64,000 bases of DNA from contig ONEB01000008.1 in NCBI GenBank assembly GCA_900316745.1, positions 24,019-88,018 on the forward strand. The letters are read 5' to 3'. The stretch is from an uncultured Eubacteriales bacterium. Lineage in GTDB: Bacteria > Bacillota > Clostridia > Oscillospirales > Oscillospiraceae. A model generated the notes under the pieces. It worked only from the letters and a program-made list of their open reading frames with translations, made no database searches and was not told where the DNA came from. Both the position numbers and the translations under genes were made by a program. Each line of letters opens with the position of its first letter. The first letter of the stretch is position 1. Below are positions 1-64,000 of this stretch, piece by piece.

Positions 1-1
1 C

Positions 2-130
2 GTGTTTTCGGCGCTCTCAGGCTGGCTGATCCTCGGCGAGCGGCTCTCGCCCCGTGAGCTTCTCGGCAGCGCGCTCATGTTCGCCGCCATTGTGCTGGCG
101 CAGGTGGAGTTCAGACCAAAACGGTCATAA
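2..130 (+). CDS. EamA-type drug/metabolite exporter, C-terminal fragment
   Basis: Only the last 42 codons are inside the window; the frame is open from base 2 to the TAA ending at 130. The translation contains SGWLILGERLSPRELLGSAL, followed by a hydrophobic helix and a short basic tail (RPKRS). A hydrophobic segment, then GE(R/K)LSP, then a last helix is the usual end of EamA/DMT-superfamily permeases (ten-helix inner-membrane exporters of metabolites). The substrate cannot be judged from this fragment. A bidirectional hairpin follows at once and separates it from the convergent nucleoside transporter genes. Confidence 0.75.
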   Translation: MFSALSGWLILGERLSPRELLGSALMFAAIVLAQVEFRPKRS

Positions 131-133
131 AGC

Positions 134-164
134 AAAAGCCTCACCCATCAGGGTGAGGCTTTTT
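134..164. terminator. Bidirectional rho-independent terminator
   Basis: A ten-base stem (agcctcaccc / gggtgaggct) with a four-base loop is bounded by an A tract on the left and a T tract on the right. It can end both the rightward EamA gene and the leftward nucleoside-transport operon. Confidence 0.85.
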
Positions 165-176
165 ACTTGAGTAATA

Positions 177-1118
177 CTATCTTTGTCCTTTTTCGTACGG
201 GATGCCCTCGGCCTTCGGGGCGCGGGATTGACGCGACGTAAACGCCAGCACGATCAGGGAGATGATGTACGGCAGCATGTTGTACACCGAGCCCGGGATG
301 TGCAGGTTCACGAGGAAGTCGAAGCCGAAGTACACGTTCGACAGCGCGCGGAACAATCCGAACAGCAGCGCCGCGAGCGCGATGCGCGTCGGCTTCCACT
401 GACCGAAGATCATGACCGCCAGCGCGAGGAAGCCGAAGCCGGCGACGCCGTTTTCAAACTTCCACTCGGACACGCCCGCGAGGATGTAGCAGATGCCGCC
501 GAGTCCGCCGAGCGCGCCGGAGATCAGCACGCCCGCCCAGCGCATCTTGTAGACGTTGATGCCCACGGAGTCCGCCGCCTGCGGGTGCTCGCCGCAGGCC
601 ATCATGCGCAGACCGAACTTGGTCTTGTAGAGCGTGACATAGGCGAAGATGAGCGCGGCGATCGCGATGAGCATGAACCAGTTGAACTCAAACCCGCCGA
701 TGTTGACGAGAAACGCCTTCTTCGGGGAGACGTACTGGATCGTGGAGGACACGTCGTCGGGGTTCGCGGCGGTGTTGATCGCCTTGACGATGACCGTCGC
801 CATGGCGACACCGAGCATGTTCAGCGCGGTGCCGACGATGGTCTGGTCCGCCTTGAAGTTGATGGAGGCGACGGCGAGCAGCGCGCTGTAGGCTACGCCC
901 AGCACGACGCTCCCGAGCAGCGTGCACACGACGATTACGAAGGCCGACGTGCCCGCCGGGAGATAGCGCATCACGAGCGCGCCGCCGAGCGCGCCGATGA
1001 CCATGATGCCCTCAAGCCCGAGGTTGATGACGCCGGAGTGCTCCGAGAAGCAGCCGCCCAGCGCGACCAGCAGCAGGACAGAGGCAAAGATCAGCGTGTA
1101 TTGAATGAGCAGCAGCAT
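177..1118 (-). CDS. nupQ: Nucleoside ABC transporter, permease subunit (NupQ/BmpC-like)
   Basis: 313 residues, almost entirely hydrophobic helices, of the BPD_transp_2 family used by sugar and nucleoside importers. Early residues GGCFSEHSGVINLGLEGIM are the family signature (SE..GVIN.GLEG.M). The gene is the last of three tightly joined genes: its ATG shares one base with the stop of the other permease (TAATG), implying translational coupling. With the ATPase and the BMP lipoprotein it forms a purine/pyrimidine nucleoside importer of the YufNOPQ/NupNOPQ type in the cytoplasmic membrane. The family call is firm; exact nucleoside specificity is inferred from the BMP lipoprotein and the nearby deoD. 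Confidence 0.88.
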   Translation of the reverse strand: MLLLIQYTLIFASVLLLVALGGCFSEHSGVINLGLEGIMVIGALGGALVMRYLPAGTSAFVIVVCTLLGSVVLGVAYSALLAVASINFKADQTIVGTALNMLGVAMATVIVKAINTAANPDDVSSTIQYVSPKKAFLVNIGGFEFNWFMLIAIAALIFAYVTLYKTKFGLRMMACGEHPQAADSVGINVYKMRWAGVLISGALGGLGGICYILAGVSEWKFENGVAGFGFLALAVMIFGQWKPTRIALAALLFGLFRALSNVYFGFDFLVNLHIPGSVYNMLPYIISLIVLAFTSRQSRAPKAEGIPYEKGQR

Positions 1119-2251
1119 TATGCCTCGCCTCCTTTCCCGGTCTTGGCGCGCGCCTGTTTTTCACGATACTCGCGCTCCTCGCGCCTGTTGATGGCGTTCG
1201 TCATGGCGTGCTTCATGAACAGCACGAAGCCGCACAGATAGATGATGATCGAGGAGATCAGGCTCGAGATCTGCGGGCTGTAGAGCTTCAGATCCAGATG
1301 GCTGCCGCCCTCGGTGATGTGCTGGATGAAGAACGAGGAGAAGATCGTGCCGATCGGGTTCAGACCGCCGAGGAACGTCGCAGCGATGCCGTTGAAGCCC
1401 ATGTTCGGAACCGACGAGGCCGTGCAGGTCCACTGCTCGTGGCCCGTCTGGTAAAAGAGCGAGCCGCCCAGACCCGCCAGCGCGCCCGCGAGCACCAGCG
1501 TGAGGATGATGTTGCGGTGCTCCGCCATACCGGCGTACTTCGCCGCGTTGCGGTTGAAGCCCGTGGCCTTGAGCTCGTAGCCGAGCTTCGTCTTCTCGAG
1601 CACGACCCAGACGAGGATCGCGAGGAGAATCGAGAGCGGCACGGCGAGCGTGACAAACTTGTTGCCGAAGAGCTTGTCCAGCCCCAGCGAGGGGAGGATC
1701 GCGGCGCGGCCCGCGCTGAACATGTCGCGCGTGTGGTTGCCGCCGGTCTCCTGGACGTTCGAGAGGATCATGTTCGCGGTGTAGAGGCCGATCCAGTTGA
1801 GCATGATGCCGGAGATGACCTCGTTGACGTTGCAGTAGGACTTCAGAAGGCCCACGACCGCGCCGAACACCGCGCCCGCGACGATCGCAAACAGCATGCA
1901 CGGAAGCCAGCTCCAGCCCCACGCGAGCGCCGCGTACAGGCAGGCGCAGGAGCCCGCGACGTACTGTCCGGCGACGCCGATGTTGAACAGGCCGACCTTG
2001 TAGGCAAAGAGCACCGACAGCGCGCACATCAAAAGCGGCGCGGTCTTGATGAGCGTCGTGCCGAAGTACTTGAACTGCGCCTGCGGACGGTTGTAGTTGA
2101 AGAAGTTCTTGACGATGTTCAGGATCGCCTCGCCGGCGCCGGCGGGGTTGATGAACAAAAGCACGATATAGCCGATGAAGAGGCCCAGCAAAATGCAGAT
2201 CAGGGAGGCGAGCAGGGACTGCACGGCGTTGTTTTTCAGAAGCTTTCTCAT
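1118..2251 (-). CDS. nupP: Nucleoside ABC transporter, permease subunit (NupP-like)
   Basis: 377 residues, with one N-terminal helix followed by a BPD_transp_2 core of about eight to ten helices. The segments KVGLFNIGVAGQY and NEVISGIMLNWI are typical of the longer permease in nucleoside/BMP importers (G.FNIG.eGQ; N.vistlmlN.i). Its start overlaps the stop of the ATPase gene by four bases (ATGA), and its own stop overlaps the next permease, so the three genes are co-translated. A charged tail (RREEREYREKQ) is probably cytoplasmic. It pairs with the 313-residue permease to form the membrane channel. Confidence 0.88.
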   Translation of the reverse strand: MRKLLKNNAVQSLLASLICILLGLFIGYIVLLFINPAGAGEAILNIVKNFFNYNRPQAQFKYFGTTLIKTAPLLMCALSVLFAYKVGLFNIGVAGQYVAGSCACLYAALAWGWSWLPCMLFAIVAGAVFGAVVGLLKSYCNVNEVISGIMLNWIGLYTANMILSNVQETGGNHTRDMFSAGRAAILPSLGLDKLFGNKFVTLAVPLSILLAILVWVVLEKTKLGYELKATGFNRNAAKYAGMAEHRNIILTLVLAGALAGLGGSLFYQTGHEQWTCTASSVPNMGFNGIAATFLGGLNPIGTIFSSFFIQHITEGGSHLDLKLYSPQISSLISSIIIYLCGFVLFMKHAMTNAINRREEREYREKQARAKTGKGGEA

Positions 2252-3786
2252 TTCGCCACCTCGTCTCTCTTCGCGCCCGCCATGTACAGGCCGAGCTCCT
2301 CCTGCGTGGTTTTCTTCGGGTCGAGCTCGCCGACGATCTCACCCTCGTACATCACGAGGATGCGGTCGGGCACGTCCATGACCTCGTCGAGCTCGAGCGA
2401 CACCAGCAGCACCGCCTTGCCGGCGTCGCGCTGGGCGATGAGCTGCTTGTGGACGGACTCGATCGCGCCGACGTCCAGACCGCGCGTGGGCTGCACGGCC
2501 AGCAGCAGCTGCGGATCGCGGTCGATCTCGCGGGCGATGATCGCCTTCTGCTGGTTGCCGCCGGACATGGCGCGCGCCGTCGTCACGGGGCCCTGTCCGG
2601 AGCGAACGTCGTATTCCTCGATCAGGCGCTCGGCGTATTCGCGGATCTCTTTGCGCTTCAAAAAGCCCGCCTTGTCCGTGAACTGCGGCTCAAAGTAGCG
2701 CTGGAGGACGATGTTGTATTCCAGCGAGTAGTCCAGCACGAGACCGTGCTTGTGGCGGTCCTCCGGGATGTGGCTCATGCCGGACACGGAGCGCTTGCGG
2801 ATCGGCATGCGCGTGATGTCCCTGCCGCACATCTCGATCTTGCCGGACTTGAGCGGCTCCAGTCCGCTCAGACCGTAGACCAGCTCTGTCTGGCCGTTGC
2901 CGTCGATGCCCGCGATGCAGACGATCTCGCCCGCGCGCACCTGGAACGACACGTTCTTCACGGCGTCGTTCTTGTGGACCTTCGAGGCCACGGTCATGTT
3001 CTCCACGTTCAGAATCACGTCGCCGGGCTCGGCGGGCTTTTTCTCGACGTGGAAGTTCACGCTGCGGCCGACCATCATGGCCGAGAGATCCTCCATGGTG
3101 GTGTTCTTCGTCTCGACCGTGCCGATGTACTTGCCCTTGCGCAGCACGGTGCAGCGGTCGGCGACCGCCATGATCTCCGCGAGCTTGTGGGAGATGAAGA
3201 GGATGCTCTTGCCCTCCTTGGCGAGATTCTTCATGATCGCCATCAGCTCGTCGATCTCCTGCGGCGTGAGCACGGCGGTGGGCTCGTCGAAAATCAGGAT
3301 CTCGTTTTCGCGGTAGAGCATCTTCAGGATCTCGGTGCGCTGCTGCATGCCGACGGTGATGTCCTCGATCTTCGCGTCGGGGTCGATCTGCAGGCCGTAG
3401 CGTTCGGAGAGCTCCAGCACCTTCTCGCGCGCCTCCTTCTTCTGCAGGAAGCCGTGCTTGTTCGGCTCCACGCCGAGGATGATGTTGTCGAGCACCGTGA
3501 AGCACTCGACCAGCTTGAAGTGCTGGTGCACCATGCCGATGCCGAGGTCGTTTGCGTCGTTCGGGTCCTTGATCGTGACGACCTTGCCGTCTTTTTTAAT
3601 GACGCCCTCCTCCGCCTGATACAGACCGAACAGGACGCTCATCAGCGTGGACTTGCCCGCGCCGTTCTCGCCGAGCAGCGCGTGGATCTCGCCCTTTTTC
3701 AGCTGCAGGGTGATGTTGTCGTTCGCGATGATGCCGGGGAACCGCTTGGTGATGTTCAGCATCTCAATCGCGTATGGTGTTCCCAA
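2248..3786 (-). CDS. nupO: Nucleoside ABC transporter, duplicated ATPase subunit (NupO-like)
   Basis: 512 residues made of two fused ABC ATPase domains, as in sugar and nucleoside importers. The first domain has Walker A GENGAGKST near residue 40, a Q-loop (VHQHFKLV) and Walker B LIFDEPTAVLTP. The second has the degenerate AGIDGNGQTEL in place of Walker A, then signature SGGNQQK and QPTRGLD. Degeneration of the second nucleotide site is usual in this family (compare RbsA, YufO). It is the first gene of the three-gene ATPase-permease-permease unit and has its own promoter behind a terminator that follows the binding-protein gene. Confidence 0.9.
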   Translation of the reverse strand: MGTPYAIEMLNITKRFPGIIANDNITLQLKKGEIHALLGENGAGKSTLMSVLFGLYQAEEGVIKKDGKVVTIKDPNDANDLGIGMVHQHFKLVECFTVLDNIILGVEPNKHGFLQKKEAREKVLELSERYGLQIDPDAKIEDITVGMQQRTEILKMLYRENEILIFDEPTAVLTPQEIDELMAIMKNLAKEGKSILFISHKLAEIMAVADRCTVLRKGKYIGTVETKNTTMEDLSAMMVGRSVNFHVEKKPAEPGDVILNVENMTVASKVHKNDAVKNVSFQVRAGEIVCIAGIDGNGQTELVYGLSGLEPLKSGKIEMCGRDITRMPIRKRSVSGMSHIPEDRHKHGLVLDYSLEYNIVLQRYFEPQFTDKAGFLKRKEIREYAERLIEEYDVRSGQGPVTTARAMSGGNQQKAIIAREIDRDPQLLLAVQPTRGLDVGAIESVHKQLIAQRDAGKAVLLVSLELDEVMDVPDRILVMYEGEIVGELDPKKTTQEELGLYMAGAKRDEVAK

Positions 3787-3847
3787 GTCTCATGCCCTCC
3801 TTTCGGATTATGCCGCGCAAACCGGACGCGCGGGCACATATATGATT

Positions 3848-3876
3848 ATTATACAATACGCGCCACTGCAAAGTAA
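3848..3876 (-). promoter_or_regulatory. Promoter for the nucleoside ABC ATPase-permease unit
   Basis: On the minus strand a TTACTT -35 box (3871-3876) and a consensus TATAAT -10 box (3848-3853) are 17 bases apart, about 60 bases before the ATPase start and after the terminator of the lipoprotein gene. The transport subunits can therefore be transcribed independently of the binding protein. Confidence 0.7.
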
Positions 3877-3930
3877 AGGGAAATTGTCGGAAACGCAGAC
3901 ATTTTGCCGGATGAAGGTATTTTTGCGCAG

Positions 3931-3966
3931 CAAAAAAAGACTGCCGCTTTCGCAGCAGTCTTTTTG
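3931..3966 (-). terminator. Terminator after the BMP lipoprotein gene
   Basis: On the minus strand, gactgctgcgaaagcggcagtc folds into a hairpin and is followed directly by a run of seven T. It starts just after the stop of the lipoprotein gene. Partial read-through would explain how the binding protein can be made in excess over the transporter subunits. Confidence 0.85.
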
Positions 3967-3978
3967 ATTGGAATCGGC

Positions 3979-5187
3979 TTACTTGATGTTGCCGAGCCAG
4001 GAGACCTGGCAGGCGGTGGTTTCGGGCTCGGAGTCGATGCTGTCGGAGACCTTGATCTTGCCGTCGAACATATCCTTGACGAGGGCGTTGTAATCGTCAA
4101 CAGAGAAGCTGTCGGACCACTGCGTGCCGTCGCCGGTCGGGATGCCGACGTAGTTCAGGGACGGATCATCGCCGGAGACGAGACCCAGGGACTCGACCTT
4201 GCCGCCGAACTTCGTCCAGTTGTTGTTGAGGACGGTCTCGGTGAGCATGGTATCGACCGTGGCGGCCAGACCCTTCATCGCGGAGGTGACGGTCAGACCC
4301 TTGACCTCGGCGTATTTCTCGATGACACCGGCCTGATCGACGTCAACGCCGATGACCTTCGCGCCGTCGACCTTCTTGGCAGCGTCAACCGCGGAGGTGA
4401 AGATGCCGCCGCCGCAGGCGAAGACGACCTGCGTGCCATCAGCATACCAGGTGTCCATGGCGGCGGTGATGTCCGCGTCGCCGAAGAACTGGTTGCCGTA
4501 GGCGTACTTCATGGAGACGGTCTTTTCAAGCTTGGCAGCAGCCGCGTCGCAGCCCTGCACGAAGCCGTAGCCGTAGCGCTGCACGGCGGGAACGGCCATG
4601 CCGCCGAGGAAGCCGAGCTTCTCATAGCCGAGCATGACGGCTGCGTAGCCAGCCATGTAGCCGCAGAGCTCTTCCTTGTAGACGGCGCTGTAGACGTTGT
4701 CGGAGATGTGGGGCTCGTTGTCGGGATCGAGCAGCTCGTCGGTCGGGTTGCCGTCAGCGTCGGTCTTGTAGAAAGCGCTGGTGATGTCGTACTCGGAGAC
4801 GTCGAGCGCGATGAACTTCACATCGGGATACTCGTCCTGCACGGCAGCGATCGTGCCGGCGAAGGCGAAGCCGGGCATGACGATGACGTTGTAGCCCTCG
4901 TCAACGGCCTTCTCCACCATGGCCACGCGGTCGGCGGTGCTGTCGCCGGCGGGCTTGTAGTAGGTGAAGTCGATGTCGTTCTTTTCGCAGAACGCCTTGC
5001 TGGCCTCATAGGTGGTCTGGTTGAAGGACTGGTCGGTGATATCGCCGTAGTCGGTGATCATGGCGACTCTGTAGCCTTCGGCCTCAGCGGCGTCGCCGCC
5101 GTCGGCGGACTCGCCGCCCTTGTTGCCGCAGGCGGCCAGCGCGAACACCATCACCAGCGCGAGAAGCAGTGCGATGTACTTTTTCAT
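3979..5187 (-). CDS. nupN: BMP-family nucleoside-binding lipoprotein (NupN/BmpA-like)
   Basis: 402 residues from an ATG preceded by GGAGG eight bases upstream; an upstream in-frame ATG exists but lacks a ribosome site. The N terminus is a lipoprotein signal (KKYIALLLALVMVFALAAC; lipobox LAAC). A Gly/Ala-rich linker leads to a BMP (PF02608-type) domain: MITDYGDITDQSFNQ, GFAFAGTIAAVQDEYPDVKF and CGGGIFTSAVDAAKK match this family of substrate-binding proteins for purine nucleosides. It is anchored on the outer face of the membrane and would deliver nucleosides to the ABC unit next to it. It has its own promoter and terminator. Confidence 0.9.
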   Translation of the reverse strand: MKKYIALLLALVMVFALAACGNKGGESADGGDAAEAEGYRVAMITDYGDITDQSFNQTTYEASKAFCEKNDIDFTYYKPAGDSTADRVAMVEKAVDEGYNVIVMPGFAFAGTIAAVQDEYPDVKFIALDVSEYDITSAFYKTDADGNPTDELLDPDNEPHISDNVYSAVYKEELCGYMAGYAAVMLGYEKLGFLGGMAVPAVQRYGYGFVQGCDAAAAKLEKTVSMKYAYGNQFFGDADITAAMDTWYADGTQVVFACGGGIFTSAVDAAKKVDGAKVIGVDVDQAGVIEKYAEVKGLTVTSAMKGLAATVDTMLTETVLNNNWTKFGGKVESLGLVSGDDPSLNYVGIPTGDGTQWSDSFSVDDYNALVKDMFDGKIKVSDSIDSEPETTACQVSWLGNIK

Positions 5188-5258
5188 ACTGTGTTCCTCC
5201 ATTTTCAAATTTGTCCAAAGGACATATTTTGCGTAATTTGTCGCTTTACGCTCCTAAG

Positions 5259-5287
5259 AGTATAACATATCTGCGTAAAACTGGCAA
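5259..5287 (-). promoter_or_regulatory. Promoter of the BMP lipoprotein gene
   Basis: Minus-strand -35 TTGCCA (5282-5287) and -10 TATACT (5259-5264) are separated by exactly 17 bases. Transcription would start about 65 bases before the lipoprotein ATG. Confidence 0.75.
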
Positions 5288-5300
5288 TAAGAATGCTTTC

Positions 5301-5334
5301 TGAATTGTGAAATTTATCAATTATTCACAATTCA
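5301..5334. repeat. Perfect 11-bp inverted repeat between deoD and the lipoprotein promoter
   Basis: tgaattgtgaa at 5301-5311 is repeated in inverse as ttcacaattca at 5324-5334 with a 12-base AT-rich spacer. It lies just downstream of deoD and just upstream of the -35 box of the lipoprotein gene. It lacks a T run, so it is either a weak transcript end for deoD or an operator for the transporter; the sequence alone does not decide. Confidence 0.5.
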
Positions 5335-5353
5335 TGTCTGCGTCGACGTATGC

Positions 5354-6079
5354 TCAGAGCTGCGCCATCTTCACCGCCGTGTCGAGGGCGATCGTGATCA
5401 TCTGGCGCATGGAGCTCTGGCGCTCTGCGCTCGTGAGCTCCTCGGGCTTGTAGAAGTGATCTGAAATCGTGAAGATGCCGAGGGCGCGCTTGCCCGCGCG
5501 GGCGGCGTTCATGTAGAGACCGGCCGCCTCCATCTCGACGGCGAGAACGCCCATCTTCTTCCATTGTTCGGGACCGTCGTTGCCGTCGTTGTAGAAGTTG
5601 TCGGCGGACAGGACGTTGCCGACGTGCAGATCCACGCCGTTGTCCTTTGCGGCCTCGACGGCCTTGCTGAGGAGCGTGAAGTCGCAGATGGGAGCAAAGG
5701 TGCCGTTGATGTTGAACTGGTGCGCGAAGTTGGAGTCTGTGCAGGCGCCCTGACCCGCGACGACGTCCATCAGATTCAGGTCATCGTGCAGCGCGCCCGC
5801 GCTGCCGACGCGGATGATGTTGTCCACCTCGAAGAAGTTAAACAGCTCCCAGCTGTAAATGCCGATCGAGGGGATGCCCATGCCGGAGGCCATCACGGAG
5901 ACCGGGACGCCTTTCCAGGTGCCGGTGTAGCCCTGCACGCCGCGCACGTCGTTCACGAGCACGGGATTTTCCAGAAACGTCTCGGCGATCCACTTCGAGC
6001 GCAGCGGGTCGCCCGGCATGAGAACGGTCTTGGCAAAGTCGCCGACCTTGGCGGCGATATGGGGAGTGGGAACAGGCAT
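5354..6079 (-). CDS. deoD: Purine-nucleoside phosphorylase, DeoD type
   Basis: 241 residues, the usual length for the hexameric DeoD family (about 235-240). It phosphorolyses purine (deoxy)nucleosides to the base and (deoxy)ribose-1-phosphate in the cytoplasm. Landmarks are MPTPHI-like start (PVPTPHIAAKVGDFAKTVL), the phosphate-binding MPGDPLR near residue 20, MGIPSIGIYSWEL, RVGSAGAL near 85 and VEMEAAGLY near 180, all family signatures. The ATG follows a GGAGG. It sits just upstream (in transcription) of the nucleoside importer genes, so uptake and phosphorolysis are linked, although a separate promoter serves each. Confidence 0.95.
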   Translation of the reverse strand: MPVPTPHIAAKVGDFAKTVLMPGDPLRSKWIAETFLENPVLVNDVRGVQGYTGTWKGVPVSVMASGMGIPSIGIYSWELFNFFEVDNIIRVGSAGALHDDLNLMDVVAGQGACTDSNFAHQFNINGTFAPICDFTLLSKAVEAAKDNGVDLHVGNVLSADNFYNDGNDGPEQWKKMGVLAVEMEAAGLYMNAARAGKRALGIFTISDHFYKPEELTSAERQSSMRQMITIALDTAVKMAQL

Positions 6080-6110
6080 GATTCGTTCCTCCTTTGTATT
6101 TGATAATATT

Positions 6111-6140
6111 ATGATACAAATAACCCGGAACCGCTGTCAA
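6111..6140 (-). promoter_or_regulatory. deoD promoter embedded in the preceding hairpin
   Basis: On the minus strand a consensus TTGACA (6135-6140) and a TATCAT -10 box (6111-6116) are 18 bases apart. The -35 box lies in the loop of an imperfect hairpin (acccggaaccgc / gcgattccgggt, 6123-6152) that follows the XRE regulator gene, so termination of that gene and initiation of deoD use the same DNA. Confidence 0.65.
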
Positions 6141-6160
6141 GCGATTCCGGGTAATTTTTT

Positions 6161-6355
6161 TCAGTCCTCCCAAAACAGCTCGTCGAGCGTTTTGCCGAGC
6201 GCCTTGCAAATGGCGACGCAGAGGTTGATCGTGGGGTTGTAGTCACCCTTTTCGATGGCGGAGATCGTCTGGCGCGACACGCCGACGCGCTCCGCGAGCT
6301 GCTGCTGCGAGAGGTCGAGCCCCGCACGGGCGGCCTTCAGGCGGAGATTCTTCAT
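6161..6355 (-). CDS. Small XRE-family transcriptional regulator
   Basis: 64 residues that are essentially one Cro/C1-type helix-turn-helix: LSQQQLAERVGVSRQTISAI then EKGDYNPTINLCVAICKALG. Such mini-regulators (YozG/XRE type) are dimeric DNA-binding proteins. Its ATG overlaps the stop of the membrane protein gene before it by four bases (ATGA), so the two are translated as a pair. The pairing of a 60-70 residue XRE protein with a five- to six-helix membrane protein is common in Firmicutes and suggests a regulator whose partner senses a membrane signal; that role is inference. Confidence 0.85.
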   Translation of the reverse strand: MKNLRLKAARAGLDLSQQQLAERVGVSRQTISAIEKGDYNPTINLCVAICKALGKTLDELFWED

Positions 6356-6876
6356 TCGTCATCGTCCTCCTTCGGCTTTTGCACAGCCTTCACAATGATC
6401 GCGAGCAGCACGATGGCGAACACCGCTGCGCAGATGATCGGCAGCACACGCATCGTGAGCACGCCGTCCTGAATGAGGCCGCCCTCACGGATGTTGCCGA
6501 CAGCGTTCACGATCTGGGAGAAGATGACCGCGGCGTAGAGGATGATATAGCTCTTCGGGCGGTTTTTCGCCGTGAAGAAGGCGTCGCGCGCGATGCTCTC
6601 CACCGCAAAGGCCACGATGCCCACGAACATGGCGATCAGCGCGCTCACGCCGTCAGCCATCAGCGGACGCTCCACCATCACGACGGCGATCCCGTACAGC
6701 GCCGAGAAGATCATCACCGCGAAAAACGCATGCTGATACGCCTTGCCGCGAATGAGCTCCTGCCGCTCGTCGAATTCGCCCGGCTTGCCGCGCTTTTTGT
6801 TGATGGCCGCGATGACCGCGAAGATGCCCAGCGCTACCGCAATGCCGACCAGGATTCCGATGTTGTATGCACTCAT
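6352..6876 (-). CDS. DUF2178-like membrane protein partnered with the XRE regulator
   Basis: 174 residues from an ATG with GGAGG eight bases upstream (a longer in-frame start at 6942 has no ribosome site and overlaps the promoter). About five transmembrane helices are visible, with a conserved-looking cytoplasmic loop KRGKPGEFDERQELIRGKAY after the first helix. The FDERQ...GKA pattern is characteristic of DUF2178/DUF6773-like proteins that accompany small XRE regulators. The C terminus is charged (QKPKEDDDE). The function is unknown. It is transcribed from the promoter at 6922-6950 together with the regulator. Confidence 0.7.
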   Translation of the reverse strand: MSAYNIGILVGIAVALGIFAVIAAINKKRGKPGEFDERQELIRGKAYQHAFFAVMIFSALYGIAVVMVERPLMADGVSALIAMFVGIVAFAVESIARDAFFTAKNRPKSYIILYAAVIFSQIVNAVGNIREGGLIQDGVLTMRVLPIICAAVFAIVLLAIIVKAVQKPKEDDDE

Positions 6877-6921
6877 AATAAAACCTCCATTCGGGGATGT
6901 CGAGTCCCCTGTTCTGGTTTC

Positions 6922-6950
6922 AATATACACCTGTGCAAGCATAATGTCAA
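6922..6950 (-). promoter_or_regulatory. Promoter of the membrane protein/XRE pair
   Basis: Consensus TTGACA (6945-6950) and TATATT (6922-6927) on the minus strand with a 17-base spacer, about 40 bases before the membrane protein start. Confidence 0.75.
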
Positions 6951-7024
6951 GTATATTTTACAAAAATCTTTTCACAAAGGAATAATGCTGTTTCTTAAAA
7001 ATTCCAAAACAGGCGCTTCGGGGC

Positions 7025-7053
7025 TTGCCTCATGTCGAATGGTGTATTAAAAT
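7025..7053 (+). promoter_or_regulatory. Promoter of the SLH-anchored deacetylase
   Basis: TTGCCT (7025-7030) and TAAAAT (7048-7053) are 17 bases apart, and an AAGGAGGAG ribosome site follows before the ATG at 7092. Confidence 0.6.
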
Positions 7054-7091
7054 GGAAGCATCATCAAATATAATAAGGAGGAGAGAAAACC

Positions 7092-8864
7092 ATGAAAAGA
7101 ACACTTGCCCTTTTGATGGCGGTGCTGATGATCGCGGCGCTGCTTCCGCTCAGCGCGGCGGCGGCAAACGGCGAAAAGCTCATTGCCATCACCTATGACG
7201 ACGGCCCGTCTCAGTACACGGCGCAGCTGCTCGACGGCCTGAAGGCGCGCGGCGCGAAAGCCACGTTCTTCATCGTCGGCTACCAGGCGCAGGCGCGTCC
7301 GCAGATCGTACAGCGTGCCTGGATGGAAGGCCACCAGATCGCGAATCACACCTGGGACCATCCTCAGCTGACCAAGCAGAGCGCTGCCGGTGTGCAGAGC
7401 CAGCTCAGCCGCACCGACGCCATGCTTGACCGTGCGATCGGCTTTGACCAGAGCTACATGCTCCGTCCGCCCTACGGTGACTATAACCAGGCGGTCCTGA
7501 ACGCTGCGGGCGTCCCGGCAGTGTTCTGGTCGATGGATACCGCTGACTATAAGACCTCGGACGCGAGCGTTGTCTGCAATCAGATCGTGCGCGCGGCACG
7601 GGACGGCGGCATCTGCTGCATCCACGACACGCACCAGAGCACGGTCGTCGGCTCGCTGCAGGCGATGGACATTCTCAGACAGCAGGGCTACCAGTTCGTG
7701 ACGGTTGAGGAGCTGTTCTACCGCCGCGGCATCACCCCGAAAAACGCCACCATTTACTTTAACGCCTATCCCGGCAGCACTGCGGACAAGCTCTCCGCTC
7801 CCGTAATTTCCGCCGCGGACGGCGCAGCCGGCAAGACCGTTACGATCACCGGCGACAGCCGCACGGCGATCTACTATACGCTCGACGGCTCGCAGCCCAC
7901 GCCCGTGAACAGCACGCGCTACACCGGACCGTTCACCGTGACGAGCTCCTGCACGGTGCGCGCCGTGGGCGTTGTGAAGTGGAACGGCCTGCGCACGGAT
8001 ACCGTGAGCCGCAAGGTGGACTACATCCCCTGCGTCGCGCCCACGCTCACGCTGGGTGAGGGCGGCGTGATCCGCATGAGCACCACGACGCCGAACGCCG
8101 CGATCCACTATACGACGGACAATTCGCCCGCTGCGGCGACCAGCCCTGTCTATGACGCCGCCAATCCGCCCGCTGCGGTGAAAGGCACGACGTATCGCGC
8201 CATCGTGACCGCGCCGGGACTCTATCCGAGCACGGAGTGCATGCTGACCTACACGGACAATGGCTTCTTCCTCCGCGATGTTTCCGTGGGCGACTGGCAC
8301 TATGCGGTGATTGACCGCGCGATCCTTGCCGGACTCATCAACGGCTTGCGGGATGAATACATGGATCCGGATCTCGCGCTCACCCGCGCGATGCTTGTGA
8401 CGATTCTGCACCGCGCCGCACAGCCGGACGGCACATTCCCTGCCGCGAAGTTCACGGACACCAGCAGCGCGGAATACTATGCCGAGGCGCTCAACTGGGC
8501 CGTGGCGAACAAGATCGTGGACGGCTATCCCGACGGCTCGTTCCGTCCGAACCAGAACATCACGCGCGAAGAGCTCTGCGCGATGATGGAGCGCTATCTC
8601 GCCACGCGCGGCATCAGCGGTGACAGCAAGGACGTCCTCTCAAACTTCGCCGACGCCGCAAAGGTCTCCGACTGGGCGCGTCAGAGCGTGAACACCGTCT
8701 GCCAGCTGGGCATCGTGGAAGGCTATGAGGACAATACGGTTCGCCCGCAGGGCTTTGCCACGCGTGCCGAGGCCGTGACGATGGTGCTGCGCGCCGTGGA
8801 TCTGCCCGATCCCGCGCCGCAGACGCCGGAGTCTCCCGCACCGGAAGCGCCTGCCGCAGGTTAA
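7092..8864 (+). CDS. Secreted polysaccharide deacetylase with three SLH domains
   Basis: 590 residues. A signal peptide (residues 1 to about 23, ending PLSAAAA) is followed by a NodB/CE4 deacetylase domain to about residue 220: metal-binding Asp motif AITYDDGPS, HxxxH-type NHTWDHPQL, the RPPYGDYN loop and the C-terminal IHDTH. It should remove N-acetyl groups from peptidoglycan or another wall glycan. Residues of about 235-400 hold two chitobiase-C-terminal-like beta modules (IYYTLDGSQP; IHYTTDNSPA). Three SLH repeats from about 400 to 580 (for example NKIVDGYPDGSFRPN) attach it to the cell wall polymer. The tail is Pro-rich. It is a single gene between its promoter and a terminator. Confidence 0.92.
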   Translation: MKRTLALLMAVLMIAALLPLSAAAANGEKLIAITYDDGPSQYTAQLLDGLKARGAKATFFIVGYQAQARPQIVQRAWMEGHQIANHTWDHPQLTKQSAAGVQSQLSRTDAMLDRAIGFDQSYMLRPPYGDYNQAVLNAAGVPAVFWSMDTADYKTSDASVVCNQIVRAARDGGICCIHDTHQSTVVGSLQAMDILRQQGYQFVTVEELFYRRGITPKNATIYFNAYPGSTADKLSAPVISAADGAAGKTVTITGDSRTAIYYTLDGSQPTPVNSTRYTGPFTVTSSCTVRAVGVVKWNGLRTDTVSRKVDYIPCVAPTLTLGEGGVIRMSTTTPNAAIHYTTDNSPAAATSPVYDAANPPAAVKGTTYRAIVTAPGLYPSTECMLTYTDNGFFLRDVSVGDWHYAVIDRAILAGLINGLRDEYMDPDLALTRAMLVTILHRAAQPDGTFPAAKFTDTSSAEYYAEALNWAVANKIVDGYPDGSFRPNQNITREELCAMMERYLATRGISGDSKDVLSNFADAAKVSDWARQSVNTVCQLGIVEGYEDNTVRPQGFATRAEAVTMVLRAVDLPDPAPQTPESPAPEAPAAG

Positions 8865-8880
8865 AAACCGAAATGATAGA

Positions 8881-8911
8881 AAAACACCGCACGGAAACGT
8901 GCGGTGTTTTT
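8881..8911. terminator. Bidirectional terminator between convergent envelope genes
   Basis: aaaacaccgcac and gtgcggtgtttt pair around a ggaaac loop with T tracts on both strands. It separates the rightward deacetylase gene from the leftward serine hydrolase gene. Confidence 0.9.
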
Positions 8912-8918
8912 CTATCCC

Positions 8919-9857
8919 TTATTGCGCTGCGACGACATCATAAATCGTGCGGGAGAGCACGGCGATGGCGCCGGTGGTCTGCACATCGTTTTGCGAATGA
9001 TTGGAGAGAACGCAGAGCAGGTAGTCTCCGCGCTGCGTGAAGATAATGCCGGCGTCTCCGCAGGAGAGATTGGAGAGATTGCCGGTCTTGTGCGCAACGG
9101 TCACACCCTGCGGGAGATTTGCGGGCAGACGGTCGTTCACGGTCTGCGCCTTCAGCAGCGCCAGCATTTCCGCCGAGGCGGAAGCGCTCACGCATTTGCC
9201 CTCGTAGATCCGGCGGAGGATCAAGGCGCAGTCACGGGCGGTGATATAGTTCTCGGTGCCGTTGTTCTGGAGCATGAGCCGGTTCATCTGCGTGCCGGTG
9301 CAGCCGAGGGAGGCGGCGAATTTGTTCACTGCCGCCAGACCGGCAGCTGCGTCTCCGCTGCCGAGTTGGCGCACGAGCCGGTTGCAGGCGTCGTTGTCGC
9401 TCATGGTGATCATGCCCTTGAGATCCAAATATACCGCGTCGTGCGAGAGCGTGCCGCGCTGAACAGCGTCGTACACCGCGCCCATTACGAAGAGCTTGAT
9501 GACGCTTGCTGCGACGCTGCGCGGATCAGCGTTGTGCCCGCTCTGCGCCTCGGCGTATGCGCCGGTGGAGAGCGATTCATACCAGATGTCCCACACGCCG
9601 CCCTGTGAGGCAATAAAGTCGTTGAGTGCGCGCTGCACGTCCTTGTTGATCTCTGGCGACGGGGAAGCGGACGCTTGCGGCGCGGCACGCTCCCTTGGCT
9701 TCTCAGATTCTGCGGCGGCAGAATGGGACGGCGCATCGTCGGCAGCTGCCGGACTGCGCCGGAGCGAACGGGACGCGAGTATGCCGGACACGATGGCGAG
9801 CACTGCCGCTCCGGCGGCGAGCATCAGCGCCAGGCGGCGCAGAGCAGGTGTTTTCAT
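8919..9857 (-). CDS. Class A beta-lactamase-like serine hydrolase, membrane-anchored
   Basis: 312 residues. An N-terminal helix (about residues 8-30) anchors or exports the protein, then a low-complexity Ala/Ser/Pro linker runs to about 70. The catalytic domain has the three penicillin-binding motifs: SVIK (S118-K121), SDN (153-155) and KTG (257-259). This matches the beta-lactamase2 family, which includes class A enzymes and wall-active D,D-peptidases. I see no clear omega-loop Glu motif, so a transpeptidase/carboxypeptidase-like or antibiotic-binding role is as likely as true beta-lactamase activity. Its ATG overlaps the amidase stop by four bases (ATGA), making it the last gene of a three-gene envelope operon. 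Confidence 0.85.
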   Translation of the reverse strand: MKTPALRRLALMLAAGAAVLAIVSGILASRSLRRSPAAADDAPSHSAAAESEKPRERAAPQASASPSPEINKDVQRALNDFIASQGGVWDIWYESLSTGAYAEAQSGHNADPRSVAASVIKLFVMGAVYDAVQRGTLSHDAVYLDLKGMITMSDNDACNRLVRQLGSGDAAAGLAAVNKFAASLGCTGTQMNRLMLQNNGTENYITARDCALILRRIYEGKCVSASASAEMLALLKAQTVNDRLPANLPQGVTVAHKTGNLSNLSCGDAGIIFTQRGDYLLCVLSNHSQNDVQTTGAIAVLSRTIYDVVAAQ

Positions 9858-10747
9858 GGCGTTCCCTCGCTTTCCAAGCGCGCAAAATAGGCGTCGATGC
9901 CGTCGGCAATGCCCTGCGCGATGCGCGCGCGATAGTCCTCTGCTGCGAGCAGACGGTCCTCGCGCTCATTTGTCATGTAGCCCATCTCCACGATCGTGAC
10001 GGGCATGGCCGCCCAGTTGATGCCGGACATGGTGTCCGTCTCCCAGACGGACTCGCGCACACAGCCGGTCGCGGCGACAAGGGCGTCCAGCACGCAGTCC
10101 GAGAGCGCGCGGCTCTCAGGGTAGAGCGCGGCGTTGTAGGGGTTCTGCGGCGTCATGCAGATCGTCATCGCGCCGCTCTTGCCGGGATCATCGGAGCCGT
10201 TGGCGTGGATGCGCACAAAGGCTTCCGCGCCTGCCGAGCGCGCAATGGCAGCGCGGTCTGCGTTGGAGAGATCGACGTCGTTTGTCTCGCGCGTCATCAC
10301 GACGGCGTAGCCCCGCGCGGTGAGCGCGTCGCGCAGCATCAGGGATACGGCGAGATTGAGCTCATATTCCGTGATGCCCGTGAAGCGCCCCTGCGTGCCG
10401 CCCGTGACACGCGCCTTGGTCTGAGCTGCGCCGGGGCCGATCGGCTCCGGCGCGCTGCTGCCATAGCGCTGGTGCCCCGGATCGATGCAGACGATGTGCG
10501 CCGCACCGACCGCGGGCGTCGGCTCCGGCGCGCTGCTGCCATAGCGCTGGTGCCCCGGATCGATGCAGACGATGTGCGCCGCACCGACCGCGGGCGTCGG
10601 CTCCGGCGCTGCGGTCGGCGCCGTGGTTTCGGCGGGCGTTTCCTGCGGCGGCGCAGACGGCGCGGGAGCATGCCGCGCGCACCCGAACAGCGCAAGCAGC
10701 AGCAGTATGAAAACTGCTGCTGCAATGTGTTTTCCGATCCGGATCAA
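9854..10747 (-). CDS. N-acetylmuramoyl-L-alanine amidase lipoprotein with duplicated catalytic-loop segment
   Basis: 297 residues starting with TTG; the TTGA start overlaps the stop of the zinc-ribbon gene, and no better start is visible. A lipobox (LALFGC, C23) predicts a lipoprotein. After a Pro/Thr linker comes an amidase_3 domain: zinc ligands DPGH, E127 (GITEYEL) and H181 (VRIHANG), with catalytic E254 (TIVEMGYMTN). It cleaves the amide between MurNAc and L-Ala in peptidoglycan. A 26-residue segment containing DPGH is present twice in exact tandem (H66 and H92), encoded by a perfect 78-bp DNA duplication. The second copy runs on into the normal EPIGPGA sequence and is probably the working one. 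Confidence 0.88.
   Translation of the reverse strand: MIRIGKHIAAAVFILLLLALFGCARHAPAPSAPPQETPAETTAPTAAPEPTPAVGAAHIVCIDPGHQRYGSSAPEPTPAVGAAHIVCIDPGHQRYGSSAPEPIGPGAAQTKARVTGGTQGRFTGITEYELNLAVSLMLRDALTARGYAVVMTRETNDVDLSNADRAAIARSAGAEAFVRIHANGSDDPGKSGAMTICMTPQNPYNAALYPESRALSDCVLDALVAATGCVRESVWETDTMSGINWAAMPVTIVEMGYMTNEREDRLLAAEDYRARIAQGIADGIDAYFARLESEGTP
10441..10609. repeat. Exact 78-bp tandem duplication inside the amidase gene
   Basis: The block beginning tcggctccggcgc at 10441 recurs without a mismatch at 10519, and its first 13 bases recur again at 10597, giving two full copies. It is in frame (26 codons) and carries the codons for the zinc-binding DPGH loop. Complete identity over 78 bp means a recent event in the genome or an assembly artefact. 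Confidence 0.95.
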
Positions 10748-11760
10748 TAGTAGGATCCTCCGAAATGGCTGTTTTCGTATGCGATGATGAAGTTGACGTT
10801 GTTCGTCTCAAGGCTAGAGAGCGTCACTTCATTGTATTCTCCCTTGTACCAGCTCTTGCCGGCGAAGTACTCGGCAATCTCCGGCGTCTTGAAGATGCGG
10901 CCGTGGCGGGCGAAGATCTCGTTGCGCGCCAGACACAGCTCGCGCCAGCTCAGCCCCGAGAGATCGGCCTCCGTCAGCGCGCGAGTGGCGCTGTCGGGCA
11001 GGAGATAGTCCGGCTCCGGGGCGGGCTCCTCAGAGGGCTCAGCCGAAGCTTCGGTCTCCTCGGCGGCCGCTTCCTCCTCGGCGGCTTTGGAGGCGTCGGA
11101 CTTGCCGTCGTCCTCGTCGTCCTCATCGCGGGTGTCGGATTCCTCGGTGTCCTCACGGTCTATGCCGAGCATGTCATCCAGCGCGCCGGTGAAAAACAGC
11201 GCGGCGAACGCGGCGACCACGGCGAGCAGAAGACAGATGATCGCGATCCAGAGACCGGTGCGGCCCTTTTGCTGCGTTTTGGCAGCGCGCACGGCCTTGC
11301 CGGTGACGGGCATGTCGTCCATATCCGCGCCGCAGGCGGTGCAGTAGCGGTTGGAGGCCGGAACGGTAGCGCCGCAGCTCCAGCAGACGATCGGCGATGC
11401 AGCAGACGCGCCGGACGCGGCGGGGTTCACGCCTCCGGCGGTCGGCGTTCCGCAGCCGGTGCAGAACGCGTAGCCGTCCGGCACGAGCTTGCCGCAGACA
11501 CGGCAGGGCGTGCCGCTCTGACCGGGACGGGGCACGGCGGTATAGCCGCCGGGCTGCTGCTCGACCTTGCGCGGCTGCTGCACAGGCGCGGCTTTCGCGC
11601 CGCAGACGGTGCAGAAGAGATTGCCCGCCGGCACGTTCGCGCCGCACTGGGGACAGGCCGTGCCGGACGGCGCGGCTTCCGCCTTCGGCGCAGGAGCGCC
11701 GCAGGTGGTGCAGAACAGAGCGTCTTTCGGGATGCTCGCACCACAGGATGTACATTTCAT
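10744..11760 (-). CDS. Zinc-ribbon/YARHG membrane protein
   Basis: 338 residues, started at the ATG at 11760, which follows GGGAGG; a start 18 bases earlier would overlap that ribosome site. Four double-CxxC zinc ribbons fill the first half (CTSCG..FCTTCG, CPQCG..FCTVCG, CRVCG..FCTGCG, CWSCG..YCTACG). One transmembrane helix (IAIICLLLAVVAAFAALFF) near residue 180 is followed by a Glu/Asp-rich stretch and a C-terminal YARHG domain (LCLARNEIFARHGRIF), an extracellular module of unknown function. The topology suggests cytoplasmic zinc ribbons and an external YARHG. It is first in an operon with the amidase and serine hydrolase, which suggests a wall-related signalling or scaffold role (inference). 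Confidence 0.85.
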   Translation of the reverse strand: MKCTSCGASIPKDALFCTTCGAPAPKAEAAPSGTACPQCGANVPAGNLFCTVCGAKAAPVQQPRKVEQQPGGYTAVPRPGQSGTPCRVCGKLVPDGYAFCTGCGTPTAGGVNPAASGASAASPIVCWSCGATVPASNRYCTACGADMDDMPVTGKAVRAAKTQQKGRTGLWIAIICLLLAVVAAFAALFFTGALDDMLGIDREDTEESDTRDEDDEDDGKSDASKAAEEEAAAEETEASAEPSEEPAPEPDYLLPDSATRALTEADLSGLSWRELCLARNEIFARHGRIFKTPEIAEYFAGKSWYKGEYNEVTLSSLETNNVNFIIAYENSHFGGSYY

Positions 11761-11858
11761 CGTATGTGTTCCTCCCATCGATTCCCGTGCTTCAAACGGG
11801 GAGAGTTCGTAACAACCATTATATTACTACCAGAATTCGACAGATGCAAGGGGCGCGT

Positions 11859-12500
11859 TTACAGCCTTGCGATTCCTTTTCGCATCACGGGGATCAGCAA
11901 ACCGCCGACGGCGTTGCCGAGGGTGTTCACGAGGATGAACACGAGCGCCTTTGCGCTCCAGGCGTTCGCCATGGAGATGTAATACATGTTCGCCACGCAG
12001 TGCTCAAAGCCGCAGAGGATAAAAATCGTGACGCCGAAGAAGAGCGAGAGATACTTGCCGATCTGGTGCGGGTGGCGGGCAAAGCCCTCGACCGCGATGT
12101 AAATGAGGATGTTGCAGAAGATGGCGAGGATGAACACGCTCAGAAGCGAGTCTGAGAACTTTACCTCGCACATCGCCGCCGCACGCTCCGTCATGGCTGC
12201 GCCGATGCGGGTCTGATGCTCCAGAAACGCGACACACCAGGTGCCGACGAGGTTGCCGACCCAGATCACGGGGAGCATGGCGGCGAAGTGTCCGTCGTTG
12301 TCGAGCACATAGCAGACCTTGCCCGTAAAGAGGTGAAAGCCGTAGGAGCAGATCACAAAGAGACCGACCGTGAACGCGATCGCGCCGGCGATCTTGCTCT
12401 CCAGCGAGAGAAACGCGCCGCCGCCCAGTGCAATGCAGAGACCGGACAGGATCGCCGAGAGGAAAACGCCGCCCACACCGGGCGTTTTTTTGTCTGTCAT
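11859..12500 (-). CDS. Formate/nitrite transporter family channel
   Basis: 213 residues from an ATG behind GAAAGGGA; a TTG start 18 bases upstream is possible but would contain that ribosome site. Six helices and repeats such as LSAILSGLCIALGGGAFL, FVICSYGFHLFTGKVCYVLD, VIWVGNLVGTW, FILCGFEHCVANMYY and NTLGNAVGGLL match the FNT family, a pentameric channel for small anions (formate, nitrite, hydrosulfide). At 213 residues it is shorter than FocA (about 285) and lacks long termini. The substrate cannot be told from the sequence; no formate or nitrite enzymes lie nearby. It is a single-gene unit. Confidence 0.85.
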   Translation of the reverse strand: MTDKKTPGVGGVFLSAILSGLCIALGGGAFLSLESKIAGAIAFTVGLFVICSYGFHLFTGKVCYVLDNDGHFAAMLPVIWVGNLVGTWCVAFLEHQTRIGAAMTERAAAMCEVKFSDSLLSVFILAIFCNILIYIAVEGFARHPHQIGKYLSLFFGVTIFILCGFEHCVANMYYISMANAWSAKALVFILVNTLGNAVGGLLIPVMRKGIARL

Positions 12501-12533
12501 AGAAATCGTCCCTTTCAATTTGGAAGAGGCGGA

Positions 12534-12561
12534 ACGCCCGCGCGGGTGCGCGGGCGTTTTT
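12534..12561. terminator. GC-rich hairpin between pheT and the channel gene
   Basis: acgcccgcgc / gcgcgggcgt with a gggt loop forms a very stable stem. The T tract lies on the plus side (five T), and only two T follow on the minus strand, yet the only adjacent gene needing termination is the leftward pheT. It may act as a processing or attenuated stop. Confidence 0.6.
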
Positions 12562-12569
12562 ACTTGTCT

Positions 12570-14951
12570 TTATCTGAGGATTGCGTTGTGCTCCGCCTTG
12601 AGCGCTTTCAGCACATTCTGCATGATGGCGTCGGCGTGGTCGTCGGTTAGCGTCTGGTCATCGCTGCGCATGACGAGGGAGAACGCCACGCTCTTGAATC
12701 CCGGCGGGATGGGGGCGCCGGTGTAGACGTCGAAGACCTTGCAGGCCTTGAGCGTCTCGCCGCCGGCGGCGCGGATCGTCGCCTGAAGATCGGCGGCGGG
12801 AATGCGGCTCTCCACCGTCACGGCGATATCGCGCGTCACGGCGGGGAAGCGCGGCAGCGGCTGGTAGACGGGCGTACCCGCGCGCGCGGCGAGCATCGCG
12901 TCGAGCCAGAGCTCGGCGGCATACAGCTCCGCGTCCACGCCGTAGTTCTGCGCGGTCAGCGGGTGGATTTCGCCCACGACACCGAGCGGCGTATCGCCGG
13001 CGTACACCGCGGCGCAGCGGCCGGGGTGGTAGGAGGCGTTCTTCGTCTCGGCGACGAAGCGGACGTTTTCCACGCGCAGACCCCGGAGCACGCTCTCCAC
13101 TGCGCCTTTCATGGCGAAGAAGTCCATGTCCGCGCCGTAGGCGCCGAGGCAGAGCATCTTCGGCTCGTCGGCCATGCCGTCCGGGCGCTTGAAGTAGACC
13201 TTGCCCAGCTCATAGAGCTTCACGGAGGGGTTGCGGTAGTTGTAGTTGCGCGTCAGGATCTCGAGCATCGAGGGCAGCACCGTCGTGCGCATGATGGAGG
13301 TGTCCTCGCCGAGGGGATTCAGGATCTTCAGCGAGTCGCGCAGCGCGCTGTTTGCCGGCAGTCGGATCTTGTCATAATACGACGGGCTGATGAAAGAATA
13401 GGTGATGATCTCATCAAAACCCAGCGTGCGCGCGAGCGCGCCGACCTTGCGCTCGGCTTTCTGGCGCTCGGTGTAGCCGCCGCCGATGGTCTCGCCGCGC
13501 AGGGGCGTGTTGGGAATGTTGTTGTAGCCGAAGAAGCGCGCGACCTCTTCCGCGATGTCGGAGTAGTGCTCCACGTCGCCGCGCCAGGAGGGGACATAGA
13601 TCGTGTCGCCGTCGAGCGTAAAGCCGAGCGAGAGGAGGATGCGGCGCATCTCAGCCTCGGACACTTCCGTTCCGAGCAGACCGTTGATCTTCTCGGGTTC
13701 CAGCTTCACGGTCTTCTGCTCAAAGGCGTTCGGCACGACGTCGATCGTGCCCTGCAGCACCTCGCCGCAGCCCAGCATTTCCACGAGCTCGCAGGCGCGG
13801 TCCACGGCCTCGACGGTGCCCATCGGGTCGAGTCCCTTTTCAAAGCGTCCCGAAGCCTCGGTGCGCATGCCGAGCGCCATCGCCGTGCGGCGGACGGTCG
13901 GGCCGTTGAAGTTCGCGCTCTCGAAGACGACCATGGCCGTGTCGCCCTCGATCTCGGAGTTTGCGCCGCCCATGACGCCCGCGAGCGCGACAGGCTTTTC
14001 CTCGTCGCAGATGGCGAGCATGCTGGGCGTGAGCGCGCGTGCCGTACCGTCGAGCGTCTGGAGCGTCTCGCCCTCTTTCGCGCAGCGGACAACGATCTGC
14101 TTGCCGCCGATGCAGCTGAAGTCAAACGCGTGCATGGGCTGACCGTATTCGAGCATGACGTAGTTTGTGATGTCGACAATGTTGTTGATCGGGCGCACGC
14201 CGCTGTTGCGCAGTCTCTCGCGCATCCACTCCGGGGAGGGCGCGATCTTGACGTTGCGCACCATGCGCGCGGTGTAGCGCGGGCAGAGCTCCGGGGCCTC
14301 GATGCGCACGGCGACGTGGTTTTCGATGCTGTCCTCGCAGCCTTTCACCTCGGGCTTGTGCAGCTTCAGGGGCAGGTTCAGCGTGGCGGAGGCCTCGCGC
14401 GCAAGACCGATCACGCTCAGGCAGTCGGGGCGGTTCGGGGTGATCTCAAACTCCACGACGTGGTCGTCGCGGCCGATGACGACGGCCATGTCGTCACCGG
14501 GCTTCACACCCGGCTCCTGCATGATCCAGAGACCGTCTTCAATCGCGTAGGGATAGTCATGCAGGGTAAGCCCCAGCTCCTTGACCGAGCAGAACATGCC
14601 CTCCGAGGTCACGCCGCGCAGCGCGCCGGTGTGGATCTCCTTGCCGTCAGGCAGCAGGGAATTGTCGAGCGCGGTCGGGATCAGGTCGCCGACCTTCTGG
14701 TTCTGCGCGCCGGTCACGATCTGGATCGGGGCGTCAGCGCCGATATCCACCTTGCAGACCCACAGGTGATCGGAGTCGGGGTGACGCTCCATCTCGAGGA
14801 TCCTGCCCGCGACGACGTTTTTCATCGCGTCGTGCAGGTTTTCAAAGGTCTCCACCTTGGAGCCGGAGAGCGTCATCGCCTCGGCAAAGGCGCGGTCGTC
14901 AACGCCGGAGCAATCGACAAACGTATTCAGCCATTTTCTGCTTAAAATCAT
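12570..14951 (-). CDS. pheT: Phenylalanine-tRNA ligase beta subunit
   Basis: 793 residues, the usual length for bacterial PheT (about 790-800). N-terminal MILSRKWLNTFVD is standard, followed by a tRNA-binding EMAP/OB domain (residues about 40-150, VVAGRILEMERHPDSDHLWVC), the B3/B4 editing region (EITPNRPDCLSVIGLARE), the B5 domain (GVMGGANSEI) and a C-terminal ferredoxin-like anticodon-binding domain (PRFPAVTRDIAVTV). With PheS it forms the alpha2beta2 enzyme that charges tRNA-Phe and edits Tyr-tRNA. It follows pheS after 16 bases and shares its T-box control. Confidence 0.97.
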   Translation of the reverse strand: MILSRKWLNTFVDCSGVDDRAFAEAMTLSGSKVETFENLHDAMKNVVAGRILEMERHPDSDHLWVCKVDIGADAPIQIVTGAQNQKVGDLIPTALDNSLLPDGKEIHTGALRGVTSEGMFCSVKELGLTLHDYPYAIEDGLWIMQEPGVKPGDDMAVVIGRDDHVVEFEITPNRPDCLSVIGLAREASATLNLPLKLHKPEVKGCEDSIENHVAVRIEAPELCPRYTARMVRNVKIAPSPEWMRERLRNSGVRPINNIVDITNYVMLEYGQPMHAFDFSCIGGKQIVVRCAKEGETLQTLDGTARALTPSMLAICDEEKPVALAGVMGGANSEIEGDTAMVVFESANFNGPTVRRTAMALGMRTEASGRFEKGLDPMGTVEAVDRACELVEMLGCGEVLQGTIDVVPNAFEQKTVKLEPEKINGLLGTEVSEAEMRRILLSLGFTLDGDTIYVPSWRGDVEHYSDIAEEVARFFGYNNIPNTPLRGETIGGGYTERQKAERKVGALARTLGFDEIITYSFISPSYYDKIRLPANSALRDSLKILNPLGEDTSIMRTTVLPSMLEILTRNYNYRNPSVKLYELGKVYFKRPDGMADEPKMLCLGAYGADMDFFAMKGAVESVLRGLRVENVRFVAETKNASYHPGRCAAVYAGDTPLGVVGEIHPLTAQNYGVDAELYAAELWLDAMLAARAGTPVYQPLPRFPAVTRDIAVTVESRIPAADLQATIRAAGGETLKACKVFDVYTGAPIPPGFKSVAFSLVMRSDDQTLTDDHADAIMQNVLKALKAEHNAILR

Positions 14952-14967
14952 GTCTTATGCTCCTTTC

Positions 14968-15993
14968 TTAAAACTGTTCGAGGAATCTGACGTCGTTTTC
15001 GAAGATGAGACGCAGATCGCTGATTTTGAAGCGGCGCATGGCGAGCCTCTCCAGACCCATGCCGAAGGCATAGCCGGAGTAGACGCTGGTGTCAATGCCG
15101 CAGCCCTCGAGCACCTTGGGGTGCACCATGCCGGCGCCGAGGACCTCGATCCAGCCCTCGCCCTTGCAGGTGGGGCAGCCCCTGCCGCCGCACTTGTGGC
15201 ACTGCACGTCCATCTCGCAGCTCGGCTCGGTGAACGGGAAGTGGTGCGGACGGAAGCGGGTCACGGTGTCCTCGCCGTAGAGCTTTTTCATCACGGCGTT
15301 GAGCGTGCCCTTCAGGTCCGCCATCGTGATGCCCTTGTCGATGACCATGCCCTCGATCTGGTGGAACATCGGGGAGTGCGTGGCGTCCACCTCGTCCTTA
15401 CGGTAGACGCGGCCCGGCGCGAGCATGCGGATAGGGAGGGGCTTTTCTTCCATCGCGCGGATCTGCATGGGGCTCGTCTGGGTGCGCAGCAGGATGCTGC
15501 TGTCCTCGGTGAGATAGAACGTGTCCGACCACTCGCGGGCGGGATGCCCCTCGTCGGTGTTCAGCTTCGTGAAGTTATAGTCCGACTGCTCGACCTCGGG
15601 GCCGTCCAAGACCTCGAAGCCCATGCCGATGAAGATGTCCTTGATCTCGTCGAGAACGATATACATCGGGTGCTCGTGGCCGACCTTCTGCTCCGTGCCG
15701 GGCAGCGTCACGTCCACGGTCTCGGACTCCAGACGCGCCTGAAGCAGCATCTGCTCGACTTCGGCGCGGCGCTTGGCAATCGCGTTTTCCACCTCGGCGC
15801 GCACCTGGTTTGCCAGCTGACCCATCGCGGGACGCTCCGAGGGATCGAGCTTGCCCATCATCTTGAGCAGCTTCGTCAGCTCGCCTTTCTTGCCGAGATA
15901 CTGGATGCGCAGCGCCTCCAGACATTCGGCGTCCGCTGCGTTCAGGATCGCGTCAACCGCGACGCGCCTGAGCTGCTGCAGCATTTCTTTCAT
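14968..15993 (-). CDS. pheS: Phenylalanine-tRNA ligase alpha subunit
   Basis: 341 residues starting at the ATG at 15993 (MKEMLQQLRR) behind AAGGAG; an open frame upstream runs through the T-box leader and is not coding. An N-terminal coiled coil (about 1-85, containing LRIQYLGKKGELT) is followed by the class II catalytic core: motif 2-like TSPMQIRAMEEKPLPIRML with PGRVYRKDEVDATHSPMFHQ, and motif 3 GMGLERLAM near the end. A CxxC..CxxC insertion (CHKCGGRGCPTCKG) is a small zinc knuckle seen in many Firmicute PheS proteins. It catalyses formation of Phe-tRNA with PheT. Confidence 0.97.
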   Translation of the reverse strand: MKEMLQQLRRVAVDAILNAADAECLEALRIQYLGKKGELTKLLKMMGKLDPSERPAMGQLANQVRAEVENAIAKRRAEVEQMLLQARLESETVDVTLPGTEQKVGHEHPMYIVLDEIKDIFIGMGFEVLDGPEVEQSDYNFTKLNTDEGHPAREWSDTFYLTEDSSILLRTQTSPMQIRAMEEKPLPIRMLAPGRVYRKDEVDATHSPMFHQIEGMVIDKGITMADLKGTLNAVMKKLYGEDTVTRFRPHHFPFTEPSCEMDVQCHKCGGRGCPTCKGEGWIEVLGAGMVHPKVLEGCGIDTSVYSGYAFGMGLERLAMRRFKISDLRLIFENDVRFLEQF

Positions 15994-16024
15994 ACTGTCA
16001 ACATCTCCTTCAATGTTTTTAAAA

Positions 16025-16257
16025 CAAAAAAATTCCTTTCCTCCCAGCACTGGGACGAAAGGATCACCTTCCGCGGTACCACCCGCATTCGGCATTGCTG
16101 CCGCACTTGTGACGTTTTAACGGACGTCATCCGCCGGGGATTGGCCGGAGCTCACGGGCGAACCAAGTACCTGTTCCGCAGGGCGCTTTCAGCCGCCGAC
16201 GCCCCTCTCTGGCGCGGAAGGGAAGTGCTATTTTCCCGATCATCGCAATACACTCTA
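16025..16257 (-). promoter_or_regulatory. T-box riboswitch leader of pheST
   Basis: On the minus strand the 14-nt T-box CGGGTGGTACCGCGG lies at 16071-16085, followed by a terminator hairpin (cctttcgtcccag / ctgggaggaaagg, 16035-16062) and a seven-T run. Upstream there is a Stem I with a candidate specifier TTC (Phe) at 16160-16162 in the context GGTTCGCCCGTGAG. Uncharged tRNA-Phe would pair with the specifier and T-box and prevent termination, so pheST rises when phenylalanine is scarce. Confidence 0.93.
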
Positions 16258-16260
16258 GTA

Positions 16261-16289
16261 TATATATCATACTTTATTCGCAAAATCAA
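16261..16289 (-). promoter_or_regulatory. Promoter of the pheST T-box transcript
   Basis: Minus-strand TTGATT (16284-16289) and TATATA (16261-16266) are 17 bases apart, just upstream of Stem I. An overlapping TATACT just downstream could serve instead. Confidence 0.55.
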
Positions 16290-16308
16290 TGAAAAAGGGG
16301 AAGAAAAA

Positions 16309-16914
16309 TTGACGCATCCATTAAAAAAAGGTATAATCTTGCTGTTATCGGCACTTCTTTTGCCGCTCTCGGCCTGCGGCGCCGGACGGGAGGAGGCACG
16401 GTTTGACGCCTTTCGCGATTCGCTCACGGACGCCGCCGTCACGGTCACGGCGGAGGTCACGGCGCGCGACGGAGAGGACGTCACGGCGTTTACGCTCTCC
16501 TGTACGGAGACGGACGCCGGCTGCGACATCGAGGTGCTCGCGCCCGAGGAGATTCAGGGTGTGCGCGCGCACCTCGCGTCGGGCGAGGCGCAGATGCAGT
16601 TTGACGATCTCATCCTCCCGATGCCGCAGGCGGAGGACGCGGTCTCGCCGCTCATGGCGCTGCCGATGGTGCTTTCTGCCGCGCGGACGGGGCATCTGGA
16701 TCTCGTCTGGCAGGAGGACGGCCTCGTGTGTCAGCTTGTCCCGGACGATGACAGCGCGGTGCGCATTTACCTGAATGAAGACAACGTTCCCACCGCCGCC
16801 GAGGTGGATGTGGGCGGACATACCTGTGTGTTCTGCACCATCACGGCGTGGAGCACAGAAAAGAGTGATTTGCATGAATCGAATGATACGAACCTGGGCG
16901 GAGATCAGCCTTGA
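16309..16914 (+). CDS. Putative lipoprotein of unknown function
   Basis: 201 residues. I take the TTG at 16309 as start because AAAGGGGA lies seven bases before it and the following residues form a clean lipoprotein signal (KKGIILLLSALLLPLSAC, lipobox LSAC). The open frame extends far upstream through pheS antisense but that part is not coding. The mature part (SLTDAAVTVTAEVTARDGED, AHLASGEAQMQFDDLILPMP, SAVRIYLNEDNVPTAAEVDV) is acidic and beta-rich, reminiscent of LolA/outer-lipid-binding folds, but I cannot assign a family. It ends inside the start of alr (41-base overlap), so the two are co-transcribed. Confidence 0.75.
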   Translation: MTHPLKKGIILLLSALLLPLSACGAGREEARFDAFRDSLTDAAVTVTAEVTARDGEDVTAFTLSCTETDAGCDIEVLAPEEIQGVRAHLASGEAQMQFDDLILPMPQAEDAVSPLMALPMVLSAARTGHLDLVWQEDGLVCQLVPDDDSAVRIYLNEDNVPTAAEVDVGGHTCVFCTITAWSTEKSDLHESNDTNLGGDQP

Positions 16915-17989
16915 CGCCATTGAGCACAACTACCGCGCCATCACGGCGTCCCTGCCGGAGGGCTGCCAGATGCTCGGCATCTGCAAGGCGAATGCCTACG
17001 GTCACGGCGCGGTGCGCGTGGCGCAGCGTCTGCAGGAGGCAGGCTGCCGCTGGGTGGCGGTGAACTGCTATGACGAGGTGGAGGAGCTGCGCGCCGCCGG
17101 CGTGCAGACCGAGATCCTTATGCTCAGCCCCCAGCCCGCGAACATCGCGCTGGACATCGTGGATCTCGACGCCACGCAGGCGGTGGGCTCGCTGGAATAT
17201 GCCGAAAATCTGAACCGCTATCTCATGGGGACGGATCTGCGGCTCAAGGTGCACATGAAGCTCGAGACCGGCATGGGCCGCACGGGCTTTGACGCAACGA
17301 AGGAAGCCTGCCGGGCGGACATGCTGCGCGCGCTCCGGCTGGAGCATCTGGATTTCACGGGCGTCTTTACGCACTTTGCCGTTTCGGACGAGCCGGAGCA
17401 GGAGGCCTTCACGCGCGAGCAGTACCGCGTGTTCACGGATACGATCGCGTATCTGGAGCGCGAGAGCGGCAAGCGCTTTCAGCTGCGCCACTGCGCCAAC
17501 TCCGGCGCCGTCGTGAACTACCCCGAAATGGCGCTCGATATGGTGCGCCCGGGCCTGCTGCTGTATGGACTCTATCCCGGCGCGGAGCGCGGCGGGCTGG
17601 ATCTCATCCCCGCCATGCAGCTCAAAAGCCGCGTCTGCGATCTCACGCACCATCACCGCGGCGACACGATCAGCTATGGCCGCACGTTTACCTGTGACCG
17701 CGACTTGACGCTCGCCGTCATCCCGGACGGCTATGCCGACGGACTGCTGCGGTCGCTCTCCGGTAAGATGGAGGTCCTCCTGCGCGGACAGCGCGTGCGG
17801 CAGGTCGGACGCATCTGCATGGATATGTGCATGCTCGACGTGACGGACATCCCCGATGTGCGCGTCGGCGACGTCGCCACGATCTTCGGCCGCGACATCA
17901 CCGCCAGCGAGCAGGCGGAAAAGGCGGGCACGATCCCGTATGAGCTTTTGTGCGCGATGAGCCAGCGCGTACCGAGAGTTTATCTGTAA
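16874..17989 (+). CDS. alr: Alanine racemase
   Basis: 371 residues from the ATG at 16874 (MNRMIRTWAEISLDAIEHNY, the family start); a weak AAGAG lies upstream, and the gene overlaps the lipoprotein end, implying coupling. PLP-dependent fold III enzyme that interconverts L- and D-Ala for peptidoglycan. The PLP lysine is in ICKANAYGHGA (residue about 37), the catalytic tyrosine in ISYGRTF (about 265), and the conserved RVGRICMDMCMLDVTD-like segment (QVGRICMDMCMLDVTDI) and a C-terminal LLCAMSQRVPRVYL complete the family pattern. It is followed by endoA, the typical Firmicute arrangement. Confidence 0.96.
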   Translation: MNRMIRTWAEISLDAIEHNYRAITASLPEGCQMLGICKANAYGHGAVRVAQRLQEAGCRWVAVNCYDEVEELRAAGVQTEILMLSPQPANIALDIVDLDATQAVGSLEYAENLNRYLMGTDLRLKVHMKLETGMGRTGFDATKEACRADMLRALRLEHLDFTGVFTHFAVSDEPEQEAFTREQYRVFTDTIAYLERESGKRFQLRHCANSGAVVNYPEMALDMVRPGLLLYGLYPGAERGGLDLIPAMQLKSRVCDLTHHHRGDTISYGRTFTCDRDLTLAVIPDGYADGLLRSLSGKMEVLLRGQRVRQVGRICMDMCMLDVTDIPDVRVGDVATIFGRDITASEQAEKAGTIPYELLCAMSQRVPRVYL

Positions 17990-18020
17990 CTGCATAATTT
18001 TATAACAAATGCGCAACAAT

Positions 18021-18053
18021 AATGGTGTCCTACATAATCCGTAGGACACCATT
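18021..18053. promoter_or_regulatory. Perfect 13-bp inverted repeat between alr and endoA
   Basis: aatggtgtcctac (18021-18033) and gtaggacaccatt (18041-18053) pair exactly around a seven-base loop, 22 bases before the toxin ATG. No T run follows directly, so it may be an operator, an RNA hairpin shielding translation, or a weak terminator. Confidence 0.7.
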
Positions 18054-18074
18054 CTTACATTAGGAGATGATTGT

Positions 18075-18425
18075 ATGCAGACAGTCAAACGCGGAGAAAT
18101 CTATTTTGCCGATTTGAGCCCCGTGGTGGGCAGCGAGCAGGGCGGGATGCGCCCGGTGCTGATCATCCAGAACGACGCCGGAAACCGCCACAGCCCGACC
18201 GTGATCGCCGCCGCCATCACCTCGCGCACCGGCAAGGCGAAGCTCCCGACGCACATCAACCTCGCGGCCCAGACCTGCGGCCTGCCGAAGGACAGCATCG
18301 TGCTCCTGGAGCAGGTGCGCACGATCGACAAGACCCGCCTGCGCGAGCGCATGGGCAGAGTAGACGCGCCCATGATGGATCGCGTGGACAACGCCATTGC
18401 TGTCAGCTTCGGCCTCGCGCAGTAA
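18075..18425 (+). CDS. EndoA/MazF-family mRNA interferase
   Basis: 116 residues, the normal length for Bacillus EndoA (NdoA). VKRGEIYFADLSPVVGSEQGG, RPVLIIQNDAGNRHSPTVI, AAITSRTGKAKLPTHINL and LLEQVRTIDKTRL are the CcdB/MazF-fold signatures; the catalytic Arg (GGMRPVL region) and Thr (ITSRT) are present. It cuts single-stranded mRNA at short motifs. TAGGAGATG gives a good ribosome site. In Bacillus an antitoxin gene (ndoAI) lies between alr and ndoA; here only 85 bases separate them, too little for one, so the toxin is apparently orphaned. A strong terminator follows. Confidence 0.93.
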   Translation: MQTVKRGEIYFADLSPVVGSEQGGMRPVLIIQNDAGNRHSPTVIAAAITSRTGKAKLPTHINLAAQTCGLPKDSIVLLEQVRTIDKTRLRERMGRVDAPMMDRVDNAIAVSFGLAQ

Positions 18426-18431
18426 TAAAAT

Positions 18432-18467
18432 CGCGAGCACACAGGAACGCCTGTGTGCTCGCGTTTT
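18432..18467. terminator. Terminator shared by endoA and the DUF134-NifX gene
   Basis: cgcgagcacacagg and cctgtgtgctcgcg form a perfect 14-base stem with an aacg loop, followed by TTTTGTTT on the plus strand; A-rich sequence lies on the other side. It lies between convergent genes. Confidence 0.92.
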
Positions 18468-18469
18468 GT

Positions 18470-19243
18470 TTAATGGCATCCGTGGCTGCCGCAGCTGTGG
18501 CCCTCGTCGTGATGATGGTCGCCGCAGTTGTGTCCCTCACCGTGGTGGTGGTTGCACACTGCGTCAGGATCATAGTTCAGGTTGTCATGCAGCAGGGCGT
18601 TTACCGCCGCGTCCGCGTCGCCGGAGGCACCGCCGTAGAGCGTGATGCCCGCCTGCGCAAGCGCGTTGCGTGCGCCGCCGCCGATGCCGCCGCAGATCAG
18701 AACGTCCACGCCCGTGCCCTGCAGAAGCGTCGCGAGCGCGCCGTGGCCCTGCCCCTGATTGCCGATGACCTCGGTATGGGTGACGGCGCCGTTTTCCACG
18801 TCGTAAACCTTGAACTGTTCGGTGTGACCGAAGTGCTGGAAGATCTGTCCGTTTTCATAAGTGACTGCGATTCTCATGGTATTGGCTCCTTTCAAGCTTG
18901 CCTCGGAAACGATCTTGACGGGCGCGCTGCTGCAGCCCGGACAATCGGACGCACCGCCGCACACGCGGGTGTTGCCGCCTGCGATCTCCAGACGATAGCC
19001 GTTCACGAGCGCGTCTGCGAGCTTCCGGCGCGCGGAATCGTAGATTTCCGTTACCGTCGTGCGCGAAACGTCCATGCGCTGCGCCGCTTCGACGTGCGTC
19101 AGCCCCTCGTAGTCCATCAGCCGGATGGTTTCATATTCGTCCTTTGTCATCGTGCGCGTCTCTGCCGCTCCGAAGCCGATGGGTTCCATGCCCGTGCTCT
19201 CCGGCTCGCGGCAGATGCGGCGGCACCGCTGCGGTCGTGCCAT
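18470..19243 (-). CDS. DUF134 DNA-binding domain fused to a NifX/NifB-type cofactor-binding domain
   Basis: 257 residues from the ATG at 19243 behind GGAGG (the standard MARPQRCRRIC start). Residues 1 to about 100 are a DUF134/UPF0251 protein with a sigma70-r4-like helix-turn-helix (MTKDEYETIRLMDYEGLTHV, EAAQRMDVSRTTVTEIYDSA). Residues about 125-225 are a dinitrogenase iron-molybdenum cofactor-binding domain (MRIAVTYENGQIFQHFGHTE, GVDVLICGGIGGGARNAL). The C terminus is His/Cys-rich (HHHGEGHNCGDHHHDEGHSC), a probable metal-binding tail. The combination suggests a metal- or cluster-responsive regulator; no nitrogenase genes are near. A palindrome beside its own promoter suggests autoregulation. 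Confidence 0.9.
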   Translation of the reverse strand: MARPQRCRRICREPESTGMEPIGFGAAETRTMTKDEYETIRLMDYEGLTHVEAAQRMDVSRTTVTEIYDSARRKLADALVNGYRLEIAGGNTRVCGGASDCPGCSSAPVKIVSEASLKGANTMRIAVTYENGQIFQHFGHTEQFKVYDVENGAVTHTEVIGNQGQGHGALATLLQGTGVDVLICGGIGGGARNALAQAGITLYGGASGDADAAVNALLHDNLNYDPDAVCNHHHGEGHNCGDHHHDEGHSCGSHGCH

Positions 19244-19257
19244 GCGCCCCGCCTCCG

Positions 19258-19277
19258 TTTCCGACATTTGTCGGAAA
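19258..19277. promoter_or_regulatory. Palindromic operator of the DUF134-NifX gene
   Basis: tttccgacatttgtcggaaa is a perfect 9+2+9 palindrome sitting directly after the -10 box and before the ribosome site. A half-site (atttccga) recurs on the minus strand inside the promoter spacer, so a dimeric regulator could cover the promoter. Confidence 0.7.
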
Positions 19278-19278
19278 T

Positions 19279-19307
19279 AATATAGCACGGCGCATCGGAA
19301 ATGTCAA
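19279..19307 (-). promoter_or_regulatory. Promoter of the DUF134-NifX gene
   Basis: Minus-strand consensus TTGACA (19302-19307) and TATATT (19279-19284) with a 17-base spacer; about 36 bases before the ATG. Confidence 0.8.
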
Positions 19308-19313
19308 GGCATA

Positions 19314-19346
19314 GAAAAACGGACGCACCGGTTGGGGTGCGTCCGT
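19314..19346 (-). terminator. Terminator of the SGNH hydrolase gene
   Basis: acggacgcacc and ggtgcgtccgt form an 11-base stem; on the minus strand it is followed by TTTTTC. It lies just after the stop of the leftward gene and close to the promoter of the next. Confidence 0.85.
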
Positions 19347-19364
19347 TGTGCGTGCGTTGGGGGG

Positions 19365-20177
19365 TTACAGGTATGCGTGGGTTCTGACGTAATTCAGCCA
19401 GACCTCCATGCCTGCGCTGTTCAGGTGCATGGCGTCGCCGCTGTGGTATTCCTCGGAGAGGAAGCCCTGCGCGTTCAGAAGTCCGTCGAAGGCGTCGAGA
19501 TATTTCACGCCCGCGGCCTCGGCGGCAGCGGCAATCCAGGTGTTGATCTCCTCGATCTTCTCGTTCGTGAGATCCTCGTATTCATAGCTTGCGGCGAGCG
19601 GCGTGAGGGAGCACAGGATGATCTTCGTGTCCGGGCTCTGCTCCTGCATGCTGCTCACGAGCTTGGTGTAAGCGTCGATGAGCTCTTCGCGCGTGACCAT
19701 GTTGCCGTTGTCCGCGCTGGGATAGATCAGGATCACGGCGGGCTTGTTCACAAGCGCGATGTCCGCGGCGGGGGCGTTGTTGCCGGTGACGGGGGAGTGG
19801 TAGGCCGCGGTGTCGATGCCCTGCAGCGGGAGTCTGCCCTCGGCGGGTACCCAGACCTGCTTGGCGGCGTCGGCGCCGGTGAGCATGCCGTCGTCCTTCA
19901 GAGCGCTCAGCGCCTGATCGCCCAGGAAGAAGATGCCGTCGACGTATTCCGCGCCCGCGTCTTCGGTCTCCGCCAGAGCGGCGGCGCTGACGGCAGGCGT
20001 TTCCGCCGCGGGCTCGACATAGGCCGTCGGCTCCGCCGGCGCGGGCGTCGCGGCGGCAGCGGGCTCGGTCTTGCTGTGGTTGCCGAGCACGGAGGCAAAG
20101 ACCACGGCGAACACCGCGAGCACCAGACAGATGATCAGCGCGATCGACCAAAACGAATATAACGTATTTTTGTTCAT
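19365..20177 (-). CDS. Exported SGNH/GDSL-type hydrolase
   Basis: 270 residues. One N-terminal helix (IALIICLVLAVFAVVFASVL) acts as signal anchor, followed by an Ala/Pro/Thr linker and, from about residue 80, an SGNH-like domain. The segments YVDGIFFLGDQALSALKDDG (G-D block), KPAVILIYPSADNG and the C-terminal YHSGDAMHLNSAG (D..H pair) fit a divergent SGNH hydrolase, though the usual GDS serine is replaced by GDQ in the first block. It may deacetylate or de-esterify a surface polymer, or it may be catalytically altered. The gene sits alone between EF-G2 and the DUF134 promoter region. Confidence 0.7.
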   Translation of the reverse strand: MNKNTLYSFWSIALIICLVLAVFAVVFASVLGNHSKTEPAAAATPAPAEPTAYVEPAAETPAVSAAALAETEDAGAEYVDGIFFLGDQALSALKDDGMLTGADAAKQVWVPAEGRLPLQGIDTAAYHSPVTGNNAPAADIALVNKPAVILIYPSADNGNMVTREELIDAYTKLVSSMQEQSPDTKIILCSLTPLAASYEYEDLTNEKIEEINTWIAAAAEAAGVKYLDAFDGLLNAQGFLSEEYHSGDAMHLNSAGMEVWLNYVRTHAYL

Positions 20178-20220
20178 GTCTTTATCCCCTTTCCTGTCTC
20201 TCAGCTTTCAGGGAAGCAAA

Positions 20221-20252
20221 CGGGGGAGAAACGCACAGATTTCTCCCCCGAT
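20221..20252 (-). terminator. Hairpin terminator after the EF-G paralogue
   Basis: cgggggagaaa and tttctcccccg form an 11-base stem directly after the leftward stop codon; only a short T run (GTTTGC) follows on the minus strand. Confidence 0.7.
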
Positions 20253-20259
20253 ATTCAGA

Positions 20260-22269
20260 TTATTCCTGTTCGGCTTTCGCGTCTTCGATGACCTTCTGCT
20301 GGACGTTGCCGGGCGCCTCTTCATAGCGCACGAACTTGCAGCTGAAGGAGCCGCGGCCCTGCGTCATGGAGCGCAGGTCGATGGTGTAGGAGCTCATCTC
20401 CGCCATCGGGACCTCGGCCTCGACGGTCTGCATGCCGTCCTCGGCGTTCATGCCGAGCACGGTGCCGCGGCGCTTGGAGGAGATATCGGACATGATATCG
20501 CCGAGGTTCGCGTCGGGGATCGTGACCTTCAGCAGGCCGATGGGCTCGAGGATGGTGGGCTTTGCCTTCGGAATGCCGTCCTGATAGGCAAGACGCGCCG
20601 CCGTCTGGAACGCCATATCGTTGGAGTCGACGGGGTGGTAGGAGCCGTCATACAGCGTGGCTTTCAGGCCGACCAGGGGGTAGCCCGCGAGGACGCCCTT
20701 CTGCACGGCGTTGCGCAGACCCTTTTCGACGGAGGGGAAGAAGTTTTTCGGCACGCTGCCGCCGAAGACTTCCTCGGCGAAGATCATGTCGTCAGACTCG
20801 TCCTGGGGCTCGAAGCGGATCCACACGTCACCGAACTGGCCGCTGCCGCCGGACTGCTTCTTGTGGCGGCCGTGGGCCTCGACCTTGCCCTTGATCTTCT
20901 CGCGGTAAGCCACGCGGGCGGGCTTGAGCTCGGTCTCGACGCCGAAGCGGCTCTTGAGCTTGGAGCAGAGCACGTCGACCTGGATATCGCCGGCACCGGA
21001 GATGACCATCTGGTGGGTCTCAGCGTTGTTGACAAGCGTAAAGGAGATGTCCTCCTCGTTCAGACGGGCGAGGCCGGAGGCGACCTTGTCGTCCTGACCC
21101 TTGGTCTTCGGGGAGATGGCCATGGAGTAAACGGGCTCGGGGATCTCGACGGCGGGGAACTCAACCTCGTTCTTCGCGTCGCAGACGGTGTCGCCGGTCT
21201 TCCAGTCCATCTTGCCGATGGCGACGATGTCGCCGCAGCAGGCTTCCTTGACCTCGGTGTTCTTCTTGCCGCAGATGGTGTACATGCGGCCGAGCTTGTC
21301 CGTGCTGCTCGCGCGCATGTTGCGCAGGGCGAGGTCGGAGGTGATCTTGCCTGCCATGACCTTCACGAAGGAGTACTTGCCGAACTGGTCGGAGATGGTC
21401 TTGAACACGAAGCCCGCGACCGGAGCGTCGGGCTTGCAGGCCGCTTCTGCCGGGTTCGGAACGTAGTCGATGATCGCCTGCATGAGCGCCTCGGTGCCGA
21501 CACCGGTCATACCGGCGCCGCAGAGGACGGGGATGAAGTCGCGGCTTTGTACGCCGAGCTTGATGCCTTTCACGGTCTCTTCCTCGCTGAGCTCCATCTC
21601 CTCGAGGAACTTCTCCATCAGCTCGTCATCGGAGACGGAAGCGGCCTCGAAGAGCGCCTCGCGCATGGACTCGACCTTGTCGGCGTCCGCTGCGGGAACG
21701 GCGACCTTCTCGGTCTTCTTGCCGTTGGTCTTATAGGCGACGTTGTGCACCAGATCGATGACGCCGGTGCCGTCGCTCATCGGGATCGTGACAGGGCAGA
21801 CGCCCGCGCCATACTTCTCCTGCAGGGCGGAGACGACGGCGTCGAAGTCCGCGTGCTCCTCATCGAGCTTGGAGACATAGAACATGGCGGGCATGTCCGC
21901 GTTCTTGAGATATTTCCAGCTTCTCTCGGCGCCGACGGAGATGCCGTCCTTGGCGCTCAGGAAGATGACGCCGACTTCAGCCGCGCGCATGGCGCAGAAG
22001 ACCTCGCCCACGAAGTCGAAGAAGCCGGGGCAGTCCAGCACATTGATCTTGCAGCCGCCGAAATCCACGGGCGCGATGCCGGTGGAGATGGTAATGCCGC
22101 GCTTGATCTCTTCCGCGTCGTAGTCGCAGACGGTGTTGCCGTCGGCGGTCTTGCCCTGGCGGTCGATCGCGCCGGTGAGATAAAGCATGTTTTCCACCAG
22201 CGTGGTTTTGCCGGTGCCGCCGTGACCCATGAAGGCTACGTTGCGGATGTTCTTGGTTTCATAACTCAT
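20260..22269 (-). CDS. EF-G-like translational GTPase paralogue (EF-G2 type)
   Basis: 669 residues, slightly shorter than canonical EF-G (about 690-700), with the same domain order: G domain to about 270, domain II, then III-V (for example GYPLVGLKATLYDGSYHPVD and the C-terminal AEVPMAEMSSYTIDLRSMTQ, GRGSF). The G motifs are altered: P-loop GHGGTGKTT for the EF-G AHIDAGKTT, DCPGFFDF (residues 79-86) for DTPGHVDF so that the catalytic switch II His is Phe83, and SKLD for NKMD. RGITI is kept. This pattern marks the EF-G2 group; a Bacteroides EF-G2 has been reported to support translation without GTP hydrolysis. It is therefore probably not the main elongation factor. Confidence 0.85.
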   Translation of the reverse strand: MSYETKNIRNVAFMGHGGTGKTTLVENMLYLTGAIDRQGKTADGNTVCDYDAEEIKRGITISTGIAPVDFGGCKINVLDCPGFFDFVGEVFCAMRAAEVGVIFLSAKDGISVGAERSWKYLKNADMPAMFYVSKLDEEHADFDAVVSALQEKYGAGVCPVTIPMSDGTGVIDLVHNVAYKTNGKKTEKVAVPAADADKVESMREALFEAASVSDDELMEKFLEEMELSEEETVKGIKLGVQSRDFIPVLCGAGMTGVGTEALMQAIIDYVPNPAEAACKPDAPVAGFVFKTISDQFGKYSFVKVMAGKITSDLALRNMRASSTDKLGRMYTICGKKNTEVKEACCGDIVAIGKMDWKTGDTVCDAKNEVEFPAVEIPEPVYSMAISPKTKGQDDKVASGLARLNEEDISFTLVNNAETHQMVISGAGDIQVDVLCSKLKSRFGVETELKPARVAYREKIKGKVEAHGRHKKQSGGSGQFGDVWIRFEPQDESDDMIFAEEVFGGSVPKNFFPSVEKGLRNAVQKGVLAGYPLVGLKATLYDGSYHPVDSNDMAFQTAARLAYQDGIPKAKPTILEPIGLLKVTIPDANLGDIMSDISSKRRGTVLGMNAEDGMQTVEAEVPMAEMSSYTIDLRSMTQGRGSFSCKFVRYEEAPGNVQQKVIEDAKAEQE

Positions 22270-22357
22270 GAATGTACCTCTCCTTGTATAGAAATATCGA
22301 TATTCATCTTTTCGCTCTCGGGGATGGCTGTGAGCTTTGCACAGCGTTAACTGCTAT

Positions 22358-22386
22358 ATTATACACGATAATCGGTAATATAGCAA
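22358..22386 (-). promoter_or_regulatory. Promoter of the EF-G paralogue
   Basis: Minus-strand TTGCTA (22381-22386) and consensus TATAAT (22358-22363) are 17 bases apart. The transcript would carry a leader of about 80 bases before the ATG. Confidence 0.7.
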
Positions 22387-22420
22387 TATAAAGTTTAGCG
22401 CTTTAACCTGTGGGGCCGGC

Positions 22421-24934
22421 CTATCGGTTCAGACCGAAGTTCATCACCAGCACCGGGATCAGCCACAGAAGCTGATACAGGATCATGTTGGACACGGTCG
22501 CCGCGTCGAACGAGCCCATCGCGAGCAGCAGGAACATGGCGATCGTGCCGATCGCCGCCGCTGCCACGGACAGGACGACCAGCGTGCGGACGATGCCGTA
22601 CAGGCGCTTGCCCATCGAGGCAAGCCGCACGAACGAGCCCAGGCCCCGCCGCGCCATCACGCCGGCGACATGGGTCTCCTCGCCCGGCTCGGCGGCGGAC
22701 ATGGCATAGCGCTTGGCGTAGGACGGGAAGTGGAAGCCGTCGGTGGAGATCTTGAACTTCTGGTGCAGCATCACAGGCGTGATATTTGAGTCGCGCACGG
22801 CGAACGAGGCGTCCTGCCGCGAGCGCAGCAGCTCGATGAGCGCTTTCTGCACGGATTTCACGGGCGTGTAGCGCAGGTGGATGATGCCCACGAGCTGACC
22901 CGAAATCACGACGAAGAGGATCTCTTTTTTCGTCATGCGCTCCGGCAGACGAATGCCGCGCAGATTCACGAAGTCCGCGCCGCCCACCATGATCTCCTCG
23001 CCGTCGACCATGGCGGTGAGACCGCCGGTCTTGCCGCAGCTGAACTGATCCACCGGGATCAGACGGCCGTGATGCTTTTCCAGCAGCTGCGCGAATACCG
23101 GCGCAAGACAGCTGCCGGACGCGATCACGACGCTGGCTGCCGCGGAGATGACCTTCTGCGGGTATGCGCCCTCCAGAATGCGGATGTCTCCGATCTGGAC
23201 GGTGTTGGGCGGGAAGATGTCGTCGTCGGTGATGATCATGTGCGCGCTGCGGCCGATATCGCTCACGCCGGACCAGCCGGCGATGGCAAGTCCGCGCGGG
23301 AACAGCCGCTGCGCCGCGGTGCGAAACGGCAGCGAGAAGCTGAGGATCACACACACGGGAACCAGGGCGGCAAAAATCGCCGAAAGGATGTGCGCGATGC
23401 CGGCAAACTGCCCGCTCACGGCGGCGGCGAGCAGACTCAGCACCAGCCCCAGCACGATCATATAGGGGCTCAGGATGGTATACACGGCCTCGCCGGGGCT
23501 GGATTCCTCCGCTCGGTGGATGAAGCCGTCCGGCGCGCGGTCGGACTTCATCAGCGTGATGCCCTCCTTGGAGACGTTGGAATCGGAGAAGAGCGTGATC
23601 GGCTCTTCGATCTTCTGCAGCGCGCGGAACGTCTTGCGCAGACTCTGGCAGGTAAAGCGCGCGCTGAAGATGCTCACGGTGACCGCAAGCGCGCTCACGC
23701 CGCAGAACGGCAGCCCGTAGGGGGTGTCGCCGAGAATCGCGCAGATGACGGCGTCGATCGCGGAGAGGATTGCGCTGAGCGCGACCATGGTTTCCAGACC
23801 GGGGCGCCTGCGCAAAAGGGATAGAATGCCCGTCACGATCACGTCCAGTCCTGCGAGCATGCTCGTCAGAAGCAGGATGAGACAGGTCAGCACGAGCACG
23901 GTCGGGCTCGTGCGCAGCAGACCGAAGACCGGCAGCCCCAGCGAGATGTACAGCAGCAGCACAGTCACAACGGCGCTGACGCGGCCGCGCATTTTCAGCG
24001 AGCGGATGCGCGCGCCGTAATACTTTGCGGCGTGCTCCGGCGTCGGCTCCGGGCCGAGCGGCTCGTCCGTCTCGGCGGCCTGGCGCGCCTGCGCCTGCGA
24101 TTCGCGGATGCGATAGGCGACGGCGGCGATGCGCGTGAGGATCGGCTGCAGGACCACCTCGCGGAAGTCCGGGCGCTCCGGCACGGGCTCGGCGTTTTCG
24201 GCCTCGGCGGCGTATTCCTCGCCGCTGCGGGGCGCGTATTCGCCGTCATCGACCGTAACGGCGTGGAAGACCATGGTCGGCTCTTCCGGCTCCTGCACGG
24301 GCTGCGGCGGATCGGGGCGAAGCGGCGCGTCCGGCTCCGGAGGCGCGAACTCCTCGTCCTCGGGCGGCTCGTCCTCATATTCCGCCGTCACACGGTCGAC
24401 CCAGCCGCGCAGACCGGCGAAGTGCTTTTGCACACCGCCTGCGCCGCGCCGCTTGCGCCGGGGACGCTGCCCGTGGAAGTCCCCGGGGTGGTATTCGTGC
24501 ACGTCTTCATCCGGCTCATCCGGCTTTTCCGGCAATCCCAGCGTCTCGCGCCAGGTGCCGCGAAGCAGCTTGCTTTTGTGTTTGGCCGCTTCCGGCGCGT
24601 CTGCTTCGGGGTAGTCCTCGGCGTAGGAGGCAAAGGGGTCGGCGCCGGCTTCCTCTTCCGGCGCGTCATCGTGCTCGGCGTCGTCCGGTTCCTCCGGCTC
24701 CGGATCGGGCGCGGCGAGCGCCTGCTCCAGCGGGCCGAGGGGTTCTTCCGGTGTGTCGGGCTCGTCGATGATCTCGGCGGGGATGGGGTGCGACTCAAAC
24801 GCGGCTTTCGCGCGGGGCGCCGGCGCGGGGGCGTCGGGATCATAGTTTTCATATTCGCGTAAAATGGACTCCAGGTCGAACTCGTCGCTATCCAGATCGA
24901 ACGAGTAACCGTTCACGGAAAAATCGGGGCCCAT
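22421..24934 (-). CDS. Degenerate P-type ATPase-like membrane protein
   Basis: 837 residues from the ATG at 24934 (AAGGAG nine bases before; an upstream ATG abuts that site). Residues 1 to about 310 are acidic, Pro-rich and probably disordered. The rest resembles a P1B-type pump: a helix pair, GLETMVALSAILSAIDAV, then a helix pair with PVCVILSFSLPF where pumps have the CPC-type motif, then RGLAIAGWSGVSDIGRSAHM leading to IITDDDIFPP where pumps have VFDKTGTLT. A P/N-domain remnant follows (SCGKTGGLTAMVDGEEIMVG; FVVISGQLVGIIHL), and the last helices end the protein. The DKTGT phosphorylation motif, an HP motif, the actuator TGE and GDG.ND are not visible, so it is likely a pseudo-pump. It lies 29 bases after rlmB. 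Confidence 0.75.
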   Translation of the reverse strand: MGPDFSVNGYSFDLDSDEFDLESILREYENYDPDAPAPAPRAKAAFESHPIPAEIIDEPDTPEEPLGPLEQALAAPDPEPEEPDDAEHDDAPEEEAGADPFASYAEDYPEADAPEAAKHKSKLLRGTWRETLGLPEKPDEPDEDVHEYHPGDFHGQRPRRKRRGAGGVQKHFAGLRGWVDRVTAEYEDEPPEDEEFAPPEPDAPLRPDPPQPVQEPEEPTMVFHAVTVDDGEYAPRSGEEYAAEAENAEPVPERPDFREVVLQPILTRIAAVAYRIRESQAQARQAAETDEPLGPEPTPEHAAKYYGARIRSLKMRGRVSAVVTVLLLYISLGLPVFGLLRTSPTVLVLTCLILLLTSMLAGLDVIVTGILSLLRRRPGLETMVALSAILSAIDAVICAILGDTPYGLPFCGVSALAVTVSIFSARFTCQSLRKTFRALQKIEEPITLFSDSNVSKEGITLMKSDRAPDGFIHRAEESSPGEAVYTILSPYMIVLGLVLSLLAAAVSGQFAGIAHILSAIFAALVPVCVILSFSLPFRTAAQRLFPRGLAIAGWSGVSDIGRSAHMIITDDDIFPPNTVQIGDIRILEGAYPQKVISAAASVVIASGSCLAPVFAQLLEKHHGRLIPVDQFSCGKTGGLTAMVDGEEIMVGGADFVNLRGIRLPERMTKKEILFVVISGQLVGIIHLRYTPVKSVQKALIELLRSRQDASFAVRDSNITPVMLHQKFKISTDGFHFPSYAKRYAMSAAEPGEETHVAGVMARRGLGSFVRLASMGKRLYGIVRTLVVLSVAAAAIGTIAMFLLLAMGSFDAATVSNMILYQLLWLIPVLVMNFGLNR

Positions 24935-24963
24935 GGTTATCATCTCCTTACGGGGGATGGAAG

Positions 24964-25710
24964 TTATCTTTGTCTCAATGCTTCATACATCAGCACGGCG
25001 GCTGCCGCGCTGGCGTTCAGGGACGAAATTTCGCCCTTCATCGGAATCGACACGAGCACGTCGCAGTGCTCGCGCACGAGGCGGCTGATGCCGTCGCCCT
25101 CGGAGCCGATCACGATGCAGATGCTGCCCGTGAGATCGGTCTTCCACAGGGGGCTCGTGCCCTCTGCCGCGGCGCCGTAGACCCAGACGCCCGCTTTCTT
25201 GAGCGTCTCGATGGCGGCGGAGAGATTCGGCACGCGGGCGATGGGCAGGTGCTCGGCAGCTCCGGCGCTGGCCTTGTCCACCACGGCGGTGAGCCCCGCG
25301 CTGCGGCGCTTCGGAATGATCACGCCGTGCGCGCCCACGCACTCAGCCGTGCGGATGATCGCGCCGAGGTTGTGGGGATCGGAAATCTCGTCGCACATGA
25401 CGAGAAACGGCGCTTCACCCTTTTCTGCAGCGCGCTGCAGGAGATCCTCCACCGTACAGTATTCCTTGACGGCGCACAGCGCCACCACGCCCTGATGCGC
25501 GTGGGTCTGGCTCATGGCGTCGAGCTTGCGGCGGTCGGTCTCCACGACGACGACGCCCTGCGCGCGCGCCTTGGAGGCGATGTGCCCCAGCGTCTGGTCT
25601 ACCTCGCCCTTTGCAATATAGATCTTGTCGATCGCGCGTCCGGCGCGCAGCGCTTCGATCACGGCGTTTCGCCCCTCGATGCGCTCGTTGATGTTGTTTT
25701 CAAATTCCAT
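24964..25710 (-). CDS. rlmB: TrmH/RlmB-family RNA 2'-O-methyltransferase
   Basis: 248 residues. An N-terminal SpoU substrate-binding domain (RIEGRNAVIEALRAGRAIDKIY, residues 8-29) is followed by a SPOUT domain with motif 1 DPHNLGAIIRTAECVGAHGV, motif 2 CIVIGSEGDGISRL and motif 3 IPMKGEISSLNASAAAAVLM, which form the trefoil-knot SAM site. The closest characterised group is RlmB, which methylates G2251 of 23S rRNA; YacO-like Firmicute proteins are named the same. It is the first gene of a unit with the P-type-ATPase-like gene. Confidence 0.92.
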   Translation of the reverse strand: MEFENNINERIEGRNAVIEALRAGRAIDKIYIAKGEVDQTLGHIASKARAQGVVVVETDRRKLDAMSQTHAHQGVVALCAVKEYCTVEDLLQRAAEKGEAPFLVMCDEISDPHNLGAIIRTAECVGAHGVIIPKRRSAGLTAVVDKASAGAAEHLPIARVPNLSAAIETLKKAGVWVYGAAAEGTSPLWKTDLTGSICIVIGSEGDGISRLVREHCDVLVSIPMKGEISSLNASAAAAVLMYEALRQR

Positions 25711-25879
25711 AAATCCGTGAATCCTTTATCTGAAACTTTGATACTGATACAAATATCATAATACCACAGCTCGCGGCATTAAGAAAGCACAAATCCGAAA
25801 GAATCTCAAAAAAATTGTAGCTTTGTGACAGCAGATCCTTATTTTTCTCCCGCAGCACACCCTTTGCCGCAAAAAAGGA

Positions 25880-25908
25880 TAGACTTTCCGCTCAAAAGAG
25901 GGTAAAAT
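25880..25908 (+). promoter_or_regulatory. Promoter of the rhomboid-like/PQQ/YcxB operon
   Basis: TAGACT (25880-25885) and TAAAAT (25903-25908) on the plus strand with a 17-base spacer, about 50 bases before the first ATG. Confidence 0.5.
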
Positions 25909-25958
25909 AATATGTCAATGTACAATGGTTTATTGTATCCTGTCCCCGGAGGAACTCT

Positions 25959-26804
25959 ATGAAGAAACTGATGGATCGCATCGATCGTTTTTGCATTCTG
26001 CACCCGCGCTTCGGCATTCGGCGGCTGATGCTCTATATCGTGCTCGGAAACATCCTGATCTATGTCCTCGCGATGATGGACACGACGGGGCTTGTGTACC
26101 AGAAGCTGTGCTTTTCCGGACAGGGCATCCTGCGCGGAGAGGTCTGGCGCATCGTGACGTATCTCTTTGTCGCGGGCGGGGGATCGCCGATTCTGTTTCT
26201 GATCGAGATGTATTTTTACTACTGGATCGGCTCGTCGCTCGAAAACGAATGGGGCGCGGGAAAGTTCACGATCTATTACTGCATCGGCGCACTTCTGCAG
26301 GCGGTGTTCGGCGTGCTTCTCACGCTGATCCTGAAGCAGGACATTGTCATCTCCGCGACCTATCTGAACCTCTCGATGTTCTTCGCCTTTGCCACGCTCT
26401 TCCCGGACGTGATGGTGCTGCTGTTTTTCATCATCCCGGTCAAGGTCAAGTGGCTGGCGTATCTGGACGCGGCGCTGTTTGCCTATGGGATCGTCACAAC
26501 GAGCTTCCCGCTGAATCTTCTGCCGATTGTGGCGGTGCTGAACTATCTCATTTTCTGCGGCGGCTGGCTCATCGACCTCGTGCGTCCTGCGCGCGTGCGG
26601 GCCGAGCGCAGGACCGTGGAGTTTCAGACCGAGGCACGGCGCATCCGAAAGGAGCAGGATCAGCGCGGCTATCGCCACAAGTGCGAGGTCTGCGGCCGCA
26701 CGGACGCGGAATATCCCACGCTGCAGTTCCGCTATTGCTCGCGCTGCGCGGGCTACCACTGCTACTGCGAAGATCATATTTCCAATCATACGCATATTCA
26801 ATAA
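25959..26804 (+). CDS. Rhomboid-like membrane protein with C-terminal zinc motif
   Basis: 281 residues; GGAGGAACTCT precedes the ATG. Five to six helices, with GEVWRIVTYLFVAGGGSPIL and FYYWIGSSLENEWGAGKFTIYY matching the rhomboid/Der1-like pattern (GE.WR..T......; G..LE...G...F...Y). The serine protease GxSG and the late histidine are not visible, so it looks like an inactive rhomboid. Residues about 245-275 hold a zinc-ribbon-like cluster (CEVCGRTDAEYP, YCSRCAGYHCYCEDH). It might act as a membrane chaperone or scaffold. The PQQ-propeller gene starts 22 bases later, in the same operon. Confidence 0.75.
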   Translation: MKKLMDRIDRFCILHPRFGIRRLMLYIVLGNILIYVLAMMDTTGLVYQKLCFSGQGILRGEVWRIVTYLFVAGGGSPILFLIEMYFYYWIGSSLENEWGAGKFTIYYCIGALLQAVFGVLLTLILKQDIVISATYLNLSMFFAFATLFPDVMVLLFFIIPVKVKWLAYLDAALFAYGIVTTSFPLNLLPIVAVLNYLIFCGGWLIDLVRPARVRAERRTVEFQTEARRIRKEQDQRGYRHKCEVCGRTDAEYPTLQFRYCSRCAGYHCYCEDHISNHTHIQ

Positions 26805-26826
26805 CCCGGCATAGGAGATAAAGATA

Positions 26827-28713
26827 ATGAGTGAAGCATCCAGAAATCAGACGCCGCGCCGCACGTCGGCGACCAGACAAAAAAAGCGTTCCGGGATCGG
26901 CCTGTTTTTCCACAAGCTGCGCCTGCTGGGGATCGCGCTGATGTATGCGATTGCCCGCGCCGCGCAGCGTGCCGGCAGACGCAAGACCATTCTGACAACG
27001 CTGCTTGCGGCGATGTGCCTTGTTCTGCTCGTGATCGAGGTGAAGATCGTGGTCTTCAACGTGAAGACCCGCCCGGACACGCCGCAGAGCACTGCCGCCG
27101 TGCAGACGCAGGCCGACACGGCAGAGACCGCCGAGCCTGACGTGACGGAGGCGACCGCCGCCGCAACGCCGCAGCCCGTGCTGGATCTCGAGGTCAAGGC
27201 GACGGACGCGACGCAGCCGAGCAAGTTCATCCGCACGGCGGACGTCGTCGTGAACGGCACGCCGCAAAACAGCTATACCTTCGACAAGCCCATCCGCTTC
27301 GGCGACAGCTCCGAATACGCCAAGCTCGAGGGCATCATGACCTTCCGCGGCAATAACTACCGCAGCGGCGCAGCCTACGGCGTTGCCGATATCAAAGAGA
27401 AGAAGCTGAGCATTGCCTGGGAGCACAACAGCGGCGCGCTCACGGCTCCTGACGGCGATACCTGGACCGGCAGCGGCTGGACCGGTCAGCCGCTGATCGT
27501 CACCTGGCCGAAGGCGACGCGCCAGATCATGAATATGGAAGACTGGGCGAAGCAGGCCGACACGCTCACCGAGGCCGTCTACGCCACGATGGACGGACAC
27601 GTTTACTTCTATGAGCTCGAGACCGGCAAGGCCACGCGCGAGCCGATCAATCTGGGCTTTACGTTCAAGGGCGCTGGCGCGCTCGATCCGCGCGGCTACC
27701 CGATCCTCTATGTCGGCGCGGGCATCAGCAGCGCACGCGGCGCGGGCAGAGCCTTTGCCGTGAGCCTGGTCGACGGCTCCGTTCTGTATGAGTTCGGCGC
27801 CTCCGATCCGTATTCCTACCGCTCGACCTGGACGATGTTTGACGCCTCGCCGCTGGTCTCCGCCGAGACCGACCAGCTCATCTACCCCGGCGAGAGCGGC
27901 GTGATCTATATCATCAAGCTCAACACCAAGTATGACGAGGCCGCGGGCACGCTCACGATGAACCCCGACGAGCCCGTGCGCTGGCGCTATCAGGGCGTGC
28001 GCACCGGCACGCAGTTCTGGGTCGGCGTCGAGGCGTCTCCCGTCATCTGGAACCACTATCTCTACATGGCCGACAACGGCGGCAACCTCATGTGCATGGA
28101 TCTCGACACCATGCAGCTCGTGTGGGTGCAGGACACGCTGGACGACACAAACTGCACGCCTGTGCTCGAGTGCGAGGACGGCCACCCCTATATCTACATC
28201 AGCACGTCGTTCCACGCCGGCTGGCGCGCGAGCGAAAACAGCGCCTGCAACATCCCGGTCTGGAAGATCGATGCGCTGGACGGCACCATCATCTGGAGCC
28301 ATGACTACTCCTGCTACACGGTGTCCGGCGTATCCGGCGGCGTGCAGGGCACGATCGCCTGCGGCAGAAACGACCTGTCCGACATCATCTATGTCCCCGT
28401 CGCCCGCACCGGCGGGTCCGCCAACTCCGGCATCCTCGCCGCACTCGACAAGAAGACCGGCGAGACCGTCTGGGAGTTCAAGACCCAAGTTTACAGCTGG
28501 TCGTCCCCTGTCGACGTCTATGACAGCACGGGTCACGGCTATATCATCTATCCCACCGCCGGCGGCTATGTCTATCTGCTGGACGGCAAGACCGGCGAGA
28601 AGCTCGACGGCCTCGACGTCGGCGGCAACGTCGAAGCCTCCTGCGCCGTGTTCAACGACATGATCGTCGTCGGGCATCGTCTCCAGAAGATCTTCGGCAT
28701 CAAGCTGAGCTGA
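26827..28713 (+). CDS. Membrane-anchored PQQ-type beta-propeller protein
   Basis: 628 residues. A basic cytoplasmic N terminus is followed by one transmembrane helix near residues 55-75 and an Ala/Thr-rich linker; the rest is extracellular. Repeats such as YATMDGHVYFYELETGKA, ILAALDKKTGETVWEFK and YPTAGGYVYLLDGKTGEKL are PQQ/quinoprotein-like propeller blades (LD..TG...W). No PQQ-dependent dehydrogenase active-site pattern is apparent, so a BamB-like structural or ligand-binding role is more likely than catalysis. Three aromatic-rich regions (GSGWTGQPLIVTWPK) may bind a glycan. It lies between the rhomboid-like and YcxB-like genes, all in one direction. Confidence 0.8.
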   Translation: MSEASRNQTPRRTSATRQKKRSGIGLFFHKLRLLGIALMYAIARAAQRAGRRKTILTTLLAAMCLVLLVIEVKIVVFNVKTRPDTPQSTAAVQTQADTAETAEPDVTEATAAATPQPVLDLEVKATDATQPSKFIRTADVVVNGTPQNSYTFDKPIRFGDSSEYAKLEGIMTFRGNNYRSGAAYGVADIKEKKLSIAWEHNSGALTAPDGDTWTGSGWTGQPLIVTWPKATRQIMNMEDWAKQADTLTEAVYATMDGHVYFYELETGKATREPINLGFTFKGAGALDPRGYPILYVGAGISSARGAGRAFAVSLVDGSVLYEFGASDPYSYRSTWTMFDASPLVSAETDQLIYPGESGVIYIIKLNTKYDEAAGTLTMNPDEPVRWRYQGVRTGTQFWVGVEASPVIWNHYLYMADNGGNLMCMDLDTMQLVWVQDTLDDTNCTPVLECEDGHPYIYISTSFHAGWRASENSACNIPVWKIDALDGTIIWSHDYSCYTVSGVSGGVQGTIACGRNDLSDIIYVPVARTGGSANSGILAALDKKTGETVWEFKTQVYSWSSPVDVYDSTGHGYIIYPTAGGYVYLLDGKTGEKLDGLDVGGNVEASCAVFNDMIVVGHRLQKIFGIKLS

Positions 28714-28727
28714 AAAAGGAGCGTCTG

Positions 28728-29219
28728 ATGGAAATCTTGTTTGAAAACCGCTTTGTGCGGACAAAAGAGATCCTGCAGGAGTTCTACCGCTACGCGTATT
28801 TCAAAAACCCGACGATTCTGATCGCGGACATTGCGCTGCTGGCGCTGCTCGCGGTGAGCCTGCTTCTCTGGGGCACGCATCTGCCGCTCGCGGTTGTGAT
28901 CGTGGTGCCGGTCGTCGCCGCGGCGCAGTACTGGACGTATACACGCGCGGTGAACGCGGTGATGAAGCGGGACGACGAGCTGACCGCCGGCGGCAAGCTG
29001 GAGGTGACCGCGGCCGCGACGGAGGAGAAGCTCGTGAATACGGATTCCACCGGCGCGTCAATGGAGCTTCCCTATGACAAGGTGAAAAAGATCGCGCAGA
29101 CGAAAAGTCTCATCCTCCTGCGCTCACAGGCAAACTTCTGGTACATCCTCCCGAAGAACACGTTTACGAAAGGCACGGCGGAGGAATTCCTCGCGTTTTT
29201 GAAATCGAAAGGGCTCTGA
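28728..29219 (+). CDS. YcxB-like membrane protein
   Basis: 163 residues from an ATG behind AAAAAGGAG, 14 bases after the propeller gene. Two adjacent helices (about residues 25-70: ILIADIALLALLAVSLLLWG, LAVVIVVPVVAAAQYW) are followed by a soluble C-terminal half with a PH-like YcxB pattern (VNTDSTGASMELPYDKVKKI, LILLRSQANFWYILPKNTFT). The family is conserved but its function is unknown. It closes the operon; a strong hairpin follows. Confidence 0.8.
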   Translation: MEILFENRFVRTKEILQEFYRYAYFKNPTILIADIALLALLAVSLLLWGTHLPLAVVIVVPVVAAAQYWTYTRAVNAVMKRDDELTAGGKLEVTAAATEEKLVNTDSTGASMELPYDKVKKIAQTKSLILLRSQANFWYILPKNTFTKGTAEEFLAFLKSKGL

Positions 29220-29230
29220 AGAGCAGCAAA

Positions 29231-29260
29231 CACCCCCGAGATGTTGCAGTCTCGGGGGTG
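29231..29260. terminator. Bidirectional terminator
   Basis: cacccccgaga and tctcgggggtg form a perfect 11-base stem with an eight-base loop between the YcxB-like gene and the convergent VanZ gene; a T-rich stretch follows on the plus strand. Confidence 0.8.
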
Positions 29261-29267
29261 CATTGTT

Positions 29268-29672
29268 TTATTCTTTTTTCCAAATCGCGAGCCGCAGTAC
29301 AAGCTGCGCGAGACCAAAGCCCGCGAGATCGAGCCAGACGTCCGCGATCTGTCCGCTGCGTCCGGGGGAGAAGAGCTGGATCGTCTCGTCGAAAAACGCC
29401 GCGAGAAAGCCCGCGAACACGGCCTCGATCACGGCGGTGCGCCCGCGCTGCGGAAACGCGCCGAACACAAGTCCGCCGAGGACGGCGTACTCCGTAAAGT
29501 GCGCAGCCTTGCGCACGAGCCGGTCCGTGACCCACGGGAGCATCTGGCTCAGCACGGCGACGATGCCGCCGCTCTCGGCCTTGCTCTCCGAGGCGGGCAT
29601 CATGGAGTGCCCCCAGATGACGGCGAGCCAGAGGATCGTCAGAACAAGGAATACGCGCCGGCGCGTCTTCAT
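29268..29672 (-). CDS. VanZ-family membrane protein
   Basis: 134 residues with about four helices. VIWGHSMMPASES, VRKAAHFTEYAVLGGLVFGA and AAFFDETIQLFSPGRSGQIA-DVWLDLAGFGL are the VanZ-family signature (K..H...Y..L......; DE..Q.F.pgR...i.D...N..G). The founding member gives low-level teicoplanin resistance, but most homologues have unknown envelope roles. Its ATG overlaps the tdk stop by four bases (ATGA), so it is translated with tdk; longer frames upstream are antisense or out-of-frame shadows. Confidence 0.9.
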   Translation of the reverse strand: MKTRRRVFLVLTILWLAVIWGHSMMPASESKAESGGIVAVLSQMLPWVTDRLVRKAAHFTEYAVLGGLVFGAFPQRGRTAVIEAVFAGFLAAFFDETIQLFSPGRSGQIADVWLDLAGFGLAQLVLRLAIWKKE

Positions 29673-30250
29673 GCCTGCTCCTGTGCGCGGATCTTGTTCT
29701 TCCAGCACTTGTGGCACATGGCGACATAGCTGTCGTTGCCGCCGAGCAGGATCTGCCCGCCCTCGGTGATGACCTTTCCGTTTTCGTCGATGCGCGCGTT
29801 CACGGTCGCCTTGCGGCCGCAGGCGCAGACGGTCTTGATCTCGGTGAGAGAATCCGCAAGCTCCATCAGACGCATCGCGCCGGGGAAAAAGTGCGTCAGA
29901 AAGTCCGTGCGCAGACCGAAGCACAGCACGGGCAGATCCTCGTCGTCCACAATCGTGCGGAGCTGGTCGATCTGCTCGGGCGTGAAGAACTGCGCCTCGT
30001 CGGCGATGATCACGTCCACATCCGGAATGCCTGCAAACGTTTCGAGAATGTTCTCCTCGGGCGTGATGACCTGCGCCTCGCGCTGCAGGCCGATGCGCGA
30101 GCGGATGATGTTTTTGCCGTCCCGGTCGTCGATCGAGGGCTTGATGAGCCAGACCTTCATGCCGAGCTCTTCATAGTTGAACTGCGTAATGAGCGCCTGC
30201 GCGGACTTGGATGAGCCCATCGCGCCGTATTTGAAATAGAGTTTTGCCAT
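29669..30250 (-). CDS. tdk: Thymidine kinase
   Basis: 193 residues, typical of type II thymidine kinases. Walker A is in YGAMGSSKSAQAL (residues 8-20), the Walker B/lid region is IIADEAQFF near 85, and the zinc-binding cysteines are in CACGRKA and the C-terminal CHKCW. It phosphorylates thymidine (and deoxyuridine) to the monophosphate with ATP. It lies 12 bases after udk and overlaps the VanZ gene, so pyrimidine nucleoside kinases are co-expressed; they complement the nucleoside importer and DeoD at the left end of the window. Confidence 0.96.
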   Translation of the reverse strand: MAKLYFKYGAMGSSKSAQALITQFNYEELGMKVWLIKPSIDDRDGKNIIRSRIGLQREAQVITPEENILETFAGIPDVDVIIADEAQFFTPEQIDQLRTIVDDEDLPVLCFGLRTDFLTHFFPGAMRLMELADSLTEIKTVCACGRKATVNARIDENGKVITEGGQILLGGNDSYVAMCHKCWKNKIRAQEQA

Positions 30251-30262
30251 GTGAACTGCTCC

Positions 30263-30892
30263 TTAGATGTTGACGTTTCTTCCCTCGATATGCGCGCGGA
30301 TGCGCTCCATGACGAAATCCGTCGCCACGCGGTTGTGCCCGCCGGTGGGGATGATGATGTCAGCGTTGCGCTTCGAGGGCTCCACGAACATCTCGTGCAT
30401 GGGCTTGACGGTGGCGAGATACTGCGTCACGATGCTCTCCAGATCGCGCCCGCGGTCACGCGTGTCGCGCACGATGCGGCGCAGGATGCGCACGTCCGCG
30501 TCCGTGTCCACGAAAATCTTCACGTCCATGCGCTTGCAGAGCTCGGGCTCCGCGAAGATGAGGATGCCCTCCACGACGAGGACCTTCGCGGGGCGTACGG
30601 TGATGGTCTTGTCCGAACGGTTGTGTACGGTGTAGTCATAGACCGGGCACTGGATCGCCTCGCCCCGGCGGAGCGCCTCAAGATGCTGCACGAGCAGATC
30701 CGTGTCAAAGGCGTTGGGGTGGTCATAGTTGAGCTTCGTGCGCTCGGCATAGCTCAGCTCGTCGTGCCGCTTGTAGTAGTTGTCGTGATACAGCACGCTC
30801 ACGTCGCCGCCGAACTCTTTCATAATGCGCTTGGTGATGGTGGTCTTGCCGCTGCCGGTGCCGCCGGCAATGCCGATGGTGATGATATCCAT
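30263..30892 (-). CDS. udk: Uridine kinase
   Basis: 209 residues, normal for Udk. P-loop GIAGGTGSGKTT at residues 7-18, then DNYYKRHDELSYAERTKLNY and HPNAFDTDLLVQHL, the uridine/cytidine-binding region, and VLVVEGILIFAEPELCKRMD with IFVDTDADVRILRRIVRD. It makes UMP/CMP from the nucleosides. It is the promoter-proximal gene of the udk-tdk-VanZ unit. Confidence 0.96.
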   Translation of the reverse strand: MDIITIGIAGGTGSGKTTITKRIMKEFGGDVSVLYHDNYYKRHDELSYAERTKLNYDHPNAFDTDLLVQHLEALRRGEAIQCPVYDYTVHNRSDKTITVRPAKVLVVEGILIFAEPELCKRMDVKIFVDTDADVRILRRIVRDTRDRGRDLESIVTQYLATVKPMHEMFVEPSKRNADIIIPTGGHNRVATDFVMERIRAHIEGRNVNI

Positions 30893-30962
30893 AAAACAAG
30901 AACCCCTTTTCTTTTGTTATCACGCTTATGATACCATAAATGCCCCTGCCATGCAAACCTAA

Positions 30963-31009
30963 AAGCAGGGCGTGCTGCTTCTTTTACAGCACGCCCTGCG
31001 GCTTTTTTT
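30963..31009. terminator. Strong bidirectional hairpin terminator
   Basis: gcagggcgtgctg and cagcacgccctgc form a perfect 13-base stem; minus-strand reading ends in TTTT, plus-strand reading in a later run of seven T. It ends the MMPL-partner gene, which stops at 31011. Confidence 0.9.
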
Positions 31010-31010
31010 G

Positions 31011-32597
31011 TTATCCGATCGCCTGCACCTTGTATACGAAGGCGACGGAGCTTTCGGTGTTCTCGGTGCGCTGGGTGAAGATGTCGTATTCCTCCCCGAA
31101 CGTGAGCCATTCGCGCATGCGCCCGGCGAGATTCTGCTGCTGCGCCTGCGTGAGCCCGTCGAGCGCGGAATATTTCGACGCCACGCCGAGGATTGTTTGC
31201 AGCCCGTTTGTGATGTTGGAGTCCTGCAGCACGGCGAGATCGTCAAACACCTCGCGGTTGGCCTCCAGCACCTGAATCACGCCGCGCAGCTGAGAGATGA
31301 TCTCCGGCAGACGCTCGATGGAGCTTTGCAGCGCGGGATCGGCCAGATCCGCTTTCAGCGCGTCGATCGTCGGCATCAGCGCGAGCGCGTCCTCCGTCAC
31401 GGTCACGAGATCGCGCGCCTCCTCGTCGATCAGGGAGATGAGATCGATGAGCTGCTGGAACAGGTTGCAGTCGATCAGCGCCTGCAGACGCTCGACGTCG
31501 ATGGCCTCCATGTCGGCGAGGAGCTTTTCCATCGCGGCGAGGTTTTCGTAGGTCACATAGCCGGAGAGCGTTTCGAGCAGAGCCTTGTTCTCGTCATACA
31601 AAAGCGCCGCCTGTGTCACCGCGCCCATGAGGTTCTGCACCTTATCCATGTCGCCGTAGAGCATCTGCACGAGCTCCTGCATGCGCATGCCCGAAAAGGC
31701 GTTCATCACGGTCTCCAGATCGGAGAAGATCTGCTTCACGCCGTCGAGCCCCTCGGAGAGGTCGCCGCTCGTGAAAGCGTCCACGGAGGAAAACGGCACC
31801 GCCGCAATCATCATGTTTCCCATGGCGAAGTTTTTGACGTCTGCCGAGATCGTGAAGCTGCCCGCGCCCATCTGCTCGCCCAGAAGCGGCAGACCGAGCG
31901 CCGAGATGCCGAGACTTTCCTCCATGCCCGGCACGCCCATCATCAGTACGATCCGGTGCGCGCCGTCGCCCAGCACCGCGCCGTTCGAGACTTCGACGTT
32001 CTCGAAGCCCTCCTCCGGCAGGAGCATCCCGCCGACGAGCAGCATCGGGCAGGTGAGATCATAGCTGACGCCGTTCACGGTCACGGGCTTTACAAGCGTG
32101 TTTTCCGCCTCCACGCGGATCGTGAGCCTGCCGCTCTTGCCAGCGAGTTGGTCCGGCGCAATGGGGACGCCGTTGATCATGTAGTCGATGTCAAACTGCA
32201 TCGGCGGCGTGCTGTCGGATCTGCCGCTGTAATAGAGATCCGTGCCGTCCATCTGCCAGAAGAGACGGCCATTGGAGCGCTCGGGTGTCTCGCCCGTTTT
32301 TACGTCGGTAATATCGCTCAAGTCGCTCGCGTCCTCGATGCGGACCTGCGGCAGCTCTGTGTGCAGGTGGTCGGAGACGTTCACCTGCTGCACCGCGCCG
32401 TCGGCGGCGAGATTCACATAGACGGTCTCGTGCTTCGTCACCGCGCAGTCGGAGGTCGTGGTGCTCTCCACCACGCGCGAATCATGCACATAGACCTCCT
32501 GCGCCTGCACCAGAACGGTCGCGGGACTGATGCTTACGAGCACCAGCGCCGCCATGAGCGCGACGGCCAGGATGCGGTTTCGGATTGTTTCAGGCAT
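31011..32597 (-). CDS. Exported helical protein partnered with the MMPL transporter
   Basis: 528 residues from the ATG at 32597 (GGAGG nine bases before), overlapping the MMPL stop by eight bases. A signal peptide (LAVALMAALVLVSISPATVL, cleaved near AQA) precedes a beta-rich N-terminal half (VHDSRVVESTTTSD; GKSGRLTIRVEAENTL) and a long alpha-helical C-terminal half (about 285-500) with heptad-like repeats. No transmembrane helix is seen at the C terminus. I do not recognise a named domain, but the arrangement resembles the YhgE/Pip-like or periplasmic-type helical partners found next to Gram-positive MMPL exporters. A role as an extracellular adaptor for that exporter is inferred from coupling only. 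Confidence 0.75.
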   Translation of the reverse strand: MPETIRNRILAVALMAALVLVSISPATVLVQAQEVYVHDSRVVESTTTSDCAVTKHETVYVNLAADGAVQQVNVSDHLHTELPQVRIEDASDLSDITDVKTGETPERSNGRLFWQMDGTDLYYSGRSDSTPPMQFDIDYMINGVPIAPDQLAGKSGRLTIRVEAENTLVKPVTVNGVSYDLTCPMLLVGGMLLPEEGFENVEVSNGAVLGDGAHRIVLMMGVPGMEESLGISALGLPLLGEQMGAGSFTISADVKNFAMGNMMIAAVPFSSVDAFTSGDLSEGLDGVKQIFSDLETVMNAFSGMRMQELVQMLYGDMDKVQNLMGAVTQAALLYDENKALLETLSGYVTYENLAAMEKLLADMEAIDVERLQALIDCNLFQQLIDLISLIDEEARDLVTVTEDALALMPTIDALKADLADPALQSSIERLPEIISQLRGVIQVLEANREVFDDLAVLQDSNITNGLQTILGVASKYSALDGLTQAQQQNLAGRMREWLTFGEEYDIFTQRTENTESSVAFVYKVQAIG

Positions 32598-34683
32598 TCG
32601 TCGCGACCTCCTTTCGCGCCCGCCAGTGTTTTGTGGTCTTGGATATGATGCCCTCGCTGAGACAAAGCAGCGGGGCGAGGAAGATGAGGATGACGATCTC
32701 GCTGATGATCGCGCCGCGGGCAAGCAGCGCGCACATGCCCTGCACGATGTGGATATCGCACACGAGCCAGACGCCGAACGTCGCGGCGAAGAACACCGCC
32801 GCGCTCTGAAATACGCTCTTCATCGTCGTGGCGGCGGCAACGCTGATTGCCTCCAGCTTGGTCGGGCGGAGCGAGAGCTCCTCCTGAAAGCGCGTCGTGA
32901 GCAGGATCGCGTAGTCCACCGTCGCGCCGAGCTGCACGCAGTTGACGACCGTGGGATCGACGAACGAAGCCACTCTGCCGAGCAGTGCCGAGATGCCGAG
33001 GTTCAGCCAGATCGCAAGCTCGATGGAGAGAACCAGGATCACCGGCAGGGAGATGGACTTGAACACGATCGCAATGAGAAGAAAGATCGCCGCGATGCTC
33101 GTCACCGCCGTCACGGCAAAATCGATGTCGGTGGTGTCGATGAGTCCCTGCGTCACCGCGCCCTCGCCCGTGATGAGGGCGTCGGGATCGACTCTGGAGA
33201 CGATCACCTCCATCTCATGGAGCTGCTCTGTCATCTCCGGCGTCGCGGGGCTGAATTCGGAATTGACCATCATCAGCTGCTTACCGTCCTGCTTGCACAG
33301 GGCGAGGATCTCGTCCGGCAGAATGTTCCCCGGAATCGCAGGGCCGACCACCTGGTTATACGCCAGCACGAGCGACACGCCTTTGAGCCTGGAGATGTCC
33401 CGCTCCATGTCCATGATGTCCTGCGCGGGCAGGGAGTCGTCAAAGATCACAAACTGCGTGCTCGCCATGTTGAAGTCTTCTTTCATCCGGTGCAGTCCCT
33501 CGATGCTGGGCAGATTGTCCGGCAGCGCGCGGTCCATGGCGTAGTATTTGTCGAGCCCCCGCTGCGTCAGATACGCCGGGACGAGCAGCGCGAGAAACAG
33601 GAGCGCCATCGCCCGGCGATGACGGGTCACAAACCGGCTCACGCCGGTAAAGTTCGGGATCAGGCTCCGGTGGCGGTAGCGGTGCAGGAGATCGTCTGTC
33701 AAAAGCAGAATCGCCGGCAGCACGAAGATGACCGTCAGCACGCCGAACACAACGCCCTTTGCCATCACAAAGCCGATATCAAAGCCGAGCTTCAGGCGCA
33801 TAAAGCACAGCGCCGCGAAGCCGAACACCGTCGTGAGCGAGCTGCCCGTGAGCGCGGTAAAGCTTTTCACGACCGCCGACGCCATTGCCTCCTCGCGGGA
33901 GGCGCGGTGCGGAAGCTCCTCGTGATAGCGGTCGATGAGGAAGATGGAATAGTCCATCGTCACGCCGAGCTGCAGCACTGCCGCGATGCACTGCGTGATA
34001 AAGGAGATCGAGCCCATGAAGAAGTTCGTGCCCATGTTGTAGAGCACCGCGATGCCCAGGGCCGCCAGAATCACGAGCGGCTGGATCCAGCTTTCCATCG
34101 TGAGCGCCATGACGAAAAGCGCCAGCGCCACCGCGATCGTGATGTAGATCGGCGCCTGATTGTCGGCAAGGGACTTTGTGTCCTCCACGATGGCGGACAG
34201 CCCACTCACGAATTCGTTCTCGCGCAGCAGAGCCTTGATGTCGTGCACGGCTTCCATCAGCTCGTCCGCCGTCGCCTCGGGGTCATACTGCACGAGCATC
34301 ATCGTGTCCGTGCCGTCGGCGCTGTAAAAGATATCCCGGATCATGTCGGGCAGAATGTCCGCCGGGATGGAGATGTCCGCAATGGAGTCGAGCCAGATCA
34401 CGGACTTGACGCCGTGCACCTCGGCGACGCGCGCCTTTAAGTCGGCTGCGTCCCGCGGCGCGCCGTCCTCCAGAATGACGACGGAGATGCCCGCCGTGTG
34501 GAACGTCTCGTCCAGCACGCGCTCGCCCTGCACCGAGGGCAGATCGTCCGGGAGATAGGAGAGAATGTCATAGTTCACGCGCGTCAGAAGAAAGCCGATC
34601 CCCGCCGGGATCAGAAGCAGCAGCGCGATGAGCAGCACCGTCTTCGGGTGCTTTGCTTCCCAAAGTGCGATTTTCCGCATCAT
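32590..34683 (-). CDS. MMPL/RND-superfamily exporter
   Basis: 697 residues from the first of two adjacent ATGs at 34683, with GGAGG eight bases upstream. Twelve helices in two halves, each with one helix, an external loop of about 150 residues and five more helices. The family TM4 motif occurs as LQLGVTMDYSIFLIDRYHEE in the first half and LGATVDYAILLTTRFQEE in the second, with the proton-relay DY pair in both. Such proteins export lipids, antibiotics or siderophores by proton motive force. It is transcribed from a promoter enclosed in a long dyad and is translationally coupled to the exported protein after it. Confidence 0.9.
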   Translation of the reverse strand: MMRKIALWEAKHPKTVLLIALLLLIPAGIGFLLTRVNYDILSYLPDDLPSVQGERVLDETFHTAGISVVILEDGAPRDAADLKARVAEVHGVKSVIWLDSIADISIPADILPDMIRDIFYSADGTDTMMLVQYDPEATADELMEAVHDIKALLRENEFVSGLSAIVEDTKSLADNQAPIYITIAVALALFVMALTMESWIQPLVILAALGIAVLYNMGTNFFMGSISFITQCIAAVLQLGVTMDYSIFLIDRYHEELPHRASREEAMASAVVKSFTALTGSSLTTVFGFAALCFMRLKLGFDIGFVMAKGVVFGVLTVIFVLPAILLLTDDLLHRYRHRSLIPNFTGVSRFVTRHRRAMALLFLALLVPAYLTQRGLDKYYAMDRALPDNLPSIEGLHRMKEDFNMASTQFVIFDDSLPAQDIMDMERDISRLKGVSLVLAYNQVVGPAIPGNILPDEILALCKQDGKQLMMVNSEFSPATPEMTEQLHEMEVIVSRVDPDALITGEGAVTQGLIDTTDIDFAVTAVTSIAAIFLLIAIVFKSISLPVILVLSIELAIWLNLGISALLGRVASFVDPTVVNCVQLGATVDYAILLTTRFQEELSLRPTKLEAISVAAATTMKSVFQSAAVFFAATFGVWLVCDIHIVQGMCALLARGAIISEIVILIFLAPLLCLSEGIISKTTKHWRARKEVATNA

Positions 34684-34735
34684 CCGCCGCGCCTCCTCTC
34701 TCCTGATCGCAGAATTACCGCCAAACGGACAAAGT

Positions 34736-34794
34736 CCGCCAGAACGGTGAACATATTGTAACATATATTTTTAATATGTCAACCATTCTGGCGG
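34736..34794. promoter_or_regulatory. Long operator-like dyad around the MMPL promoter
   Basis: ccgccagaacggtgaacata (continuing tt, 34736-34757) is the inverse, with 3 mismatches in 22, of 34773-34794. The dyad encloses the spacer, and the -35 and -10 boxes lie in its arms. This is the geometry of a repressor operator (TetR-like or MarR-like); no regulator gene is adjacent. Confidence 0.75.
34755..34782 (-). promoter_or_regulatory. Promoter of the MMPL operon
   Basis: Minus-strand consensus TTGACA (34777-34782) and TACAAT (34755-34760) with a 16-base spacer and an upstream TG (TGTTACAAT). Both boxes lie inside the dyad arms. Confidence 0.75.
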
Positions 34795-34846
34795 AATTTG
34801 TTGTTATGTTGTAACTATTTGGCGAAGCAGGTTTCGTTTTCCTGCG

Positions 34847-35350
34847 TTACCGGCAGTTCGTGCGCCGGATCTCGCCGCAGGCGATCTTGTCGCCGGGGTT
34901 GCCGGAGGGCTGGGACGTGAAATCATCCACATCGTCGTGGATGACCACGGTTTTTCCGATGATCTCCCGCACGGTGAAGCGGTCGGTCAGGAAGACCTGC
35001 GCGGCGGTGCCGTCGCTTGCAAACAGCGGCGGCATGTCTCCGGCGTGCGCGGGATGGGGGCAGCGCTCCGGATTGTAGTGCTCGCGCGCATTTGCAAAGG
35101 GATCCTCCCGGTTTCCGGTGCAGCGCTCGCCGCAGTGGATGTGAAACGCGAAAATGTCGCTGTCGCACCGCCGGTCCGAGGTGGGCAGCCCCGAGATCTC
35201 GGCGGCGACCAGCACGCCGCCCGCCGTCTGGTAAAAACGAACCAGACCCCGGATGCCGGGATAGTCATTGCTTCCGGACACGACGGCCTGCGCGTCGGGG
35301 CGGCGCTGGAGAACCTTGAGAAAGTGCATAAATCTTTGTGTTTCGGCCAT
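34847..35350 (-). CDS. Cu/Zn superoxide dismutase-like protein, cytoplasmic
   Basis: 167 residues from the ATG at 35350 behind GAAGGAG. The SodC pattern is complete: HxH copper ligands in FAFHIHCGERC, the zinc loop EHYNPERCPHPAHAGDMPPL, and IHDDVDDFTSQPSGNPGDKI then ACGEI near the end. Unlike most bacterial SodC proteins it has no signal peptide. Two cysteines flank the HxH site, and one is in the zinc loop, so the disulfide pattern differs from the classical one. Many Clostridia encode such cytosolic SodC-like proteins; catalytic activity is plausible but unproven. Confidence 0.85.
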   Translation of the reverse strand: MAETQRFMHFLKVLQRRPDAQAVVSGSNDYPGIRGLVRFYQTAGGVLVAAEISGLPTSDRRCDSDIFAFHIHCGERCTGNREDPFANAREHYNPERCPHPAHAGDMPPLFASDGTAAQVFLTDRFTVREIIGKTVVIHDDVDDFTSQPSGNPGDKIACGEIRRTNCR

Positions 35351-35404
35351 AAAACCAACTCCTTCAAACCAGCCTATGCATCCGGGAGCAGGCGCGTTCC
35401 GTGA

Positions 35405-35438
35405 CAAAAAAAGACCTCCTGCGGCAGCGCGCAGGAGG
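35405..35438 (-). terminator. Terminator of the YitT gene
   Basis: cctcctgcg and cgcaggagg pair and are followed on the minus strand by TCTTTTTTTG, just after the YitT stop and upstream of the SodC-like gene. Confidence 0.85.
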
Positions 35439-35454
35439 AACGGATCGTTATGCG

Positions 35455-36351
35455 TTATCCTTTTTTACTCGGTGCCGAGATCTCGTTGCGCGCGACGGTG
35501 AAGCCGCGGCCGCGCACCTCGTTGATCTGTGTGATCGTGATAAAGGCCATGGGGTCAATGTCCTGAATGCGGTGGGTGGCATTGTAGAGCTTGCGCTGCG
35601 GGATCACGCACAGAACGCCTTTCTGCTCTCGCTCAAGCCGCCCGGTCTCGATCATCGTCATGGTGACGCCGGCCTCGATCTCGTTTAAGAGCATCCTGCG
35701 GATCTCCTCGTACTGCTCCGAGACCACAAAGATCTGGATCTGCGCCTTGCCGAGGATCATGGCCTTGTCCAGGATGATGGTTTCCAGCACAAGCACGAGA
35801 ATGCCGAGCAGAATCTGCTCCGAGGACGAGAACAGCGCCTGTCCGCCGACGATTACGATATCGCCGAGATATACGAACAGTGCCACCGGCAGGTGGAGCC
35901 AGTGCGCCATGACGAGATTCAGAATGTCCATGCCGCCGGTCGAGGAGCCGACGCGCATCACAAGCCCCAGCGCCACGCCCATCAGCACGCCCGCGAAAAT
36001 CGCCGCGAGCACGGGATCGGCCGTGAGCGATTCGATGCCCGGAATGCGTTGGAAAAAGCCCAGCATCACGGGGTAGAGCACCGAGCTTGCCACCGTCGTG
36101 AGAAAGAATTTCTTTCCCAGCACGACAAGCCCCAGCACCAGGAGCAGCAGGTTCAGGATCAGGATCAGCAGCGATACGTCCAGCCCCGGGATCAGCCTGT
36201 TCAGCACGATGCCGATACCGGTCGTGCCGCCCATGATGATGTCGTGCGGGATGATGAACGCCGCCACGAGAAAAGCGAGCAGGGCGTTGCCCGCCAGCAT
36301 GCAGAGCGTCGTCACAAGAATCTTTTTCGGTTTTTTGTCGTAGGGCTTCAT
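35455..36351 (-). CDS. YitT family membrane protein
   Basis: 298 residues. Five to six helices make up a DUF161 region: AFIIPHDIIMGGTTGIGIVL, GVLMGVALGLVMRVGSSTGG and MDILNLVMAHWLHLPVALFV are family signatures. A C-terminal DUF2179 domain (about residues 215-280: EIEAGVTMTMIETGRLEREQ, LCVIPQRKLYNATHRIQDID) is a cytoplasmic ligand-sensing-like fold. Function is unknown in the family. It is separated from the lipid operon by 67 bases and likely has its own promoter; the terminator at 35405-35438 follows. Confidence 0.9.
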   Translation of the reverse strand: MKPYDKKPKKILVTTLCMLAGNALLAFLVAAFIIPHDIIMGGTTGIGIVLNRLIPGLDVSLLILILNLLLLVLGLVVLGKKFFLTTVASSVLYPVMLGFFQRIPGIESLTADPVLAAIFAGVLMGVALGLVMRVGSSTGGMDILNLVMAHWLHLPVALFVYLGDIVIVGGQALFSSSEQILLGILVLVLETIILDKAMILGKAQIQIFVVSEQYEEIRRMLLNEIEAGVTMTMIETGRLEREQKGVLCVIPQRKLYNATHRIQDIDPMAFITITQINEVRGRGFTVARNEISAPSKKG

Positions 36352-36418
36352 CCTGTCACCTCCGATTCTGCTTTCAGTATATCACAAAATAGTGACGCAT
36401 GGAACGGTTTCCGGGCGA

Positions 36419-37489
36419 TCAGGTCAGATCGCGTGCCATGAGGACGTAATCGGTCTGACCCGTTTTCAGAATGCGGTAGAAGCCTCCGGTCACTTTGCCG
36501 TCGTGGATGAGAGCGGTGACGCTCGTGCAGTTTTTGCGCTGAAGATCGTGCTTCAAGAGCTCCGAGAGCGCGTTGCCGAGCCCCGCGTGCTTCGGCGAGA
36601 CGCCCATATAGGGGATGGCGTACTCCGTCGGCGCGCGGCGGATCGCGAGAATCTCGGCGGCGGTGTGCGGCGTGATGCGCCCCGCCGTGCGTGTGCCGTA
36701 GTTCGGAACGCAGATCACGAATGCCGCGAGCGCGCCGTCTTTATAAACGAGCTTGACCATCTCGTGGTCGAGCACATAGCGCAGCGGAGAAAACAGCGCG
36801 ACGAACTGCCGCTCCGTGATGTACTGAAAGCCGGGAAACGCGCTGTAAAGCTCGATGAGCAGGGAGTAAATGTCGCGCAGACTTTCATCGAATGTGCGGA
36901 ACGTGATCGTGCGGAAGTCATATCCCGCCTCGCGGAACGCTTTGAGCCGCCGCACGGCTTTTTCACTCACGTCGGCGTCCGTCGGCACGCGCATGTGGTT
37001 GGAAAAGTAATGATCCGTCACGGCAAAGCCGCACTGCTCCCACAGCCGGGGATAGTAGGCGAGGTTATTCGGCTCGCCGGTGAAGTAGTCCCGAAAGCCC
37101 GACGTCTTGAACCGGTAGCCCAGCCAGAACGAGGCGTTGTAGGGGCCCACGAGACGGCTGCGGCCGAAGAGCTTTGCCTTTTCTGCCGCCGCGGTGAGCA
37201 CGAGCGCCGCCGCGTCAGGAGCGTCCTCGCTCTCGAAGAAGCCGACGTAGCCGTTTTCGTCGCCGGGGTAGAGCGTCAGCAGGCACCGTGCGGCGGGCTG
37301 GTCGTTTTCGTCCAGCGCCAGAAACGGGTACACGGCAAAGTCCACGCTCAGCGGGTGTGTGCCGAGCAAAATCTGCTGTTCGGTTTTCCTGTCCTGCGTG
37401 CGGCGCTCCGGGGGATAGAGTCCCTCCGGCAGCGCGAGAAAGGCGCGGCGCAGGAAGAAGTCATTTTCGGAGTACAGTGTATAGCGCAT
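36419..37489 (-). CDS. GNAT-fold protein at the end of the lipid operon
   Basis: 356 residues. I prefer the ATG at 37489, nine bases after AGGA and one base after the dikinase stop; an ATG at 37498 is also in frame. An N-terminal acetyltransferase-like half (ARCLLTLYPGDENGYVGFFE, AKLFGRSRLVGPYNASFWLG) precedes a C-terminal half with a GNAT motif A-like segment (YMGVSPKHAGLGNALSELL) and VTGGFYRILKTGQTDYVLM. It resembles FemX/tandem GNAT proteins that may be N-acyltransferases. Acyl or aminoacyl transfer to a lipid head group would fit the operon, but this is inference. Confidence 0.7.
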   Translation of the reverse strand: MRYTLYSENDFFLRRAFLALPEGLYPPERRTQDRKTEQQILLGTHPLSVDFAVYPFLALDENDQPAARCLLTLYPGDENGYVGFFESEDAPDAAALVLTAAAEKAKLFGRSRLVGPYNASFWLGYRFKTSGFRDYFTGEPNNLAYYPRLWEQCGFAVTDHYFSNHMRVPTDADVSEKAVRRLKAFREAGYDFRTITFRTFDESLRDIYSLLIELYSAFPGFQYITERQFVALFSPLRYVLDHEMVKLVYKDGALAAFVICVPNYGTRTAGRITPHTAAEILAIRRAPTEYAIPYMGVSPKHAGLGNALSELLKHDLQRKNCTSVTALIHDGKVTGGFYRILKTGQTDYVLMARDLT

Positions 37490-37490
37490 G

Positions 37491-39698
37491 TCAATCATTC
37501 CTGTTCAAGATTCGGATCGTGCCCGCCGTGCTGTCGAGCTCCACGAGATCGCCGGTGCGGATGCGCTTGCAGGCGTCGTGCACGTTCACCATCGAGGGCT
37601 TTTGCAGCTCGCGCGTGATGATGGCGGTGTGGCTCAACAGCGATCCCTTTTCCGCGATGATGCCTGCGGCGTTTTCAATGAGGAACACCCAGCCGGGGTC
37701 GGTGCTGCGCGTGACGAGAATCTTGCCGCGCGTGTCGATTGACAGGTCCGGGTTCGTTATGACCAGTGCCTCGCCCGTGACCCTGCCGAGCGCGGCGGAG
37801 ACACCCGTGAGCGTGTCGCCCCGGTGCAGCAGGTCGAACGACGCGTTGAGCACGCGCTTGTTCCGGATCGCCCCGTCAAAGACGAGCCGGCTGTATGCGG
37901 GGAGATCTGCGTACATCCTGAACTCCGCCTTGCGCTGCGCGACGGTCTCGCGCAGATCGCCGGCTCCGAGCGCTTCCAGCTCCGGTACGGAGATGTAAAA
38001 CACATCCTCCGGATCATCGATGCGCCCGTCGCGGCAGAGCTCCTCGCCGACGGCGCGGAAGATCGCGCGGATCGTGCCGAAAATGCGCGTGCGGTCCATG
38101 CGCGAGCGCTCGCGGTTGTAAATGCCTGTTTTTGCGCGGCGCACAAAGAACGGCTCGCGGCTTTTCGCCGGCGGCGCCTCCTGCTGCGGCAGCTGCGTCG
38201 GCGCGTCCAGGCGGGCGCGGACAAAGTCGTCCACGAGCCCGGGGTGCGTGCGGTAGGTGTGCGTCTCCAGCTTCAGCTCGCCGAGACAGCGGTCGCCGTA
38301 CTGGCGGATGAAGTCGGCTTTCGCGGCGCGGTAGGCGTCTGTGTCCATGCCGTGCTGCTTTGCGGTGTCCACAAGAGCGAGCATGCGCTGCACGGGCTTC
38401 ATGCTCTCAAGGTTGCGGATGTCTGCGAGCGCGGCCTTGTTTCGCTTTCCCGCGAGATAGGTGAAGAGGAATGCGTACATGTCGTTGATGAGCGTGACGT
38501 GCCAGCGCGCGAGGATATCGTCGAGCATGCTGTGGTAAATGTCGAGCAGCTGCGGCGTTTTCGCGTGTGCCTCGTCCGCGAGCACGGCGCTGAGACGGCG
38601 GTCGAGATCGGCGGCGTAGCGCTCATAAAAAACGCAGAGCGCGTCCATGCGCTTCGGCGTCTGGAGCACGCAGCGAAGAAGCTCAAAGCCGAGCGTGGCT
38701 TTCACGCACAGCGGCACGCGCCGCTCCGTCGCGGTCACGGTCGGGTTCTCCACGCCGAGCATCTGCTGCCAGATGCGGATGAACCAGCCGGAAAACGGCA
38801 TCAGCCGCAGCACGCCGTACCAGCTCGAAATGCGGTAGTAGACCCTGCCGTTTGCCATGTCCACCATGTCGCGGATCTCGTGGTCGAGCGCGTCCACGAT
38901 GGGGCTTTCATGCGTGACCTCCAGCAGCAGGGATTTAAAAATGCGGTAGTAGATCTCTTTGACGAAACTCTGCGAGAGCGGCAGCGTCAGATCGGGATAG
39001 CTCTCCACGATGTTGGAGTTGTCGAGCACGATCGTCTCGCCGCCGGGGAGCGTCGTGATGGGGCGCGCCTGCAAGAGCCACACATCGCCGCCCTGCACGG
39101 CGTACTCCACGTCCGTCGGCGCTCCAAACAGGCGCTCGACCGCGATGCCAAGATCCAATAGCCTTTGGAGCGTCTCAGACTCCAGCAGCGGCGATTCGCC
39201 CGCGCGCTCGTAGTAGTAGACCGCGTCGTCCTTGTTGTAATAATAGGTGGTTGTGTCCGCGCGATCCTCCACAACGGCGTTTCCGAGCCCGGCACCGACG
39301 ACGATGACCATCTCGTTCAGCTGTCCGGTCGGGTTTGCCGTGAAGAGCACGCCGGCGCAGTCGGCGTCCACCATCTCCTGCACGAGTACGGGAGCGTCCG
39401 CGTCGCTTTCGCGCTCCGGCAGACCGTGCGCTTTGGCGTAGGCGGCGTAGCCTTTGGCGTAGCTTTCGCGCACGCGCCGGATCGCCTCCGGCACATCTTT
39501 GCGCGGCACGTTCAAAAGCGTCTCAAACTGCCCGGCAAAGGAGAGCGCGGCATTGTCCTCCACATCGAAAGTCGAGCGCACGGCGAAGCGCTCCGCCTCG
39601 GAAAAATCCGGACGGAGCGGTGTATCCTTCGTCACAACGGTGAACGCCGGCACGGGCAGACCGTGCGCGCGCATGCGCTGTAAATTTTCTGCTTTCAT
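37491..39698 (-). CDS. PEP-synthase-like dikinase with C-terminal swivelling His domain
   Basis: 735 residues. An ATP-grasp/PPDK_N domain covers about 1-215 (RFAVRSTFDVEDNAALSFAG, LVQEMVDADCAGVLFTANPT, WLLQARPITTL). A helical middle region of about 400 residues has no recognisable family. A His domain ends the protein at about 640-735, with the phosphorylatable histidine in GSLLSHTAIITRELQKP. The PEP/pyruvate TIM-barrel of PpsA is missing. The order ATP-domain, unknown domain, His-domain is that of rifampin phosphotransferase, in which the middle domain binds the acceptor. The acceptor here is unknown; the operon suggests a lipid or prenol. It follows the UbiA gene after three bases. Confidence 0.85.
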   Translation of the reverse strand: MKAENLQRMRAHGLPVPAFTVVTKDTPLRPDFSEAERFAVRSTFDVEDNAALSFAGQFETLLNVPRKDVPEAIRRVRESYAKGYAAYAKAHGLPERESDADAPVLVQEMVDADCAGVLFTANPTGQLNEMVIVVGAGLGNAVVEDRADTTTYYYNKDDAVYYYERAGESPLLESETLQRLLDLGIAVERLFGAPTDVEYAVQGGDVWLLQARPITTLPGGETIVLDNSNIVESYPDLTLPLSQSFVKEIYYRIFKSLLLEVTHESPIVDALDHEIRDMVDMANGRVYYRISSWYGVLRLMPFSGWFIRIWQQMLGVENPTVTATERRVPLCVKATLGFELLRCVLQTPKRMDALCVFYERYAADLDRRLSAVLADEAHAKTPQLLDIYHSMLDDILARWHVTLINDMYAFLFTYLAGKRNKAALADIRNLESMKPVQRMLALVDTAKQHGMDTDAYRAAKADFIRQYGDRCLGELKLETHTYRTHPGLVDDFVRARLDAPTQLPQQEAPPAKSREPFFVRRAKTGIYNRERSRMDRTRIFGTIRAIFRAVGEELCRDGRIDDPEDVFYISVPELEALGAGDLRETVAQRKAEFRMYADLPAYSRLVFDGAIRNKRVLNASFDLLHRGDTLTGVSAALGRVTGEALVITNPDLSIDTRGKILVTRSTDPGWVFLIENAAGIIAEKGSLLSHTAIITRELQKPSMVNVHDACKRIRTGDLVELDSTAGTIRILNRND

Positions 39699-39701
39699 CA
39701 G

Positions 39702-40601
39702 TTAAATCTTTCCCACAAGAAGGTAGATCACGACAGTCGCGATCATCGTCAGCTCCTGGATGTAGGTGTAGTGCTCCACCTTGGTCACGAGCTTGAAGCG
39801 CGTGGGGTCCTGCTTGAAGCGCTGGAACGTCCAGCACATCCAGCCGACGAGGCAGGCGAGCACCGCCACGCTGATCTTGTTGAGATTCCAGACCAGCACG
39901 AAGTTCGTCATGATATCGAGCAGCACCACGAACATGGCAAAGTTCGTCGCCTTCTTGTAGCCGAAGAGCTTGGAATAGGTGACGTACTCCGTCTCGTCCT
40001 GCGGGGCGCGGATCTTGCGCGAGACCTCCCAGTAGAGCGCGGGGAAGTAGAGCGTGAAGCACGCGAAGACGTTGATGAGATCGACTGCCTTGATGTCATA
40101 CTTGATGACCGTGAACGAGATGATGTAGATGTTCATGATGAACTGCACGGGGTTGTGCGTCACGAGCGCGAGCGGCAGGGACTTCTGGATCTTGTACTTC
40201 TGGAAGAACCAGATTGCCATCAGCGAGCCGTAGGTGTACAGGATGACGCAGAACAGGAAGTTATTCATGAAGATGGCGTTGAGCGCAAGCGTCACCGGGA
40301 TCAGGATGCACAGGAAGATCTTCAGATCCTTTTTCGTCACGCGCCCAGAGGGCAGCGGACGGTGCGCGAACAGCCTGCAGTCGAGCTCATAATCCTTGAA
40401 GTCATCCGCGATGCGCAGCCAGCACAGGAAGCTGAACACGGTAAAGCCGAGGATCAGCTCCTGAATGCCGAGATGGAAGTGCGTCACGCCGTGGTTGAGC
40501 AGGACGATGAAATAGATCTCGCCCGCGATCAGATAACCCAGTCCGAGACGCGGCAGGATGGGGTACATCTCCTTGAAGTAGATATTCAATCGTTTGAGCA
40601 T
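39702..40601 (-). CDS. UbiA-superfamily prenyltransferase
   Basis: 299 residues with about nine helices. The first Asp-rich site is in LRIADDFKDYELDCRLFAHR, followed by PLPSGRVTKKDLK; the second region is YWEVSRKIRAPQDETEYVTY-type, with SKLFGYKKAT, both in UbiA positions. The family transfers a polyprenyl group from a diphosphate to an acceptor in the membrane (quinone rings, heme, or geranylgeranylglyceryl phosphate in archaeal lipids). No quinone pathway genes are near. Being directly beside CarS-like and PssA-like genes, it is a candidate for prenylating a glycerophosphate-type acceptor (inference). Confidence 0.85.
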   Translation of the reverse strand: MLKRLNIYFKEMYPILPRLGLGYLIAGEIYFIVLLNHGVTHFHLGIQELILGFTVFSFLCWLRIADDFKDYELDCRLFAHRPLPSGRVTKKDLKIFLCILIPVTLALNAIFMNNFLFCVILYTYGSLMAIWFFQKYKIQKSLPLALVTHNPVQFIMNIYIISFTVIKYDIKAVDLINVFACFTLYFPALYWEVSRKIRAPQDETEYVTYSKLFGYKKATNFAMFVVLLDIMTNFVLVWNLNKISVAVLACLVGWMCWTFQRFKQDPTRFKLVTKVEHYTYIQELTMIATVVIYLLVGKI

Positions 40602-40620
40602 GATGATTCTCCTAAGATAA

Positions 40621-41217
40621 TCAGAATATCAGCAGCACCGCACCGGAGCCGAGACCCAGCAGCGTGCAGATGATTGCCCCCGTGCTGCCGGGCTTCTTCA
40701 CGCGGATGCTTGCCACAAAGAGCACCGACATCACGAGCATCAAAACCGCCGCGGCGACCGTCACGCCGGAGAAGCCGGTGATCGCGGCAACGGCGTACAA
40801 AAACGGCAGAAACAGCGCCATGCACGTCACGGGAACGCCGCTGAAATACTTCGTGTTGCCGTCGGTCGTGATGTCAAACCAGCACAGGCGCGTCACGCCC
40901 GCAAAGACATAGACGATCGCAAGCAGCACCGTCCAGACCGTGCGCGCCTGCGCGAGCAGGAACACCGCCGGGAAGATCACGAACGAGACCGTGTCGGCAA
41001 AGGAATCGAGCTGGATGCCGAACTGCTTCTCCACGTCTGTGCGCGGGAACATGCGCGCCACGCGCCCGTCAAAGAGGTCGCAGATGCCGCTTATGAGCAG
41101 CATCAGCATGGCGAGCTTTGGGTTATCGGCAAAGCAGATGCCGACCACCGCCGCCGCGATACCTAGAAAGGTCACGCAGTTGGCGAGATTGTATACGCCG
41201 ATAAAATAACGTTTCAT
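40621..41217 (-). CDS. CDP-alcohol phosphatidyltransferase (PssA-like)
   Basis: 198 residues from the ATG at 41217 with GGAGA six bases before. Six helices and the full CDP-alcohol motif DG(x)2AR(x)nG(x)3D(x)3D: DGRVARMF, then GIQLDSFAD. The VSFVIFPAVF continuation is typical of phosphatidylserine/archaetidylserine synthases. The enzyme swaps CMP of a CDP-activated lipid for an alcohol such as serine in the membrane. The neighbouring CarS-like protein would supply the CDP-lipid; the acceptor alcohol cannot be read from the sequence. It lies 12 bases after the CarS-like gene. Confidence 0.92.
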   Translation of the reverse strand: MKRYFIGVYNLANCVTFLGIAAAVVGICFADNPKLAMLMLLISGICDLFDGRVARMFPRTDVEKQFGIQLDSFADTVSFVIFPAVFLLAQARTVWTVLLAIVYVFAGVTRLCWFDITTDGNTKYFSGVPVTCMALFLPFLYAVAAITGFSGVTVAAAVLMLVMSVLFVASIRVKKPGSTGAIICTLLGLGSGAVLLIF

Positions 41218-41229
41218 ACTGATCTCCAA

Positions 41230-41826
41230 TCACAGATTTTTACGAATATGCAGCTTGTAAAGGACGAAGTTCACGCCCACATGCGTGCCCGCGCCGAGGC
41301 AGATATACTGCACATAGCGCTTCCACGAAATGCCGGAATACGCCGAGAGCACCGCAAACACGCCCAGCAGCGAGTCGATCTGGTCGATGACGAAAAACAC
41401 CTTGCCCGCAGCGCCGCTCTCGGTCTTGCCGGGGCGAATGTCGATGCGGCGCTTTACAAAGCTGTTCGGCAGCTCGCACACGGCGTAGGCAAGCCCGCAG
41501 AGCGTGCCGGAGACGAGATTCAGCGCGAGGGTGTTTTCCCGCACGCGGTAAATGTCGTGCAGGGCGTTTAAGCCCCGGCGCGCGCAGTGGCTGCCCCAGA
41601 CGACCTGTGACGCTGCCGTGAGCGCGACCATCGATGTAAAGCCGATCCACGTCTTGTTGTCGCCGAGGATGCGCTTGCCGTCGCGCCATACCCGCCCGCC
41701 GTCCATCGGCGCGCGATGGTTTTTGTAGAGCGGGGTCTTGGTGAAGATCATGTTCGACACGCCGCCCAGAATCACGGGCATCGCCGTGATATACATGTTC
41801 CGGATTACTTCAGCAGGGCGTGACAT
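41230..41826 (-). CDS. CDP-archaeol synthase (CarS/DUF46)-like protein
   Basis: 198 residues from the ATG at 41826, which lies inside the end of the DgkA-type gene (22-base overlap). About five helices. The segment APMDGGRVWRDGKRILGDNK, then TWIGF, is the DUF46/CarS signature (DGG..f.DG.r.lGdnKTwrG). CarS activates unsaturated archaeal ether lipid phosphate with CTP to CDP-archaeol; bacterial relatives exist but are little studied. The Lys-rich C terminus is short. Its place between a lipid kinase and a CDP-alcohol phosphatidyltransferase fits the order phosphorylate, activate with CTP, attach head group. Confidence 0.88.
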   Translation of the reverse strand: MSRPAEVIRNMYITAMPVILGGVSNMIFTKTPLYKNHRAPMDGGRVWRDGKRILGDNKTWIGFTSMVALTAASQVVWGSHCARRGLNALHDIYRVRENTLALNLVSGTLCGLAYAVCELPNSFVKRRIDIRPGKTESGAAGKVFFVIDQIDSLLGVFAVLSAYSGISWKRYVQYICLGAGTHVGVNFVLYKLHIRKNL

Positions 41827-42176
41827 ATATAGATCCCCTCCATGATGAAGAATGCGCCGCCCCACATCCAGACGCCCGCAGCGCCGAGATCCTTGATGAT
41901 CTTGACCTCGGGATGCAGTTCCGGCGTGTAGAGATCCATGATGTGCTCGATGGCGGTGTTGATCATCTCGGAAGAGAACACGCCGCCGAGACAGACGATG
42001 AACACCACGTGCTGCAGCATCGTCACATGGCACAGGCAGTTGATGATGAAAAACGAGGTACAGATGCCCATGTAGGTGAGAAAGTTCTTCTCGGTCTTAA
42101 AGCCGTAGACCGAGCCGACGAGCGCAAAGTAGACGCTCTGGAAAAAGCCCTTGCTTTTGGGAGGCCTGTTGTCCAT
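41805..42176 (-). CDS. DgkA-type diacylglycerol/undecaprenol kinase
   Basis: 123 residues, the size of Gram-positive DgkA/UdpK. Three helices; the active-site region FSSEMINTAIEHIMDLYTPE followed by KIIKDLGAAGVW matches the family (E..NTAIE...D.......iKD.aA..V). The enzyme phosphorylates a membrane lipid alcohol such as undecaprenol or diacylglycerol. It starts three bases after the antiporter stop and overlaps the CarS-like gene, so it is part of the lipid operon and could supply the phosphorylated lipid for CTP activation (inference). Confidence 0.93.
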   Translation of the reverse strand: MDNRPPKSKGFFQSVYFALVGSVYGFKTEKNFLTYMGICTSFFIINCLCHVTMLQHVVFIVCLGGVFSSEMINTAIEHIMDLYTPELHPEVKIIKDLGAAGVWMWGGAFFIMEGIYICHALLK

Positions 42177-42179
42177 GGC

Positions 42180-43451
42180 TCAGTCCGCCTCTCCTTTCCG
42201 CAGACGCGTGAAGATGGTGCTGTCCTTTTTCTGCTGATTGCGCAGCCAGTAGCCCGCGATCAGGGAGGAGAGCATGGTCGTGAGAATCAGCACGGTGAAA
42301 AACTCGATGCTGATGATCTTGTAGGAATAGGCCACCGTGGCGAGCACGATGCCGGGGCCGCCGCGCGCGTTCATGGTGATGGCAAAGTTGATCTTCGCGC
42401 TCTTGCGCAGATCGGTCAGCTGCAGCATGATGAGCGTGCCGACGCCCTCCAGCCCGAAGGCGATCACAAAGAAGACGAGAAAGCGCACAAGCGAGAAGTT
42501 GTGCAGCAGATTCAGCTGGATGCCGACGAGGGCAAAGTAGATCGGGATGAAGAACGAGAACGCGAAGTTTCCGAGCGACTCCATCGCGTTTTTGATGCGC
42601 TCGTCCACGCCCGCCACGGCTTTTACAACATAGCCCACGAGAAACGCGGCGTACATGATGTTAATGCCGACGGTGTAGAGCCCCGCGCATACCAGCAGCA
42701 GCACGACGAAGCTCACGGAGTAGAACGTGATCGGCTTTAAGTGCCGCTCGCGCGCCTTCGTGTGGTCGGAGATGACCTTTACCACGGCGAAAAGCCCCAG
42801 CGTGATGACGACGACGCCGATCATGTCCGCGAGACGCAGCTCGCCCTGTGAGGCGATGCGTGTCGCGGCGTTCAGGAGGATCCACAGCAGCAGATCCTGG
42901 AAGGTCGAGACTGTGAGAACCGTGTTGGAAAAGCGCGTGTTCATGATGCCCATGTCGAAGAAGATCTTCGAGATGACGGGGATGGACGTGATGGCAACGC
43001 CGATCGTGAACACGAGCCCGAATGAGATCTCGTTTCCCATCTCGCCGATAAAGGCGTCCTTGAACATGCCGATGAACGGCAGCGCGCCCAGCATCGGCAG
43101 CACCGTCGCGCCGAAGAAGACGCACCAGATTACGCGCCCGTTCGAGCGGTCAAGCTCCAGCCGCGTGTTGTAGCCGGAGAGGAACATCAGAAAGATCAGT
43201 CCCAGCTGATAAAAGATGTTCAGCACCTTGCCCTCCTCGGGGTAGGCGAGGAACACGCTTCCCATCACGTCGGGGAAGAAATGATACAGCAGCGTGCCGC
43301 CCAGCACAAGGCCGCCGAGGATCTCGCCCACCACGCGGGGCGCCTTGATGCGCTCCATCAGCGAGCCGAGCAGAAACGCGCTTCCCAATAAAAGAGCCAG
43401 AGCAATGAGGGTCGCGATGATCTCATGCTCTGACAGTGTCGGCAAAGTCAT
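42180..43451 (-). CDS. Kef/CPA2-type cation:proton antiporter
   Basis: 423 residues with about twelve helices and no cytoplasmic RCK domain. APRVVGEILGGLVLGGTLLY, FLMFLSGYNTRLELDRS, VFTIGVAITSIPVISKIFFD and TMNARGGPGIVLATVAYSYK are CPA2 signatures, including the substituted Asp/Asn position in the fourth/fifth helices and the NARGG.G segment. It exchanges Na+ or K+ for H+ across the cytoplasmic membrane. It is the first gene of the operon that continues into the lipid genes; the link between ion exchange and the lipid pathway is not clear and could be simply shared stress control. Confidence 0.88.
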   Translation of the reverse strand: MTLPTLSEHEIIATLIALALLLGSAFLLGSLMERIKAPRVVGEILGGLVLGGTLLYHFFPDVMGSVFLAYPEEGKVLNIFYQLGLIFLMFLSGYNTRLELDRSNGRVIWCVFFGATVLPMLGALPFIGMFKDAFIGEMGNEISFGLVFTIGVAITSIPVISKIFFDMGIMNTRFSNTVLTVSTFQDLLLWILLNAATRIASQGELRLADMIGVVVITLGLFAVVKVISDHTKARERHLKPITFYSVSFVVLLLVCAGLYTVGINIMYAAFLVGYVVKAVAGVDERIKNAMESLGNFAFSFFIPIYFALVGIQLNLLHNFSLVRFLVFFVIAFGLEGVGTLIMLQLTDLRKSAKINFAITMNARGGPGIVLATVAYSYKIISIEFFTVLILTTMLSSLIAGYWLRNQQKKDSTIFTRLRKGEAD

Positions 43452-43489
43452 ATAAAAGCTTCTCCTTCTCTTATAAAAGCTTAAATATC

Positions 43490-43518
43490 AATATAACATG
43501 TAAAGATAAGGAATACAA
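43490..43518 (-). promoter_or_regulatory. Promoter of the antiporter-lipid operon
   Basis: Minus-strand TTGTAT (43513-43518) and TATATT (43490-43495) are 17 bases apart, about 40 bases before the antiporter ATG. Two direct copies of ataaaagctt flank the ribosome site region (43451-43482). Confidence 0.65.
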
Positions 43519-43548
43519 GGATTGTTATGAATCTGTCGAATGCTGCGC

Positions 43549-43577
43549 TTGTGCAATTCTGCCCTTGCGGGTATAAT
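43549..43577 (+). promoter_or_regulatory. Promoter of the TPR/DUF4037 pair
   Basis: TTGTGC (43549-43554) and consensus TATAAT (43572-43577) with a 17-base spacer, 32 bases before the ATG at 43610; divergent from the lipid operon promoter. Confidence 0.75.
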
Positions 43578-43609
43578 GAGGAAAAAGCACCTTGAGAGGA
43601 GAGAGCATC

Positions 43610-44452
43610 ATGTCTGATCAAACCAACGCCCTGCGCCCGGAGGACTACGCGGAGCCCGCGTGCGTGCTCTGCGGCGAGCCCTACGGCACCGAGCGAAAGG
43701 TCGAGCCCGTGCCGCAGCAGCGCATCGTGCAGAAGCTGGATGACTATATGAGCCGCCGGGACTATCCGGGCGCGGAGCGCCACCTGCTCTATTGGCTGGG
43801 CGAGGCGCAGCGCGGGTACGATCTGCGCGGCGAGCTCCTTGTGCGCAATGAGCTCATCGGGCATTACCGCAAGGTCGGGAACAGGGAAAACGCGTTTCTC
43901 CACGCCGAGCGCGCCCTGGCACTTCTGGAGGAACTGGATCTTACGGGCGGCGTCAGCGCGGGCACCACATACGTCAATGCCGCCACCGCCAGCTCCGCCT
44001 TCGGCGAGCACGAGCGGGCGCTGAAGCTGTTTGAGCAGGCCAAGACCGTCTATGAGTCCGACCCGCACACGCAAAAGCACCTCCTGGGCGGGCTTTATAA
44101 CAACATGGCGCTCTGCTGTCAGGCGCTGGGGCGCTATGACGATGCGTTCCGGCTCTATGAGCAGGCGATGGACGCGATGACGGAGGTCGCCTACGGCGAG
44201 CTTGAGCAGGCGATTACATGCCTCAACATGGCGGACGCCGTCGCCGGGCGCGACGGGCTCGAGGCGGGCGAGGGGCAGATCTTCGCGCTGCTGGACAAGG
44301 CGTATGACCTCCTTCACACACCTGGTGTGCCGCACGAGGGCTATTACGCGTTCGTGTGCGAAAAGTGTGCGCCGACGTTCTCTTACTATGGATATTTTGC
44401 GGCGGCCTCGGAGCTGGAGCAGGAGGCGAGGGAAATCTATGAACGGACTTGA
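43610..44452 (+). CDS. TPR-repeat protein
   Basis: 280 residues from the ATG at 43610 behind GAGGAGAGAG. A short N terminus with a CVLCG-type pair is followed by tetratricopeptide-like helices: RRDYPGAERHLLYWLGEAQR, YRKVGNRENAFLHAERALAL, GEHERALKLFEQAKTVYES, YNNMALCCQALGRYDDAFRL and AITCLNMADAVAGRDG. Such repeats bind a partner protein. The stop overlaps the DUF4037 start by 14 bases, so the obvious partner is that nucleotidyltransferase-like protein. The pair recurs in Firmicutes as far as I recall, without known function. Confidence 0.85.
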   Translation: MSDQTNALRPEDYAEPACVLCGEPYGTERKVEPVPQQRIVQKLDDYMSRRDYPGAERHLLYWLGEAQRGYDLRGELLVRNELIGHYRKVGNRENAFLHAERALALLEELDLTGGVSAGTTYVNAATASSAFGEHERALKLFEQAKTVYESDPHTQKHLLGGLYNNMALCCQALGRYDDAFRLYEQAMDAMTEVAYGELEQAITCLNMADAVAGRDGLEAGEGQIFALLDKAYDLLHTPGVPHEGYYAFVCEKCAPTFSYYGYFAAASELEQEAREIYERT

Positions 44453-45356
44453 GCTCTCGCGCGCCTTTTATGAGCAGCACGGCCGCCCGATGCTGGAAGC
44501 GGCGTTTCCCGACCTGATGCCGCTCGTCGCGGTGGGGCTCTTCGGGAGCGGCTCGGAGTGCCTGGGCTTTGACGACGCCGTGTCGGAGGATCACGACTTT
44601 GAGCCGGGCTTCTGCATTTTGCTTCCGGAGGAGGCGCTCGTGGATCGGCGGCAGGCGTTTCTGCTCGAGCGCGCCTACGCAAAGCTCCCGCGCGCGTTTC
44701 AGGGGCATGTCCGCCCCGTCGTGCAGCCCGTCGGCGGCGCGCGCCGCGGCGTTCAGCGCACGGCGGAGTTTTTCACAAAAACGGTCGGCGCGCCGAACGG
44801 CATACTTGATCTGCACGCGTGGCTCACCATCCCGGAGCAGGCGCTTCTGGAGGCGACGAACGGGGAGGTGTATCACGATCCGTTCGGCGAGGTCACGCGC
44901 ATCCGGGAGCACCTGTCGCGCTTTCCCGAGGATGTGCGCCGCAAGCGTCTCGCGGGGCAGCTTCTGCTCATGGCGCAGGCGGGGCAGTATAACGTCCCCC
45001 GGTGCCTGAAGCACGGCGAGCCGGAGGCGGCGCAGCTCGCGACGGTGGAATTCGTCAAGAGCGCGGTCTCGGCGGTGTTCCTCTTAAACCGCCGCTATCA
45101 GCCGTATTACAAATGGACGTTCCGCGCCCTGCGCGCTCTGCCGGAGCTGTCGGAGCTGGCGGAACCTCTGGGGACGCTCCTCACGGCGCCGGATCCTAAG
45201 CGGATCGAATCCGTCTGCGCCGCCGTGCTTGCGGCGGTCAGAGCGCAGGCGCTCACCGCGGCGGCAGGGGAGGATCTGGAGCGCCATGCCTACGCCGTGA
45301 ACGACACGATCCGCGACGCGGAGCTGCGCAATCTGCATATCCTCGCCGGGGTGTAA
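44439..45356 (+). CDS. DUF4037 nucleotidyltransferase-like protein
   Basis: 305 residues from the ATG at 44439 (GGAGGCGAGGG upstream), inside the end of the TPR gene. The N-terminal third is a minimal nucleotidyltransferase fold: VGLFGSGSECLGFDD and SEDHDFEPGF give the GS..(S) and DxD-type residues, and QRTAEFFTKTVGAP follows. The C-terminal part is helical (DUF4037). A real transferase would move NMP to a protein or small molecule; the substrate is unknown. Tight coupling to the TPR protein suggests a complex. A toxin-antitoxin-like role, as in MNT-HEPN pairs, is possible but not supported by a HEPN domain. Confidence 0.82.
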   Translation: MNGLELSRAFYEQHGRPMLEAAFPDLMPLVAVGLFGSGSECLGFDDAVSEDHDFEPGFCILLPEEALVDRRQAFLLERAYAKLPRAFQGHVRPVVQPVGGARRGVQRTAEFFTKTVGAPNGILDLHAWLTIPEQALLEATNGEVYHDPFGEVTRIREHLSRFPEDVRRKRLAGQLLLMAQAGQYNVPRCLKHGEPEAAQLATVEFVKSAVSAVFLLNRRYQPYYKWTFRALRALPELSELAEPLGTLLTAPDPKRIESVCAAVLAAVRAQALTAAAGEDLERHAYAVNDTIRDAELRNLHILAGV

Positions 45357-45388
45357 AACGATGATCAGACTCTGATCACTGCTTTTTG

Positions 45389-45417
45389 TTGACAGGCAGT
45401 GCCCGATTCTATATAAT
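45389..45417 (+). promoter_or_regulatory. Perfect consensus sigma-A promoter
   Basis: TTGACA (45389-45394), a 17-base spacer and TATAAT (45412-45417). This is the strongest promoter in the window and serves the orphan gene at 45527, with a leader of about 100 bases. The -35 box overlaps a small inverted repeat (cactgc / gcagtg). Confidence 0.85.
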
Positions 45418-45526
45418 TACATTATCCTAGTGCTTGTATATGATTAAAAGCAAGAGCGGTCGATTCATCATGAAGCGCATGCCCCTGCCGGCGGCGATCA
45501 GCGATGATCAAAAGGAGATGACTGCC

Positions 45527-46501
45527 ATGGAAGAACAGAGAGGTCGGGGAGGCGCCGGAAGCATGAAGCTGGAGCTGCGTCGCGATCTCGATGCGCTGGA
45601 CGCCGTGTTCGACCACGGCTTTGTGTTCGACGCCCACGCGCGCGACAGGCGCGTGCTCATCACCCGCTATCGCGGCACGGTCGTCAGACCCTCAGACGCG
45701 GGCTTTACCGTCGTCGCGTGGCAGAAGAGCGTCTATCACTTCGGCGGTCTGAACCGCGAGGTCCCGGTGCTCGCGACGGTGCTGCTGGATCCTGACGGCG
45801 TCGTGCGGGGCCTGAGTCTCGATGAGCGCTGTCTCGGCAGCCAGGGCAAGCGGTGCGATTTCCGCACGCTTCAGATCTGCATGGACGGAATGCTCAAGGG
45901 CAAACCGTTCTCCGACTTCGGCACGCATTGTCCCGACGCGGGCGCGGCGCGATGCCTGCATCTGTTTGAAGTGCTCGACGGCGCGGCGGGCTTCTTTGCG
46001 CTGCTGCGGTCGCGAGGGCTGGCAGAGGGCAGCGAGCAGGAGCTTGTCACCATCCGCCCGAACCGCGGCGGACTCAAAGCGGAAAACAGCCACATCCTGC
46101 TCGGGCGTGAGAGCGTGACGGAGCTGGAGCTGCGGCACATTGATCCGACGCGCCGCAACGAGCGGGATCTGACATGCCATGTCCATGCAGACGTCACCGT
46201 GCGGCATCAGGGCGGGGAGGCGTTCCGGCAGACGCTGTGCGCCGACCTGTTTGAGGATGTGTATACCGCGCTGAATCTGCTCTTCGTCAGGTGTTATCAG
46301 CTGGATAAAAAAGCGCTGGAGCTTCCGGTGCACCGCCGCGTGCGCTTTACAAACTGGTCTGCGCTCGCGGGGCTCTTTCTCCTGACGTTCAGCCATGAGA
46401 GCATGGCGGGCGCCGTCTTACGCGCCGTGCGCATCGAGCGCATGCTGCATTTCATCCAGACGGGCGAGGGGCGCACCGGGTGCATCGGCTTCGGCGGGTG
46501 A
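45527..46501 (+). CDS. Orphan protein of unknown function
   Basis: 324 residues from the ATG at 45527, nine bases after AAGGAG; earlier in-frame starts are not preceded by a ribosome site. The N-terminal half is beta-rich (FDAHARDRRVLITRYRGTVV, VYHFGGLNREVPVLATVLLD, DGVVRGLSLDERCLGSQGKR), and it contains several Cys and His residues (CDFRTLQICMDG, GTHCPDAG, LTCHVHADVTVRHQ). The C-terminal part is helical. There are no transmembrane segments or signal peptide. I recognise no family. It has its own consensus promoter and terminator, so it is a strongly expressed single gene. Confidence 0.75.
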   Translation: MEEQRGRGGAGSMKLELRRDLDALDAVFDHGFVFDAHARDRRVLITRYRGTVVRPSDAGFTVVAWQKSVYHFGGLNREVPVLATVLLDPDGVVRGLSLDERCLGSQGKRCDFRTLQICMDGMLKGKPFSDFGTHCPDAGAARCLHLFEVLDGAAGFFALLRSRGLAEGSEQELVTIRPNRGGLKAENSHILLGRESVTELELRHIDPTRRNERDLTCHVHADVTVRHQGGEAFRQTLCADLFEDVYTALNLLFVRCYQLDKKALELPVHRRVRFTNWSALAGLFLLTFSHESMAGAVLRAVRIERMLHFIQTGEGRTGCIGFGG

Positions 46502-46517
46502 AACAATAAAAACGAAT

Positions 46518-46551
46518 GAGACCACGGAGAAGTATTCTTCTCCGTGGTCTC
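46518..46551. terminator. Bidirectional terminator
   Basis: gagaccacggagaa and ttctccgtggtctc form a perfect 14-base stem with a six-base loop between convergent genes; ATTTGCGTTT follows on the plus strand. Confidence 0.85.
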
Positions 46552-46559
46552 ATTTGCGT

Positions 46560-46745
46560 TTATTGCAGATCCTCCAGATCCGCGGCGGGAATGTCGTTTT
46601 CAACGTTGTCGCGTCCCAGATCGGTGTCGATCACGGGATACGCCTCTGCCGGGATCGGGCGCTCTGTGTGAACGGTTTTTCGCTTTTCCTCCGCCGCCGA
46701 GGCGATGATCGGCTCCACCACGTCTTTCTTTTTTCTGGGGTCCAT
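46560..46745 (-). CDS. Small acidic hypothetical protein
   Basis: 61 residues starting MDPRKKKDVVEPIIASAAEE with GGTGATCGT before the ATG. It is highly charged, with no signal peptide or helix long enough for a membrane span; residues 25-60 are acidic and Pro/Asp-rich. I cannot assign a family. It begins nine bases after the stop of the four-helix protein gene and is surely co-transcribed with it. Its length and charge suggest a small partner or regulator of that protein. Confidence 0.6.
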   Translation of the reverse strand: MDPRKKKDVVEPIIASAAEEKRKTVHTERPIPAEAYPVIDTDLGRDNVENDIPAADLEDLQ

Positions 46746-46754
46746 ACGATCACC

Positions 46755-47189
46755 TCACAGATAGTCGCGCAGGTCGTCCGCGAGCTTTTCTTCCAGACGG
46801 ATCAGGCGCTTTGCAATGTCCTTGGATGATTCATCCGCCGCCGCGTACTGGTTCAGATACCGGCTCAGCGATTTCACGCCCATGTTGCAGCCGTCCGTCA
46901 TGAGGTTTGCGATTTCGGCGTCGGATTCGCGGATCGCGAGCATCATTTTCGTCTTCATGTCAGACATCAGCGACGCCATGGCCGGAGGCTCCTTTCCCTC
47001 GTCGTGATACCGGTCGAGCAGCTCCTGGATTTCCCTGCCCAGCTTCTCGTGCTCGTTTTTGTTGTCGGTGAGACATTGCTCCAGACGGTCCGAGCGCACA
47101 TGGCTCAGAACATCCTCGATGGAATCAATGCCCATCTTTACTCCTGCGTCGCATTCGCGAAGCAGCTTGATGGTGTCCTTTTCGATCAT
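46755..47189 (-). CDS. Four-helix, ferritin-like-fold hypothetical protein
   Basis: 144 residues, nearly all helical, with four predicted helices of 25-35 residues (EKDTIKLLRECDAGVKMGID; LGREIQELLDRYHDEG; ASLMSDMKTKMMLAIRESDA; KSLSRYLNQYAAADESSKDI). It resembles DUF2383/PA2169-like bundle proteins of the ferritin-like superfamily, but I see no convincing EXXH iron ligands, so it may not bind metal. AAAGGAGAACAC precedes the ATG. It is the first of a two-gene unit with the 61-residue protein. Confidence 0.65.
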   Translation of the reverse strand: MIEKDTIKLLRECDAGVKMGIDSIEDVLSHVRSDRLEQCLTDNKNEHEKLGREIQELLDRYHDEGKEPPAMASLMSDMKTKMMLAIRESDAEIANLMTDGCNMGVKSLSRYLNQYAAADESSKDIAKRLIRLEEKLADDLRDYL

Positions 47190-47217
47190 TTTTGTGTTCT
47201 CCTTTCCGGTTAAAACC

Positions 47218-48363
47218 TTATGCGTTTTTTGCCCGATTCTCCCAGGCGATCCTGCCGTTTACGATCGTATAGCGGACGGATGAGGCGATCTGGAGCGGAT
47301 CACCGTCCCAGATCGCGAGATCCGCATCTTTCCCGATCGCGAGACTCCCGAGGCGGTGATCGACCCGGCAGATGCGCGCTGCCTCGAGCGTGATGGCACG
47401 CAGCGCCGCAAATTTGTCCATGCCCTCCTTAGCGGCCAGCGCCGCGCAAAGCGGCAGGTACTGAATCCGGGATACCGGGTGATCCGTCGTCAGCGCGACC
47501 GGCACGCCGGCTTTTTGCAGGATCCCGGCTGTCTTGAAATCCGAACGACTGACCTCGTCCTTCGTTCGCGAGGCAAGCGACGGCCCGACGATGGCCGGGA
47601 ATCCGCTCTCTGCGATTTCCTCCGCGATCAGATGTCCCTCCGTGCAGTGATCGAGCGTCAGAGCGAGCCCGAATTCCCTGGCGATGCGCATGGCGGTAAA
47701 AATGTCGTCCGTCCGGTGCACATGCGCCTTCAGAGGTATTTTGCCCTCAAACAGCTCCCGATAACACTCCATATTGAAATCCGGCTCGCTGCAGTCTCCG
47801 TCGAAGTACTGTCTTGCGAGGAACAGCTCCTCCCGGATCAGCGACGCAATGCCCATGCGGGTCGAGGGAATGTTGCCGTTCGGCCCGTAATTCGTCATCG
47901 GATTTTCGCCGAAAGCCACTTTCACTGCCGCGGGCGCCAAGACGATCATGTCATCCACGCGCCTGCCGTCGGTTTTGATGAATGCGAACTGCCCGCCGAT
48001 CGGATTGGAGCTTCCCGGCCCCGCCATGACGCCGGTGACGCCTGCCGCCAGCGCGTTGTGAAAGGCGCTGTCCATGGGGTTGACGGCGTCGATCGCCCGC
48101 AGGCATGGCGTGATCGGATTCGTCCCCTCGTTGCTTTCGTCCACCGGATCGGTCGTCTTTTCCTCGGCGATTCCGATGTGGCTGTGCGCGTCAATGAAGC
48201 CGGGGTATACGCACAGACCGCGCGCGTTCAGGAGCTGCATGTTCTCCGTCGGCGTTATGGCGTCCGCGATCTCGGCGATTTTTCCCGCGTCGATCAGCAG
48301 GTCAGCGCGGATGGGCTGCTCCTGCTCCATGGTGTACAGCATCGCGTTTTGAATCAACAGCAT
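47218..48363 (-). CDS. Amidohydrolase of the imidazolonepropionase-like group
   Basis: 381 residues from the ATG at 48363 (MLLIQNAMLYTMEQEQPIRA, a typical start). An open frame continues upstream for 105 codons through Ser/Gly-repeat sequence but that is the antisense of a small gene. The TIM-barrel metal ligands are visible: HxH in GFIDAHSHIG, then AHVHR, LTLDHCTEGH and the Asp in ALTTDHPVSR. The beta-sandwich end GKDADLAIWDGDPL is standard. It hydrolyses an unknown cyclic amide or related bond; the group includes imidazolonepropionase and dipeptidase-like enzymes. It follows no operon partner; the four-helix gene starts 28 bases after its stop and may be co-transcribed. Confidence 0.87.
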   Translation of the reverse strand: MLLIQNAMLYTMEQEQPIRADLLIDAGKIAEIADAITPTENMQLLNARGLCVYPGFIDAHSHIGIAEEKTTDPVDESNEGTNPITPCLRAIDAVNPMDSAFHNALAAGVTGVMAGPGSSNPIGGQFAFIKTDGRRVDDMIVLAPAAVKVAFGENPMTNYGPNGNIPSTRMGIASLIREELFLARQYFDGDCSEPDFNMECYRELFEGKIPLKAHVHRTDDIFTAMRIAREFGLALTLDHCTEGHLIAEEIAESGFPAIVGPSLASRTKDEVSRSDFKTAGILQKAGVPVALTTDHPVSRIQYLPLCAALAAKEGMDKFAALRAITLEAARICRVDHRLGSLAIGKDADLAIWDGDPLQIASSVRYTIVNGRIAWENRAKNA

Positions 48364-48458
48364 TTGGCGTTGTGTCCTTTCCGTAAAATTTTGGAGCTCA
48401 TAATACTCGCCCGTTCTGCAAAAAATGATCTTGTCATCAAAAAAAGGGGGTGAACCAA

Positions 48459-48599
48459 ATGAGCAACAACCAGAACAACCAGAACCAGCAGAACCGTCAG
48501 AATCAGCAGAACCAGCAGAACCGCGAGAATCAGCAGAACCGCCAGAACCAGCAGAACCGCCAGAATCAGCAGAATCGCGAGAACCAGCAGAATCGATAA
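48459..48599 (+). CDS. 46-residue Asn/Gln/Arg-rich mini-protein
   Basis: A small gene with a strong ribosome site (AGGGGGTG six bases before ATG) and TAA at 48597-48599. The protein is built only of N, Q, R, E plus the first MS: MSNNQNNQNQQNRQNQQNQQ is followed by (N)RENQQNRQNQQNR-type repeats of period about six to eight residues. It has no hydrophobic residue after Met1. The synonymous variation (AAC/AAT, CGT/CGC/CGA) suggests selection for the protein rather than a simple DNA repeat. It is too short for most gene callers. Function unknown; a spore- or stress-related intrinsically disordered protein is a guess. Confidence 0.72.
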   Translation: MSNNQNNQNQQNRQNQQNQQNRENQQNRQNQQNRQNQQNRENQQNR

Positions 48600-48639
48600 C
48601 CGTTTTCAGTGTTCCCCGATTTTGATAGGAATAAACACC

Positions 48640-48669
48640 GTGCCCCACCGGAGCGTTCCGGTGGGGCAC
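48640..48669. terminator. Hairpin between the mini-protein gene and the FAD/Rieske gene
   Basis: gtgccccaccgg and ccggtggggcac form a perfect 12-base stem with an agcgtt loop between convergent genes. T runs are short (GTGTTTATT on the minus strand). Confidence 0.7.
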
Positions 48670-48674
48670 ATCCG

Positions 48675-50117
48675 TCATTCGCGCGTCCCGGCGTCTGTTT
48701 GTGCGGGGCCGGAGATCAGCGCGCCGTATTTGTCAAACCGCGAGCCGTGGCAGGGACAGTCCCAGCTGCGCTCGTCCGGGTTCCATTCGAGCTGACAGCC
48801 CAGATGCGGGCAGCGGATATCCACGGAATACAGCGTGCCGTCTTCGTCTTTGCAGACCCCGACTTTCTCGCCATCCAGCATCACGATGCCGCCGTGTCCG
48901 GGCGCGATCTCCGCTGCCTGCTCTTCGGGGACCTTGAACATGCGTCTGGCAAGCCCCTTGACCGCGTGCACGCCCTCGTCCGCAACGCCGGAGATCGTCT
49001 CCCCGGTGAAGCGCCCTGGGTCAAAGACCTCGGCATACGGATTCAGCTTGCCGCAGATGCGGTCGCGCAGCAGCATGGCGGCGACCATCGAGGTCGTCAT
49101 GCCCCACTTCTGAAAGCCCGTGGCGACATGCCAGCTCGGCCTGCTTGCGGCATATCCGCCGATATAGGGCACGCCGTCCGCTGTGATACAGTCCTGCGCC
49201 GACCAGTGCGCCGCTTCCCGGGAGTCCGGGAACCACGCCTGCGCCTGCCTGCGCAGCGCGTCGTATTTTCCGCCAGCGCTGTTTTCGCCGCAGCGGTGCC
49301 CGCCGCCGCCAAGCAAGAGCAGCTCGCCCCAGCGGCGGAAAGAATATTGGTTTTCCTCTCCCTCGGCGAAGAACCACATGCCGTCTGCCGAGGCAGCATT
49401 TTCCAGCGCCAGCACATAGGAGCGCTCCTGATGCATCCGGGCAAAATACAGCCCGGGGAAGTTTACAAAGGGATAATGCGCGGCAAACACAATGTGCTCC
49501 GATGTCACGGTGCCGCGATCTGTGATGAGTTCATGCTCCGTCACGGTTTTTACCGGCGTTTTTTCGTAGATCGTCAGCGGCTCTGAGACCGCTTGGAGAA
49601 ATTTCAGCGGGTGAAACTGCGCCTGCCGCGCAAAGCGCACCGCGCCGGCGACGGGAAAGGGGAGCGCGGCGTCCGGCGTGAAAGATGCGCCAAGCCCCAG
49701 CTTCTCGGCGCACGCCGCCTCGGCCTTGAGCGCGTCGATGTCGCCGCCGTAGACATAGGCGCATTGCTCTTCAAAATCGCAGTCGATCCCGCGCTCTGTG
49801 ATCATGCGGCGATACTCGGTGATCGCCGCCTCGTTTGCCATGGCGTATTGCCGGGCGCGCTCTTCGCCGATGCTTTTCGTCAGCTTCTGATAGATCAGCC
49901 CGTGCTGGGATGTGATCTTCGCCGTGGTATTGCGCGTCTGCCCGCTGGCAATCCGGTTTGCCTCCAGGACGATGACCGATCTGCCCGCCTCCTGCAGAGC
50001 CGATGCGATCAGCACCCCGGCCATGCCAGCGCCGATGACGGCGACGTCTGTCCGGATGTTTTCCGACAGAGGCCTGCGCTCTTTGATCTCACAGGTCTGT
50101 GACCAGATAGAGTTCAT
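48675..50117 (-). CDS. FAD-dependent oxidoreductase with C-terminal Rieske domain
   Basis: 480 residues; GGGAGGAAACT precedes the ATG. A DAO-type FAD domain covers about 1-360: DVAVIGAGMAGVLIASALQE near residue 25 (GxGxxG), then ITSQHGLIYQKL and VATGFQKWGMTTSM near the end. Residues about 390-475 are a Rieske [2Fe-2S] domain with CPHLGCQLEWNPDERSWDCP then CHGSRFDKYG, both Cys-His pairs present. Electrons would pass between the flavin and the 2Fe-2S centre in one polypeptide. The substrate is unknown; homologues are annotated as glycine/D-amino acid oxidase-like. No signal peptide, so cytoplasmic. Confidence 0.9.
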   Translation of the reverse strand: MNSIWSQTCEIKERRPLSENIRTDVAVIGAGMAGVLIASALQEAGRSVIVLEANRIASGQTRNTTAKITSQHGLIYQKLTKSIGEERARQYAMANEAAITEYRRMITERGIDCDFEEQCAYVYGGDIDALKAEAACAEKLGLGASFTPDAALPFPVAGAVRFARQAQFHPLKFLQAVSEPLTIYEKTPVKTVTEHELITDRGTVTSEHIVFAAHYPFVNFPGLYFARMHQERSYVLALENAASADGMWFFAEGEENQYSFRRWGELLLLGGGGHRCGENSAGGKYDALRRQAQAWFPDSREAAHWSAQDCITADGVPYIGGYAASRPSWHVATGFQKWGMTTSMVAAMLLRDRICGKLNPYAEVFDPGRFTGETISGVADEGVHAVKGLARRMFKVPEEQAAEIAPGHGGIVMLDGEKVGVCKDEDGTLYSVDIRCPHLGCQLEWNPDERSWDCPCHGSRFDKYGALISGPAQTDAGTRE

Positions 50118-50231
50118 AGTTTCCTCCCGGTGCGTAGAAATTGGCAGTCCCAGTATTTCTGGAACGGGAGATTATTATGCGCTGTGAAAAACAAAAAACC
50201 TGCTCCCGCCAATTGACGGGAACAGGTATTT

Positions 50232-50308
50232 TGGCACCCCAGAGGGGATTCGAACCTCCGGCCTACCGCTTAGGAGGCGGTCGCTCTATCCTGCTGAGCT
50301 ACTGGGGC
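50232..50308 (-). tRNA. tRNA-Arg (anticodon CCT)
   Basis: Minus strand. A 77-nt cloverleaf begins GCCCCAGTAGCTCAGCAGGA and ends GGTTCGAATCCCCTCTGGGG plus TGCCA, so CCA is encoded. The anticodon stem ACCGC/GCGGT encloses loop CTCCTAA, giving CCT, which reads AGG. D-loop (AGCTCAGCAGGATAGAGC) and T-loop (TTCGAATC) are normal; position 1-72 is a G-T wobble. Confidence 0.95.
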
Positions 50309-50322
50309 TCAAATGCCTTGCT

Positions 50323-50351
50323 ATTTTACCCCAACGCGCGGCGGCTGTCAA
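50323..50351 (-). promoter_or_regulatory. Promoter of the tRNA-Arg gene
   Basis: Minus-strand consensus TTGACA (50346-50351) and TAAAAT (50323-50328), 17-base spacer, ending 15 bases before the tRNA 5' end. Confidence 0.85.
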
Positions 50352-50366
50352 CCAAAGAAAGTGCTT

Positions 50367-50399
50367 GCGCCCGCTTCGGGAGGATTCCGAGGCGGGCGC
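50367..50399 (-). terminator. Possible transcript end of the Old Yellow Enzyme operon
   Basis: gcgcccgc and gcgggcgc can pair just after the leftward stop at 50415, with an additional pairing inside, but no T run follows on the minus strand. Confidence 0.35.
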
Positions 50400-50414
50400 T
50401 TTGGCAGTATGAGA

Positions 50415-52490
50415 TCAGATTTTCAGCGCTGTGTCATACGCGCTGTGCACGGCGTTGGCGATCGTGCCGCTCTTGACGGCGTCGCCCACGCGCACGACGT
50501 TGAGACCTTTTGCCCTGAGATCCGCTTCGAGATCTGGGATCGGGCGCACGCCCATCGACAGGACGACGGCCTCGGCGGGGATGGTGCTGCGCGTGCCGGA
50601 TTTCACGTCCTCGACGGAGACCGTGCCGTCGCCGATCTCGAGCAGCTTCGTTCCGGCCTTGAACTTGCAGCCCGCGGGAACGAGGCGCTCCATCTCGTCA
50701 TCGACGAGCTGGAACCAGGTGCCCGGCGCGATCTCGGGCGCCATCTCGATGATGGTCGTGTCGCAGCCGTCCTGCAGCAGGAATTCGGCGGTCTCCAGGC
50801 CCGTCATGCCGCTGCCGATGACGACGGCGGTCTTGTTCTTCGGGCGGATCTTGCCGAGGATGACGTCGGGCGCGGTGCAGACCTGCGGTTTGTCAATGCC
50901 GGGGATGCTCTTCGGCACGACCGGCACGCCGCCCGTCGCGAGCACAACGACGTCGGGCTGCAGCTTTTCGATGCCCTCCACCGTCACGTCCAGACCGGTG
51001 CAGACCGTGACACCGAGCTTCGTGACGCTCGTCATCAAATCCTCGATGCACCAGTGCAGCTTGCCTTTCAGGTGGCAGGAGGCCGCGGTGTTCACCTGTC
51101 CGCCGCCCTCTTTGTTCTTTTCCAGAACCGCGACGCTGAAGCCGCGTCTGGCGAGCGTCTCCGCCGCCATGAGACCCGCGGGTCCCGCGCCGACGACAAC
51201 GGCTTTTTTGCCCTCGCCGTCACGCGGGAGCTGGTTGTCCGCGCGCTCGCGCCCGACCGCCGGGTTCAGGGCGCATTCGCCGTTTTTGCCGACCTTTGCG
51301 TTCGTCATAAACGACGAGATGCAGTTTAAGCAGCCAATGCAGCGCTTGATGTCCTCGGGACGACCCTCCTCGATCTTCTGCACCCAGTGCGGGTCGCAGA
51401 TGAACGTGCGCGCAGAGCCGATGAAGTCCTGATAACCTTCGACGATCTGGCGCTCCGCCTGCTCGGGCGAGCGCATGAAGTTTGCCGCGCACACCGGGAT
51501 GGACACGACGGATTTGATCTCCTTTGCGAGATAGGCGCGCCAGCCGGGCTCAAAGCTCGTGGGCTCCAGCCAGCGGTTGTACACGTCGTAGCACGCGCTC
51601 GTTACGTTGATGGCGTCGACGCCGAGCTTTTCCAGCTCCACGGCGACCCGCTTGCCATACTCCAGATCATAGCCCTTGCCGGGCTTGCCGATCTTGTCAT
51701 ACATCTCGTCGGCGGTGAGACGCACCATCAGCGGATAGTCCCGCCCGCAGCGCTCGCGGATGCCCTGAATGATCTCCGAGACGAAGCGCATGCGGTTTTC
51801 AAAGCTGCCGCCGTACTCGTCGGTGCGGTGGTTCGTGTTCGGGGAGAGAAACTGCTGAATCATGTAGCCGTGGCCGCCGTGCAGCTCCACGAGATCGACG
51901 CCCGCCTTCTGGCAGCGCACTGCAGCCTCGATGAAGTCGTTGATGAGGTTTTTGACCTCGCGCTTGCTCATCGCGTGCATGCGCATCGCGCCGTGGTTGG
52001 CAAGCTCGACCTTGGACGGGGCCTGCACAGACCAGATCAGCTTTTTCTCCTCCATGCCGAGCAGGATCGGCGTGCACTTGAAGATGCCGTCGAGCACCTT
52101 CGGGAAGCGGTTGACGATCGGAATGACGAGCGGCAGGGAGTTGGTGGAGCTGGAATAGCCCTGGCGGCCGGGGTGGTGCAGCTGGATGCCGAGCTTCGCG
52201 CCGTGGCGATGGATGCGGTTTACGAATTCGCGCATCGGCTCGATGTGGTAGTCGTGGCTCATGGCGAGTTGGGTATAGGTCGAGGCGGCACCCATGTCGT
52301 TGACGCGCGTGACGCCGGGGATGATGAGGCCCACGCCGCCTTTGGCGCGCTCCTCATAGTAGTCCATGAGCCGTTCCGTCGGGGTGCCGTCGGGGCGGCC
52401 GAGGCTCATCTCCGCCGCCGTCATGACGGTGCGGTTTTTGATGGTCAGCGTGCCGATGTTCATCGGGCTGAGCAGGTTTTCAAATGCCAT
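50415..52490 (-). CDS. Old Yellow Enzyme-type NADH:flavin oxidoreductase with 4Fe-4S and FAD/NAD domains
   Basis: 691 residues with the 2,4-dienoyl-CoA reductase/BaiCD-BaiH layout. Residues 1-370 are an FMN TIM barrel (LLSPMNIGTLTIKNRTVMTA, GVDLVELHGGHGYMIQQFLS, NHRTDEYGGSFENRMRF). A 4Fe-4S site follows (CIGCLNC, then the distal Cys in GECALNP). The remainder holds FAD and NAD Rossmann folds (AVVVGAGPAGLMAAETLARR; TAVVIGSGMTGLETAEFLL). It reduces an activated C=C bond of an enone or enoyl ester. It is the last gene of a trio with an SDR and a tocopherol-cyclase-like protein, so a hydrophobic substrate such as a steroid, bile acid or terpenoid is possible (inference). Confidence 0.92.
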   Translation of the reverse strand: MAFENLLSPMNIGTLTIKNRTVMTAAEMSLGRPDGTPTERLMDYYEERAKGGVGLIIPGVTRVNDMGAASTYTQLAMSHDYHIEPMREFVNRIHRHGAKLGIQLHHPGRQGYSSSTNSLPLVIPIVNRFPKVLDGIFKCTPILLGMEEKKLIWSVQAPSKVELANHGAMRMHAMSKREVKNLINDFIEAAVRCQKAGVDLVELHGGHGYMIQQFLSPNTNHRTDEYGGSFENRMRFVSEIIQGIRERCGRDYPLMVRLTADEMYDKIGKPGKGYDLEYGKRVAVELEKLGVDAINVTSACYDVYNRWLEPTSFEPGWRAYLAKEIKSVVSIPVCAANFMRSPEQAERQIVEGYQDFIGSARTFICDPHWVQKIEEGRPEDIKRCIGCLNCISSFMTNAKVGKNGECALNPAVGRERADNQLPRDGEGKKAVVVGAGPAGLMAAETLARRGFSVAVLEKNKEGGGQVNTAASCHLKGKLHWCIEDLMTSVTKLGVTVCTGLDVTVEGIEKLQPDVVVLATGGVPVVPKSIPGIDKPQVCTAPDVILGKIRPKNKTAVVIGSGMTGLETAEFLLQDGCDTTIIEMAPEIAPGTWFQLVDDEMERLVPAGCKFKAGTKLLEIGDGTVSVEDVKSGTRSTIPAEAVVLSMGVRPIPDLEADLRAKGLNVVRVGDAVKSGTIANAVHSAYDTALKI

Positions 52491-52493
52491 ATC

Positions 52494-53285
52494 TTACTTC
52501 TCCTTTTTCTTTGCGAGGCGCTTTTCCATACGCACGAGCTTGGCGTATTCGAGCTTCCAATAGATCGTGCGGATCGGCGGGCAGATGCCCATGAGCACCT
52601 TGCTTAGAGCGAAGAGGAAGCACGGGGAGACATACTTTTTGCCGCGCTCGATGCCGTTGACCATCTTGCGCGCGACAACGTCAGGCTTCTGCACCGGGAA
52701 CGGCTTTTCGAAGTCCGCGTCGTTTGCCACGACGAAGAAATTCGTGTCCGTCGCCACGGGGTAGAGGCAGGTCATCTTCAGGTTTGCGGGCTTTTCCACG
52801 CGCACGGCCTGCTGGAAGCCCTGCGTGGCAAACTTGCTCGCGCTGTAAACGGCGTAGCCCGGCATCGCCATCTGACCGATGGCGCTGACCGTGATGGCGA
52901 GATGACCGTCGCGGCCGCCCAGGTGCTTTAAGTAACGGGAATAGGTGTACATGGGGGAGAACGTGTTCGTGCGGAACATTCTTTCCACGCGCTCCCAGTC
53001 CATGTAGTCATAGCGCTCGTAATAGGGGAAACCGGCGTTGGCATAGAAGATGTCGATCTTTTCAAACATGCTCTCGGCCTTCTGGAAGAGCTTCTCGATG
53101 CCCTCGGGGCTGCTCACGTCGCAGTCAAAGGGGACGACGTTCGGGGCAAAGCCCGTGAGCTTTTCCACCGCGTGGCGGCTGACGGCGAGGATCTGGTTGT
53201 CCTTGCCCTCCTTGAGCAGCTTCAGAACCTCCAGACCGATACCGCTGCTCGCGCCGGTCAGAACGATGCGTTTTCCGTTGATCAT
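52494..53285 (-). CDS. Short-chain dehydrogenase/reductase
   Basis: 263 residues, classical SDR. Cofactor motif TGASSGIG near residue 10 and NAG (YANAGFPYYERYD) near 85; active-site Ser in AITVSAIGQM and YxxxK in YSASKFATQGF near 150. The C-terminal extension with a hydrophobic segment (CFLFALSKVLMGICPPI) may bind the membrane. The substrate is not evident. It lies 12 bases after the lipocalin-like gene and three bases before the Old Yellow Enzyme gene, so the three are co-transcribed; together a keto/hydroxyl step and a C=C reduction on the same molecule are likely. Confidence 0.93.
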   Translation of the reverse strand: MINGKRIVLTGASSGIGLEVLKLLKEGKDNQILAVSRHAVEKLTGFAPNVVPFDCDVSSPEGIEKLFQKAESMFEKIDIFYANAGFPYYERYDYMDWERVERMFRTNTFSPMYTYSRYLKHLGGRDGHLAITVSAIGQMAMPGYAVYSASKFATQGFQQAVRVEKPANLKMTCLYPVATDTNFFVVANDADFEKPFPVQKPDVVARKMVNGIERGKKYVSPCFLFALSKVLMGICPPIRTIYWKLEYAKLVRMEKRLAKKKEK

Positions 53286-53297
53286 CTGTTTTTCTCC

Positions 53298-54434
53298 TTA
53301 CCTATCATATTCTCCATATTCGCAGCCGATGTTTTTGGCTTCGACCTCGTCGATGAGGATGTCCTTTTTGCCGACGCGGCGATAGAGCTTGATCGTGCCG
53401 ACGCCGTTGCCGCCGTTCCAGAGGCGGTTGTGGCGCTTGGTGCCGTTCGGCGCCTCATAGTTGATGTTCAGCATATCGGCCTTGTTGCAGGTGATGTCGG
53501 TGATCATCTTGGCGGTGAACGTCGTCTGCTCGACATGCCAGTGGATCTTGTCCTCGGTCTCCCAGCTTTCAAATTTCGTCTGGCTGCCGGTCCAGAACTT
53601 CGAGAAGTTGAACTCATAGTTCTTGCCCTCATAGTAGAACTGGCCGAGGAGCTTGCGCTCAAGCGCGTAGAAGAAGATCTTCGGTCTGCCGCCGCCGATC
53701 TCAAACGCGCTGTTTTTCAGCTGCTTGCCGGTCTTTTTGCTCACGAGATTGTTGCTGGAGAGCCACACCCACGGGCTCGTGAAGTCGCCGCCCCAGTTCT
53801 TGTCGGCATAGCCGTAGCAGGTCTCGGGCTTGACGACGTACTTGCGCCCGTTGAACTCGATCTCGCCCTCAAAGTAGCTCTTCATGCCCTCGGCGTGCCA
53901 GAACATCTCGAAGGAGTTGATGTCGCGGAAGAATTTGCTCGCGCCGTAGCCGACGTGGAACGAGATGTCCTTTTGGATTTTCAGATCCCACTTGATGTCG
54001 CCCGCGTCGCACATCCACTCGGGATGGGCTTTCGCCTCGGCTTCGGTGATGTGGATGCTGCCGCGCGTCTCAGTCTCGCTGCAGAAGCAGTCCGCGGCGT
54101 CGATGGAAAAGGGCGTCACGGGGGAGATGCGCACGTCTTTCCAGGCGAAGAAGCGGTGCAGCTGCGCTTTCTCCTTGCCCCATGTGCCGACGTTCACCAT
54201 CAGATAGCTCGGACGTTCGCCGCGCTTCTGGGCCTCGGGGCGGTTCCAGACGATCACGGGCTCATCCTTCGCGTGCGCGGGGTTGCAGGTGAAGAACTCC
54301 ACATAAAACGGCTTTTCGGCGCCGGTCTCAGCATCCTCTGCCGTAAAGGAATGCCACCACCAGTCGTAGCCGCGCTTGGCAAGCGGGCCTTTGAGCATCC
54401 ATTCGTTGCGGGTAATGTCATGAATATTCGCCAT
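53298..54434 (-). CDS. Tocopherol cyclase/AttH-like (double lipocalin fold) protein
   Basis: 378 residues; GGAGG lies before ATG. The segment CYGYADKNWGGDFTSPWVWL near residue 215 is the family hallmark (YG..DK.WG.D...P..W) of tocopherol cyclase, AttH and CrtC-like proteins. Two tandem beta-barrel halves are consistent with the length, rich in Trp/Tyr/Phe (AKRGYDWWWHSFTAE; HVGYGASKFFRD). The family binds or transforms isoprenoid and other hydrophobic compounds, often by hydration or cyclisation. It is the first gene of the trio with the SDR and the Old Yellow Enzyme, so it may present or process the same hydrophobic substrate (inference). Confidence 0.8.
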   Translation of the reverse strand: MANIHDITRNEWMLKGPLAKRGYDWWWHSFTAEDAETGAEKPFYVEFFTCNPAHAKDEPVIVWNRPEAQKRGERPSYLMVNVGTWGKEKAQLHRFFAWKDVRISPVTPFSIDAADCFCSETETRGSIHITEAEAKAHPEWMCDAGDIKWDLKIQKDISFHVGYGASKFFRDINSFEMFWHAEGMKSYFEGEIEFNGRKYVVKPETCYGYADKNWGGDFTSPWVWLSSNNLVSKKTGKQLKNSAFEIGGGRPKIFFYALERKLLGQFYYEGKNYEFNFSKFWTGSQTKFESWETEDKIHWHVEQTTFTAKMITDITCNKADMLNINYEAPNGTKRHNRLWNGGNGVGTIKLYRRVGKKDILIDEVEAKNIGCEYGEYDR

Positions 54435-54548
54435 TGTGCAAACCTCCTCATTTATCGTTTCGGGTAGTTTTTCAATGTAACACTATTGGATTCTGTGTCC
54501 ATTTTACCAAAAAACCGGACAAATGGCTGCACAGAAAAACAGGAACAT

Positions 54549-54569
54549 TTTTGTGCATAAAGCACAAAA
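54549..54569. promoter_or_regulatory. Perfect inverted repeat upstream of the lipocalin/SDR/OYE operon
   Basis: ttttgtgc and gcacaaaa flank ataaa, 115 bases before the first gene. The element also follows the aconitase X small subunit gene. It may be an operator; no T run makes it a good terminator. A weak minus-strand promoter (TGGACA, 16 bases, TACATT) lies nearer the gene. Confidence 0.45.
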
Positions 54570-54608
54570 CGGCTTCCGAATGTTGGATAAACGATACGTG
54601 ACTGCGCT

Positions 54609-55052
54609 TTATTCCGCGACCTCCACGATGCCGCCGTCGCGGATGGTGACCGTCATGCCGGTCTGCACATAGTCGAGGAAGTCCTGACCGAGCCGGTCCA
54701 CGACCGGCATGGACGCCTCCGTCCAGACCTCGCCGAGGATCGCGCCCGCAGCGGCGAGCGAGTCGATGCTTTCGGAAAACAGCATGCACGCAGGCTGTAC
54801 GCCGCGCTGGCACACCACATACAGCACCATGCCGCCCGTGGTCGAGCCGATCGTCATCGGCAGGCACAGCGCCTTGCCGAGCATGGATTTTTTATAGAGG
54901 TCGGGGTTGTTCTGGTCGCCGCATTTGACCTTTTTGTCCCCGAACTGAACTGCCATCTGATAGGAGGCGAGCGTGTTGAAGCCGCCCCTGGAGACGAGCG
55001 CCTCCGCCGTGCAGGTCCCGGGAACGACGACGCGGCCGGTAAATGTTTTCAT
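54609..55052 (-). CDS. Aconitase X swivel (small) subunit, DUF126
   Basis: 147 residues: KTFTGRVVVPGTCTAEALVS, MLGKALCLPMTIGSTTGGMV, and GEVWTEASMPVVDRLG are DUF126 signatures. This is the swivelling domain 4 equivalent of aconitase, separate from the catalytic domain. Its ATG overlaps the large subunit stop by four bases (ATGA). The pair forms an aconitase X-type dehydratase; bacterial versions characterised so far act on cis-3-hydroxy-L-proline, while archaeal versions act on phosphomevalonate. Which applies here is not decidable from this short subunit. Confidence 0.9.
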   Translation of the reverse strand: MKTFTGRVVVPGTCTAEALVSRGGFNTLASYQMAVQFGDKKVKCGDQNNPDLYKKSMLGKALCLPMTIGSTTGGMVLYVVCQRGVQPACMLFSESIDSLAAAGAILGEVWTEASMPVVDRLGQDFLDYVQTGMTVTIRDGGIVEVAE

Positions 55053-56332
55053 TTCTTTCCCTCCCGTCTCGTGGTAATGATGTCGAGGATCTCGGCGTCA
55101 GTGTAATACCGCGCGCTGGTGTAGGTGCGCAGCTTGTTTGAAGAAGTGATCACGGCCTTTTTCTTGCACAGGGGATTGTTCATATACATCAGCGGGCAGA
55201 TATAGCTCAAAACCACGCCCGTGCGGCGCAGCTGCTTACAGTAAGGTGTTTTTTCAAAGCTCTTGATCACGCCTGTGGAGGCGGTGAACACGGTCTTGAC
55301 CGTCACCTTGCGCAGTCCCTGTTCTTTCAGCCGCGCGGTGAGCGCCTTCGTCCACTCGGTGAGCTGCCGCAGCGTCATGTGCGGGCAGCCGACGAAGCAC
55401 AGCGCAGGCTCCGCGTCGGGATTTTTCCAGACGACGGGGTAGCTGTCTTTCACGCGCTGCAGCTCCGCGTCGTCAATGACGTAGACCTGCGCGTTTTCGC
55501 GGATGAGCGTCTCGCCCTGCTCCTTTGCCTCGGGCGTGAGGTTCTCGATGTGGTAGAGCCCCACCGCGCCGTTCGAGGCGCAGGCCGCGCCGAAGTCCTT
55601 GAGATAGGTCGTCGCGTCCTCGTTCAGATCCGTCCCCAGCCAGCGGTCGAGCCCCTTGACGTACGGCACGTCCTCCATGACCTTCATGCCGATGGCGGAG
55701 CCGAGCAGCTGCGCCTCGGGGCGGGTCTGGCAGCGCACTTCGATGATCCAGTCCGCCCTGCGTCCGTCGTCCGTGAGCAGCCCGAATTCCGGCACAAAGC
55801 CGGCCACCGAGCCCATCAGCTCAATGATGCCGGAGTTGCGGTTGCAGCGCGCGCCGAGCACGGAGTTTGCGTAAACGACGGCGGAGCTCTCCGCCCAGGA
55901 GAGAATGTCGCCCTTTTTCGGGACGTTGCCGACCTGGGGCAGATAACTGGTGCAGGTGTAGCTGTCCTCGCCGAGCAGCCCCAGCGCCTCCAGCTGCTTT
56001 TCATACCGCGCCTGATCGGTGTACATGATTTTTTTGAATACGATGTCGTCGAGCAGAGAGCTGGGCACATGCCTGTCCAGCGGGCGCGGGTCGGCGGTGA
56101 ATTTCTGACCGCTCAGCAGTCCCTCGTCCAGAAGCTTCTGGTAGAGGTCATACACGGGCCCGAGGACTTTCAGGCCGAAGCTGATGACCGTGTGACCGTA
56201 TTCGCTCGTCACGGGCACCATGCGCTTGGCGTCAAACGCCTCGCCGTACATCACGAGCGTTTTGACGACCTTGGCCATTGTCTCGCCCCGTGCGCCGTCC
56301 AGCAATGCCTGTTGTTCGCTTGTCAGGATCAT
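55049..56332 (-). CDS. Aconitase X catalytic (large) subunit, DUF521
   Basis: 427 residues. ILTSEQQALLDGARGETMAK, TSYLPQVGNVPKKGDILSWA, SSAVVYANSVLGARCNRNSG and CFVGCPHMTLRQLTEW match the aconitase X catalytic domain, including Cys residues in the cluster-binding region (CTSY.., GARCNRN, GCPH). Aconitase X enzymes hold a 3Fe-4S or mononuclear iron site and dehydrate hydroxy acids. It is the first gene of the pair. Lack of adjacent mevalonate genes or proline racemase leaves the substrate open. Confidence 0.92.
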   Translation of the reverse strand: MILTSEQQALLDGARGETMAKVVKTLVMYGEAFDAKRMVPVTSEYGHTVISFGLKVLGPVYDLYQKLLDEGLLSGQKFTADPRPLDRHVPSSLLDDIVFKKIMYTDQARYEKQLEALGLLGEDSYTCTSYLPQVGNVPKKGDILSWAESSAVVYANSVLGARCNRNSGIIELMGSVAGFVPEFGLLTDDGRRADWIIEVRCQTRPEAQLLGSAIGMKVMEDVPYVKGLDRWLGTDLNEDATTYLKDFGAACASNGAVGLYHIENLTPEAKEQGETLIRENAQVYVIDDAELQRVKDSYPVVWKNPDAEPALCFVGCPHMTLRQLTEWTKALTARLKEQGLRKVTVKTVFTASTGVIKSFEKTPYCKQLRRTGVVLSYICPLMYMNNPLCKKKAVITSSNKLRTYTSARYYTDAEILDIITTRREGKK

Positions 56333-56388
56333 AGAACCTCATTCCTCCTTGTTCAGATTTCAGAATACCGGGCGGATGATATCCGTCC

Positions 56389-57327
56389 CTATATCATCAC
56401 CCGGGCGGCAAACGCTGTCACGAGCTTTTCATACCGCTCGGGATCGATCACATAGCTGATGCCGTGGCTGGCGCCGGGGAATGTGTGGCGCTCCATCATC
56501 GTGGGGTGATAGCTCAGGAGCTCCGCGCTCATTTCCGGCGGCACAAAGTCGTCGTCCTCGCCGTGGATGAGCAGGATGGGCACGCGCGTGTGCTTCACGG
56601 CCTCGCGCACATCCGTGTCTTTCAGGTCGAACCGCCCCCAGAGCTTCGATGTGAGCGCCGCGAGCACGCCCGCAAGCGGCTTCGGAACGCCGGCGCCTGC
56701 CGCCACGCGCACCAGAATGTCGCGCCCGTTGGAGTAGGGGCAGTCTGCCACAATGCCGCGCACCTGTTCCGGAAGCTCGAGCGCCGAGGCGAGCAGCACG
56801 GTCGCCGCGCCCATGGAGATGCCGAAGAGCATGATTTTGCTCTCCGCGCCGAAGCGGTCTGCTGCCCAGCGCGTCCAGCGCAGACAGTCCAGACGCTCCT
56901 TTGCGCCGAACGTCATCGTGTGGCCCTCGCTGCCTTTCTGCCCGCGCTGCTCGATGAGCAGCACGCGCCAGCCGTTTCGGATCAGCATGGACGCTCCGCC
57001 GGAGAAGTCGCGCGAGGGCGTGCCACGCCAGCCGTGAAAGCAGATCGCCACCGGCGCGCCCGGACGCGCGTCATACAGCCGCGCCCGCAGCCGCAGTCCG
57101 TCGTGCGACGTGATGTACACCGGCTCATAGGGGATGCTGTTCATGGTTCGGATCAGCGTGAGAATGTCGTCATAGATCGGGGCGACCTTTTTTGTTTTCA
57201 CGACGCTGAAGTCGTCGTTCTGCGTCCTGTTCGGCGTGTGGAATGCTATGTTGTATACCGCGCCTGTCGCGGCTGCCGTCAGCGCGGCGAGCCCTGCGCC
57301 GAGAAGCGGAAGCGTGTGCTTGCCCAT
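56389..57327 (-). CDS. Membrane-anchored alpha/beta hydrolase
   Basis: 312 residues from the ATG at 57327, behind AAAAAGGA (nine bases); the frame opens further upstream without a suitable site. An N-terminal helix (about 5-25) is a signal anchor. The alpha/beta-hydrolase core has the oxyanion HGW near residue 105 (AICFHGWRGTPSRDFSGGAS), nucleophile elbow GISMGA, acid in LLIHGEDDDFVPP and catalytic His in GASHGI. This fits BAAT/YqkD/BEM46-like esterases that face outward. Substrate unknown. It is divergent from the riboswitch-controlled permease. Confidence 0.87.
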   Translation of the reverse strand: MGKHTLPLLGAGLAALTAAATGAVYNIAFHTPNRTQNDDFSVVKTKKVAPIYDDILTLIRTMNSIPYEPVYITSHDGLRLRARLYDARPGAPVAICFHGWRGTPSRDFSGGASMLIRNGWRVLLIEQRGQKGSEGHTMTFGAKERLDCLRWTRWAADRFGAESKIMLFGISMGAATVLLASALELPEQVRGIVADCPYSNGRDILVRVAAGAGVPKPLAGVLAALTSKLWGRFDLKDTDVREAVKHTRVPILLIHGEDDDFVPPEMSAELLSYHPTMMERHTFPGASHGISYVIDPERYEKLVTAFAARVMI

Positions 57328-57410
57328 GGGAAACCATCCTTTTTTCATCACTTTAAAACAGTATACCGCTTTTTCGGCAGAACGGCAAGATGCTGTTGAG
57401 AAAAAACGGC

Positions 57411-57439
57411 TTGACTTTTGACGGCGCTTCCCATACAAT
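57411..57439 (+). promoter_or_regulatory. Promoter of the riboswitch-permease transcript
   Basis: TTGACT (57411-57416), 17-base spacer and TACAAT (57434-57439). Transcription would start near 57446, immediately before the conserved riboswitch 5' element, leaving a 290-base leader. No gene lies in the 57328-57736 gap; this promoter, the leader RNA and a terminator occupy it. Confidence 0.8.
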
Positions 57440-57446
57440 GTCCATC

Positions 57447-57655
57447 AGCAAAGGGGAGTAGCCCTCGTCGGAAGAAACTCGCTCCATTCCGCCGCTGAAC
57501 ACAGGCTGTGCCTGCGTTCCCCGTCTCCATATCCGCTCCTTCCTTCCTCCTCTCCAAATCAAACAGGCATGTTTGATTTGGCGGAAAGTTCGGTGCGATA
57601 TGGCAGGAGCGCCTTCTGGCGAGACATGGTAACGTCAATACACGGCCTTTCAGAC
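57447..57655 (+). promoter_or_regulatory. Candidate yybP-ykoY (Mn2+) riboswitch
   Basis: The leader begins with AAAGGGGAGTAGC (57451-57463), the hallmark ligand-loop element of yybP-ykoY RNAs. CACAGGCTGTGCCTG (about 57499-57514), GGCGAGACATGG (about 57617-57628) and ACGGCCTTT (57641-57649) follow; CCTTT can pair with the AAAGG at the start to close P1. A terminator at 57679-57722 and the permease gene come next, consistent with Mn2+-induced antitermination. I assign the class from the 5' element and context; a covariance search is decisive. Confidence 0.65.
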
Positions 57656-57678
57656 CCGTTTCCATGTTGAAAGAGTGC

Positions 57679-57722
57679 AAGACTTTTGCCGCATGGGGTT
57701 CCATACGGCAAAAGTCTTTTTT
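57679..57722 (+). terminator. Expression-platform terminator of the leader
   Basis: aagacttttgccg and cggcaaaagtctt form a perfect 13-base stem followed by six T, ending just 15 bases before the permease ATG. A terminator placed between promoter and gene implies conditional read-through. Confidence 0.9.
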
Positions 57723-57736
57723 GATATTGAGAGGAT

Positions 57737-59023
57737 ATGATGCTTATGTTCAACCAAATGACGATCGCGCTCATTTTGTTCGCGCTGACGTATATCCTGC
57801 TGCTGGCATTGCCGGAGAAGCGGCATTGGGTGGCGCTGGTCTCGGCGGCGCTCTTCATTGCGCTCGGCATTCTAAAGCCCGGCGCGGTCCCCGGCGCGAT
57901 CGACTGGAATGTGCTCATGATGATCGCGGGCACGATGGGGCTTGTCTCCATCTTCATCGACACGGGCATGCCGTCTCTGATGGCGGACGTGCTGCTCGAT
58001 AAGGTGAGCACCGTGCGCGCCACGATCATTGCCCTGTCGCTTTTCGCGGGCATCGTGTCCGCGTTCGTGGACAACGTCGCGACCGTGCTCATGGTGGCGC
58101 CTGTTGCGCTTGCCATCGCCAAGAAGTTCAACATCTCGCCCGTGCCGATGATCATTGCGATCTCCGTGTCCTCGAACCTCCAGGGCGCGGCGACCCTCGT
58201 CGGCGATACCACGAGCATCCTGCTCGGCGGCGCGGCGGACATGGACTTCATGGACTTCTTCTGGTTCAAGGGACGCCCCGGCATGTTCTTCGTCGTCGAA
58301 ATCGGCGCGCTACTCACGGCCTTTGTGCTGCTGTGGCTCTTCCGCCGCGACAGGCAGAAGACCGAGGCCAAGGAGCACACCGTCGTCACGGACTATCTGC
58401 CGACCGTGCTGCTTGCGGGAACGGTGCTGCTGCTGATCGGCGTTTCGTTCTTCCCGAACCGTCCGAGCATCACCAACGGCGTCATCTGCATGACGATGTT
58501 CGTGATCGGCCTGATTGCGAGCCTCCTGAAGAAAAAGAACGCGGAGGCCCTCGCTAAGCCGATCCGAGAGATCGACTACCAGACGCTGCTGCTTCTGGCG
58601 GGCCTCTTTGTTGTCATCGGCGGCATCACCGAGGCGGGCGTCATCGACGCCATTGCGGGCATCTTCCGCAAGCTCGGCGGCGGCAACGTGTTTCTGATCT
58701 ATACGATCGTGGTCTGGTCGAGTGTGCTGTTTTCCGCGTTCATTGATAACATCCCCTATGTCGCAACGATGCTGCCCGTCATGGCGAAGCTCTCCATGGG
58801 ACTCGGCATCGAGCCGTATCTGCTGTATTTCGGCCTCTTAACGGGCGCGACGCTCGGCGGCAACCTCACGCCTATCGGCGCCTCGGCGAACATCACGGCC
58901 ATCGGCCTGCTGCGCAAGGATGGTCACGAGGTCAAGACGTCGGACTTCATGCGCATCGGCGTACCGTTCACGCTCACAGCCGTCGTCACCGGCTATCTCC
59001 TGGTCTGGCTCCTGTGGAAATAA
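57737..59023 (+). CDS. Ion-transporter-superfamily permease (ArsB/NhaD/SLC13-like)
   Basis: 428 residues with eleven or twelve helices. The start is one of three nearby ATGs (57737, 57740, 57746) behind GAGAGG. Two inverted-repeat halves show the IT-superfamily motif: SAFVDNVATVLMVAPVAL near residue 115 and SAFIDNIPYVATMLPVMA near 335, and paired hairpin motifs SNLQGAATLVGDTTSILLGG and GNLTPIGASANITAIGLL. Members carry citrate, arsenite, sodium or dicarboxylates. The substrate is unknown, but if the leader is a Mn2+ riboswitch the protein may export or tolerate divalent metal (citrate complex or Mn2+). A strong terminator ends the gene. Confidence 0.85.
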   Translation: MMLMFNQMTIALILFALTYILLLALPEKRHWVALVSAALFIALGILKPGAVPGAIDWNVLMMIAGTMGLVSIFIDTGMPSLMADVLLDKVSTVRATIIALSLFAGIVSAFVDNVATVLMVAPVALAIAKKFNISPVPMIIAISVSSNLQGAATLVGDTTSILLGGAADMDFMDFFWFKGRPGMFFVVEIGALLTAFVLLWLFRRDRQKTEAKEHTVVTDYLPTVLLAGTVLLLIGVSFFPNRPSITNGVICMTMFVIGLIASLLKKKNAEALAKPIREIDYQTLLLLAGLFVVIGGITEAGVIDAIAGIFRKLGGGNVFLIYTIVVWSSVLFSAFIDNIPYVATMLPVMAKLSMGLGIEPYLLYFGLLTGATLGGNLTPIGASANITAIGLLRKDGHEVKTSDFMRIGVPFTLTAVVTGYLLVWLLWK

Positions 59024-59037
59024 CCGAATATAGATAG

Positions 59038-59073
59038 AAAAAACCAGCGGACGGTTTGTCCGCTGGTTTTTTG
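59038..59073. terminator. Bidirectional terminator
   Basis: aaaaaaccagcggac and gtccgctggtttttt form a 15-base stem with a ggttt loop and T tracts in both directions, between the permease gene and the convergent GT-B-like gene. Confidence 0.92.
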
Positions 59074-59083
59074 TCTGCGGGAG

Positions 59084-60529
59084 TTAGAACTTGCCCTCCG
59101 CCGCAAGTTTGATGACGTTGTACGCGCCGTCGTAGATGCCGATGCTCTTGCCGGTCTCGATGGCCTTGCACATGCTCGAGAGCACCTCGCCGTCGTTCGT
59201 CATGAGGTCAAGCATTGCGCCGATCTCGGGCATCGTGCGGCACTCGTAGGTGCCGTCGCCGAGCTCCGCCGTGCGGATTGCGCCCCAGGCCTCGTGCCCG
59301 CCGACGCGTTTGATCATGAGCTTCGGAATCGGGTAGTAGGCAAGCTCGCTCGGCTTCGTGATCAGCACGTCCGAGCAGCGCATGAGGAGGTTTGTGATAT
59401 ACACGGCCGCGAAGATGTCCGCGTCGTAGAACGCGTGGATCCCCGTCACGGGACCCGTGAGCGCGGCTTCGGCAAACCGCGCGGCGCCGTCGTAGTCGTC
59501 AAAGTGCGTCTCGGCGAGCGCCTTGAACGCGGGGACTTTGCCGCAGATCGTGTCGAACACGGTGCGGTGGTCGCCGAAGTTCATCAGGAGCGTCGCGCGG
59601 CCGGCTTCAATGTCGGGCAGGAGCTTTTCGATCATGCCGATGAAGAGATCCTGCTGCGCGCCGGCGCCGCCCACGGTCATCAGATAGCGCCGGGGCGCGC
59701 CGCTCGTGAGACGGTCGATGCGGTGCGCGTTGTCGGTCTCAATGTTCGCCACGAGCTCGTGGTCGATGTAGTGACCGGTGTAGAAGAGGCTTCCCTGCGG
59801 CATGGGCTTGAGCGGCGTCTTTGCCATGCCGCGCAGGCTCTTGTAGCCGAGGAAGCTGGAGGGCGTCTGGATCGTGTGCTTCGCGCCCTCGGCAAGGTGC
59901 AGCGCCATGGGCCAGTTGTCGGGGATCGCGTTCACGACGTTCGTGAGCCCCGCGTGCACGGCGGCCTGCGCCGGCCAGACGTGCGTCGCGACATAGGGGA
60001 TGTCCTTCGGCAGTGCCCGCGCCACGGGCGCCATGAGCTCGGCCTTCTTCTGGTCGGCGGCGTTGTAGGTCAGCTTGCGGAAGCCCTCGCTGTTTTCATA
60101 CTCCCAGAAGATATTGAAGAGCTTCGACTTCTGGCTTAAGCGGGAGCCGAGACTGTACAGGTCGTTCTGGTGGCGGATGACCTTGCCGCAGGTCGTGTCC
60201 TTAAAGGAATGCAGGTCGAACCACAGCGGCTTGTAGCCCAGCGCCTGAGCCGCCGACGCCATCGCCATCGAGATGCGATAGTGGCCGAAGCCCATACGGA
60301 TGTTGCCGATCACGACGGCTTTATCGTCAAATTCCATGTTCGCGCCCGGGGTGAGCACGAGATTCTTCGCGCCAAACGTCTCCAGCACGTTGTTGTCTGC
60401 GGTCGTGAGGTGGTATTCGACGCTGCTGTCGTCGCCGAATTTCCTGCGGTAGCTCTCCGCGCCTTTCACCGCCTTGCGGTAATCGCGATCGGAAAGGGGA
60501 TTGCCGAAGATCATTTTCGCTTTATCCAT
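59084..60529 (-). CDS. Conserved protein with GT-B (glycosyltransferase-like) features
   Basis: 481 residues from the ATG at 60529 (GGAG eight bases upstream); a much longer frame crosses the divergent promoter and is not coding. The segment IGNIRMGFGHYRISMAMASA near residue 75 recalls the Gly-His loop of MGDG synthase/UGT-type enzymes (G.GH...a.a.a...), and RYLMTVGGAGAQQDLFIGMI near 255 and ITKPSELAYYPIPKLMIKRV near 400 resemble the donor-binding side of a GT-B fold. A family name does not come to mind. The protein is soluble. Divergent from a GH36 galactosidase, it may act on galactosyl compounds; that is speculation. Confidence 0.65.
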   Translation of the reverse strand: MDKAKMIFGNPLSDRDYRKAVKGAESYRRKFGDDSSVEYHLTTADNNVLETFGAKNLVLTPGANMEFDDKAVVIGNIRMGFGHYRISMAMASAAQALGYKPLWFDLHSFKDTTCGKVIRHQNDLYSLGSRLSQKSKLFNIFWEYENSEGFRKLTYNAADQKKAELMAPVARALPKDIPYVATHVWPAQAAVHAGLTNVVNAIPDNWPMALHLAEGAKHTIQTPSSFLGYKSLRGMAKTPLKPMPQGSLFYTGHYIDHELVANIETDNAHRIDRLTSGAPRRYLMTVGGAGAQQDLFIGMIEKLLPDIEAGRATLLMNFGDHRTVFDTICGKVPAFKALAETHFDDYDGAARFAEAALTGPVTGIHAFYDADIFAAVYITNLLMRCSDVLITKPSELAYYPIPKLMIKRVGGHEAWGAIRTAELGDGTYECRTMPEIGAMLDLMTNDGEVLSSMCKAIETGKSIGIYDGAYNVIKLAAEGKF

Positions 60530-60592
60530 TCCGGTTTCTCCTTTATAAATCCAGTTGACAAAATGGGTGATGTTTGTTAGCCTGTTGTTACA

Positions 60593-60621
60593 AATATACC
60601 TTATTCTCAGACTTGGGTCAA
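60593..60621 (-). promoter_or_regulatory. Promoter of the GT-B-like gene
   Basis: Minus-strand TTGACC (60616-60621) and TATATT (60593-60598), 17 bases apart, in the 118-base intergenic region shared with the alpha-galactosidase gene. Confidence 0.7.
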
Positions 60622-60647
60622 GCTTGACATTTGAGGAGTGACACGCT

Positions 60648-62282
60648 ATGAAATGTGAGATCCGGTATAAGCGCGGCGCAGTGGTGGAGACGCTTTCGTT
60701 CTCCGGCACGGAGGAGCGCAGCCTCTTTCGGCTGGAGGCGGCGGCGCTCACGGCGGCGCTCGCCGAGGAGGAGGACGGAACCCTGCGCCTGATGCTCACG
60801 CCGCATGAGCCGGTGGAGCTCGTGAGCGCCAAGGTGGAGCTGCCGTTTCACTTCCGCGATTCGGATGCGCTCTTTCTGAACGGCTACCAGTCCTGGACGG
60901 ACAGCGAGGAGCTCTCCACACTGAGTGTCATGACAGGTCTGCTGCAGGCGCCCAGGGCCGCGCAGGAGCGCTTCGTGCTGCGCGCCTACGGCGACTATGA
61001 CTTTGAAAACTATTCCGCCCGCCCCGGCGAGCTGCACGGCTTTACCTACGCATACGTCCGCCGCGGCTCGGAGTATCAGCTCTTCGGCTCGCTCAGCGAG
61101 CGCGCGGGCTTCACGGCGATCCGCTTTTTCGCGCGCCAGAACCGCATCGAGCTTGCGCGCGACTGCGCCGGCCGCGTCATCACGGAGCCCTTTGCCGCCC
61201 TCGAGGTGGCGCAGCTCAGGGGCACGGAGCATGACGTGTTCGATCTCTGGTTTGCCAAGCAGAACATCGCGCCGCCGACGGCAAAGCCCATCACCGGCTA
61301 CACGAGCTGGTATAATTTCTATCAGGATATCTCCGAGGAGAAGATCCTGAAGAATCTCGACGCCGTGGCGAAAGCGCCCGTGCACTTTGATGTGTTCCAG
61401 ATCGACGACGGCTTCCAGACGCACGTCGGCGACTGGCTGAGCATTGACAGCAAGAAGTTCCCGAACGGCATCAAGTGCATTGCCGACCGCGTTCGCGCGC
61501 TCGGCATGACGCCGGGACTCTGGCTTGCGCCGTTCGCCTGCGAATACGGCTCCGAGATGGCGGCGCAGCACCCCGACTGGCTCCTGCGCGACGAGAAGGG
61601 CGAGCCCATTCGCGGCGGCATCAACTGGGACGGCTTCTGGGTCTGGGACTTCTACAATCCCGAGGCGCGGGAGTATATCCGCAAGTGCCTGCAAACGGCG
61701 GTCAGGGACTGGGGCTTCGGCCTGCTGAAGCTCGATTTCCTGTACGCCGTGTGCCTGAAGCCGACCGCGGAGCGCACGCGCGGCCAGATCATGTGCGAGG
61801 CGATGGACTTTCTGCGCGAGGCGACCGAGGGCGCGCTTTTGATCGGCTGCGGCGTCCCGCTCGGCGCTGCCTTCGGCAAGGTGGATTATTGCCGCATCGG
61901 CTGCGATGTGGGCCTGGACTATAACGATAAGCTCTATATGCGCCTTGCCCACCGCGAGCGTGTCTCCACGCGCAACTCCATGCGCAACACCGTCTTCCGC
62001 CGCCAGCTCTCCGGCAGAGCCTTCTGGAATGATCCCGATGTCTTCCTCCTGCGGCATGACAACATCTCTCTCACATGGGAGCAGCGCGAGACGCTCGCAA
62101 CCGTCAACGCCCAGTTCGGCGGCGTGCTGTTCACGTCCGACGACGTCTCGAATTACGACACCCAGCAGGCGGAGCTCCTGGACCGCACGCTCCATCCGGC
62201 AAAGGCGAAGGAGGTCTCCACCAGACGCATCGGCACCCGCCAGATCCTGCGCCTGGACGGCAAACGCGTGATCCTCTATTAA
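60648..62282 (+). CDS. Alpha-galactosidase, GH36 family
   Basis: 544 residues; TGAGGAG lies before the ATG. A short N-terminal beta-sandwich (about 1-200; FLNGYQSWTDSEEL) precedes a TIM barrel: TGYTSWYNFYQDISEEKI near 210, VFQIDDGFQTHVGDWL, GLWLAPFACE. The nucleophile Asp is in FGLLKLDFLYA (about 360) and the acid/base Asp in YCRIGCDVGLDYND (about 420). It is shorter than typical GH36 (about 720), lacking the large N-terminal domain, and belongs to a compact clade. It is cytoplasmic (no signal peptide) and would hydrolyse alpha-galactosides imported by another system, none of which is visible here. Confidence 0.88.
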   Translation: MKCEIRYKRGAVVETLSFSGTEERSLFRLEAAALTAALAEEEDGTLRLMLTPHEPVELVSAKVELPFHFRDSDALFLNGYQSWTDSEELSTLSVMTGLLQAPRAAQERFVLRAYGDYDFENYSARPGELHGFTYAYVRRGSEYQLFGSLSERAGFTAIRFFARQNRIELARDCAGRVITEPFAALEVAQLRGTEHDVFDLWFAKQNIAPPTAKPITGYTSWYNFYQDISEEKILKNLDAVAKAPVHFDVFQIDDGFQTHVGDWLSIDSKKFPNGIKCIADRVRALGMTPGLWLAPFACEYGSEMAAQHPDWLLRDEKGEPIRGGINWDGFWVWDFYNPEAREYIRKCLQTAVRDWGFGLLKLDFLYAVCLKPTAERTRGQIMCEAMDFLREATEGALLIGCGVPLGAAFGKVDYCRIGCDVGLDYNDKLYMRLAHRERVSTRNSMRNTVFRRQLSGRAFWNDPDVFLLRHDNISLTWEQRETLATVNAQFGGVLFTSDDVSNYDTQQAELLDRTLHPAKAKEVSTRRIGTRQILRLDGKRVILY

Positions 62283-62294
62283 AACATCTGCAAA

Positions 62295-62330
62295 TAAAAA
62301 TCCCTTCACCGGACGGTGAAGGGATTTTTT
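62295..62330. terminator. Bidirectional terminator
   Basis: aaatcccttcacc and ggtgaagggattt form a 13-base stem with a ggac loop; T tract on both strands. It separates the galactosidase gene from the convergent nadE. Confidence 0.92.
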
Positions 62331-62342
62331 GTCGGTGGGGGA

Positions 62343-64000
62343 TTACTCGAGATTGTCGACGCAGGCGAGATAGAAGTCGCTGTGGCCGTCGGAGGGCATC
62401 AGGAAGCCCGTGCGGGGGCTGAACGAGAAGCCGTTGAGCGTCGGGCCGTCCTGCAGGCAGGAGCGCTTGAACTGCTGGTTGAAGAGGCGGCGGCAGTAGC
62501 TGCGCAGCCACTTTTTGAGCGTCTCGTGGTCGAACTCGTCGCCGTAGGCGATGTCCGCCAGGCGCAGCACCTTGCCCGCCGTGAAGCCCTGCTCCACGAG
62601 GTAGTACAGGAAGAAGTCCTGCAGGTTGTAGGGACCGACGGACTCTTCGCTCTTCTGGGCGATCTCGCCGTTGCGGGTCGGGGGCAGAAGCTCGGGGGAC
62701 ACGGGCGTGTCGAGCACGTCGAAGAGCGCCTTGGCGAGCACCTCGTTGTCGGTGGTCTCCGCGACATAGCGCACGACCATCTGCACCATCGTCTTGGTGG
62801 AGCCGGCGTTCACGTCATACATGGAGATGTGGTCACCGTTGTAGGTGCACCAGCCGTCGGCAAACTCGGACATGTCCTCGGTGCCGACGTGGATGCCGCC
62901 GTCGGGAAAGCCGTTGGCGATATCCATGAGGATCTGCGTGCGCTCACGCGCCTGCGCGTTTTCGTATACGACGTTGCGGTTCTCGGGGTCGTGGTCGATG
63001 TCCTTGAAGTGCTGCATGACGCTGTCGCCGATGTCGATCACGCGCACGGTCGCGCCGAGCTGCTCGGACACGATGATGGCGTTGGACTTCGTGCGGTCGG
63101 TCGTGCCGAAGCACGGCATGGTCACGGCGGTGACGTAATCGGCCGGCAGGCCCATCATCTTCACGGCCTCGGCGCAGATGATGACGGCGAGCGTGGAGTC
63201 CACGCCGCCGGAGATGCCGACGACCGGGTGCTTGAGATTGGCATACTGCATGCGGCGCACGAGGCTGGCAGCCTGCATGTGCAGCAGGCGCTTGGCCGCG
63301 GCGTGATAATCGGCCGGGTCGTCCGGGCGGTAGGGGTACTTGCCGAACGGGCGGGTGAGCACGGTCTCCTCGACGCCCTCGCCCCACTCGGTGACGACGT
63401 AGGACGCAGCGTCGCCGGTGAAGGTCGCGTCCTTGCGGCGCGCGGCGATGAGCAGCTGCACGTCAAGCTCGGTCACGACGTCGGAGCAGCCGTCCTCGGC
63501 GCTCTCGAGCACCTTACCGTCCTCAGCGATGAGGCACAGGCCGGAATACGTCGCGTCGGTGCTCGACTCGCCGAAGCCGGGGGCCGCCAGCACGACGCCG
63601 GCGTGCAGCCGCGCGCTCTCGGCGCGCACGGCGGTGGTCACGCGGCAGGCGGAGTCCGTCGCCATCGGGAAGCCCGCCATCTCGACGAGCACGGTCGCAC
63701 CGGCGAGCGCATGGCGCACGGCCGGGGACACCGGGGCGGACACGTCCGCGCCGACGAGCACGGCGACGTTCAGCTCGCTGACTTCGCTGTGCTGGAACAA
63801 CTGCTGCGGGTGAAAATCGACCGGGCCGAGGGAGCCGATCTGAATATCGTCGAGCAGCGCGCCGGGCAGGGCGAAGTGCTTGTCGCCCGGGCAGCTGGCC
63901 GGCACGACACCGAGCAGCTCACCGTTGCACACGGCGGCCGCCGCGTCATACACCTTCGCGCCCTGTGCGACCGGCAGGCCGACGAACACAAGCATGTCCT
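62343..64000 (-). CDS. nadE: Glutamine-dependent NAD+ synthase, N terminus outside the window
   Basis: More than 550 codons are inside; the family is about 640 residues, and the nitrilase domain start is missing, so the gene runs off the right edge (the Met at 63995 is internal). The first 270 residues are the glutaminase (CN hydrolase) domain; the Cys nucleophile region and Glu may lie partly outside. The synthetase domain has the P-loop GISGGVDSTLAVIICAEAVK, then TMPCFGTTDRTKSNA, IHVGTEDMSEFADGWCTYNG and LTRPFGKYPYRPD. It amidates deamido-NAD+ with ammonia from glutamine, the last step of NAD+ synthesis. Confidence 0.94.
   Translation of the reverse strand, partial: DMLVFVGLPVAQGAKVYDAAAAVCNGELLGVVPASCPGDKHFALPGALLDDIQIGSLGPVDFHPQQLFQHSEVSELNVAVLVGADVSAPVSPAVRHALAGATVLVEMAGFPMATDSACRVTTAVRAESARLHAGVVLAAPGFGESSTDATYSGLCLIAEDGKVLESAEDGCSDVVTELDVQLLIAARRKDATFTGDAASYVVTEWGEGVEETVLTRPFGKYPYRPDDPADYHAAAKRLLHMQAASLVRRMQYANLKHPVVGISGGVDSTLAVIICAEAVKMMGLPADYVTAVTMPCFGTTDRTKSNAIIVSEQLGATVRVIDIGDSVMQHFKDIDHDPENRNVVYENAQARERTQILMDIANGFPDGGIHVGTEDMSEFADGWCTYNGDHISMYDVNAGSTKTMVQMVVRYVAETTDNEVLAKALFDVLDTPVSPELLPPTRNGEIAQKSEESVGPYNLQDFFLYYLVEQGFTAGKVLRLADIAYGDEFDHETLKKWLRSYCRRLFNQQFKRSCLQDGPTLNGFSFSPRTGFLMPSDGHSDFYLACVDNLE

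What the first reader, a model, noticed from the sequence alone, without database searches (positions are those of the whole stretch)
36419..43451. Candidate undescribed isoprenoid/ether-lipid operon in a bacterium
Seven genes run without gaps larger than about 20 bases and with several overlaps: antiporter, DgkA-type lipid kinase, CarS-like CDP-archaeol synthase, PssA-like CDP-alcohol phosphatidyltransferase, UbiA prenyltransferase, a dikinase with a C-terminal His domain, and a GNAT-like protein. In archaea UbiA (DGGGP synthase), CarS and archaetidylserine synthase catalyse consecutive steps of phospholipid synthesis. Here they sit together with a lipid kinase and a phosphoryl donor enzyme. 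I infer a pathway that makes or modifies a prenylated phospholipid or polyprenol-linked head group. The ordinary bacterial CdsA is not part of the cluster, so CarS may provide the CDP step.
Basis: partly seen in the sequence, partly recalled or inferred. Interest (0 to 1): 0.78.

Follow-up and report, generated by a model that had tools for sequence, protein, structure and literature searches.

The report
Unusual lipid-building operon in gut bacteria
A block of seven closely packed genes in a gut bacterium, largely kept together in dozens of rumen and gut relatives, looks like a pathway for a membrane lipid that has not been identified, built from an isoprenoid-attaching enzyme plus head-group enzymes that resemble those of archaea.

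Summary
In detail: seven minus-strand genes (36419-43451) with gaps of at most 19 bases. The cassette is real and recurrent: in 80 loci read of 168 relatives found, its genes lie on one strand in 80 of 80; fullest order DgkA-CarS-PssA-Psd-UbiA-dikinase-(acyl ligase)-GNAT. It is patchy: UbiA in 2 of 197 genomes of the order, cassette-type CarS in exactly the same two. CdsA is present in 12 of 12 genomes, so CarS is extra. The archaeal ether-lipid reading is not supported: no GGGP synthase in 12 genomes (three short matches; the two read are TrpA-like), one trans-prenyl synthase each (farnesyl-type signature in 5 of 6 inspected), and motif 3 of DGGGP synthase is replaced by ExxRKxxA. In six loci DgkA is missing and a second dikinase lies beside CarS, suggesting that the dikinases are lipid kinases. 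The core (UbiA, dikinase, GNAT, acyl ligase) recurs on one alphaproteobacterial plasmid with a BtaA-family head-group enzyme instead. Best reading: a core builds a prenyl- and acyl-bearing lipid alcohol; interchangeable modules add the head (phosphoserine/phosphoethanolamine here). The product is unknown. The antiporter is peripheral; Psd lies elsewhere in this genome.

The parts
42180..43451 (-). CPA2-type cation:proton antiporter; first gene of the run; peripheral, found in 5 of 80 related loci
   Evidence: PF00999 129.6 bits
41805..42176 (-). DgkA-family lipid kinase (the only DAGK_prokar match in this genome; a YegS-type lipid kinase lies elsewhere)
   Evidence: PF01219 77.8 bits; single match in G000; EMINTAIE seen in the translation; YegS-type kinase
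41230..41826 (-). CarS-like CTP:lipid-phosphate cytidylyltransferase
   Evidence: PF01864 48.3 bits, cut-off 22; NF003114 CDP-archaeol synthase 66.7 bits, cut-off 148
40621..41217 (-). PssA-like CDP-alcohol phosphatidyltransferase (ATG at 41217; TTG at 41229 also possible)
   Evidence: PF01066 47.9 bits; best NCBIfam models archaetidylserine synthase 82.3 and pssA 73.7 bits; DGRVAR...G...D...D seen (motif recalled)
39702..40601 (-). UbiA-superfamily prenyltransferase, near the PRK13592 model; variant motif 3 (ExxRKxxA...YS)
   Evidence: PF01040 37.5 bits; NF010118 405 bits; model pLDDT 85.6 nearest to DGGGP synthase 6m31; only UbiA match of the genome
37491..39698 (-). Dikinase (Dik1): ATP-binding domain, middle domain, C-terminal His domain with His690; no PEP barrel
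   Evidence: PF01326 and PF00391; PDB 5fbs/5hv2 E about 2e-78, named PEP synthase there, rifampin phosphotransferases from recall; invariant H690, NIxESYP, GDR..LKLE
36419..37498 (-). Tandem GNAT-fold acyltransferase-like protein
   Evidence: pLDDT 94.6; Foldseek best tandem GNAT 2wpw and glucosamine acetyltransferase 5kf1, E 2.6e-12 and 3.5e-11

Best explanation
A lipid-biosynthesis cassette with two modules. Core: UbiA, the dikinase Dik1 and the tandem GNAT (with an AMP-forming ligase in some relatives) build a lipid alcohol carrying an isoprenoid chain (UbiA; in this genome likely from farnesyl or another short or cis-polyprenyl donor, not geranylgeranyl) and an acyl chain (GNAT); Dik1 supplies a phosphorylated intermediate to this step. 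Head module: DgkA phosphorylates the lipid alcohol, CarS turns the lipid phosphate into a CDP-lipid, PssA exchanges CMP for serine, and Psd (elsewhere in this genome) may decarboxylate it to the ethanolamine lipid. Shown: gene content, order, co-occurrence, domain identities, kept catalytic motifs, absence of GGGP synthase matches. Inferred: the order of reactions, that CarS acts on the core's product rather than on ordinary phosphatidate, the acyl and prenyl content, and the backbone. Not known: the chemical structure.
For: One strand in 80 of 80 loci. UbiA in 2 of 197 genomes of the order and cassette-type CarS (over 280 bits) in exactly those two (five further hits at 19-31 bits are frames of CdsA length). 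In the family of isolate NK4A144 (Lachnospiraceae by record title) CarS in 16 of 397 genomes, UbiA in the same locus in 15 of 16. DgkA and CarS both present in 65 and both absent in 15 of 80 loci, never one alone. CdsA family in 12 of 12 genomes. In 6 of 8 newly fetched CarS loci a second dikinase of 837-863 residues lies beside CarS and no DgkA is found in the locus (Pfam run on 3 of the 6). G000 has a separate YegS-type lipid kinase, so DgkA is not needed for diacylglycerol recycling. UbiA-dikinase pairs in other phyla: S. clavuligerus plasmid and Roseinatronobacter plasmid; in the latter a GNAT (66 bits; best shuffle 1.4) and an AMP-binding ligase follow, and the head enzyme is DUF3419, the BtaA family, which acts on diacylglycerol (passages of PMC6642084 and PMC10685587). 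UbiA fold nearest to DGGGP synthase, TM 0.65/0.68.
Against: One CarS-PssA locus (L154) has no UbiA within about 9 kb; the rest of that genome was not searched. 15 of 80 UbiA loci show no DgkA/CarS (L011 and L066 are cut just upstream of UbiA, L085 and L058 have only about 2 and 5 kb there), and two such genomes have no match to either family, so the head module is dispensable. Psd is single-copy in 11 of 12 genomes and the cassette PssA looks like the only PS synthase in the three genomes checked, so both may serve ordinary PE synthesis. The second dikinase lies on the other side of CarS from where DgkA lies, and in L152 CarS is on the opposite strand; DgkA elsewhere in those genomes was not excluded. 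The BtaA link rests on one plasmid. No substrate has been measured. The mirror-tree correlations (0.72-0.92) have no unlinked-gene control.
Confidence: 0.5

Rival explanations
1. Two unrelated jobs share an operon: DgkA, CarS, PssA and Psd are simply the cell's phosphatidylethanolamine and diacylglycerol-recycling genes, while UbiA, dikinase and GNAT make some other prenylated compound.
For: Psd is a single copy in 11 of 12 genomes; the other CDP-alcohol transferases read in three genomes are ClsA/PgsA-like, so the cassette PssA may be the housekeeping one; L154 has CarS-PssA without UbiA nearby; G597 and G598 have UbiA without DgkA or CarS.
Against: CdsA is present in 12 of 12 and G000 has a YegS-type lipid kinase, so CarS and DgkA would be redundant; cassette-type CarS coincides with UbiA (2 of 2 in the order sample, 15 of 16 in the Lachnospiraceae sample); CarS is followed directly by UbiA in 24 loci, with PssA-Psd elsewhere, e.g. 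in G592.
Confidence: 0.22
2. An archaeal-type ether-lipid pathway: GGGP to DGGGP (UbiA), CDP-archaeol (CarS), archaetidylserine (PssA), archaetidylethanolamine (Psd).
For: PDB profile and fold of UbiA, and NCBIfam models of CarS and PssA, point to archaeal enzymes.
Against: No GGGP synthase; one trans-prenyl synthase per genome, farnesyl-type signature in 5 of 6 read (rule recalled; R. flavefaciens is the exception); motif 3 lost; a kinase would be superfluous if UbiA made a lipid phosphate. G1P dehydrogenase and geranylgeranyl reductase not searched.
Confidence: 0.06
3. UbiA prenylates an aromatic acid to a quinone-like or other redox lipid, the dikinase and GNAT tailor it, and the phospholipid genes are neighbours.
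For: Most UbiA enzymes prenylate aromatics (general knowledge); NCBIfam scores of UbiA against chlorophyll synthase and DGGGP synthase are nearly equal; the ligases tested (3 of 21 loci) score with MenE as well as FadD models.
Against: PDB profile and fold prefer DGGGP synthase over UBIAD1 and A. fulgidus UbiA; BtaA and DgkA/CarS partners point to a lipid alcohol.
Confidence: 0.1
4. A polyprenol carrier system: DgkA is undecaprenol kinase and the cassette makes an undecaprenyl-linked head group or recycles the carrier.
For: DgkA of Gram-positive bacteria is often an undecaprenol kinase (recalled); it is the only DAGK_prokar match in 9 of the 10 genomes that have one.
Against: Two cassette genomes show no DgkA; CarS, PssA and Psd belong to CDP-lipid and serine-lipid chemistry; beyond cassette genes no gene cluster occurs in more than 16 of 80 loci apart from the ligase (most of these clusters were not identified; a UDP-galactopyranose mutase cluster occurs in 6).
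Confidence: 0.1

Closest known systems
Archaeal phospholipid pathway (DGGGP synthase, CarS, archaetidylserine synthase, Asd)
   Same: Same enzyme superfamilies for prenyl transfer, CDP activation, serine transfer and decarboxylation; PDB fold match of UbiA and best NCBIfam models of CarS and PssA
   Different: No GGGP synthase found; extra lipid kinase, dikinase, GNAT and ligase; UbiA motif 3 replaced; scores far under the curated cut-offs
Archaeal-lipid genes in FCB-group bacteria (PMC7852524; passages read)
   Same: Bacterial genomes carrying a UbiA protein related to DGGGP synthase
   Different: Those MAGs have GGGP plus DGGGP synthase and lack CarS; here CarS is present and GGGP synthase is not
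Rifampin phosphotransferase / PEP synthase family
   Same: ATP-binding and mobile His domain
   Different: Middle-domain motifs (NIxESYP, GDR..LKLE) kept with distant UbiA-linked homologues; partner UbiA
PRK13592 (NF010118) prenyltransferase
   Same: UbiA scores 405 bits, E 1.5e-121
   Different: Just under its cut-off of 443; the model names no function beyond prenyltransferase
BtaA betaine-lipid enzymes
   Same: A DUF3419 member stands among the core genes of the Roseinatronobacter operon
   Different: Not in this operon; no DUF3419 search of the Bacillota loci was made

Membership tests
DGGGP synthase | Motif 1 (N62, D66, D70 of MjDGGGPS; PMC9385802 passage) | tested here: inconclusive
   Both Asp kept (D70, D74); Asn replaced by Asp66
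DGGGP synthase | Motif 3 Asp residues (D180, D183, D187) | tested here: not met
   Aligned stretch reads E192xxR195K196xxA199, also in two distant UbiA proteins; alignment of fragments, gappy
DGGGP synthase | Curated model score (NF009522, cut-off 353) | tested here: not met
   20.1 bits
DGGGP synthase | Fold | tested here: met
   6m31 is the first Foldseek match, E 6.5e-5, TM 0.65/0.68
Archaeal ether-lipid pathway | GGGP synthase (PcrB family) in the genome | tested here: not met
   0 matches in G000; 3 short matches in 12 genomes, two read and TrpA-like
Archaeal ether-lipid pathway | GGPP synthase | tested here: inconclusive
   One polyprenyl synthase per genome; aromatic at -5 in 5 of 6 read, Ser in R. 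flavefaciens; rule recalled
Archaeal ether-lipid pathway | G1P dehydrogenase and geranylgeranyl reductase | not tested
CDP-archaeol synthase (CarS) | PF01864 above cut-off | tested here: met
   48.3 against 22 bits
CDP-archaeol synthase (CarS) | NF003114 equivalog cut-off | tested here: not met
   66.7 against 148 bits
CDP-archaeol synthase (CarS) | Preference for isoprenoid over fatty-acyl substrate | not testable with these tools
   Needs enzyme assay
PEP synthase | C-terminal PEP-binding barrel | tested here: not met
   Protein ends at the His domain; only PPDK_N and PEP-utilizers found
Rifampin phosphotransferase | Curated model score (NF041857, cut-off 999) | tested here: not met
   171.2 bits, though the domain order is alike
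CDP-DAG:serine phosphatidyltransferase | TIGR00473 cut-off | tested here: not met
   73.7 against 107 bits; archaetidylserine synthase 82.3 against 240

The most novel reading that the evidence does not exclude
A previously undescribed class of hybrid bacterial membrane lipids carrying both an isoprenoid and a fatty-acyl chain. The dikinase charges a free isoprenoid alcohol (made or scavenged, e.g. phytol in herbivore guts) to a monophosphate, and this UbiA subfamily, with Arg/Lys where others have the second Asp motif, uses that monophosphate as prenyl donor. The UbiA-dikinase core spans Bacillota, Actinomycetota and Alphaproteobacteria and is fitted with interchangeable phospho- or betaine-head modules.
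Probability: 0.12. Interest if true: 0.92.

Novelty: new variant of a known kind. Interest (0 to 1): 0.72.

Why it matters
Gut and rumen anaerobes, some of them cultured, would make a membrane lipid that has not been identified, using archaeal-looking CDP and prenyl steps in ordinary bacteria. That bears on the lipid divide and on host-microbe lipid chemistry, and it proposes a role (lipid phosphorylation) for dikinases annotated only as phosphoenolpyruvate synthase. The cassette is compact and can be tested in a laboratory strain.

Tried and rejected
Archaeal G1P pathway: rejected for lack of GGGP synthase and for the UbiA motif. CarS as a CdsA replacement: rejected, CdsA family in 12 of 12. 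Quinone UbiA: disfavoured by fold and PDB profile, not by NCBIfam scores, which are nearly equal. Mobile element: UbiA of the window matches 16 Streptomyces plasmid records at 24% (the 15 rows shown are S. clavuligerus, 1 not listed), CarS none, UbiA no phage record, no confirmed relative in viral contigs; base composition is like the surroundings. GNAT as a ceramide-synthase relative was a recalled idea; two literature searches gave only listings, none opened. The large membrane protein of the Roseinatronobacter operon (P0011) resembles CTP-dependent prenol kinases only from memory; Pfam, PDB and comparison with CarS gave nothing firm. Seven of my ten PMC searches bear on the cassette and their listings show no paper on it; subscription papers and preprints are not covered.
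Full report
OBSERVATION. The seven genes are present on the minus strand at the stated place. Gaps in transcription order are 3, -22, 12, 19, 3 and -8 bases, then 67 to a YitT gene. Pfam gives Na_H_Exchanger, DAGK_prokar, CarS-like, CDP-OH_P_transf, UbiA, and PPDK_N with PEP-utilizers; the last gene has only a sub-threshold GNAT hit. Its model (pLDDT 94.6) best matches tandem GNATs, 2wpw and 5kf1, TM about 0.55. The UbiA is the only UbiA-family match in the genome, which is 92.5% complete.

IS IT A UNIT? UbiA is rare: 2 of 197 genomes of the order, the own genome and G159; in a phylum sample of 398, apart from the own genome, only three weak matches of at most 22.7 bits. A scan of genome contigs with UbiA found 168 relatives; the best 80 were kept and read (L009-L088). 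By their titles they come from Lachnospiraceae, Ruminococcaceae and similar Clostridia, many from rumen or gut, including Roseburia inulinivorans, Oribacterium, Ruminococcus flavefaciens and Lachnoanaerobaculum. L086 is the same contig as L007 (G159). In these 80 loci the cassette genes that passed the length limits lie on one strand (80 of 80). UbiA>dikinase are successive cassette genes in 69, DgkA>CarS in 63, CarS>PssA in 40, PssA>Psd in 40, Psd>UbiA in 41 and CarS>UbiA in 24. Gene clustering finds the dikinase in 80, GNAT in 73, CarS in 65 and an AMP-forming ligase in 21; the antiporter is in 5. In Lachnoanaerobaculum (e.g. L071) the order is permuted (Dik-GNAT-DgkA-CarS-PssA-Psd-UbiA) but the genes stay together. 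Distance matrices correlate at 0.72-0.92, without an unlinked control.

THE HEAD MODULE FOLLOWS UbiA. Cassette-type CarS occurs in exactly the two genomes of the order sample that have UbiA (302 and 280 bits); the other five matches score 19-31 bits in frames of CdsA length, 278-302 residues, and were not read. In a sample of 397 genomes of the family of NK4A144, 16 have CarS (at most 8 candidates were scored per genome). The exception, L154, holds CarS-PssA alone. UbiA was not counted in that sample. DgkA and CarS are both present in 65 and both absent in 15 of the 80 loci; of the 15, L011 and L066 are cut just upstream of UbiA, and L085 and L058 show only about 2 and 5 kb there. All 12 genomes examined have a CdsA-family match, so CarS is an addition. 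Ten of the 12 have CarS and the same ten have DgkA. Psd is single in 11 of 12, in the cassette or elsewhere; G000 keeps its Psd on another contig and G598 shows none. The CDP-alcohol transferase family has 1-4 matches per genome; one further member each in G000, G159 and G589 was read and is ClsA/PgsA-like, so the cassette PssA looks like the PS synthase there; the rest were not read. G000 also has a YegS-type lipid kinase beside one of its two CdsA genes.

KINASE EXCHANGE. In six of the eight newly fetched loci (L150-L153, L156, L157) DgkA is missing and a second dikinase of 837-863 residues, 22-28% identical to the first, lies beside CarS; Pfam on three of the six shows both domains. It lies on the other side of CarS from where DgkA lies elsewhere, in L152 CarS is on the opposite strand, and DgkA elsewhere in those genomes was not searched. 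A kinase of one family present where the usual lipid kinase is absent suggests that these dikinases phosphorylate lipid alcohols. This is inference, not an assay.

THE CORE CROSSES PHYLA. A distant UbiA on Streptomyces clavuligerus plasmids (24% identity; profile comparison E 1.1e-7, probability 94) overlaps a dikinase gene. On a plasmid of the alphaproteobacterium Roseinatronobacter sp. S2 the run is UbiA, dikinase, DUF3419, a large membrane protein, a GNAT-like protein and an AMP-binding ligase. Scores against the cassette profiles are dikinase 461, GNAT 66 and UbiA 36 bits; the best of 900 shuffled sequences reached 4.4 for UbiA and 1.4 for GNAT; no dikinase shuffle was run. DUF3419 is the BtaA family (passage of PMC6642084); BtaA puts a homoserine head on diacylglycerol (passage of PMC10685587). 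A head-group enzyme that needs a free lipid hydroxyl, among the same core genes that in Bacillota go with DgkA-CarS-PssA-Psd, is the main reason to think that the core makes a lipid alcohol. It rests on one record. The S. clavuligerus locus has AfsA and isoprenylcysteine-methyltransferase-like genes instead and no annotated GNAT; a Streptomyces durmitorensis homologue of the dikinase has no annotated UbiA beside it.

WHAT UbiA IS NOT. Its only sequence match in the PDB at E up to 1 is DGGGP synthase (E 2.3e-4, motif 1 only), also the first fold match (TM 0.65/0.68; A. fulgidus UbiA 0.54, UBIAD1 0.58). NCBIfam does not separate DGGGP synthase (20.1 bits) from chlorophyll synthase (19.8). The motif 3 aspartates named in PMC9385802 (passages) are replaced by ExxRKxxA, kept in the Roseinatronobacter and Streptomyces proteins. 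24 of 117 residues invariant in 41 cassette UbiA proteins, and 64 of 87 in the dikinase, are kept in both distant homologues. GGGP synthase: no match in G000; three short matches in 12 genomes, two just over the cut-off with neighbours counted, and these two are TrpA-like (name recalled from the sequence). Each of 12 genomes has one trans-polyprenyl synthase; five of six read have the aromatic residue at -5 of farnesyl synthases, R. flavefaciens has Ser (rule recalled). An archaeal diether pathway is therefore unlikely, and the donor in this genome is more likely farnesyl diphosphate, undecaprenyl diphosphate or a scavenged prenol.

MECHANISM. Proposed: a fatty acid is activated (ligase, where present) and transferred by GNAT; Dik1 phosphorylates a precursor; UbiA adds the prenyl chain; DgkA or Dik2 phosphorylates the resulting lipid alcohol; CarS makes the CDP-lipid; PssA adds serine; Psd decarboxylates. 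Backbone, acyl length, prenyl length and linkage are unknown.

NOVELTY. Each enzyme family is known; the combination, the UbiA variant and the UbiA-dikinase pairing were not seen in the listings of seven PMC searches that bear on them. I file it as a new variant of a known kind (phospholipid biosynthesis).

Noticed in passing
L040:7222-8970: PssA and Psd appear fused in one 582-residue frame in a Ruminococcaceae MAG (UBA7135), consistent with consecutive steps.
   Followed up: partly
L047:10908-13026: In the Roseburia inulinivorans DSM 16841 draft the dikinase is in three pieces (draft error or decay); L040 and L157 show two pieces. This matters when choosing a strain to test.
   Followed up: no
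L168:4932-6251: Large membrane protein between DUF3419 and the GNAT in Roseinatronobacter; no firm Pfam or PDB match, reminiscent (from memory) of CTP-dependent prenol kinases.
   Followed up: partly
L167 and L169: Streptomyces plasmid clusters AfsA - isoprenylcysteine methyltransferase-like - dikinase (with UbiA in S. clavuligerus, without annotated UbiA in S. durmitorensis).
   Followed up: no
phage collection, H111-H114: Four unannotated records labelled Listeria phage carry a dikinase-like stretch (28% identity to the window dikinase).
   Followed up: no
L154:9290-10503: CarS-PssA pair with no UbiA within about 9 kb: the one exception to CarS-UbiA linkage among 16 genomes.
   Followed up: partly
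L172:994-3280 (own genome, contig C26): A CdsA, a YegS-type lipid kinase and a ClsA/PgsA-like enzyme lie in a row; the genome has a second CdsA-family match on C14.
   Followed up: partly
window 47218-52490 (-): Amidohydrolase, Rieske/FAD oxidoreductase and FMN oxidoreductase genes in a run around a tRNA-Arg (50232-50308).
   Followed up: no
window 7092-8864 (+): Polysaccharide deacetylase with S-layer homology domains.
   Followed up: no
window 59084-60832 (-): Protein made of two uncharacterised Pfam domains, DUF6937 and DUF6938.
   Followed up: no
window 32590-36351 (-): MMPL-family transporter and YitT protein downstream on the same strand (67-base gap to YitT); left out of the cassette. 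Recurrence was not searched; L009 and L012 show other ORFs after GNAT.
   Followed up: partly
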